33,962 nucleotides of DNA from Methylacidiphilum caldifontis (lineage in GTDB: Bacteria; Verrucomicrobiota; Verrucomicrobiia; Methylacidiphilales; CAMAQI01). Shown here in pieces: positions 1 through 33,962 of this stretch. Location: contig CAMAQI010000004.1 of assembly GCA_945860255.1 (NCBI GenBank), forward strand, positions 1 to 33,962, written 5' to 3'. The notes below the pieces were generated by a model, which had not been told where the DNA came from, ran no database searches, and was given only the letters and a program-made list of their open reading frames with translations. A program made the position numbers and the translations under genes. Numbering within the stretch: the first letter of the stretch is position 1; every line of letters starts with the position of its first letter.

Positions 1-716
1 GACTTTCTTCGTTCCAACTCCATTCTCTTTGAAATCAAAACCGATTCTCCCTCTTGTTTCGCTAAATAACTCTCCATCGTTCTCTGAAATCCCTCTCCCC
101 CTAAAACAAATCCTCCTCTCACCTCTTCTCTAAAATTCAAGTTCTCTCGATTATTTAACTCCCATCCAATCTCTTTTTGATAACTTCTAACATCCTTCCA
201 ATACTTCCGGCGAACCAGTTCAAACCCCTTTGCATATTCACTATCTAATCCCAAATAGCCTCGATGACTGCTCCATCGATAATTCAATAACTCTTCCATT
301 CCACCCACATAATAACGCTCTTGGTTCTTCTTCTTGCGTCTCACCGGATTCATATGAATATACAAAATCAGTCTCTTCGTGTAACTCTCATCCGAGACCA
401 CCTCCGCCCGGTATCTTCCTTGGAACAAATCCCCTACACGTCCATATTTCCGATTGAATCTCACCGTATACGTTGTTCCGATCCATCTCATCATCTCTGA
501 GAGATTCGGCAAAAGCGTCTCCACCATCATATGATAATGATTTCCCATCAAGCACCACGCATGACAGATCCCCTCATACTTCTCTAACCCCTCTTCCCAT
601 ACCTTTAAAAATAGCTCCCGATCTCTGTCATCCTTAAAGATCACTTTACGCTCGTTTCCTCGCCCCATCACGTGATACATCATCCCCGTCCTTAAGACTC
701 GTCGCTTTCTTGCCAT
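1..716 (-). CDS. REP-associated (Y1/HUH, IS200-like) tyrosine transposase, truncated by window start
   Basis: Not in the ORF track because it has no stop inside the window. Minus-strand translation from ATG at 716: MARKRRVLRTGMMYHVMGRGNERKVIFKDDRDRELFLKVWEEGLEKYEGICHAWCLMGNHYHMMVETLLPNLSEMMRWIGTTYTVRFNRKYGRVGDLFQGRY... contains the HUH-like HYH motif and the GDLFQGRY/YIHMNPVR signatures of this family. Confidence 0.93.
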   Translation of the reverse strand, partial: MARKRRVLRTGMMYHVMGRGNERKVIFKDDRDRELFLKVWEEGLEKYEGICHAWCLMGNHYHMMVETLLPNLSEMMRWIGTTYTVRFNRKYGRVGDLFQGRYRAEVVSDESYTKRLILYIHMNPVRRKKKNQERYYVGGMEELLNYRWSSHRGYLGLDSEYAKGFELVRRKYWKDVRSYQKEIGWELNNRENLNFREEVRGGFVLGGEGFQRTMESYLAKQEGESVLISKRMELERRK

Positions 717-782
717 CCTCCACCTCTAAACTTTCTCCCCTCTATGTCAACATTTGTGTTAGGTGTTGGACTGACCCCAGTA

Positions 783-821
783 TATAAGCCGTTGTCAGAA
801 GCGTTGTCGCTCCTTTTTTAT
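783..821 (-). repeat. Displaced rhs-derived 39-nt fragment (copy of 2630..2668)
   Basis: tataagccgttgtcagaagcgttgtcgctccttttttat at 783-821 matches tataagccgttgccaggagcgttgtcgctccttttttat at 2630-2668 with 2 mismatches. Confidence 0.85.
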
Positions 822-871
822 ACTTAACTAATGGAACAAAGGGCAACCTGACACGGAGGCGTTTACATCAC

Positions 872-1309
872 TCAATCTTTGGGAGAAAAATTATGAATCA
901 GAGGTGCTTTCTGATATTCACTTCTGTTTCTCCAAAGAACATAAATACATAATAGACTTATCAATTGCAAAGGGAAAAAATTGATTATATTAAAAGCAAC
1001 TTTTCCTGAACGAAGCATAGGAAATATGAACAAAATATATGGACTAAAGACAGTCCATACCAGAAAAATTTGAGCACAAATCCATCCTCTCTCTTTTTGT
1101 TTCCAAAACTGGATCATAATATAAATTAAAAAAAAGAGCACAGCAAAACTACCAAACGCAGGCAACATATCAGGTCTTTGAGTAACGTCTGAATTTTTTT
1201 GAAAAGGAATAAAATAGTTCCAGAGGAGAACCAACATCCCCACATGATGCATTGAATTACATACAATCCACAAAAGAATTAAAAATTTCGTTATTTTTTT
1301 ATAACTCAT
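872..1309 (-). CDS. Small polytopic membrane protein (about 4 TM) immediately downstream of rhs; candidate immunity/accessory protein
   Basis: The ORF 872..1417 overlaps the rhs 3' end. The internal Met (MSYKKITKFLILLWIV...) at 1309 sits 5 nt after the rhs stop. Four hydrophobic segments. Confidence 0.55.
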   Translation of the reverse strand: MSYKKITKFLILLWIVCNSMHHVGMLVLLWNYFIPFQKNSDVTQRPDMLPAFGSFAVLFFLIYIMIQFWKQKERGWICAQIFLVWTVFSPYILFIFPMLRSGKVAFNIINFFPLQLISLLCIYVLWRNRSEYQKAPLIHNFSPKD

Positions 1310-1709
1310 ATATCTATCTAAATGATTGGCTGAAATTATTTCTAGCAGAATCGAACGTCCTTGAACTATAATCATACCATCTTTGAGCATTGTCATGTAA
1401 ACCTTGACCTGGATCACCTCCTAAATTATTTAAAGCTTCCCCAGCTTTTCCTGCTAAGCTTAACGGTAGACCAGCTTTTTCCATTCCAGGATGTCCAGTG
1501 TTCATTAATCCTTCTCCCATTCCAGAAAGGAGGTCTGCCCCACTAGTAAGCCCATCAACTCCATACCCCAAACCATCACTCCCTAAACCGAACCCAAGTC
1601 CCAAACCAGCGTTTGCCAAATCCCATAGCCCACTACCTAATTCACCAAACTCATTGGCTAATGACGGAATAAGTACACCAAGCATTTCTAAAAGACTTTG
1701 ATCAGATGG

Positions 1710-1736
1710 ATCATCATCGTCATCATCATCGTCATC
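1710..1736 (-). repeat. GAT/GAC trinucleotide tract encoding Asp9 just after the Rhs core
   Basis: Minus strand GAT GAC GAT GAT GAT GAC GAT GAT GAT directly after ...DPMGLC. Confidence 0.9.
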
Positions 1737-4700
1737 ACATAACCCCATAGGATCTGTATGTGTGTTCACTCGATTCCCGCAATACCGATAAATATTCACA
1801 TCCCCTGCTGAAAACCTGATGGGATCGGTTTGAAGAAAACGCCCCAATTCCTGTGAATAAACCCGATTTCGATAATCGTAGAGTCCGACCTCTTTGAGAA
1901 ACTCACGACCGGTGAACATGAAGCGGTTGCTGTACGAGCTTGTAGCACGTAGCTGTTGGCTGGTAGCTCCAGAAATTGAGGCTTTTCCAAAGATGTCGTA
2001 GGAGTACTTTTCCACGACAGTTCCCGTTGCGTTGGTGAGAAGTGTCGTCGATCCCAGCCCATCTTGATGATAGTAGACTGCGCCCGTCGTTGTCGTCTTT
2101 GCAAGGATTTCATCGATGTTCGTTCCATGAACGTATCGAGCAGATACCGAGCCTGTCGAGGTGCGCTCCTCAATCAGCGACCATCCATCGTAAATCAAGA
2201 ACGTTGGAACTCCGTTGAGGGTTCTTTTCACGACGCGGTTCTTGGAGTCATACGCAAACTCCATGGTGTTTGCTCCAACCGTGGCTTTTGTCAGACGATT
2301 TTGCGCATCATAAAAGAACAAACCACTTTGGATCGTTCCGCCATTGATGAGGTTCCCGTTGGAATCATACCCCAGATTTGTCACCGCAGAGGACGCAGAG
2401 GTCACAGAGGAATACTGGTTTAGATTGTTGGCAGAATACGTGGAGGTTTGACCGTTATCAATGACGGTGGTTCGATTACCGGTGGCATCGTAATTATAAT
2501 TCACGGACCGCGTGGGAGCGGTCCCTCCCGTGTAGGAGGCGCTAGTCACCTGATCGATGGCATCAAAACCATAGGTCTCGATCTTTGAATCTTGTGCTTT
2601 TGCAGTTCGGTTGCCCACAGCGTTCAAAGTATAAGCCGTTGCCAGGAGCGTTGTCGCTCCTTTTTTATCGGTGATGGAAGTTAAACGGCTCGCATCATCA
2701 AAGAGGTAGCTGGTCGATGTTCCATTTTCTAAGTTCTTAGTAATCCGGGCTCCATTCAAATCATAGGCATAGCTTACCATTGGTGCTCCGCCATCTTCAT
2801 AGATTGCTGAGATTTGGTTGCGGTTCGTGTAGTCATAGCTGATCACATTTCCACCGGGATAGATCACCGAGGCTCGATTACCATCGACAGTATAGGAGTA
2901 GGTCAGTGTTCGTGTTTGACCTGAAACTGTGGTGCTTTCGCTCAGAAGTTCATTAGCAACGTTATAGGAGTAGGATATTGCCGAAACCCCGTTGTTGCTA
3001 GTGAGCAATCGACCGAGATTATCGAAAGTTCTCGATACATCAGGAGTGCTATCAGACCAATCGCTAAGGGTTTCCCGATTGCGATTATCAAAGGTCGAGG
3101 TTTTCACTTGCCCTGCTCTCGTGGTATAGGTCACGAGATTGGAGACTGCATCATACCCATATTGTTCTTTTGAATAATCAGGATAAATCATCGAAGTCTT
3201 ACGATTGAGCAGATCAAAGGTGTTTTGATAGGCATTATTTTTCGCATCGACCATTTTCACCATGTTCCCCGCAAAATCGTAAAAGAAAGTCGTGGTTTGA
3301 TTCTTCGCATCGGTCGAAGTCAAGAGTCGATTCATTGAATCATAGGTATTGGTTGTGACTCGATTCAATGCATCTTTTGATGTGAGAACATTTCCCTCAA
3401 AATCATAGGTCCATGAAGTGAGATTTCCGAGCGGATCTTTTTCGGTAAGCTTACGATTTCGGCTGTCATAAGTCATCGTCGTGATTTTCCCACGCGGATC
3501 TTTTGAGGTGAGAAGGTTATTCACCTTGTCGTACGTGTAGGTCGTCACCGCAGCGTCAGAGGTTCCAAATCCGACCGTTTGGGTCAGCAAATTCCATTCT
3601 TTATCATAGGTGAAAACGGTTTTCTTTCCGCTGGGAAGCGTGATGGAAAGGGGTTGATCGTGATAGGTGTCAACAAGGTAAGTCGTCACGGTCGAACGAT
3701 TGAGTTCATCCGTGACTTTCGTGACTCGGTTAAAAACATCATATTCATATTGACTGATATTTCCGAGTTCGTTGGTGATGCTTAAAACTCGACCATATTT
3801 GTTATAGGTATAACTTTTAAATGAACCGTCGGGATTTGTGGTCTTCAAGATCAATCCTCGTTCGTTGTAAACGTAGCTCGTCACATTGTTGCGGGCATCG
3901 GTGATGCTGGCTAAACGATCATTGAGATCATAGCCAAACTTCGTGATGTTCCCCAAGGCATCGGTGCTTTGAGTGAGAAGTCCCCGGGCATCGAAGGCAA
4001 AGTTTTGAACTCCTGCGTTGCGTTGACGTTTTTGAGTGACTTGCGAGAAGGAATTGTAATCAAAGGTCTCGTAGGAGGCATCAGGATAATCGATTCGGGT
4101 GATTCGATTCTGAGCATCACGAGTGTAGCTGGTGACACGTCCCAAACGATCGGTGTAGGTTAAGATCGAATCCAAGGAGTTTCGAGTCCAGGATTCAAAA
4201 CTGCCGTCAGGATAGGCAATTTTTTGCTTATTTCCTGCAATTGTCCACACATAGGAGGTGACTCTTGCAAGGGCATCGGTTTCCGTGGCAATAAACCCGT
4301 CTGAACCGAAGGTATAACTTGTTTTATTTCCGTTTAAATCAAACCGTCCCGTCATCGCAATCGTGGTGCGGCCCGTTGGATAATTCATCTCCTGAACTTC
4401 CACACCTCCGTTGGCATACGTAACGCTCGGTTTATGAAGATTATTTCCAAAAACACCGATCGAGAGGATCTTATTGCCTGTCTCCAAATTTACTTGTGAA
4501 TCAACCATTCCTAAGACGGCAGACGTTAAATTACTTTGATAAACGGTTTTATAGCGATTTTGTCTCAATCCATAACGAGCATCATCCCATTCAACGACCA
4601 GTGGACGTTGACCAGAAAATGCTTGACCATACTTATACGTGGTGGTCGTTCCATCTCCATAGCTTACAGAGGTCATCGTTGGAAAAATATAAGGAACTGT

Positions 4701-4814
4701 TGTATCGTTAAAATTCGTATAGTTATAAGTCAACGATCTTCCATCGCTGGTCTCAACCTTTGAAATCGCACTAATAGAAAGAGGGGCCTGATTAGCTGCT
4801 TGAAGTCGAGGAGC

Positions 4815-5141
4815 ATTGGTTGCCCAAGTAGTCGGCTTTTGAAGAGCCTCTTTACCAACAACACTTAAAAACCGTACTTTACCGATTTTTTTGGCTGTTC
4901 CTAAATCGAATCCAACAAAGGAACCGGATTTTGTTGAGGAGACAAAACCAGTTGTTGGATCTCCATCAAATGCCTTGCTCGCCTCTGCGAGTGCGTCAGG
5001 AGAAATGACTGTTCCTGATAGTTTGTTTCCAAGATCATCATAAAATTCAACCTCAGCGATGTTTCCAAAAGAGCCATCGGCCTGTAAAAGCCGTACATAT
5101 CGATACGCCGTCGTGGAGGTTGAAAGAATTTCAACCCAAGC
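4815..5141 (-). other. Discoidin/F5-8-type-C-like (galactose-binding-like) insert within the Rhs protein
   Basis: Encodes AWVEILSTSTTAYRYVRLLQADGSFGNIAEVEFYDDLGNKLSGT...ASKAFDGDPTTGFVSSTKSGSFVGFDLGTAKKIGKVRFLS, resembling discoidin-like folds (RYVRL, EVEFYD, AFDGDPTT, VGFDLG). Confidence 0.65.
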
Positions 5142-5697
5142 TCCCGTGGTAGGAAGCGTAGTGGATGTTCCAAATGATCCAAAATCAACCCTGTTTCCTG
5201 AAAGGGTAGAATAAGTGACTTTAAAAAATCGTCCCGCCGGTTCAATCACTTTAGTGACTTGTCGTGAGGAGTTATATTCAACGGTGTAATTATTTCCTGC
5301 CGAATCGGTGATCCTCGTCATTAAGTAATAAGGGGTTGTTCCTGAAAGAAATTGTTTGAAAAGATAACGACTGGCATCCGCTCTTTGGAGAATAAAATCA
5401 GTTCCTGAAGGAAGGAGCCGATCGGTGACCGTTCCATTCGCCGCCCATTCTGTAGGAGAAATTTTAGAGAAAGAATAAATGGCACCGTCAGGGTAAACCA
5501 CCGACATTTGCTCTCTTCCCAATGAATCGTTGGCGGCTTTGAAAAATTCCCACTGAAAGCCATGCCTCCAATAATGCCCCATTCCAAAGAGACTTGATCC
5601 GGGAGTCGATCTCGAATTACTATGACGAGTCCAGTTCATCTGCAGATTTCCCACTGAACCCCAAAGCGGTAATTCTTCGATCTCTCGAAATTCATTT

Positions 5698-5703
5698 CCT
5701 GAA
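5698..5703. repeat. Target-site duplication CCTGAA (left copy)
   Basis: Identical to 8953-8958 and adjacent to the TGT terminus. Confidence 0.88.
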
Positions 5704-5819
5704 TGTTATTTCCCACGAATAGATCGTAAGAACGCTTTGATTTGGAACGTATCTGGGATGGAGTGTGAGGAGAAAGAGGTGGCGTTAATTTGGTAAAGGA
5801 TTGATTAAGGGATGGATTC

Positions 5820-5889
5820 CCCTGCTCCGTGAGGAGCTGGAAGGAGCGAAGGCTTTGCGAAGCGACTGGAAGCGACGAGCGGAGCAGGG
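5820..5889. repeat. GC-rich structured region with terminal inverted repeat ccctgctccg/cggagcaggg
   Basis: ccctgctccg (5820-5829) pairs with cggagcaggg (5880-5889). A nested gctcc-gtga-ggagc hairpin lies inside. Confidence 0.6.
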
Positions 5890-5967
5890 ACGGCGGACGC
5901 CCTCCCCGCTTTTGGTTTTTGGGGTTTTAGGTGGTGATTTTTTTATTTTCCCCTCCACAAGGGCGGG

Positions 5968-6525
5968 ATGTTCGAGATTAAATGGTATGTGGAAGATGAA
6001 AGCGCTTATGACTCTTACTCCCGGGATTTGAAGCACATCGGATGTCCGTTTTGTCGGGGGATCGGGAATTTGAATCGGCATGGGGTTTTAAAAGGCTTTG
6101 GGGATGAGCAAAAACGCCAAGAAGAAGTGGTCCGGGGTTTTCGGGTCTTTTGCTCGAATCGGGGAAACCGACAAGGCTGCGGCAAGACCCACAGCGTACT
6201 GTTGGCGAAATATCTTTATCGTCACTCTGTCCAGACCCGGGAAGTGGGTTTGTTTTTCAAGGGATTGCTTGAAGGAAAATCGCTCGAGCGATCATGGTAC
6301 GACTCGGTGCGCTTTTTTTGCGTGGAGACGGGACGGGCGATCTGGAGGAAATTTTCAAGAACTCATCTAACAATCCGCTCACGGCTTTTTAAAAAGCAAA
6401 ATATCTCCTCTCAGAAAGAACCTCGGCTTGTGACTTGGGAGGGAATACAGTCGCTTTTTAAATCAAACGATCCAGTGCGGGACTATCAGCTTTATTTTCA
6501 GCGGGCTTTTTTCTCCTCAGGTTAG
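5968..6525 (+). CDS. Transposon-associated zinc-ribbon protein (DUF6431-like)
   Basis: 185 aa with CPFC...GNLNRHG...FCSNRGNRQGCGKTHSVLLAKYLYRHS: paired Cys motifs followed by a C-terminal helical region. First gene in the element, upstream of the DDE transposase. Confidence 0.6.
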   Translation: MFEIKWYVEDESAYDSYSRDLKHIGCPFCRGIGNLNRHGVLKGFGDEQKRQEEVVRGFRVFCSNRGNRQGCGKTHSVLLAKYLYRHSVQTREVGLFFKGLLEGKSLERSWYDSVRFFCVETGRAIWRKFSRTHLTIRSRLFKKQNISSQKEPRLVTWEGIQSLFKSNDPVRDYQLYFQRAFFSSG

Positions 6526-6571
6526 GATTTGGGATCGTAGCAATCCGCCCCCTTTGGAGTGGAATCTTGCG

Positions 6572-6607
6572 ACCACAGTTGCTTGTGGTTCCCGTCGGTT
6601 TTTTCTT
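6572..6607 (+). terminator. Hairpin plus T-rich run between the Zn-ribbon gene and the transposase (attenuator/terminator candidate)
   Basis: ACCACA-gttgct-TGTGGT followed by cccgtcggttttttcttttttg. Confidence 0.35.
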
Positions 6608-6627
6608 TTTTGTAAGTTGCCGATCTT

Positions 6628-7866
6628 ATGAAAAACCCAACCCCTTATTTAAAGATGCGGGTGTTGGGAGCGGTGGAAACCTCTCCCGGAAACACTCGAA
6701 GAGCCCGAATTGAATATGTCTCCAAACTCCCCTTCACCGATGAAGAGGGAAACGTCCGCTATTTTACCTGGCGAACGATTCAGACCTGGTGGAGTCGTTA
6801 TCAAAAGGATGGAATCACCGTGATGCAAAACAAGCGTCGTTCGGATCAAGGCACCTTTCGCAAGGTGACTCCTGAAACCGTGACCGAAGCGGTGCAGCAG
6901 GTGTTGCCTTCGCTGCATTCCAAAAGCTACACGATTGCCTCCATCTATCGGCTTTGTATCGAGCGAGGGCTTTTGCGAAGAGAGCTCATCGCTCCGAACA
7001 CTTTTCGGCGGATGGTCTATGAATTTGAGATGCTCAAAATGGAAAGTGAGCATAAGAGACGGGTGGCTTTTGCCAAGGAGCACGCCAATCAGATGTGGCA
7101 AGGGGATACGATGTTTGGTCCCTATATCGATACCGATTCGGGAAAAGTTCAGGCGAAGTTAATCGCCTTTATCGATGATGCCTCCCGTGTGGTTGCGCAT
7201 GGTGAATTTTTTCTCTCGGACAATGTCGATTCATTAATTACCTCGTTTCGAACGGCTCTCTATAAGCGGGGAGTTCCTGAAATGCTCTATTTGGATAATG
7301 GAGCAAATTACTCCTCGGCTGAAATCCATCTGGTTTGCGACAGGCTCGGTTGCCTCCTTTGTCACACCCCGGTACGGGATGGAGCGGCCAAAGGTAAAAT
7401 CGAGCGATTTTTTCGTACGGTTCGCGACCGGTTTTTATGCAAGGTTTTAGATCTTTCCTCGCTTGAAAATCTAAATCGTCAATTTATCCAGTGGTTGGAA
7501 GAGGAATACAACTCCGTTGCTCATGGCTCTCTGGGCATGAAACCGATCGACCGCTTTGGCTTGGATTTGAGGAGGATCAAATTCCTTCCACCGTCTGAAT
7601 TAAACGATGAGTTCTTTTTTATGGAGGAAAAACGCTGGGTCAAAGTCGACAACACCTTTTCCTTAAAAAACATCCGATTTGAAGCTCCCGTCGATTTACG
7701 TGAAAAACAAATCGAGGTTCGTTTTGAGCGGGGCAAAATAGGACGCGCTGTCGTCTATTACAAAAAAGAGCGGATGGGAGAGGCTCGACCGGTCGATTTG
7801 ATCGCAAACGATCGCTCTCCTCGCCTCAAAAACAATGAAAACAACAACTCCGGAGAAAATGTATGA
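6628..7866 (+). CDS. DDE-type integrase/transposase (rve catalytic core)
   Basis: 412 aa with catalytic triad WQGDTMFG (D), LYLDNGANY (D) and KGKIERFF (E), spacing D-35-E. N-terminal HTH-like region. Confidence 0.9.
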   Translation: MKNPTPYLKMRVLGAVETSPGNTRRARIEYVSKLPFTDEEGNVRYFTWRTIQTWWSRYQKDGITVMQNKRRSDQGTFRKVTPETVTEAVQQVLPSLHSKSYTIASIYRLCIERGLLRRELIAPNTFRRMVYEFEMLKMESEHKRRVAFAKEHANQMWQGDTMFGPYIDTDSGKVQAKLIAFIDDASRVVAHGEFFLSDNVDSLITSFRTALYKRGVPEMLYLDNGANYSSAEIHLVCDRLGCLLCHTPVRDGAAKGKIERFFRTVRDRFLCKVLDLSSLENLNRQFIQWLEEEYNSVAHGSLGMKPIDRFGLDLRRIKFLPPSELNDEFFFMEEKRWVKVDNTFSLKNIRFEAPVDLREKQIEVRFERGKIGRAVVYYKKERMGEARPVDLIANDRSPRLKNNENNNSGENV

Positions 7867-8699
7867 TCCGATCTTACTTTGGCATCACTTCCAATCCCTT
7901 TGAAAAGCCCCGTCAACTCTTGGAGCATCAACAGCCGATCTTCGACACGTTGAAAGTCCATTGCCAGCAGGGAGGTTTTTGTCTGATCCTCGGACAACCC
8001 GGCATCGGTAAATCGATCTTGAAAAACCAACTTCAAAATCACGATCCCAAACGGCTTGTCACTCCGACCATTGGTCGGACGTTACACACCTACACCAATA
8101 TCCTTCGTATCCTTTGTCAGTCCTTCGGAATCGAGGATAGCGGCAACGACTTCACTTCAGAAAAAAGGCTCTTGGAGAAAGCCCTCGTCCTGAATCAAGA
8201 CGGCAAGATGCTCGCTCCGATCATTGACGACGCCCATCTGTTGGAGATCCAGGGGTTGAGGAAGTTAAGGCTCCTCTTCGAAGACTTCCCGAAGAATCAT
8301 AATTTGATTTTAATCGGGCAACCCAGTCTAATGACCAATTTGCATTTGACAGTAAATGAGGACATCAAATCCCGGATCACCTTTTCGGTCGTCATTCCGC
8401 GTTTGAACCCCGATCAGATCGAGTCGTTCCTCCTAGGTGAACTTGACTCAGTTGGCCTGCCGCATTCGACGTTTTCGGATGATGCGTTGGGACTCCTGAT
8501 TCGCTCTTCCGATGGTGTCCTACGTCGGGCTCGAAATCTGGCCCTCTCCTGTTTTATCGAAGCCGTCCGAGATCAGACAAAATCGATCGATTTAAAACAG
8601 GTGAATAAAGTTTTGATGCAGCCCCACTGGAGAGCCGATTCCGATCTGCTCTCCTCCCATCCAAACGTCACGCCGAATCATAAAAATAAGATAGGATAA
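7863..8699 (+). CDS. AAA ATPase, ExeA/TniB-like transposition protein
   Basis: 278 aa, MIRSYFGITSNPFEKP..., Walker A GQPGIGKS, Walker B LAPIIDDAH. Overlaps the transposase stop by ATGA. Confidence 0.88.
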   Translation: MIRSYFGITSNPFEKPRQLLEHQQPIFDTLKVHCQQGGFCLILGQPGIGKSILKNQLQNHDPKRLVTPTIGRTLHTYTNILRILCQSFGIEDSGNDFTSEKRLLEKALVLNQDGKMLAPIIDDAHLLEIQGLRKLRLLFEDFPKNHNLILIGQPSLMTNLHLTVNEDIKSRITFSVVIPRLNPDQIESFLLGELDSVGLPHSTFSDDALGLLIRSSDGVLRRARNLALSCFIEAVRDQTKSIDLKQVNKVLMQPHWRADSDLLSSHPNVTPNHKNKIG

Positions 8700-8705
8700 A
8701 TAAAA

Positions 8706-8752
8706 AACGCCTTGGATCCGGTACCGCACGTGCGGGACGGAACCAAGGCGTT
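8706..8752. terminator. Strong hairpin, probable bidirectional intrinsic terminator after the ATPase gene
   Basis: aacgccttggatccg-gta-ccgcacgtgcgg-ga-cggaaccaaggcgtt: ~15-bp outer stem with one A/A mismatch, an inner 12-nt perfect palindrome, then ttcaatttttt. Confidence 0.75.
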
Positions 8753-8840
8753 CAATTTTTTACGATCAGAAAGTTGAAAAAAAGACCGATTAAAACTTCA
8801 ACTACTCATAGGCAAAAATACCAACCGGATCATAATCCTT

Positions 8841-8931
8841 AAAAACTGTACGACACGGTTGGGAAAAACTTACCGTCTCAAATATGGAAACACTCAAAAA
8901 CGCTACGATCTAAATTTTGAAAAACGCTACT
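8841..8931. repeat. Four sub-terminal direct repeats AAAAAC(N)1-2TAC at the transposon right end (putative transposase binding sites)
   Basis: aaaaactgtacg at 8841, aaaaacttaccg at 8864, aaaaacgctacg at 8896, aaaaacgctact at 8920; spacing 23, 32 and 24 nt. Confidence 0.7.
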
Positions 8932-8952
8932 ATGCTAAATAAATTTTTCACA

Positions 8953-8958
8953 CCTGAA
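8953..8958. repeat. Target-site duplication CCTGAA (right copy)
   Basis: Identical to 5698-5703 and adjacent to the ACA terminus. Confidence 0.88.
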
Positions 8959-9152
8959 TAAGCCACCACGGGATCACCAGACTTAGGATCTGGAGTAGGT
9001 GGAGGATTAGTGGGAGGGGTTGGTTGAGGAGTAGGGCCACCGCCGCCGCTCGTTCCGCCCCCCTGACCGTTTCCACATTGAGCCAAGGAAAAGTCTGCGC
9101 CCACGAAAAAAACCAATAATGCCAATAATATCAATCTCTTTATATTTTTCAT
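8953..9152 (-). pseudogene. 5' fragment of the rhs gene: signal peptide, Gly/Pro-rich linker and DPVVAYSG, cut by the transposon
   Basis: MKNIKRLILLALLVFFVGADFSLAQCGNGQGGG...TPDPKSGDPVVAYSG. The last ~14 codons of the track ORF (8910..9152) are transposon-end sequence. Confidence 0.9.
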
Positions 9153-9176
9153 AAATTTTCCAATCTTTGTTTTAAA

Positions 9177-9827
9177 CTATGATCCCTTGCGACTCTGCAT
9201 CTCTGGTCCTACCCAAAAATCGAGTCGTTTCTCGTCAAACCCTTTTCGTACCGTTACCCGATAAATTCCATCGCTTTGCGCTGTTTTAAAATCAAAGCCA
9301 ATTTGCCTCGATGCATCGAGTTTCCCTTGAGCAACGATCTCTCCTTGATTGAGATGTCCCCCATCCTCAGCCTGGATCACTATGGGATCTTCGGGAGTTC
9401 CCTCCGGATAGGAAACGACGATTTTTACTGTTTCATTCACTCCCAATAAAATCCGTGGAAAATAGCCAATTTCGTTGGGGTTTAAGGCGAACTCCTTGCC
9501 TTTTACAATCACTGTCGCCAATGCTGGGGTTCCCCCAATCTCGGAGGTCGCTGCCGCTCCGGTTCCCGTCGGAAGCGTGGAGATTGTTGAGGATCGGAAT
9601 AAATTCGCTTTGGACGCTGGTGTCGTTTGAGGGGATTGCGTCGATTGTGGGGTTACTGAAGCGCTTAGTGAAGAATCAGTAGCGGTTGGGCTTGAAGATT
9701 GTTTTTCGACCGTCGATGCGTTTGATGACATCGGCTGATTTGAGTGGGATCGAAAGAAGAAAACGGAAAGCAATCCCACGCTAAAGAGCGAGACGGCACT
9801 TAAAACTACTATTTTCCTCTTATTCAT
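9177..9827 (-). CDS. Membrane-anchored/secreted protein with Ser/Thr-rich linker, upstream of rhs in the same operon
   Basis: Likely start is the internal Met MNKRKIVVLSAVSLFSVGLLSVFFF (9827). The gene ends 24 nt before the rhs start. Upstream codons in the 302-aa ORF run through a C14 tract and look non-coding. Confidence 0.65.
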   Translation of the reverse strand: MNKRKIVVLSAVSLFSVGLLSVFFFRSHSNQPMSSNASTVEKQSSSPTATDSSLSASVTPQSTQSPQTTPASKANLFRSSTISTLPTGTGAAATSEIGGTPALATVIVKGKEFALNPNEIGYFPRILLGVNETVKIVVSYPEGTPEDPIVIQAEDGGHLNQGEIVAQGKLDASRQIGFDFKTAQSDGIYRVTVRKGFDEKRLDFWVGPEMQSRKGS

Positions 9828-9845
9828 GCCGAGGAAATACCCTAA

Positions 9846-9859
9846 GGGGGGGGGGGGGG
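9846..9859. repeat. G14 homopolymer (C14 on the coding strand) upstream of the 9827 start codon
   Basis: cctaagggggggggggggggcgtc: 14 consecutive G at 9846-9859. Confidence 0.9.
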
Positions 9860-10021
9860 CGTCAATTAAAATTGAAAATAATTTTGCAACTTTTGCGTGA
9901 CGGTCTGTGACGGTTAGGCGCAATAGCCTCATAGCAAATGAGCGGAGGCTCTCCAATTTCTTTCCCAAATTAATTTCGTTATCGCGCAGGGAGTGCGTGG
10001 AAATGTTTAAATGGTTTCTCC

Positions 10022-11221
10022 TTAAAGGCCCCTCATTGAACTCGCCACGGCGGTTCCGGCGGCATAGCCGGAGGCCCAAGCCCATTGAAAATTGTAGCCG
10101 CCGAGATGCCCGGTGACATCTAATGCCTCACCTATAAAATAGAGTCCGGGAACCGTTCGACTCTCCATCGTTTTTGAGGAGATCGCCACGGTATCAATTC
10201 CCCCTACGGTCACTTCTGCTTTAGGATAGCCTTCGGTTCCGCTCGGGATCAATTTCCAATGATTCAGTTCTGTCCCAATTTCTCGAAGTCGACGACTGCC
10301 AATCTGCCCCATCGGAGCGGTTATCTTCAGTCGTTCTACCCAAGCCTTAGCTAATCGAGCCGGTAACTGACTCCCCAGGACGGTCGAGAGTTGTGTTCGC
10401 TCTTGCTGTTTTTCCGCTAACCACTCGGCGGCATTCAGCCCTGGGAGGAGATCGATTTCAATTTCCTCTCCCGGTTTTGCATAGGAGGAGATTTGCAAAG
10501 CGGCAGGTCCGCTAAGTCCCCGATGGGTGAAAAGCAGGTCATCCAAGAAAAACTGTTTCCCGTGCGAGATTTTAACGGGAAGTGATAATCCGGAAAGGTC
10601 GCACATCAACCGTAATTCCGGATCGGAGAAGGTGAGGGGAACTAAACCAGGAGCTGTGGTCGTTAAGGGAATTCCAAATTGTCGAGCGATTCGATAAGCA
10701 AAATCGGTCGCTCCCAATTTCGGAAAGGAGAGGGCTCCTGTGGCAATGACCAATGATTTTGCACGGTAAAGCCCTTGAGAGGTGCGAACCTCAAAACAGT
10801 CTTTTTTTTCAACCACTTCGACTGTGACACCACATTTAATGTTAACTTTCGCCGTGGCGCATTCCGACAAAAGAAGATCGACAATTTTCCGGGAGTTATC
10901 ATCGCAGAACTGTTGTCCTAGTTTTTTTTCATAATAGGCGATCTGATGTTTATTCACTAAAGAGATAAAGTCGGTCGGTCGATAACGGGCGAGTGCCGAC
11001 TTACAGAAATTAGGACTGGAGGAGAGATAGTTTTTCGGCCCTGCTCCAAGATTTGTAAAGTTACAGCGTCCCCCTCCTGAGATGAGAATCTTCATTCCCA
11101 CTCGGTCATTTCGTTCGAGAACGATCACCGATGAGCCCAGTCCCCCGGCCACCGAGGCACAGAAGAGCCCCGCAGCTCCCGCACCGATGACGAGCAGATC
11201 AGATTCTTGAATCAAGGACAT
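10022..11221 (-). CDS. FAD-dependent oxidoreductase, HI0933/YhiN family
   Basis: SDLLVIGAGAAGLFCASVAGGLGSSVIVLERNDRVGMKILISGGGRCNFTN...; C-terminal GLYFIGEALDVTGHLGGYNFQWAWASGYAAG. Likely start MSLIQESD at 11221. Confidence 0.92.
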   Translation of the reverse strand: MSLIQESDLLVIGAGAAGLFCASVAGGLGSSVIVLERNDRVGMKILISGGGRCNFTNLGAGPKNYLSSSPNFCKSALARYRPTDFISLVNKHQIAYYEKKLGQQFCDDNSRKIVDLLLSECATAKVNIKCGVTVEVVEKKDCFEVRTSQGLYRAKSLVIATGALSFPKLGATDFAYRIARQFGIPLTTTAPGLVPLTFSDPELRLMCDLSGLSLPVKISHGKQFFLDDLLFTHRGLSGPAALQISSYAKPGEEIEIDLLPGLNAAEWLAEKQQERTQLSTVLGSQLPARLAKAWVERLKITAPMGQIGSRRLREIGTELNHWKLIPSGTEGYPKAEVTVGGIDTVAISSKTMESRTVPGLYFIGEALDVTGHLGGYNFQWAWASGYAAGTAVASSMRGL

Positions 11222-11235
11222 TTTCTTGATTTGCT

Positions 11236-11463
11236 TTAAGCGGCCGATTCTTTGAGTCGATCTGCGATCCAAACTTTAATAATCGACTGTCGGGTCACCC
11301 CCAGCTTATGCGCCTCTTTATCTAGGGAGTGGATCATCCAAATAGGAAAGTCGACATTGACCCGCTTAGGAATTTGATCCGGTCTTCTCATTTTTGATAA
11401 ATGAAGATGCGACTTAATATTTTCATTATTATCAAATTTTGTATCAAGGTCTTTAGCTTTCAT
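11236..11463 (-). CDS. brnA: BrnA-like ribbon-helix-helix antitoxin
   Basis: MKAKDLDTKFDNNENI...RRPDQIPKRVNVDFPIWMIHSLDKEAHKLGVTRQSIIKVWIADRLKES: RHH fold, downstream of and overlapping the brnT-like reading frame. Confidence 0.75.
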   Translation of the reverse strand: MKAKDLDTKFDNNENIKSHLHLSKMRRPDQIPKRVNVDFPIWMIHSLDKEAHKLGVTRQSIIKVWIADRLKESAA

Positions 11464-11713
11464 ATAGTTCGACTTCCTCTTTTCTTGAGCGGCGACAAGA
11501 AATAATCCGTATCTTTTCACCACGATACGTGATAATTGCCGACCAATGTTTTTCTTTTATTTTCCCAACGATTAAAATTCTCGGTTCATCCTCCGTTTTT
11601 GCCGGGATTTCAATTCGATTTCCATCAAGCCATAGCCTTTACGCTTCGACGAAATGAATTCCATGTTTAGTCCTGTTTATTTGGCTCTTCTTTTCGTCAA
11701 ACTCAAATTCCAT
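11453..11713 (-). pseudogene. brnT: BrnT-family toxin with an in-frame premature TAA at codon 25
   Basis: Minus-strand translation from ATG 11713: MEFEFDEKKSQINRTKHGIHFVEA*RLWLDGNRIEIPAKTEDEPRILIVGKIKEKHWSAIITYRGEKIRIISCRRSRKEEVELYES*. Matches the BrnT pattern (TKHGI, HWSAIITYRGE, IRIISCRRSRKEEVELYE). The TAA lies at 11639-11641. Confidence 0.88.
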
Positions 11714-11755
11714 AATGGTATAATTAATATACCATTTCCTTAAATGATGTCTAAT

Positions 11756-12718
11756 TTATTTTCTTCTCAATAATGTTCCGGCACGAGTGAAATGACCCTC
11801 TTCAAATCCGATCGCTTTTTTAATCTGATAGTCTCTCTCCAAGGAATTCCCGGTTTTTGCAATCTCTCGATGCTGCTCGCCATCGATCAATCCCCAAACC
11901 CGAGGCCAGATCGCTTGGATCGGCACCGGATAATCACTCCCATGCACAAAGCGTTCACGAAATTCCGATTTTAAAATTCGTCGATAGGCACTGGATCGCC
12001 ACGGTAGATTGAAGGCACTGGTGTCGCCATAAAGGTTCGGATATTTCTCCATCATTCGGAAAAGAGTCGTTAATCCATCCTCATCCCAAGGGGCATTCTT
12101 CGCCGCCGAATGAGCGGCGATCACGGTGACCCCGCATTCGAGAGGAAGCTCTAAGCTGCGGGGATCTTCCCACGCTTTATTCATCACCGGAAGGGTATGC
12201 TCGCTCCCGGTATGCGGGAGAAAAGGAATGCCCGCCTCCGATAAATGGCTCCAAAATTTGGTCAGCTTACGATCACTACAATTTACATTATGAACATTCG
12301 GAAGCAGTTTTAATAATGCCGCCCCTCCCTCGATACATTTCTCCAGTTCCTCTAAAGCATCTCTTCGATGCGGATGAATCGAGACTGCAGGGATCAACTC
12401 AGGATGAAGTTTTGCCAGTTTTAAAACATGCTCATTGGGAATATGAAAGACCCCTTGATTCTCATGAACATTTCCCTGTTCATCATAGATATCATCCATC
12501 GCTAAGATCACCGCTGCATCCATGGAGGATTCTCTTACATCAAGGAGTAATTTTTGCAGGAAAATCTCATCAAGATCTCCCTTGAGCGATCCTGCGGGAA
12601 GTCCCAATTGATGAAGCATGTATTGATAGAGATAGATATGGATTCCCCGGGGACGAAGCCAGGCCCCATTTCCTGAGGAACCATTTCCGACGAGATGCAC
12701 ATGAAGATCAATTTTCAT
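11756..12718 (-). CDS. Amidohydrolase-superfamily (COG2159-like) metal-dependent hydrolase
   Basis: MKIDLHVHLVG (HxH), LLKLLPNVHNV, FLPHTGSEH, VIAAHSAA, FVHGSDYPVP. Confidence 0.85.
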   Translation of the reverse strand: MKIDLHVHLVGNGSSGNGAWLRPRGIHIYLYQYMLHQLGLPAGSLKGDLDEIFLQKLLLDVRESSMDAAVILAMDDIYDEQGNVHENQGVFHIPNEHVLKLAKLHPELIPAVSIHPHRRDALEELEKCIEGGAALLKLLPNVHNVNCSDRKLTKFWSHLSEAGIPFLPHTGSEHTLPVMNKAWEDPRSLELPLECGVTVIAAHSAAKNAPWDEDGLTTLFRMMEKYPNLYGDTSAFNLPWRSSAYRRILKSEFRERFVHGSDYPVPIQAIWPRVWGLIDGEQHREIAKTGNSLERDYQIKKAIGFEEGHFTRAGTLLRRK

Positions 12719-12729
12719 CAGTCACCAGT

Positions 12730-13851
12730 CTATCGAGAATCATACTCCACGTCCTCTCTTTTAAGCGGGGAGAGACTTGAGATAAACTCCCAGCCGATAC
12801 TCTCTTGAGCTAAACGATTTCCTGACTTGATTAAGCCTTCCACTTGATCCTCAAAGGGGTGAATCCAATCGTAAAACGAGGGGGGAGGCAGACCGTCACT
12901 ACTTCTCCAAGGTTGAGGACACTTTCTCCCATTTTGAAGGAGTTGCCTGTAGCTCCAAAGATGCGGCTTGATAATCGGAAGACCCAGATCTCCTGCAAAC
13001 CGTGAGGCTTCTTGAGGAATAACAAGACCCTGTCGATCAAGATCTCCAAAATAGAGCACTTCCCTCGCTCCGTGAAGCTCTTGAAAAAGATCCGAAAGTG
13101 AGCGAACCCCTTCGATGAAACGGTTTCCCTCTCCATAAACAACGGCACTAAACAAAGCCATCTCTTGATTCCACCGGACATAAGATTGCCAAGTAGCCGC
13201 ATTTTCAAGAACGATCACCGGTCGCTCGTTGGCTTGAAGAGGCCCCCGCTTCCAAGCAAGTGGAGAACCGATGATTTGGCAACAGAGATCCCGTTCTAAT
13301 TGCAGGCGATCGATTTTAAATAAAGAGGAGAGACTCAGAAGGTCGAGACGCTTTTCATCTCCAAAAAGTTGTAGGGAACGTTCCTTTATCGGAACCATTG
13401 GAGTCGTCGATTTCCTATTTTTAAGAAATTGATCAATTTGTTTAAGCTCTTCAAATGGGAGGTTCAAGCGGCTTTCAGGAATGAATTGAAGCGTATGGTG
13501 CCACGGAAAATCTTGAATTTGACGACTCTCCTCATGAGATGGGGGAATGAATTTAAAGATTGTTTTCCACCGCTCCTCTTCAGCAAGTGGCAGGATGACC
13601 CGATCGATCAAGTGGGGGCGATGAGCGATTGTCTTGAGGCATACCCACTGATTCGCTTCGAGCTGTCGCAACTCTCGCTCGGCATCTCCCCGTTCAATCC
13701 CACTTTGAAGACCAAGGGCCTCTAAAAATTCCTCCCAATTTCGAGAAAAGGGACGTTGTGCGATTTCACTACGAGACCCCCTATTTTTAATCCAGGCCGC
13801 AAATAGAGCTCGTCCAATAATGAATTCCGTCGGATTGAAGGAAGAAGACAT
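12730..13851 (-). CDS. jetD: Wadjet JetD-like nuclease (Toprim/Topo VI-A-like, DUF2220-type)
   Basis: Toprim motifs VIVLENAATW (E) and REVLYFGDLDRQGLVIP (DxD). Located immediately downstream of jetC. Confidence 0.85.
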   Translation of the reverse strand: MSSSFNPTEFIIGRALFAAWIKNRGSRSEIAQRPFSRNWEEFLEALGLQSGIERGDAERELRQLEANQWVCLKTIAHRPHLIDRVILPLAEEERWKTIFKFIPPSHEESRQIQDFPWHHTLQFIPESRLNLPFEELKQIDQFLKNRKSTTPMVPIKERSLQLFGDEKRLDLLSLSSLFKIDRLQLERDLCCQIIGSPLAWKRGPLQANERPVIVLENAATWQSYVRWNQEMALFSAVVYGEGNRFIEGVRSLSDLFQELHGAREVLYFGDLDRQGLVIPQEASRFAGDLGLPIIKPHLWSYRQLLQNGRKCPQPWRSSDGLPPPSFYDWIHPFEDQVEGLIKSGNRLAQESIGWEFISSLSPLKREDVEYDSR

Positions 13852-13887
13852 AAGAAGAATATCGAAGGCAAAATCGTTATCGAGAAT

Positions 13888-16800
13888 TTAAGTAAGCGCC
13901 TCCATCGCCTCGGACATTGTAGCGATCAAAGGGAGATTGGTGATTTGGGTGACATAGCCTTCCGTATCCCGTTGAATCTCTTTTTGACAAATCACCACCG
14001 TTTGCGCATGAGGAACCATGACACCGAGCCGCTCGGGAGGGAAAGCCATGACTAATTGAAGTTGAAATAAATGAGCTAATGCGAGGCAATCCTCAATGCC
14101 ATCCCCTGAAAGTTTCGAGAAAGCTTCATCCATAACAACGATACCGAGTTGCTGGGAGCGGGAGGAGGAGCGGTCGCCACGATCATAAACGCGCCGGAAA
14201 GCCGCAAGCATCGAGATGAAAAATGGAGCCTGACTCTCACCGCCGCTGAGATTTCGGCCTGATCGACTGAGGGAAATCGGCGGGGCATCAGGCTTATCGG
14301 CGGGAACCATTTCGAGATCGTAACGATGATAATTTCTGTAATCGAGAAGGCGTCGAGCACGATCGTCATTTTGATCGGAGGCATAAACTGCTTGCATGAG
14401 CGATTCCTTCGCCTGTCGCACCTCGTCATCCTGGATCCCCGACATGAGAGGGTCTGTCGCTTCAAGTCCAGAATTTAAAAGAGTCCAAAGAGCCGCATAG
14501 CCTGCGGTATCTTTTCGTTGACTGATTCGATAGCGAAATCTACCGACCGGACGACTCAGATAACGATCGAGAAGTTTGATCGTATTCTGTGCCTCCGAGA
14601 TTCGGCGATTTAGTTCATTAAGAACATTCTCTTCGAGGCGTCGTTCCCATTCACGCTTCCGATCTGCGGCGAGAAGTCGAGATTTCTCGAGTTCGACTGT
14701 GTCGAGAGTCTGAAGCCGAGAGTCCCACATTTCATTACTTTCATCTTCTGGCGAAAATGAATCCTGATATTCCGGGTGAAGGAGATACCCTTGAGAACTG
14801 CGTGAGTTTAAAAGAGCCATTCGCTCCTGTTTCCGTTTTTCACGGAATTCAACCGCTTGAATACTTGCTTCTTGCCTCGATTGGGTGATTGCGGAAAAGA
14901 TCTCAGTCCATTTTTGAAATTTCTTGCGCACTTCATTTTCTCTCTCCTGGAGCTCGGTTTCAAGTATCCCCGGAAAAGAACTCTTTAATTTTGTCAAACT
15001 TGAAAGTCTCTCAATCGTCGCCTGCTGAAGTTCAGCGATCGCCGTGGCAAGGTTATCACGAATCGGTCGTGCGCTCGTCTCAAAATGGATCCGATTGTTT
15101 CTTAAAATGCCGATCTCCTCGTTCAGATGCCGCTCTTTTTCCTCAAGTTCATGGAGGCGGGTTTGACGTGATTCACGTTCTGGAGTCATGAGAATGGCGA
15201 GGGTCTCACGAATTCGAGAAAGTTCCGCCTCCATCTCAGGCAATTGCGCCAATTCCATCGACCGATCGGGTACGGATCCATCTCCCAGACCTCCTTGTCT
15301 CCCTTGACTAATCCAAGTCTCGACATCACTCTTTTGTTGTTCAACGGCCCCCTTCTCGGCACGCAACTCAATCTGTTCCTTCTGCTTGATGGCTCTCATC
15401 CGTTGAAGCCCTTCACGCCCTAAAGTGAGTTCGACGCTAGAACCCGGTTTCAATCGATGTCGCAACGGGGTTTGTTTAAAAATCCCTTCTGGGGTGATGG
15501 CGAGATCGTGTTCAACCGATTCGAGTTCCTCAATGGTTTCGACGCATTGTATTTTTCCTAAAAGAGATTCGACATATCGCTGTGCTTGGGGATGGAGGAT
15601 CTCCACTTTATCCAAAAGCGAATTCTCCGCTGGCGGCAAGGAGGGAGAGTGATTGGCTTTCATCGGAGAAAGTTTTTCGATTTCGGAGGGATTAAGCAAC
15701 GATTCCATCTCTCGGCCGGGGGCCGTTTTTCGGAGAAGCTCAAGTGCAATTCGGTAATCACTCTCCTTTTCGACCACGAGCGCCCAACGATTCCGGCCCA
15801 AATAAAGCTCCAAGGCAGGCCACCATCGCTCTGCTTCGGGCTTCACTTCAATCAATCGGCCAAGCTGCTGAACACGATTTCCTAATTTTTTTTGAAGCGC
15901 AGTCAAAAGCGGAAAGGTGCCGGGTGCCTGACCTTTGGAGAGGTTCTCCAGATCATCTGCCAATTGGATCAACCGCTTTTCATAAGAAACGATCTGATCC
16001 CGCAGCGGAAGAGATAATCTCTCAACCTCAGTCCATATCTCGTGAAAGCGAGAGGCGAGTAGCGGAAGAGCTGATAATCGTTCAACCTCCTTTCCTGTAC
16101 GTAGCTGCGCAAGAAGTTGATCGTTAACGATCAGACCCTCTGCAAGCCCCTCCAATCGTATCGAACGCCCGTGTTTTAGCCATTGCATCCAGCGATAGTG
16201 ACGATCTTCGATTTGTTGTTGTGTCGATTTACGGACCTCAAGAAGCTGAGTTACTTTATCCTCTATATTTCGTTTTGATCGATCAAGTTCCGAGAGTTTC
16301 GCGCCATCAATATCGGATTGAATCTCAAATCGAACCCCAGCAAGGAGCTGCCGGGTCTCCTCGGACTCCTTGGCTTTCAAAGACAAAGCCATAAGCTCCT
16401 GTTCCCGTTCTGTTTCCAGACGCTTTAAGTGAGCGGCGTGCAAGTCGCGCCGTTCTTCAAGTTGAAGACATTTGAGATGATCGTGGAGATAATTAAGGAT
16501 CGACTCGTCTCGGCGCGCCCTGTGAAAAGTTTTATGATGATCGGAGATTCGCCGAAGAAAAAGTGCTTCATTTTCCTGTTTCTCCAAACGTTTGCGTGTG
16601 TCGTCATAGGCTTGCAATGCCGAACGAACTTCACGGACATCGAGAGGACTTTCCTCCAGAATGAATTCGCGAATGAATTTCTCAACATTCTCCTCAATCT
16701 CAAACGCTATCGCTTTGGGGAAAGTCCGATGGAAAGCATGTGCATCAAAATTCAAATGACGCGGAGCCGCCATCTCCTCGAGATAATCTTTCTGACGGCC

Positions 16801-17313
16801 GAACAGACTTTCATTTCCATGTTCACGTCGAAGCCATGTACGGAAATCCTCCTCAGAGAGAAGTTGCCCATCCGGGGCAATCATTGCGTAATCTAGGCGT
16901 TCAGGAATACAAAAATAAGTCGGCTTGGGCGCAGCATCAGGACTTGTGAATCCTAAACGGATTCCCCACGTTTCCCGTTGAGGAGGGTTGTTTTTATTCT
17001 CCGATTTACGTGTAAATTCCAATGCGACCAAGGTCACCCCGTTTTGACGGAGAAAATGCCGCTGACCGTTTCGAATTTGATTCGTATCTCCGAGACAATA
17101 TCCGACAAGATCTCGTCCTTGCTTATTTCCCGCCGCAGCCCGGTTAGCGCGCCAATGCTCGCCTAAAAGAACATATTGAATCAGATCAAGCAAAGCCGAC
17201 TTTCCCGTTCCAAAAGCCCCTGAAATCAAAACATTATCTTGAACATCGAAAATTTGCCGGAATCCATACCAATTTAAAGCAATGATACGAGTGAGAGAGA
17301 TTCGTTGACTCAT
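13888..17313 (-). CDS. jetC: Wadjet JetC, SMC/MukB-like ATPase
   Basis: Walker A LISGAFGTGKSALLDLIQYVLLG; long coiled coils; signature LSGGESQAPFFISMLAAF; Walker B GIVVMDEAFSKL. Start MSQRISLTRI at 17313 overlaps the jetB stop by ATGA. Confidence 0.93.
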   Translation of the reverse strand: MSQRISLTRIIALNWYGFRQIFDVQDNVLISGAFGTGKSALLDLIQYVLLGEHWRANRAAAGNKQGRDLVGYCLGDTNQIRNGQRHFLRQNGVTLVALEFTRKSENKNNPPQRETWGIRLGFTSPDAAPKPTYFCIPERLDYAMIAPDGQLLSEEDFRTWLRREHGNESLFGRQKDYLEEMAAPRHLNFDAHAFHRTFPKAIAFEIEENVEKFIREFILEESPLDVREVRSALQAYDDTRKRLEKQENEALFLRRISDHHKTFHRARRDESILNYLHDHLKCLQLEERRDLHAAHLKRLETEREQELMALSLKAKESEETRQLLAGVRFEIQSDIDGAKLSELDRSKRNIEDKVTQLLEVRKSTQQQIEDRHYRWMQWLKHGRSIRLEGLAEGLIVNDQLLAQLRTGKEVERLSALPLLASRFHEIWTEVERLSLPLRDQIVSYEKRLIQLADDLENLSKGQAPGTFPLLTALQKKLGNRVQQLGRLIEVKPEAERWWPALELYLGRNRWALVVEKESDYRIALELLRKTAPGREMESLLNPSEIEKLSPMKANHSPSLPPAENSLLDKVEILHPQAQRYVESLLGKIQCVETIEELESVEHDLAITPEGIFKQTPLRHRLKPGSSVELTLGREGLQRMRAIKQKEQIELRAEKGAVEQQKSDVETWISQGRQGGLGDGSVPDRSMELAQLPEMEAELSRIRETLAILMTPERESRQTRLHELEEKERHLNEEIGILRNNRIHFETSARPIRDNLATAIAELQQATIERLSSLTKLKSSFPGILETELQERENEVRKKFQKWTEIFSAITQSRQEASIQAVEFREKRKQERMALLNSRSSQGYLLHPEYQDSFSPEDESNEMWDSRLQTLDTVELEKSRLLAADRKREWERRLEENVLNELNRRISEAQNTIKLLDRYLSRPVGRFRYRISQRKDTAGYAALWTLLNSGLEATDPLMSGIQDDEVRQAKESLMQAVYASDQNDDRARRLLDYRNYHRYDLEMVPADKPDAPPISLSRSGRNLSGGESQAPFFISMLAAFRRVYDRGDRSSSRSQQLGIVVMDEAFSKLSGDGIEDCLALAHLFQLQLVMAFPPERLGVMVPHAQTVVICQKEIQRDTEGYVTQITNLPLIATMSEAMEALT

Positions 17314-17951
17314 TGGGGATCCTTTTTTTCCAGCATGAACTCCACAGCAGTCGATTGCAACGCAAGGACCTTTTGATCCCAAGCAGCGGCGTTCTCAAAC
17401 GGGATCACCCGCACAAGCGTCGGAAGAATTTCAATTTGCGAATGACCAAAGAGTGAGGACTCCTCATGCCATTGAATCCGCACGAGGCGACGTTGGCGGA
17501 GCTTGCTGAGCATCTCCCGGAGCTGTGCCGCCGTTGGAAGTTCAATTGCTTGAAAATAAAGCTTCAGACGTTGCCAGACCTCGTTCGCCGTGATGATCAC
17601 CGTCTCTATCGATTGCTCCATTTTAATATCGTGGTAAATACGCCAGAGTGTGAGAACCAACAAGGTCTCTGCTTTTGTGAATTGAGCCATCAACTCGCAC
17701 TCCCCAGGAACTGGACAGATTTGAAAGATCGGATGATCGGGATCGGCAATCAGTCGTAAATGCAATGGCGTAAGATACTCCGTAATCTCCGCCTGATATT
17801 CACGCCCTAGCAGATAAAGCTCTCGATCACGTCCCGAATCCCCAAATAGCGCCCCATTGGCAAGAAGTGAGGATAAAATATTAGAGATCGAAGATCGATC
17901 CTCTTCTCGAATCCGATTCCAAGTCGTAAATGTAGGCCAATGGTTAGACAT
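17310..17951 (-). CDS. jetB: Wadjet JetB (DUF4194/MksE-like)
   Basis: 213 aa winged-helix-like protein (NGALFGDSGRDRELYLLGREYQAEITEYLTPLHLRLIADPDHPIFQICP..., KAETLLVLTLWRIYHD) translationally coupled to jetC. Confidence 0.82.
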   Translation of the reverse strand: MSNHWPTFTTWNRIREEDRSSISNILSSLLANGALFGDSGRDRELYLLGREYQAEITEYLTPLHLRLIADPDHPIFQICPVPGECELMAQFTKAETLLVLTLWRIYHDIKMEQSIETVIITANEVWQRLKLYFQAIELPTAAQLREMLSKLRQRRLVRIQWHEESSLFGHSQIEILPTLVRVIPFENAAAWDQKVLALQSTAVEFMLEKKDPQ

Positions 17952-17972
17952 AAATAGTGCTTCAATGATTTA

Positions 17973-19457
17973 TTAGGCGGTTCTCTCCAATGTCAATCGC
18001 TCCATCAATCGATCAGCCTCCGGGTCACGCGGAATCTCTTCTGGGTTCATTGCAAAATCGGCTCGCGCCGGCCGAACTTTCCATCGCACTTCGCGAGAGG
18101 AGACCGCAGAAGGTCCATGATCAAATGCAAGGGTCGCCAGTAAATCAAGCATATCATCCTCAATATGAAGATGAAGCGTTTCTGTGGAAAGTTGATTTCC
18201 TTTTTCAGGAAGATGCTTTTCGATAAAACGAGCGGCTCGCTGAGGGGTCAAGATATTCAGATTTCTCCGTCGTATCTCCTCTTGCGCCTTAATCGCATCG
18301 CCTGTTTGAGTATTAAACGAGAGGGAAAGATCGATCGATCCTTTTTGTCGACGCGGCCGTGCGAGTGAGTCTTGTCCATAATAAAGCCTTACCCATGGAG
18401 AGAGCAGTGGCATCCCTAGCTCTGAAGCAAGTTCCGCAAAAGATTTTCCCTGATGCAACTCCGAGGCCTCTTCTAAATATGATTTCACCTGTTCCGGAAA
18501 TCGACTGCGCATCTCCGTCTGATATCGATATCGGGCAGCCGAAAGTCGGCTGAAATCGGACATCCGTCCATCGATCAGCCGTTGTTTGATCGGGATTCCC
18601 GCAAGTAGTCGATCAAGCTTTATAAACCATCGTTCAGACTCAATGTAAGCCAATTCATTTTCGATTTGATGATGCTTCGCCAGTCCCTCCGCAAGCCGTT
18701 GCTTCGCAAAAGGATCGTTCGCAGCCTCTTGCGTGATCGAACGTGCTTGCGTCAAGCGGGTGATCAATCCCCCTTCCTGAAGGGCATCATAACAGACCAT
18801 GTGCTCTCCCGCATGAAAATCGACGAGAAATCGCTGCAACGTCTCCTGAGCTGAATGACTAGCACGTTGAAGACCTTCTTGTTGAAGGATCAAAATCTCC
18901 ACTGCATGCATTTGCTCCTCCGCCTGTTGAGCGCGGGCAAGTAAATCTTTCACCGTTTGCCTCATCTCCTCAGGACCCAGCCGACTCGGATCAAGTGCCC
19001 TGTCACGAAGGAGATCATTACAGAGCGAACGAAGGGTCGTGGTGAAATCCTTCAACTCCGCAGGACGATCCTCCGCCAAATCTCGAAGCAAATGCAATAA
19101 TCTACGCAATCCCGGCGAGATCAATACATAGTGTTTATCAAGATCAATGCGACGCTCCTGAATCCAATGACTTTCAATCAATCGATTAAAAAAATGTCCC
19201 GCCCGTTGATAAAGATCTTTAAATCCCCCCCCTTCATCCTCTTCGAGTTGAAGATCAGGGTGTTCAAGAAGAACCTCGCGAATTAATGAACGGGCATCGG
19301 AATAATCGATCTGTCCCCCCTCATCCGATGCCTCCATCAGCCGTTCTGCACAATCCATATAAATCGCTGCGGAAGGACGACTCAACGGACGGAAAAAGCC
19401 CCCAGCAAGAAGAGGTGCCAGCCGTATTCCAAGGGAACGGTTATTCTGATCAGTCAT
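17973..19457 (-). CDS. jetA: Wadjet JetA (kleisin-like)
   Basis: 494 aa (FFRPLSRPSAAIYMDCAERLMEASDEGGQIDYSDARSLIREVL...), first gene of the A-B-C-D order, 21-nt gap to jetB. Confidence 0.8.
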   Translation of the reverse strand: MTDQNNRSLGIRLAPLLAGGFFRPLSRPSAAIYMDCAERLMEASDEGGQIDYSDARSLIREVLLEHPDLQLEEDEGGGFKDLYQRAGHFFNRLIESHWIQERRIDLDKHYVLISPGLRRLLHLLRDLAEDRPAELKDFTTTLRSLCNDLLRDRALDPSRLGPEEMRQTVKDLLARAQQAEEQMHAVEILILQQEGLQRASHSAQETLQRFLVDFHAGEHMVCYDALQEGGLITRLTQARSITQEAANDPFAKQRLAEGLAKHHQIENELAYIESERWFIKLDRLLAGIPIKQRLIDGRMSDFSRLSAARYRYQTEMRSRFPEQVKSYLEEASELHQGKSFAELASELGMPLLSPWVRLYYGQDSLARPRRQKGSIDLSLSFNTQTGDAIKAQEEIRRRNLNILTPQRAARFIEKHLPEKGNQLSTETLHLHIEDDMLDLLATLAFDHGPSAVSSREVRWKVRPARADFAMNPEEIPRDPEADRLMERLTLERTA

Positions 19458-19502
19458 TATTTCTGATAATCCTACTTTATACGAATGAACTCTCCAGCCT
19501 CC

Positions 19503-21047
19503 TCAACAGCCGACAAAATTGAGTTTTTTTCCTTCCACTTCAATCTGATTCCAATAAATCTTCTCCTCTGCACTCTTGCCGCTCTTTCGATCGAAGATCA
19601 CGACCCAGCCTTCTGGTTCTCCGACTCGATCAAGATAGCGCGCCAACTGTTCTTTGGCCTCTTCGCGGGTCTTCGGGCCGTAATAAAGTTTTACCTCGAC
19701 GGGATATCGCTTCCCCTCAAATTCCACAAGAAGATCTAAGCGTCCACTTCCTAAGGCGAATTCCCGCAAGATCGTCCCCCCGCCATTAATCACCCGTTGT
19801 AAAAAAGCCATCAAGATCAGATGGGGTGCCGCCTCCTTGTAATCGTAACGCTCCACCCACATCTCTGCATTCTCCTGCCAGAATTGTTGAAAACCACGCA
19901 AAAGCCGATTCATATCAAGTCCTGACTCGATCTTGTACCACGGAAATGAAGAGGATTCCATAAACCGCTGCGTGCTATAGGAAAGGGTTCGCAACATCAC
20001 CTCGGCATAGATCGGGTTCGCCGGAACTACTTTTTTCATCTCTTCTTTGATCAATCCTAGATCGAGGCAATAACGATAATCATCATCTGTAAATTCAAAA
20101 CCCTCCTCATCTCCCAAGATCACCGGCTCCATAATCCTCCGAACCCTCGGCTCTTTCAATCGCTCCAAAAGACTATCAATATGGGTATCCCGTCTCAAAA
20201 TAATATTCTGGATCGCCTCCTCCACCATCAGAACAGTCACTGGCTTGCTCATGTCAAATGCAAGAATCTCTTGAATTGCTTCCCTTGCGACGGCATTGAC
20301 TAACCACGGCTGGCCCCCAGTTCTCTCTTGGACTCGCTCGATGACTCCTGCCTCAAAACGTTGTCCTGTCTCTGTCGTATGCTGGGCATAGAGTCCTCGA
20401 ACCTCCTCTAATGTGAAATTACTTAATGTCAAGGACCGTGCCACAATATTAAAGGGACTCGCCGACCCCAAGGTCTCACGATCTGAGCGAATCTGTGATT
20501 GATAATCTCTGATATTGCGCATCCCCACCAAGGCCATCGCATGCGGAAAAGGGAGTTGCCCTCGGTTAATGTAACCGTTGCGGATCTGCGAAAGAAAACT
20601 CAGCATCAGATCATTCCGAAGACAGTCGACCTCATCCCAAAGAACGATCAACGGTTTAGTCGATTTCTTACAAAGAAAACTTAAGGCCTCTCGCAGATCA
20701 TTCAACGGTTGACCTGACGTAGGAATCGAGAGATCTGGAGGAAATCCCGGAACGATCTGACTCTGAATCTCTAGCTCGCGGATAATCCCAGGGATCCCCT
20801 CTTCAATACGTTGAACCATCCGCAGCTGTTCCAAAGAACAGTAGAGGGCGTGATAACGACCGCCTTCATTCAAAGCATCAGCCAATGATTTTAATAACGT
20901 CGTTTTTCCCGACTGGCGCGCGGCATGGAGAATGAAATAGGCCTCCTGATCGATCAACGGCAAGATGGCTCGACAGCGATCAATCGCCAAAAGCATATAA
21001 TGTTTATCAGAACGACAAGGCCCCATCGTGTTAAAAAAACGACTCAT
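19503..21047 (-). CDS. AAA ATPase with C-terminal PD-(D/E)xK nuclease-like domain, directly upstream of jetA
   Basis: P-loop LHAARQSGKTTLLKSL, Walker B PLIVLWDEVDCL, C-terminal LGSGRLDLLVEFEGKRYPVEVKLYYGPKTREEAKEQLARYL. Same strand, 45-nt gap to jetA. Confidence 0.8.
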   Translation of the reverse strand: MSRFFNTMGPCRSDKHYMLLAIDRCRAILPLIDQEAYFILHAARQSGKTTLLKSLADALNEGGRYHALYCSLEQLRMVQRIEEGIPGIIRELEIQSQIVPGFPPDLSIPTSGQPLNDLREALSFLCKKSTKPLIVLWDEVDCLRNDLMLSFLSQIRNGYINRGQLPFPHAMALVGMRNIRDYQSQIRSDRETLGSASPFNIVARSLTLSNFTLEEVRGLYAQHTTETGQRFEAGVIERVQERTGGQPWLVNAVAREAIQEILAFDMSKPVTVLMVEEAIQNIILRRDTHIDSLLERLKEPRVRRIMEPVILGDEEGFEFTDDDYRYCLDLGLIKEEMKKVVPANPIYAEVMLRTLSYSTQRFMESSSFPWYKIESGLDMNRLLRGFQQFWQENAEMWVERYDYKEAAPHLILMAFLQRVINGGGTILREFALGSGRLDLLVEFEGKRYPVEVKLYYGPKTREEAKEQLARYLDRVGEPEGWVVIFDRKSGKSAEEKIYWNQIEVEGKKLNFVGC

Positions 21048-21172
21048 ATTTAAATTATAACAAAACAAAAAGAGTTGAACAGTCGTTTACTGCTTCAAAT
21101 CTTCGATCTTTTTCTCTTCTCATTTTTGTTTCACAATGCTCCAGAATCAGAGAGAATACAAAAAGAAACCCT

Positions 21173-21982
21173 ATGGAAATTATCATTCTTCCGGATGCCA
21201 CGACAGGCGGTGCTTATGCGGCGCGCATGATTGAGAAACTTGTTCGAAACAAACCGAAGGCCGTGCTCGGACTGGCAACCGGGAGCACCCCGATTCCTGT
21301 CTATCAAAATTTGATTCAGAAACACCAAGAGGAGAACCTCGATTTTTCCCAAGTGACCACCTTCAATCTCGATGAATATCTCGGGCTTGATCCCTCACAT
21401 CCCGCCTCTTATCACTCTTTTATGCGAGAGCATCTTTTCTCAAAATTGAATATTCCACAGTCACAGATTCATATTCCGGATGGATTAGCTCCCGACATTG
21501 AGGCTCATTGTGCAGCCTATGAGGCGGCCATTGTTAAAGCCGGCGGGATCGATCTTCAACTGCTTGGGATTGGGGGTGAGGGACATATTGGATTCAATGA
21601 GCCCTCCTCCTCGTTGACTTCACGAACACGGGTCAAAACTTTGATTCCGCGGACCCGGGAGGATAATAAACGATTTTTTAAACCCGAAGAAGCGGTTCCC
21701 CATCATGTACTGACGATGGGAATCGGAACCATTATGGAGGCGCGAACGATTCTTTTGCTCGCTTTTGGAGATGGGAAAGCGGAGGCGATTGCCCGCTCCC
21801 TCGAGGGACCGCTCACTGCGCGAATACCAGCCTCCATTCTCCAAATGCATCCCAAGACCATCGTTCTCCTTGATGAGGGCTCCGCATCAAAACTCGAGAT
21901 GAAAGACTATTATCGTTATGTTTATGAACATAAAGAGACCACGCATTCCATTCATAGAGAAGAAAATGAGCTTTTATCGTAA
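21173..21982 (+). CDS. nagB: Glucosamine-6-phosphate deaminase
   Basis: KAVLGLATGSTPIPVYQNLI, VTTFNLDEYLGLDPSHPASYHSFM, IDLQLLGIGGEGHIGFNEPSSSLTSRTRVKTL. Confidence 0.95.
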   Translation: MEIIILPDATTGGAYAARMIEKLVRNKPKAVLGLATGSTPIPVYQNLIQKHQEENLDFSQVTTFNLDEYLGLDPSHPASYHSFMREHLFSKLNIPQSQIHIPDGLAPDIEAHCAAYEAAIVKAGGIDLQLLGIGGEGHIGFNEPSSSLTSRTRVKTLIPRTREDNKRFFKPEEAVPHHVLTMGIGTIMEARTILLLAFGDGKAEAIARSLEGPLTARIPASILQMHPKTIVLLDEGSASKLEMKDYYRYVYEHKETTHSIHREENELLS

Positions 21983-22006
21983 GAATTAAACCCTTATCAT
22001 AAGGTT

Positions 22007-22372
22007 ATGTCTTTTTCAAAAATCGACCTTTCAGAAATCTCTCTTCCATGTGTGGAAGGAGCTGAAAATATTTTGCAAAAGTGTGTTCAAGTTTTAGCTG
22101 ATGATTTTGAAGCAGACGAAGTCTGGCTCTATGGCTCTTGTACAAAAGGATGTTCTCATCCTGAAAGCGACCTCGATTTCATGGTCGTTCGCGAATTAAA
22201 AGATTTAAAAAGACCAAGCCTCGAAGCCCTGAAGCTCCTACGCCCCTACCACAACGAGATCGGAATTGATCTCTTTGTGATCACCCCTGAAATTTGGAGT
22301 AAACGTCAAAAAAATCCAAACGGCGTCTATGCCGATATCATTCATCGAGGAAAAAAACTTTATGCGAGGTGA
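22007..22372 (+). CDS. MNT-type minimal nucleotidyltransferase
   Basis: NTase signature VWLYGSCTKGCSHPESDLDFMVV plus downstream IGIDLFVITPE. Confidence 0.88.
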   Translation: MSFSKIDLSEISLPCVEGAENILQKCVQVLADDFEADEVWLYGSCTKGCSHPESDLDFMVVRELKDLKRPSLEALKLLRPYHNEIGIDLFVITPEIWSKRQKNPNGVYADIIHRGKKLYAR

Positions 22373-22751
22373 TCCCTCCGACCCTCATGTTTGGCTCGCA
22401 TACGCAATACGAGACTATCAATGGGCTAAACGAGATCTAGAACAGGATGAGCCTCTACGCGCAGTCATCTCTCTCCAACAGACTGCTGAAAAAATTCTCA
22501 AAGCAAAACTAGTCTCTCTCGGTTGGTCTCTTCAAAAGTCACACTCCCTTAGTCATCTTCTTTCCGAACTTCATAAACATAATATTGATCATGATTGGTT
22601 TCAATCTTGCGCGGAGGCCCTTTCATACGAGTATTTTGCGGAAAGATATCCTGGTGACTTTGATGAGCCTCCTTCACTAATGGAGGTTCGAGAGTTCGAA
22701 GTTCAAGTTTTAAAGCTCATTCATCTGCTCTTTCCTGATTCGTTACATTAA
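22362..22751 (+). CDS. HEPN-domain protein paired with MNT
   Basis: AYAIRDYQWAKRDLEQDEPLRAVISLQQTAEKILKAKLVSLGW...KSHSLSHLLSEL is a COG2250-like HEPN. ATG at 22362 overlaps the MNT 3' end. Confidence 0.85.
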   Translation: MRGDPSDPHVWLAYAIRDYQWAKRDLEQDEPLRAVISLQQTAEKILKAKLVSLGWSLQKSHSLSHLLSELHKHNIDHDWFQSCAEALSYEYFAERYPGDFDEPPSLMEVREFEVQVLKLIHLLFPDSLH

Positions 22752-22779
22752 TTTTATTCTGAATTAACCCTCTTTTTCT

Positions 22780-23643
22780 ATGAAACTCAATCATCCCAAC
22801 GCCTTTATTTATATTCCCTCTGGAGAGCCTGTCGCCACGGCACTCGCTCGGACGACCCATCTTTCGATTGGGGCCCATCCGGATGATCTTGAATTCATGT
22901 CCTTTCACGGGATCTCCGCCTGTTATGAAAGTTCCCATTCATTTTTTACCGGGGTTGTCGTGACCGATGGAGCCGGGAGCGTGAAGTCCGGTCCTTATAC
23001 CGGAATGAGCGCGACAGAGCTCATCAAAATCCGCGCCGAGGAACAAAAAAGAGCGGCCGGGATTGGAAAGTTTAATGCCTTGATCATGCTCCAATACGAA
23101 TCGTCTGATTTAAAATCGAGCGATCCGAGCGATCAACGTCCCTGGATTCAAGATCTCCTTTCCCTTTTGGCGTTGTCTCGGCCCAAGATCATTTACTCTC
23201 ATAATCCCTTTGATAAACATCCGACCCATCTGGCTGTGATTCTTCCTTTGATTCAGTTTCTTCAATCGCTTCCCCCCTCCCAAAAACCGGAAAAGCTTTA
23301 TGGCTGCGAAGTCTGGCGTGGGCTTGATTGGGTCTTGGAGGAGGATCGAATCTCGCTTCCCTTAAAAGAGCACGAAGCTCTTTCCGAATCCCTGAATCGT
23401 GTTTTTGTTTCGCAAATCGAGGCTGGAAAAAACTATGCTGAGGCGATCCGCGGACGACGCATTGCCAATGCCACTTTTACGAACCCTCATTCGACCGATC
23501 CTGCGCCACAACTTGAACTGGCACTCGATCTCACTTCGTTGATCCATCAAAAGCCGGATCAAATCCTCCCTCATTTGAAAACGATTCTCCATCGTTTCGA
23601 ATCGGAACTCTTAGGGAATATTCAGCAGCATCTCTCTTCGTAA
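22780..23643 (+). CDS. PIG-L/LmbE-family deacetylase
   Basis: HLSIGAHPDDLEFMSFHGI (AHPDD motif), PKIIYSHNPFDKHPTHLAV. Confidence 0.9.
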   Translation: MKLNHPNAFIYIPSGEPVATALARTTHLSIGAHPDDLEFMSFHGISACYESSHSFFTGVVVTDGAGSVKSGPYTGMSATELIKIRAEEQKRAAGIGKFNALIMLQYESSDLKSSDPSDQRPWIQDLLSLLALSRPKIIYSHNPFDKHPTHLAVILPLIQFLQSLPPSQKPEKLYGCEVWRGLDWVLEEDRISLPLKEHEALSESLNRVFVSQIEAGKNYAEAIRGRRIANATFTNPHSTDPAPQLELALDLTSLIHQKPDQILPHLKTILHRFESELLGNIQQHLSS

Positions 23644-23693
23644 CTTCCGATGCTTTCGTAGCAGATGAAAATCGCTCGAAGAGATTTTAGAAT

Positions 23694-23877
23694 TTGCCGC
23701 AAAAGAACGCAGAGAACACAAAATAAAAGGCAAAAGATTTTAAACCACTCATTCACACTAATAAACACTCATGTAAAGACATTCAAAACAGGGGATTCAC
23801 CTGCAGAATGAACGAAAAACAGACCCTTTTTTAAGTAACATCTTCTTTTTTGCGATCTCTGCGTTCTATTGTGGCAA
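23694..23877. repeat. MITE-like element with ~30-bp terminal inverted repeats
   Basis: Left arm TTGCCGCAAAAGAACGCAGAGAACACAAAA (23694-23723); reverse complement of the right arm is TTGCCACAATAGAACGCAGAGATCGCAAAA (to 23877). Confidence 0.75.
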
Positions 23878-23882
23878 AGCGA

Positions 23883-24530
23883 TTATTTTATTCGTGCGTT
23901 TGCGATATTTTTTGAAAAGATTTGAGCAAGCTCACTGAGTTTTTTCCAATCCTGATTTTGAAGGATCTCTTGACTTACAAGGGAGCTTCCAGCTCCTACC
24001 GCTTTGCATCCGGCACGAATGAAATCAGCGGCATTATGCTGATCGACCCCTCCGGTCGGAATCAGAGGAAGATGAGGAAGCGGGGCGAGAAGTCCTTTGA
24101 TGTATTTGATCCCTAAGGTTTCCGCAGGGAAAATCTTGATAAAATCGGAGCCCATTTCAAAGGCATTTTGCGCCTCGGTGGGGGAATAGGCCCCGGTACA
24201 AAGAGAGATTTTGTTTTGCTGACAGTAGGCAATGACCTGAGGACGAACCACGGGGGTGATGATATAGCAGGCCCCTGCATCCACCGATTGTTTGACTTGC
24301 TCTTCATTTAAAACACTTCCGATTCCGAGTAAAATTTTCCCCTGAAATTCCCGTGCAAGCTCTCCGAGAATTTGAAGCGCGCCTGGAGTGGTCAAGGTGA
24401 CTTCGATCGCCGTAATTCCATTTTCAATTAAAACTTCGGAGGCCTTCAGGAAATTTTCGGTAGAGTGAGATCGTAAGATCGCAATAACCCCTGATTGAAC
24501 AATTTTTTGATTAATTTCTGTCGTGGTCAT
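23883..24530 (-). CDS. kdgA: 2-dehydro-3-deoxyphosphogluconate aldolase (KDPG/KHG aldolase)
   Basis: SGVIAILRSHSTENFLKASEVLIENGITAIEVTLTTPGAL, GIGSVLNEEQVKQSVDAGACYIITPV, FIKIFPAE, PTGGVDQHNA. Confidence 0.93.
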   Translation of the reverse strand: MTTTEINQKIVQSGVIAILRSHSTENFLKASEVLIENGITAIEVTLTTPGALQILGELAREFQGKILLGIGSVLNEEQVKQSVDAGACYIITPVVRPQVIAYCQQNKISLCTGAYSPTEAQNAFEMGSDFIKIFPAETLGIKYIKGLLAPLPHLPLIPTGGVDQHNAADFIRAGCKAVGAGSSLVSQEILQNQDWKKLSELAQIFSKNIANARIK

Positions 24531-24579
24531 AAGAATGGTACTTTTTAGATCGAATTTAAATTCATTTTTTAGCGATTGG

Positions 24580-25647
24580 TTATCGTCGAATCCTGCCGTC
24601 ACGATTCCCCTTCATCAGCGAAAGGACCTCCTCGTGAGAGAAGAAAAGAAAATCGCCGTGGACGTAGTGAGCTAAGGCACTCGCTGCGGTCGCGTAGTCC
24701 AAACGTTCTTGAAAGGTAAAAGGGAGCTGTGTCGCCCGAAGATAGCCGGCGGCAAAGGCATCCCCGACTCCGACTCGATCGATGATGCTCTCGATTTCAT
24801 AGGGAGCCGATTGACCGGCAACCAACGGAGAGAGGCAGGCTTGAGACTGAGAGGCATCGAATCCAAAGGCTCCCCAGCGATTATGGCTCGCCGATAAACT
24901 CTCTCGGAGCGTAATCAAGACTCTTTGAATCTTCGGGTATTTTTGAAGCAGAAGCTTCGTTCCAAGTTGCGCCGCCGCCTCTGTCGGATCGTTACAATCG
25001 GGGAGATTCAAGTTCACCACATCATTGAGTTGACCTAAATTCGTGAGCACTTCATCCGCCCTTTCTAAAAAGGGGATCATCGTTTGTTGCGCGAGCGTTT
25101 TGACCTCCACCCCTGGCTTCCATTGCCAGAGCTTACTGCGAAAATTAAGATCGAGAATTACCGGAATTCCTCGTTTCTTGGCCTCTTGAACCGCCTTCAA
25201 ACTGATCGCGGCAGCCTGCTCTGAAACAGCGGGGGAGATCGCAGAGATCATGAACGATTCGGCATTTTCAAAAATAGCATCCCAGGAATAGTCGGATTCA
25301 GCGGCGAGCGAAAAGGTACTTCCCGCCCGATCATAAAGCACCTGTCCGGCACGAAGCCCTGCTCCGTGCTCTAAATAGTAGGTCCCGAGGCGGCCACTAG
25401 GAGCCAGCGTAATGGAATCGGTATCGACCCCCCAACCGCGTAGAAAACGGACCGCCGACTGCCCTAAGTCATGAGCCGGAAGGACGGTACTCAAACGGGC
25501 TTTTCCGCCAAGAGCCGCAATTCCGACCGCCATATTGCATTCTGCTCCGGCAAAGGTCGAGTAAAGGGGTCCCGGAAAGGTTTGAGAAAACCGATAAGGG
25601 TTTGGAACCTCCAGACGCAAGAGCATTTCACCAAAAGTCACGATCAT
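24580..25647 (-). CDS. kdgK: 2-keto-3-deoxygluconate kinase, PfkB family
   Basis: MIVTFGEMLLRLEVPN, FAGAECNMAVGIAALGG, IPVILDLNFRSKLW, DRVGVGDAFAAGYLRA. Confidence 0.92.
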   Translation of the reverse strand: MIVTFGEMLLRLEVPNPYRFSQTFPGPLYSTFAGAECNMAVGIAALGGKARLSTVLPAHDLGQSAVRFLRGWGVDTDSITLAPSGRLGTYYLEHGAGLRAGQVLYDRAGSTFSLAAESDYSWDAIFENAESFMISAISPAVSEQAAAISLKAVQEAKKRGIPVILDLNFRSKLWQWKPGVEVKTLAQQTMIPFLERADEVLTNLGQLNDVVNLNLPDCNDPTEAAAQLGTKLLLQKYPKIQRVLITLRESLSASHNRWGAFGFDASQSQACLSPLVAGQSAPYEIESIIDRVGVGDAFAAGYLRATQLPFTFQERLDYATAASALAHYVHGDFLFFSHEEVLSLMKGNRDGRIRR

Positions 25648-25795
25648 CCTCATGATCTAGCCGATGCGTAAAAAACAATCAATCTTCGATTGAGCCTCAA
25701 ATTCACTCTGTCGAAAATTGAGTCTGCTTTGAAAGATTATTTATACAGGGAATTCATGGAGCTTTCCTTATGATCAAATTACATTTTCATGAAAT

Positions 25796-26611
25796 TTAAA
25801 AAAATTTACTCTTCCACTGCGTTGGACTCACTCCCGTTTGTCGTCGAAACCACCGTGCAAAATAGTTTTGATCCGGAAAACCGAGCCCCTCTGCGACCTC
25901 TCGAATCGATTTCTCCTTTTTGAGCTCCAGCATGCTTAATTTTAAGAACTCTTGTCCCTCTAATGCTCCGAAGGTCAACCCTGCATGCCGTTTCAATAGC
26001 CGATTAAAATAATCTTTCTGAAAACCGATGATTTTTGCGACCTCCCCTAATGTGTAATGACCAAATCCTTGGGATCGTATCAATTGACGCGTTCTTCTTA
26101 AAAACGAATGTTCGTTGTTTGCTGGTTTCGCTGGAGAGTTCGATTGGAAACAGAGCAGTTCATAAAGAATATCGAGCGCCAATGCAGGAAGCTTAATCCA
26201 CTCGTAGGAAAATTGCTGCTGCTGATGGCGTGAAAGCTCGGCAAGCAAAGATTTGACTCTTCTTAACTGATCGGCCGGAAGAGTCTGATTTTGAAGCAGG
26301 AGCGGCGATTTCTTGCTGATCTCAATATCGATAATCAAGCAAAGCGGTCGTCGCTTTCCTAACTCCCGAAATGAGTGCGAGGTATTCCGGGGAATATAAA
26401 AGAGGGTGCCCGAACGAATCGGATAGGTCTCTTCCTCAATCCGCTGATGACCTCCTCCTTCTAAATAGAGCAGCAATTGTGCATAATGATGAAGATGGGA
26501 TCTGAAAATCTTAGCCTCGGGAAGATGACGATGGATTCGAAGTTGATAGATCCGCGCCCCAGGAATCACAAGGCCCAGTTTTTGAATGATCAGGGGTCGT
26601 ATCGTTTTCAT
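25796..26611 (-). CDS. AraC-family transcriptional regulator
   Basis: N-terminal cupin (HLHHYAQLLLYLEGGG), C-terminal double HTH (IREVAEGLGFPDQNYFARWFRRQTGVSPTQWKSK). Confidence 0.93.
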   Translation of the reverse strand: MKTIRPLIIQKLGLVIPGARIYQLRIHRHLPEAKIFRSHLHHYAQLLLYLEGGGHQRIEEETYPIRSGTLFYIPRNTSHSFRELGKRRPLCLIIDIEISKKSPLLLQNQTLPADQLRRVKSLLAELSRHQQQQFSYEWIKLPALALDILYELLCFQSNSPAKPANNEHSFLRRTRQLIRSQGFGHYTLGEVAKIIGFQKDYFNRLLKRHAGLTFGALEGQEFLKLSMLELKKEKSIREVAEGLGFPDQNYFARWFRRQTGVSPTQWKSKFF

Positions 26612-26717
26612 CGGATTCTTACCTTAGGGCGCTATCCTCGGTTCTTTATTTTCCTTCAAACGGGAAGGAGGCAAAAAGAACCTTAACCGATAAACGGATC
26701 CCATCAACTTAAATAAG

Positions 26718-26745
26718 AGCGATAAATGTTTATAATAAGCGATAA
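26718..26745. promoter_or_regulatory. Direct repeat AGCGATAA x2, 20-nt period, in the araC/SDR divergent intergenic region
   Basis: agcgataa at 26718-26725 and 26738-26745, with related AT-rich flanks (aataag-agcgataaat / taataagcgataat). Confidence 0.4.
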
Positions 26746-26785
26746 TAGGCTAACGCATCCCCCTTGTTTCTCTTATTGTTTTTAA

Positions 26786-27577
26786 ATGAATTCACCCGCA
26801 TCGGTACTTGTCACTGGTTCCAGTAGAGGTTTAGGAAAAGGGGTCGCGCTCCAATTGGCGACTGCCGGTTATTCGGTCGGAATCCATTACGGAAGCAACG
26901 TCGGAGCCGCACAACAAACCGCTGCTGAGTGCCAAGCTCTCGCTCTTTCACCAGAACAACGATTTCCCCTCTTCCAAGCGGATCTTTCAAAATCTCAAGA
27001 CCGATATACATTAATTCAATCGGCCTTCGATCAACTCGACGGACTTGATGCCCTGGTTAATAACGCCGGCATGGCCCCCAGAGTCCGAGCTGATTTGCTC
27101 GAGATGGGTGAAGAAAGTTACGAAGAATTAATGCAGGTTAATTTAAAGGGCCCCCTCTTTCTTTCTCAACAAGCCTCGAAACGATGGGTGGAGGAAAAAA
27201 AGCTCTCGAGACTCTCGACAGGCTTCAAACTCATTTTCGTCACCTCCATCTCCTCTTACACCGCCTCAGTGAACCGTGGAGAATATTGTATCTCAAAAGC
27301 CGGCCTCTCTATGGTCAGTCAACTTTTTGCCACTCGTCTTGCCGCTGAAGGGATCCAGGTCGTTGAAATTCGTCCTGGAATCATGCAGACCGATATGACC
27401 TCTGGAGTCAAAGAAAAATACGACAAACTGATTGAAGAAGGTCTCGTCCCTCAAAAAAGGTGGGGAAAACCGGAGGATATCGCTTTGGCGGTCAAAGCGA
27501 TTCTTCAAGGAGCCTTTCCTTTTTCAACAGGCGATGTTCTCAATGTCGATGGCGGCTTCCACCTTCAACGTCTTTAA
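26786..27577 (+). CDS. Short-chain dehydrogenase/reductase (SDR)
   Basis: VLVTGSSRGLGKGVALQLA, LDALVNNAGMAPR, YCISKAGLSM, NVDGGFHLQ. Confidence 0.93.
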   Translation: MNSPASVLVTGSSRGLGKGVALQLATAGYSVGIHYGSNVGAAQQTAAECQALALSPEQRFPLFQADLSKSQDRYTLIQSAFDQLDGLDALVNNAGMAPRVRADLLEMGEESYEELMQVNLKGPLFLSQQASKRWVEEKKLSRLSTGFKLIFVTSISSYTASVNRGEYCISKAGLSMVSQLFATRLAAEGIQVVEIRPGIMQTDMTSGVKEKYDKLIEEGLVPQKRWGKPEDIALAVKAILQGAFPFSTGDVLNVDGGFHLQRL

Positions 27578-27606
27578 CCTCAAAAACCAATCCGAAAGAA
27601 GTTATT

Positions 27607-28983
27607 ATGATAAAAATCGATTCCCAATTATCTCTTCAAGATCTCAAACCCTCTTTAAATAATCTCTTTGAGGTCTCCGCTGGAAAAATTAAATCGCTCC
27701 ATAAACGTTGGAAAACCGAAGCGGGAGCCCCTGTTTTTACGGTCAACGGAAAATATACAGCGCGCGGATGGACGGAGTGGACTCAAGGATTTCAATTCGG
27801 CATGTCGATTCTCCAGTACGACATCACGGGTGAAAAATCATTTCTCGAAATGGGTCGCTCAGCGACGGTCGAAAAAATGGCCTCTCATGTGAGTCATTTC
27901 GGGGTTCATGATCACGGATTCAATAATATCAGTACCTACGGCAATCTTTTACGATTGATGAATGAGGGCCGAATTCCAGCGAACGAATGGGAACAAAATT
28001 TTTATGAAATCGCTCTGAAAGTCACCGGCGCAGTTCAAGCCGCTCGCTGGACTGATCTTCCGGACGATAAAGGCTATATCTACTCCTTTAACGGTCCCCA
28101 CTCCCTTTTTGCCGACACCGTACGCTCACTCCGTGCGCTCGCGGTAAGTCATCAATTAGGCCACTGTCTGATGGGGGAACGCGATCGCAAGATCTCTCTA
28201 TTAAAACGGATCATCCAACATGCGGAGACAACCTCGGCCTATAATGTTTTTTTCGGAGAAGGTCGTGATTCTTACGATTTGAAAGGTCGAGTCGCCCATG
28301 AATCAATCTTTAATTTGAATGATGGAAGTTTCCGCAGCCCGAATAGTCAACAAGGGTATTCCCCTTTTACAACATGGACCCGGGGGTTGGCCTGGATTCT
28401 TTGTGGCTACCCCGAACAACTTGAATTTTTATCGACTCTTTCTGAAGCCGATTTTAAACCGTTTGGAGGAAAGAAAAAAATCCTCGCTCAGTTTGAAAAG
28501 ACCGCTCTCGCAGTCGCCGATTTCTATCTCGAACAGACCCCGGTCTGCGGAATTCCTTATTGGGATACCGGCGCCCCAACGCTTCATCATATAGATCGTT
28601 ATCTCGATCGACCCGCTGACCCCTTCAACGCTTTTGAGCCTGTCGATAGTTCCGCAGCAGCGATCGCCGCTCAAGGACTTTATCGATTAGGACGATATCT
28701 CAAGCTGAACAAGAGAGCCGCTCTCGGCACCCGCTATACTCAAGCCGCTTTAACGATCTCCAAAACTCTTTTTTCAGAGCTCTATATCTCTCAAAATCCG
28801 AAACATGAAGGACTCCTTCTCCACTCCGTTTATCATCATCCCAATGGCTGGGATCAAATTCACAAGGGACAAAAAATCCCGAACAATGAGGCCTGTATGT
28901 GGGGTGATTATCATGCGATTGAACTCGCCACACTGTTGAAACGCGAACTCGAATCGAAACCGTATTATCAATTTTATCTCTAA
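27607..28983 (+). CDS. Glycoside hydrolase, GH88-like (unsaturated glucuronyl hydrolase family)
   Basis: True start probably MIKIDSQLS at 27607. ARGWTEWTQGFQFGMSILQYDITG, HVSHFGVHDHGFNNISTYGNL, FTTWTRGLAWILCGY, PYWDTGAP, VDSSAAAIAAQGLYRLG. Confidence 0.83.
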   Translation: MIKIDSQLSLQDLKPSLNNLFEVSAGKIKSLHKRWKTEAGAPVFTVNGKYTARGWTEWTQGFQFGMSILQYDITGEKSFLEMGRSATVEKMASHVSHFGVHDHGFNNISTYGNLLRLMNEGRIPANEWEQNFYEIALKVTGAVQAARWTDLPDDKGYIYSFNGPHSLFADTVRSLRALAVSHQLGHCLMGERDRKISLLKRIIQHAETTSAYNVFFGEGRDSYDLKGRVAHESIFNLNDGSFRSPNSQQGYSPFTTWTRGLAWILCGYPEQLEFLSTLSEADFKPFGGKKKILAQFEKTALAVADFYLEQTPVCGIPYWDTGAPTLHHIDRYLDRPADPFNAFEPVDSSAAAIAAQGLYRLGRYLKLNKRAALGTRYTQAALTISKTLFSELYISQNPKHEGLLLHSVYHHPNGWDQIHKGQKIPNNEACMWGDYHAIELATLLKRELESKPYYQFYL

Positions 28984-28989
28984 ATCTTT

Positions 28990-29820
28990 ATGTCTCAACC
29001 CCTGACTGATTTTGAAAAATGCTGTATCCATTCGATCACCCTTAAACGGTGGTCGATCGAGGAACAGATCGATCGCCTTGCCGCAGCGGGGGTCAAAGGG
29101 ATCACTCTCTGGCGTCAATCGGTCGAGGGCAAAAATTTCGCTGATCTTCGAGAGAGAATTCATAAAGCAGGATTGACTACCGTCTCCTACTGCCGTGGGG
29201 GGTTCTTCCCTGGGATTACCGGTGTGGATCGTCAAAAATCAATTGATGAGAATAAAAAAATCATCGATGAAGCGGCTGCTCTTGGAGCTCCATTGGTTGT
29301 TCTCGTTTGTGGAAGTCTACCGAACCAGAATCTCATCGATTCTCGAAAACAGATCATCGAAGGGATCGAGCAGCTCCTGCCCTACGCGGAAAAGTCTGGA
29401 GTTAAATTGGGAATCGAACCGTTACATCCGATGTATGCAGGCGATCGCTCGGCGATTAATACACTTGCTCAATCGAATGAGATTTGTGCTCTTTTAAATC
29501 ATCCCTTCCTTGGGGTCGCACTTGATGTATTCCATGTCTGGTGGGAACCGGGACTCGAAGCGCAGATTCAAGAATGCGCAAGACTCAAAGCCCTTTTCGC
29601 CTTTCATGTGTGCGATTGGAAAACGGAGATGAGCGATATGCTCAACGATCGCGGACTGATGGGCGAAGGTTGCATCCCGATTCGCCAAATTCGCGGATGG
29701 GTCGAGAAGGCTGGATTTAATGGATTTAACGAAGTGGAGATCTTCTCCAACCGCTATTGGAAAGAGGAACCTGACCTCTTTTTAGATTTGATTTTAAAAT
29801 CGTATCAACAACATACCTAA
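28990..29820 (+). CDS. Sugar phosphate isomerase/epimerase-like TIM-barrel protein
   Basis: KRWSIEEQIDRLAAAGVKGITLWRQ, KSGVKLGIEPLHP, GVALDVFHVWWEP, GFNEVEIFS. Confidence 0.88.
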   Translation: MSQPLTDFEKCCIHSITLKRWSIEEQIDRLAAAGVKGITLWRQSVEGKNFADLRERIHKAGLTTVSYCRGGFFPGITGVDRQKSIDENKKIIDEAAALGAPLVVLVCGSLPNQNLIDSRKQIIEGIEQLLPYAEKSGVKLGIEPLHPMYAGDRSAINTLAQSNEICALLNHPFLGVALDVFHVWWEPGLEAQIQECARLKALFAFHVCDWKTEMSDMLNDRGLMGEGCIPIRQIRGWVEKAGFNGFNEVEIFSNRYWKEEPDLFLDLILKSYQQHT

Positions 29821-29840
29821 ATAATAAAAAAGGAACCACA

Positions 29841-30989
29841 ATGCTCACACACCCTATTGGAATCATCATGAACGGCGTCACAGGACGCATGGGAACGAAT
29901 CAACATTTAATCCGCTCGATTCTTGCGATCCGCAAGCAAGGGGGAGTGAAACTCGCCAATGGTGATGTGATCATGCCTGACCCTATTTTAGTCGGTCGAA
30001 ATCTCGATAAACTTAAAGAGCTTGGTCAGAAAAATGGAGTCGAAAATATCAGTACCGATCTCGATGCCTGCCTTGCCGATCCTTACAATAAAATCTATTT
30101 TGACTCTCAAACCACCGACCGTCGTGCAGAAGGGGTTCGTAAAGCGATTGCAGCGAAAAAAGCTATTTACTGTGAAAAACCGGTCGCTGTCTCCACGGAA
30201 GAGGCGATCGCCCTCTATCATGAATGTACTGCCGCGGGAATTAAAAACGGCGTGGTTCAAGATAAACTTTGGCTCCCTGGACTCGTCAAATTAAAAGGTT
30301 TAATTGATTCCGGATTCTTTGGAGAAATTCTCTCCGTTCGCGGCGAATTCGGATATTGGGTTTTTGAAGGAGACCTTCAACTCGGTCAACGCCCCTCATG
30401 GAATTACCGAAAAGAGGATGGCGGCGGGATCATTGTCGATATGCTGTGCCACTGGCAATATGTGATTGGAAATCTCTTTGGAAATATCAAAGCCGTCTCC
30501 TGTCTCGGAGCGACTCATATTAAAAAACGTTGGGATGAACAAGGAAAACCGTACGCCTGTACCGCCGATGACTCCGCTTATGCGACATTCGAATTAGACA
30601 ATGGCGTGATCTGTCAATTTAACTCCTCTTGGACGGTCCGCGTCAACCGCGGAGAGCTATTTGAAATGCAGGTCGACGGAACCAAGGGCTCTGCAGTCGC
30701 GGGGCTTCGTAATTGTAAGATTCAATCCGCAGTTTGTACCCCTCGTCCGACCTGGAATCCGGATATTGAAAATCCCTTTAAGTTTGTCGAGCAATGGCAA
30801 GAGGTTCCCAATAATCAAATTTACGACAATGCCTTTAAAATCCAATGGGAGCTTTTCTTGAAGCACGTCGTCAATAATGAGCCGTTCCGTTGGAACCTCA
30901 TGGAAGGAGCAAAAGGTGTACAAATGGCTGATAAGGGGCTTGAATCGTGGGAAAAACGTCAATGGGTGACGATCGATCCATTAGCCTGA
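29841..30989 (+). CDS. Gfo/Idh/MocA-family oxidoreductase
   Basis: IGIIMNGVTGRMGTNQHL, KKAIYCEKPVAVSTEEAIAL, GGGIIVDMLCHWQYVIGNLFG. Confidence 0.92.
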   Translation: MLTHPIGIIMNGVTGRMGTNQHLIRSILAIRKQGGVKLANGDVIMPDPILVGRNLDKLKELGQKNGVENISTDLDACLADPYNKIYFDSQTTDRRAEGVRKAIAAKKAIYCEKPVAVSTEEAIALYHECTAAGIKNGVVQDKLWLPGLVKLKGLIDSGFFGEILSVRGEFGYWVFEGDLQLGQRPSWNYRKEDGGGIIVDMLCHWQYVIGNLFGNIKAVSCLGATHIKKRWDEQGKPYACTADDSAYATFELDNGVICQFNSSWTVRVNRGELFEMQVDGTKGSAVAGLRNCKIQSAVCTPRPTWNPDIENPFKFVEQWQEVPNNQIYDNAFKIQWELFLKHVVNNEPFRWNLMEGAKGVQMADKGLESWEKRQWVTIDPLA

Positions 30990-31031
30990 CCGATCCTCCC
31001 TTCAGCGATTTTTTCTTAAAAAGATAATACG

Positions 31032-31811
31032 ATGAAATCGATTCATAAAGGGCTGGTCTCTGTTACTTTCCGTCAATTAAATCCTGTTCAAATCATCGAT
31101 CTCGCTGTCAAAAGCGGGATCGATGGAATTGAATGGGGGGCGGATGTTCATATCAAGCCCGGAGAATTCGATAAAGCCTCAACGGTTTTAGAATATTCAA
31201 ATTCTCAAGGGATCAAAGTACTCTCCTACGCCTCCTATTATAAATCAGGGTTCAGTGACCCTCAAGATTTTGATCTGGTTCTTCAGACCGCGGTCAAACT
31301 CCAAGCCCCACGAATCCGCGTCTGGGCAGGAAATAAAGACTCTTCCCTTTTTAGTGAACTCGACTACCAACAGATGGTCGATGATCTTCACCGCGTTTCC
31401 GCTCTCGCTCAATCTTTAGGAATTGAAGTCGGCATTGAATTCCATATCGCTACTTACACCGACACCTCTCTCTCCACCCAAAAACTATTTAAGAGCCTTT
31501 CAGGATCGGCTCTCTATTCTTATTGGCAACCGCCCCTCGGGGCTCCTCTCGAGGATAATCTTCAAACCATTCGGAGCCTGGGAAAAGCAATCCGAATGGT
31601 TCACTGCTTTTGTTGGACTCTCTCCAACGGAGCCCTTATCCGCCATCCCCTGAAAGAAGGCACAGATCTATGGATTGACTATTTAAATGAATTAATTCAA
31701 CACACCTCCATCGATACACTCTCCTTAGAATTTGTTCTCGATGATCTCGAAAAAAACTTTCTTGAGGATGCGCTCGTTTTAAATACAATGGTCTCTCATT
31801 CCCCTCGATAA
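31032..31811 (+). CDS. Sugar phosphate isomerase/epimerase-like TIM-barrel protein
   Basis: LVSVTFRQLNPVQIIDLAVKSGIDGIEWGADVHIKPG, ALAQSLGIEVGIEFHIATYTDT. Confidence 0.87.
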   Translation: MKSIHKGLVSVTFRQLNPVQIIDLAVKSGIDGIEWGADVHIKPGEFDKASTVLEYSNSQGIKVLSYASYYKSGFSDPQDFDLVLQTAVKLQAPRIRVWAGNKDSSLFSELDYQQMVDDLHRVSALAQSLGIEVGIEFHIATYTDTSLSTQKLFKSLSGSALYSYWQPPLGAPLEDNLQTIRSLGKAIRMVHCFCWTLSNGALIRHPLKEGTDLWIDYLNELIQHTSIDTLSLEFVLDDLEKNFLEDALVLNTMVSHSPR

Positions 31812-31868
31812 TGATTCAAACAAATGAACCCCAAGCGTGCTTAAAGACGATTTAAATAGTAAACTCCC

Positions 31869-32876
31869 ATGATCCCTCAGCCCCCTTTTAAAACGATTCT
31901 TGTTGCCGCTCCTGAATTCCATTCCCAGGTATTCTCCCCTTCTTTTATTCAAAAATTAAGTCGTTCTTCTCATTTGTTATCCGATCGTGAAACCGCTGAG
32001 ACCCTCCCTAACAACCCTAAACTCCTTTCTGAAGTCGAGGTCATTATCGGAAGCTGGGGAATGCCACTCTTAGATGAAGCGCTTCTCCTTCGAATGCCAC
32101 AGTTAAAGGCCGTTTTTTATGCCGCCGGCTCTGTTAAATACTTTGTCACCCCTGCCTTTTGGAGCCGCTCTCTCCTCCTCAGCTCTGCCCAAGAGGCGAA
32201 TGCGATTCCGGTCGCAGAATTCTCCTTTGCTCATATTATCTTAGCTCTTAAACAGTATTGGCATCACACCCTCCATCGTAAGCCTCCTGAAAAATTCAAC
32301 GGGGAGCGAAACTGCTTTGGGACCTACCAATCCAAAGTCGGGCTTGTTTCAATCGGGGCGATCGCCCGTCGAGTTCTTGAAAGACTCAAAACGTTGGATG
32401 TGGAAATCCTTGCTTACGATCCCTTTATCTCTCAAGAAACTGCGACTGCCTTGGGGATCAAATTAGTATCCCTTGAAGAGCTTTTTATCCATTCGGATGT
32501 CGTGAGTATTCACGCCCCTTGGCTCCCTCAAACGGAGAAACTGATTCAAAAGAAACATTTCCTTTTACTCAAAAAAGGGGCCACCGTTATTAACAGCGCC
32601 CGCGGTGCGGTCATCGACGAGCCAAGAATGATCGAGGCTCTCCAAGAACGTCCCGACCTTTGGGCCATTCTCGATGTCACTCATCCTGAACCCCCTTTAG
32701 CTGATTCCCCTCTCTTTTCGCTCTCCAATGTTCTCCTTTCTCCACATCTCGCAGGAAGTATGAGCAACGAATGCCACCGGATGGCGGATTGGATGCATGA
32801 TGAGATGTTACGTTTTCAACATGGGGAAGCGTTAAAACATCAAGTTCACGAAAAAGATTTAGAAAAAATGGCGTAA
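31869..32876 (+). CDS. D-isomer-specific 2-hydroxyacid dehydrogenase family protein
   Basis: VGLVSIGAIARRVLERLKTLDVEILAYDPF, DVVSIHAPWLPQTEKLI, GATVINSARGAVIDEPRMIEAL, LAILDVTHPEPP. Confidence 0.9.
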   Translation: MIPQPPFKTILVAAPEFHSQVFSPSFIQKLSRSSHLLSDRETAETLPNNPKLLSEVEVIIGSWGMPLLDEALLLRMPQLKAVFYAAGSVKYFVTPAFWSRSLLLSSAQEANAIPVAEFSFAHIILALKQYWHHTLHRKPPEKFNGERNCFGTYQSKVGLVSIGAIARRVLERLKTLDVEILAYDPFISQETATALGIKLVSLEELFIHSDVVSIHAPWLPQTEKLIQKKHFLLLKKGATVINSARGAVIDEPRMIEALQERPDLWAILDVTHPEPPLADSPLFSLSNVLLSPHLAGSMSNECHRMADWMHDEMLRFQHGEALKHQVHEKDLEKMA

Positions 32877-32884
32877 CTATTTTT

Positions 32885-33334
32885 ATGATAAAAGAGCTTA
32901 TCAAAACCGCACCTGAAGAGGCTCAATGGCTCTTAGAACAATATAATCACTCCACTAAAGATTGTCTGAACTTTCTCACCCAGCAATTTATCATTATCCA
33001 AAATCGAAACCAACTTCTCTTAACTCTATCTACCGTTACCCTGACGATTACCGGTTTTTCTGGCCCATTAATTGCCAAATCCAATCTCTTTTCTAAACTA
33101 TCCTTAGTCACGGGATTAGGCTTGATGGTTCTCTCTACCGTTTTTCTCCTCGCCACAGGGATGCGCTTAAAATGGGTCTCTCAATTTGAGGGAAAAACTC
33201 CTTTAGAAATGATTTCAAAAATCATCGAATACCGCGATCAAAAATCGGGCACCTATCAATGGCAACTCCGCGGGATGATCGCTGGCCTTACCTGTTACGT
33301 CGCCAGCCTAATCTCCTTTTTAATCCTTTCCTAA
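32885..33334 (+). CDS. Small membrane protein of unknown function (about 3 TM)
   Basis: Hydrophobic segments LLLTLSTVTLTITGFSGPLIA, LSLVTGLGLMVLSTVFLLATGM, MIAGLTCYVASLISFLILS. Confidence 0.6.
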   Translation: MIKELIKTAPEEAQWLLEQYNHSTKDCLNFLTQQFIIIQNRNQLLLTLSTVTLTITGFSGPLIAKSNLFSKLSLVTGLGLMVLSTVFLLATGMRLKWVSQFEGKTPLEMISKIIEYRDQKSGTYQWQLRGMIAGLTCYVASLISFLILS

Positions 33335-33365
33335 AATCCTTAATCCATTTAACCGATCTTTCGGA

Positions 33366-33740
33366 TTAAAACAATCTCGGAGTGATATCGAACTCGTCGT
33401 AATTCGAGAGGATCTCTTCACCGACCAAAATATCTCGTGAGGCAATCATCGTATTTTCCGGATCCTCAGGACCAGTAGTCGTGTTGGCATTCGGAGAGTG
33501 ATTACAAAACATCCCTCCATCACAACAAAGTACAAAGCGCTTGTTATCTTCCGAGTAAGCAAAAGTTTCTAAGAAGAGTTTAACCTTCGGAGGGCAGGCC
33601 TCAATTTCTTCGGCAGTAAATTCCCGATCGACCGAAGGATCAAATTTCCAAACAACCTCTCCTTTGGAAATCGGACGACTCGCAAAAATTCCAATTCCAT
33701 GAATACCACTTCGCGCGATGTGGATCGGGACAACGTACAT
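33366..33740 (-). CDS. SET-domain protein (putative protein lysine methyltransferase)
   Basis: SGIHGIGIFASRPISKGEVVWKFDP, FCNHSPNANT, ASRDILVGEEILSNYDEFD match SET motifs. Confidence 0.88.
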   Translation of the reverse strand: MYVVPIHIARSGIHGIGIFASRPISKGEVVWKFDPSVDREFTAEEIEACPPKVKLFLETFAYSEDNKRFVLCCDGGMFCNHSPNANTTTGPEDPENTMIASRDILVGEEILSNYDEFDITPRLF

Positions 33741-33834
33741 AACGGTTTTTTAAACCCCCATTTTAAATTAGGAAATACAAAATGTTGACCATTTTGCCAG
33801 AAAGCATGAATTTAACCTAAATTCGGCAATCCAT

Positions 33835-33962
33835 TTAACCACGGATAACACAGATACCACGGATGGAGGAGTTTATGAAAATGAACCTCTGTTTTTTCCT
33901 TCACCCATAAGGTGAAGGGGTGATTTTTCCTAAACCGTTGAAAATCCGTGTGATCCGCGTTA
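33835..33962. repeat. Dispersed-type intergenic repeat with inverted arms, cut by window end
   Basis: taaccacggataacacagataccacggatgga on the left; reverse complement of the window end is taacgcggatcacacggatttt. Central hairpin ccttcacc-cataa-ggtgaagg (33899-33919). Confidence 0.65.

What the first reader, a model, noticed from the sequence alone, without database searches (positions are those of the whole stretch)
5698..8958. rhs gene split by a transposon whose exact ends and target duplication can be read, and whose excision restores the ORF
The track shows an 80-aa signal-peptide ORF (8910..9152) and a 1446-aa Rhs ORF starting at a GTG (1314..5654) as unrelated. The first ends DPVVAYSG|VKNL and the frame upstream of the second reads (H)SG|NEFREIEELPLWGS. 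Both junctions carry CCTGAA (5698-5703, 8953-8958), and the intervening DNA begins TGT and ends ACA. Removing 5704-8958 gives ...DPVVAYSGNEFREIEELPLWGSVGNLQMNWTRHSNSR... in a single 1528-codon frame (4584 nt). No decay is visible at either junction, consistent with a recent insertion that separates the signal peptide from the YD-repeat body.
Basis: seen in the sequence. Interest (0 to 1): 0.78.

Follow-up and report, generated by a model that had tools for sequence, protein, structure and literature searches.

The report
Jumping gene splits secreted Rhs gene
A small, apparently undescribed three-gene transposon has landed cleanly near the start of a large secreted repeat-protein (Rhs) gene in a Methylacidiphilum-like bacterium; the insertion is real and its exact ends are confirmed by relatives, but a transposon breaking a gene is ordinary, and only the transposon family and a weak hint that it often sits at rhs genes are of wider interest.

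Summary
Confirmed. Window 5704-8952 is a 3249-bp transposon (TGT...ACA) flanked by an exact 6-bp duplication, CCTGAA. It splits an rhs gene after about codon 64, separating the signal peptide (8959-9152, -) from the YD-repeat body (1314-5703, -). Frame arithmetic is exact. Two uninterrupted homologues (G001, same genus; G029, same order) are continuous across the point. The ends are fixed independently: the left end recurs in L003 and G024, the right end in G024 and G002, and Undibacterium copies nest in each other with a 5-bp duplication. The element encodes a four-cysteine zinc-ribbon protein, a DD(35)E transposase between IS481, IS21/IstA and TnsB, and an AAA ATPase. Low dN/dS suggests it has been functional.

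No curated family covers the whole element: a new variant of transposase-plus-ATPase transposons, without TniQ, TnsA or resolvase. Relatives often lie in or beside rhs genes, antiparallel in 6 of 6, and one (G174) also splits a YD-repeat gene. Against 51 other transposase sites the enrichment is marginal (5/22 vs 3/51, p=0.05; 0.10 without the window), so rhs targeting remains a hypothesis. Recency, excision and activity are not shown.

The parts
5698..5703 (.). Left copy of the target-site duplication, CCTGAA
   Evidence: exact match to 8953-8958
8953..8958 (.). Right copy of the target-site duplication, CCTGAA
5704..8952 (+). Transposon, 3249 bp, TGT...ACA; one copy in this assembly
5704..5760 (+). 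Left end TGTTATTTCCCAC..., with a TCGTA-type putative transposase-binding site (GATCGTAAG, 5722-5730) 18 bp from the tip
   Evidence: same tip in L003 (twice) and L103/G024; TGTAATTTCCCC in Undibacterium
5968..6525 (+). 185-aa four-cysteine zinc-ribbon protein (CPFC...LNRHG...RVFCSNR..QGCGKT), unnamed; conserved in relatives
   Evidence: no Pfam, NCBIfam or PHROG match; alignment; model pLDDT 86.5; no PDB fold match
6628..7866 (+). DD(35)E transposase, 412 aa, D160/D223/E259
   Evidence: Pfam rve 2.6e-10; invariant residues; IstA and TnsB structures
7863..8699 (+). AAA ATPase, 278 aa, TnsC/MuB/IstB-like partner of the transposase
   Evidence: AAA_22 1.3e-12; PHROG 'DNA transposition protein' 9e-15; Walker A GQPGIGKS and Walker B IIDDAH read in the sequence
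8706..8752 (.). Inverted repeat (stem 15 nt, 93%) after the ATPase gene, possible transcription terminator
   Evidence: I4; self-match
8846..8952 (+). Right end with GCTACGA-type putative binding sites (8847, 8902, 8926), tip ...TTTTTCACA
   Evidence: 50-nt spacing from site to tip identical in L103; decayed copy in G002 C153 ends ...AAGTTTTTAACA
8959..9152 (-). 5' piece of the rhs gene: signal peptide and the residues up to SGDPVVAYS; now read as part of an 80-aa ORF (8910-9152) ending inside the right end
1314..5703 (-). 3' piece of the rhs gene: YD-repeat body and Rhs-associated core; annotated start is an internal GTG at 5654
   Evidence: RHS_repeat 4.2e-68, Rhs_assc_core 3.7e-17
9177..10085 (-). 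302-aa gene upstream of rhs, also upstream of the intact rhs in G001 (27% identity over 218 columns)

Best explanation
A transposon of the DDE-transposase-plus-AAA-ATPase kind inserted once into a single rhs gene of this genome. Inferred mechanism: the transposase binds the GCTACGA-type repeats near both ends, pairs them and joins the ACA-3' ends to staggered positions in the target; the ATPase selects or activates the target; filling of the 6-nt gaps left CCTGAA on both sides. The 185-aa zinc-ribbon protein is a conserved third component, most likely DNA-binding. The insertion cut a secreted Rhs protein between its signal peptide (about 64 residues) and its YD-repeat body, almost certainly inactivating its export. 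Shown: boundaries, duplication, frame, uninterrupted homologues, gene content, conservation. Inferred: order of catalytic steps, role of each protein, loss of function. Not shown: when it happened, whether it moves now, whether empty-site cells exist.
For: Exact 6-bp duplication and TGT/ACA tips. Left end shared with L003 and G024; right end at the same distance from its CTACGA sites in G024 and in a decayed G002 copy...AACA right tips in many relatives. Undibacterium plasmid copies nest with a 5-bp duplication and the same tip types. Uninterrupted rhs in G001 and G029. All nine RHS-repeat matches of G000 lie in C4, as listed for the best of them, so this is the only rhs locus found. dN/dS against L003 is 0.10, 0.07 and 0.04 for the three genes. 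The profile of the transposase matches IstA and TnsB structures.
Against: The terminal inverted repeat is very short (TGT plus scattered matches). Most relatives show no perfect duplication, so the window copy is the cleanest case. One assembly only, a metagenome-type draft of 244 contigs; no reads to exclude a mixed population.
Confidence: 0.94

Rival explanations
1. The element prefers rhs and other polymorphic-toxin genes as targets, antiparallel to them, with the zinc-ribbon protein or the ATPase as selector.
For: Relatives at rhs loci: L008 (1.1 kb), L105/G010 (0.4 kb, with a pre-toxin domain on the other side), Undibacterium pUKW01 (0 bp), L150/G458 (1.05 kb), plus G174 where both flanks are YD-repeat coding. 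All six including the window are antiparallel. A second Undibacterium array ends about 43 bp from an SMI1-type immunity gene that follows a HINT toxin gene.
Against: Against 51 other transposase sites in partly the same genomes: 5/22 vs 3/51, p=0.049; without the ascertained window 4/21 vs 3/51, p=0.10. rhs genes attract insertions generally. Many relatives have no rhs nearby. GCTACGAT-like sites are not significantly enriched in the window (26 found, 18 expected, 6 of 100 shuffles as many).
Confidence: 0.2
2. The two rhs pieces are unrelated ORFs and the repeat CCTGAA is chance.
For: Six-base repeats are common; the 80-aa ORF has its own stop.
Against: Both pieces align to adjoining parts of one protein in G001 with no gap at the junction; the tips are conserved in other genomes.
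Confidence: 0.01
3. The insertion is a programmed or reversible switch that separates and restores the signal peptide.
For: Removing the element plus one duplication would be exactly in frame.
Against: Chance of keeping frame is 1/3, and any precise excision restores any target. No recombinase or excision gene is present; the transposase lineage is not known for precise excision (own knowledge). G001 has the gene without the element.
Confidence: 0.02

Closest known systems
Tn7/Tn5053/Tn552-like transposons (TnsB plus TnsC core)
   Same: DDE transposase with AAA ATPase, TGT/ACA tips, arrays of about 20-bp subterminal repeats as described for Tn7, Tn5090, Tn5053 and Tn552 (PMC8649781)
   Different: No TniQ/TnsD, TnsA or resolvase; 412-aa transposase; 6-bp (here) or 5-bp (Undibacterium) duplication; a zinc-ribbon third protein without a curated family
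IS21 family (IstA/IstB)
   Same: Two-gene transposase and ATPase layout; profile matches IstA structures 8q4d/8b4h
   Different: NCBIfam IS21 score 46.7 against a cut-off of 160; extra zinc-ribbon gene
IS481 family
   Same: Best NCBIfam match of the transposase (4.4e-40); most IS481 elements make 6-bp duplications (PMC10045372)
   Different: Score 138 against a cut-off of 224; IS481 elements have no ATPase partner (own knowledge)
Unnamed Undibacterium sp. KW1 element on pUKW01
   Same: Same three genes in the same order, transposase 50% identical, TGTAATTTCCCC left tip, AACA right tip
   Different: Extra 62-aa ORF; one copy has transposase and ATPase in one frame

Membership tests
Tn7-like (TnsB/TnsC) transposons | TnsB-type DDE transposase | tested here: met
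   rve domain, invariant D160/D223/E259, TnsB structures at 1e-7 with the profile
Tn7-like (TnsB/TnsC) transposons | TnsC-type AAA ATPase next to the transposase | tested here: met
   AAA_22 and PHROG 'DNA transposition protein'; no PDB sequence match by itself
Tn7-like (TnsB/TnsC) transposons | TniQ/TnsD target selector | tested here: not met
   The only other gene is the 185-aa zinc-ribbon protein, without any Pfam or NCBIfam match
Tn7-like (TnsB/TnsC) transposons | Arrays of transposase-binding repeats at both ends | tested here: inconclusive
   Three or more CTACGA-type sites at the right end, one clear site at the left; binding not testable
Tn7-like (TnsB/TnsC) transposons | 5-bp target duplication | tested here: inconclusive
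   6 bp in the window, 5 bp in Undibacterium
IS481 | Transposase above the curated score | tested here: not met
   138 bits, cut-off 224
IS481 | Transposase as the only gene | tested here: not met
   Three genes, the set recurring in relatives
IS21 | Transposase above the curated score | tested here: not met
   46.7 bits, cut-off 160
IS21 | IstB-type ATPase | tested here: not met
   Matches AAA_22, no IstB model
Rhs/YD-repeat protein (target gene) | RHS repeats and Rhs-associated core | tested here: met
Rhs polymorphic toxin (target gene) | Recognised C-terminal toxin domain | tested here: not met
   No domain after residue 1305 in Pfam or NCBIfam; tip is a glycine-rich tail

The most novel reading that the evidence does not exclude
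A family of transposase-plus-ATPase transposons with a new zinc-ribbon target selector that homes to rhs/polymorphic-toxin genes in one orientation, repeatedly breaking or displacing toxin loci.
Probability: 0.15. Interest if true: 0.65.

Novelty: new variant of a known kind. Interest (0 to 1): 0.33.

Why it matters
The insertion itself is an ordinary event with unusually clean edges. The element is a compact, apparently unnamed lineage joining an IS481-like transposase to a TnsC-like ATPase and an uncharacterised zinc-ribbon protein, found in several Verrucomicrobiota and one Undibacterium plasmid. If the third protein selects targets, it would be a selector unlike TniQ, and rhs loci would be a natural place to look. 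It also corrects an annotation in which one split gene appears as two unrelated ORFs.

Tried and rejected
Chance repeat and unrelated ORFs: rejected by G001 and G029. Programmed excision: no recombinase, no support. Motif-guided targeting (YD codons TACGAC/TACGAT resemble the element's GCTACGA sites): density 2.5 per kb in the window rhs against 1.6 in the rest, and the shuffle test was not significant; left as an idea. rhs enrichment: first looked strong, became marginal after a control of 51 transposase sites. Caveats on that control: my local RHS profile was trained partly on the family's own rhs neighbours, the controls come from overlapping but not identical genomes, and the thresholds were not fixed beforehand. 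Fold search of the zinc-ribbon protein: no solved relative. Rfam: nothing in the window. IMG/VR: no relatives. GenBank phages: no DNA match. Literature: no paper found on rhs-targeting transposons or on this element.

Full report
Observation. The finding is correct to the base. Reading the window gives CCTGAA at 5698-5703 and at 8953-8958, with 3249 bp between them that begin TGT and end ACA. On the minus strand the 80-aa ORF 8910-9152 ends ...SGDPVVAYSG|VKNLFSIVAFFKI*, its last residues being coded by the transposon's right end, and the frame upstream of the 1446-aa ORF's GTG reads HSGNEFREIEELPLWGS. Counting gives 194 + 4390 = 4584 nt, 1528 codons. I did not build the joined gene; the pieces were searched apart.

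Target. A same-genus genome (G001) has an uninterrupted gene of 1273 codons whose start reads ...DKGDPVNIYTGNESKEVIDLQVFGS; the two window pieces align to adjoining parts of it with no residue gained or lost at the junction. A second genome of the order (G029) reads ANPFNVYTGNVTRESLDLQVWGSVG in one frame. The gene upstream of rhs is also shared with G001. The listed RHS-repeat matches of the window's genome all lie in this locus. The protein carries RHS repeats and the Rhs-associated core, but no recognised toxin domain at its tip.

Ends. The left tip TGTTATTTCCCAC recurs in L003, a relative annotated Methylacidiphilum sp. Phi (twice), and in G024, where it interrupts a different gene. At the right end, in G024 the last CTACGA sites stand at the same distance (50 nt) from a terminal ACA as in the window, and a decayed copy in G002 ends ...AAGTTTTTAACA. 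Right tips ending AACA occur in many further relatives. On the Undibacterium plasmid pUKW01 one copy sits inside the ATPase gene of another with a 5-bp duplication GCGAA, left tip TGTAATTTCCCC and right tip AACA. The boundaries therefore do not rest on the window alone.

Element. Three genes in one direction: a 185-aa protein with four conserved cysteines (CPxC ... CSNR..R.GCG.T) and no family match; a 412-aa DDE transposase with invariant D160, D223, E259, closest in curated models to IS481 but below cut-off and, as a profile, matching IstA and TnsB structures; and a 278-aa AAA ATPase. AlphaFold gives the zinc-ribbon protein a confident model (pLDDT 86.5) with no solved relative. dN/dS against L003 is 0.04-0.10, so the genes were under selection since the two copies parted. 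Only one copy is in the window's assembly.

Mechanism. By analogy with Mu, Tn7 and IS21 (established knowledge; arrays of about 20-bp subterminal sites as in PMC8649781), the transposase would bind the repeats, pair the ends and join them to the target, with the ATPase choosing or licensing it; 6-nt gap filling gives the duplication. With no TnsA-like nuclease, copying transposition with cointegrates is likely, which would fit the self-nested arrays and the lack of duplications in most relatives (inference). Precise excision is not expected.

rhs neighbourhood. Flanks of relatives unexpectedly held rhs genes: L008, G010, G458 and the Undibacterium plasmid by profile, and G174, where translated flanks on both sides are YD-repeat coding (Pfam 3.5e-4, below the curated cut-off). 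In all six cases, window included, element and rhs are antiparallel. A control of 51 flanks of other transposases gave 3 with rhs against 5 of 22 for the family (one-sided Fisher p=0.049; 4/21, p=0.10, without the window, which was noticed because of its rhs). At a looser threshold the counts were 6 and 3. The profile was partly trained on these same neighbours and the thresholds were not preset, so I treat this as a lead.

Verdict. Observation confirmed and interpretation supported, without proof of recency or excision. The event is ordinary; the transposon is a new variant of a known kind.

Noticed in passing
window 12730-19457 (-): A complete-looking Wadjet defence operon: JetD (12730-13851), JetC (13888-17382), JetB (17310-17951) and JetA (17973-19457) by PADLOC models.
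   Followed up: partly
L003 231-3345: In the Methylacidiphilum sp. Phi contig a second left end follows directly after the ATPase stop codon, in the same orientation; the two left ends differ in sequence, so it looks like a nested or tandem copy.
   Followed up: partly
window 5968-8699 against L003: Synonymous divergence rises along the element: 0.26 in the zinc-ribbon gene, 0.53 in the transposase, 1.8 in the ATPase, suggesting a mosaic of two elements.
   Followed up: no
L129 (Undibacterium pUKW01) 6341-13700: Three copies or partial copies nested in one another, all in one orientation, ending about 43 bp from an SMI1-type immunity gene next to a HINT toxin gene.
   Followed up: partly
L107 4989-7049 and L008 1695-3800: Transposase and ATPase lie in one open frame; in Undibacterium this comes from a 1-bp shorter G-run than in sister copies.
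   Followed up: partly
L130, L150, L151 after the ATPase gene: Relatives carry a fourth small ORF (pattern GNAIDFYTKVLG.SF..AM in L150) that the window element lacks.
   Followed up: no
window 5820-5900: GC-rich inverted-repeat-like stretch (CCCTGCTCCG...CGGAGCAGGG) between the left end and the first gene; no Rfam match.
   Followed up: no
window 872-1417 (-): 181-aa hydrophobic ORF overlapping the 3' end of rhs, possibly an immunity or membrane protein; no family match.
   Followed up: no
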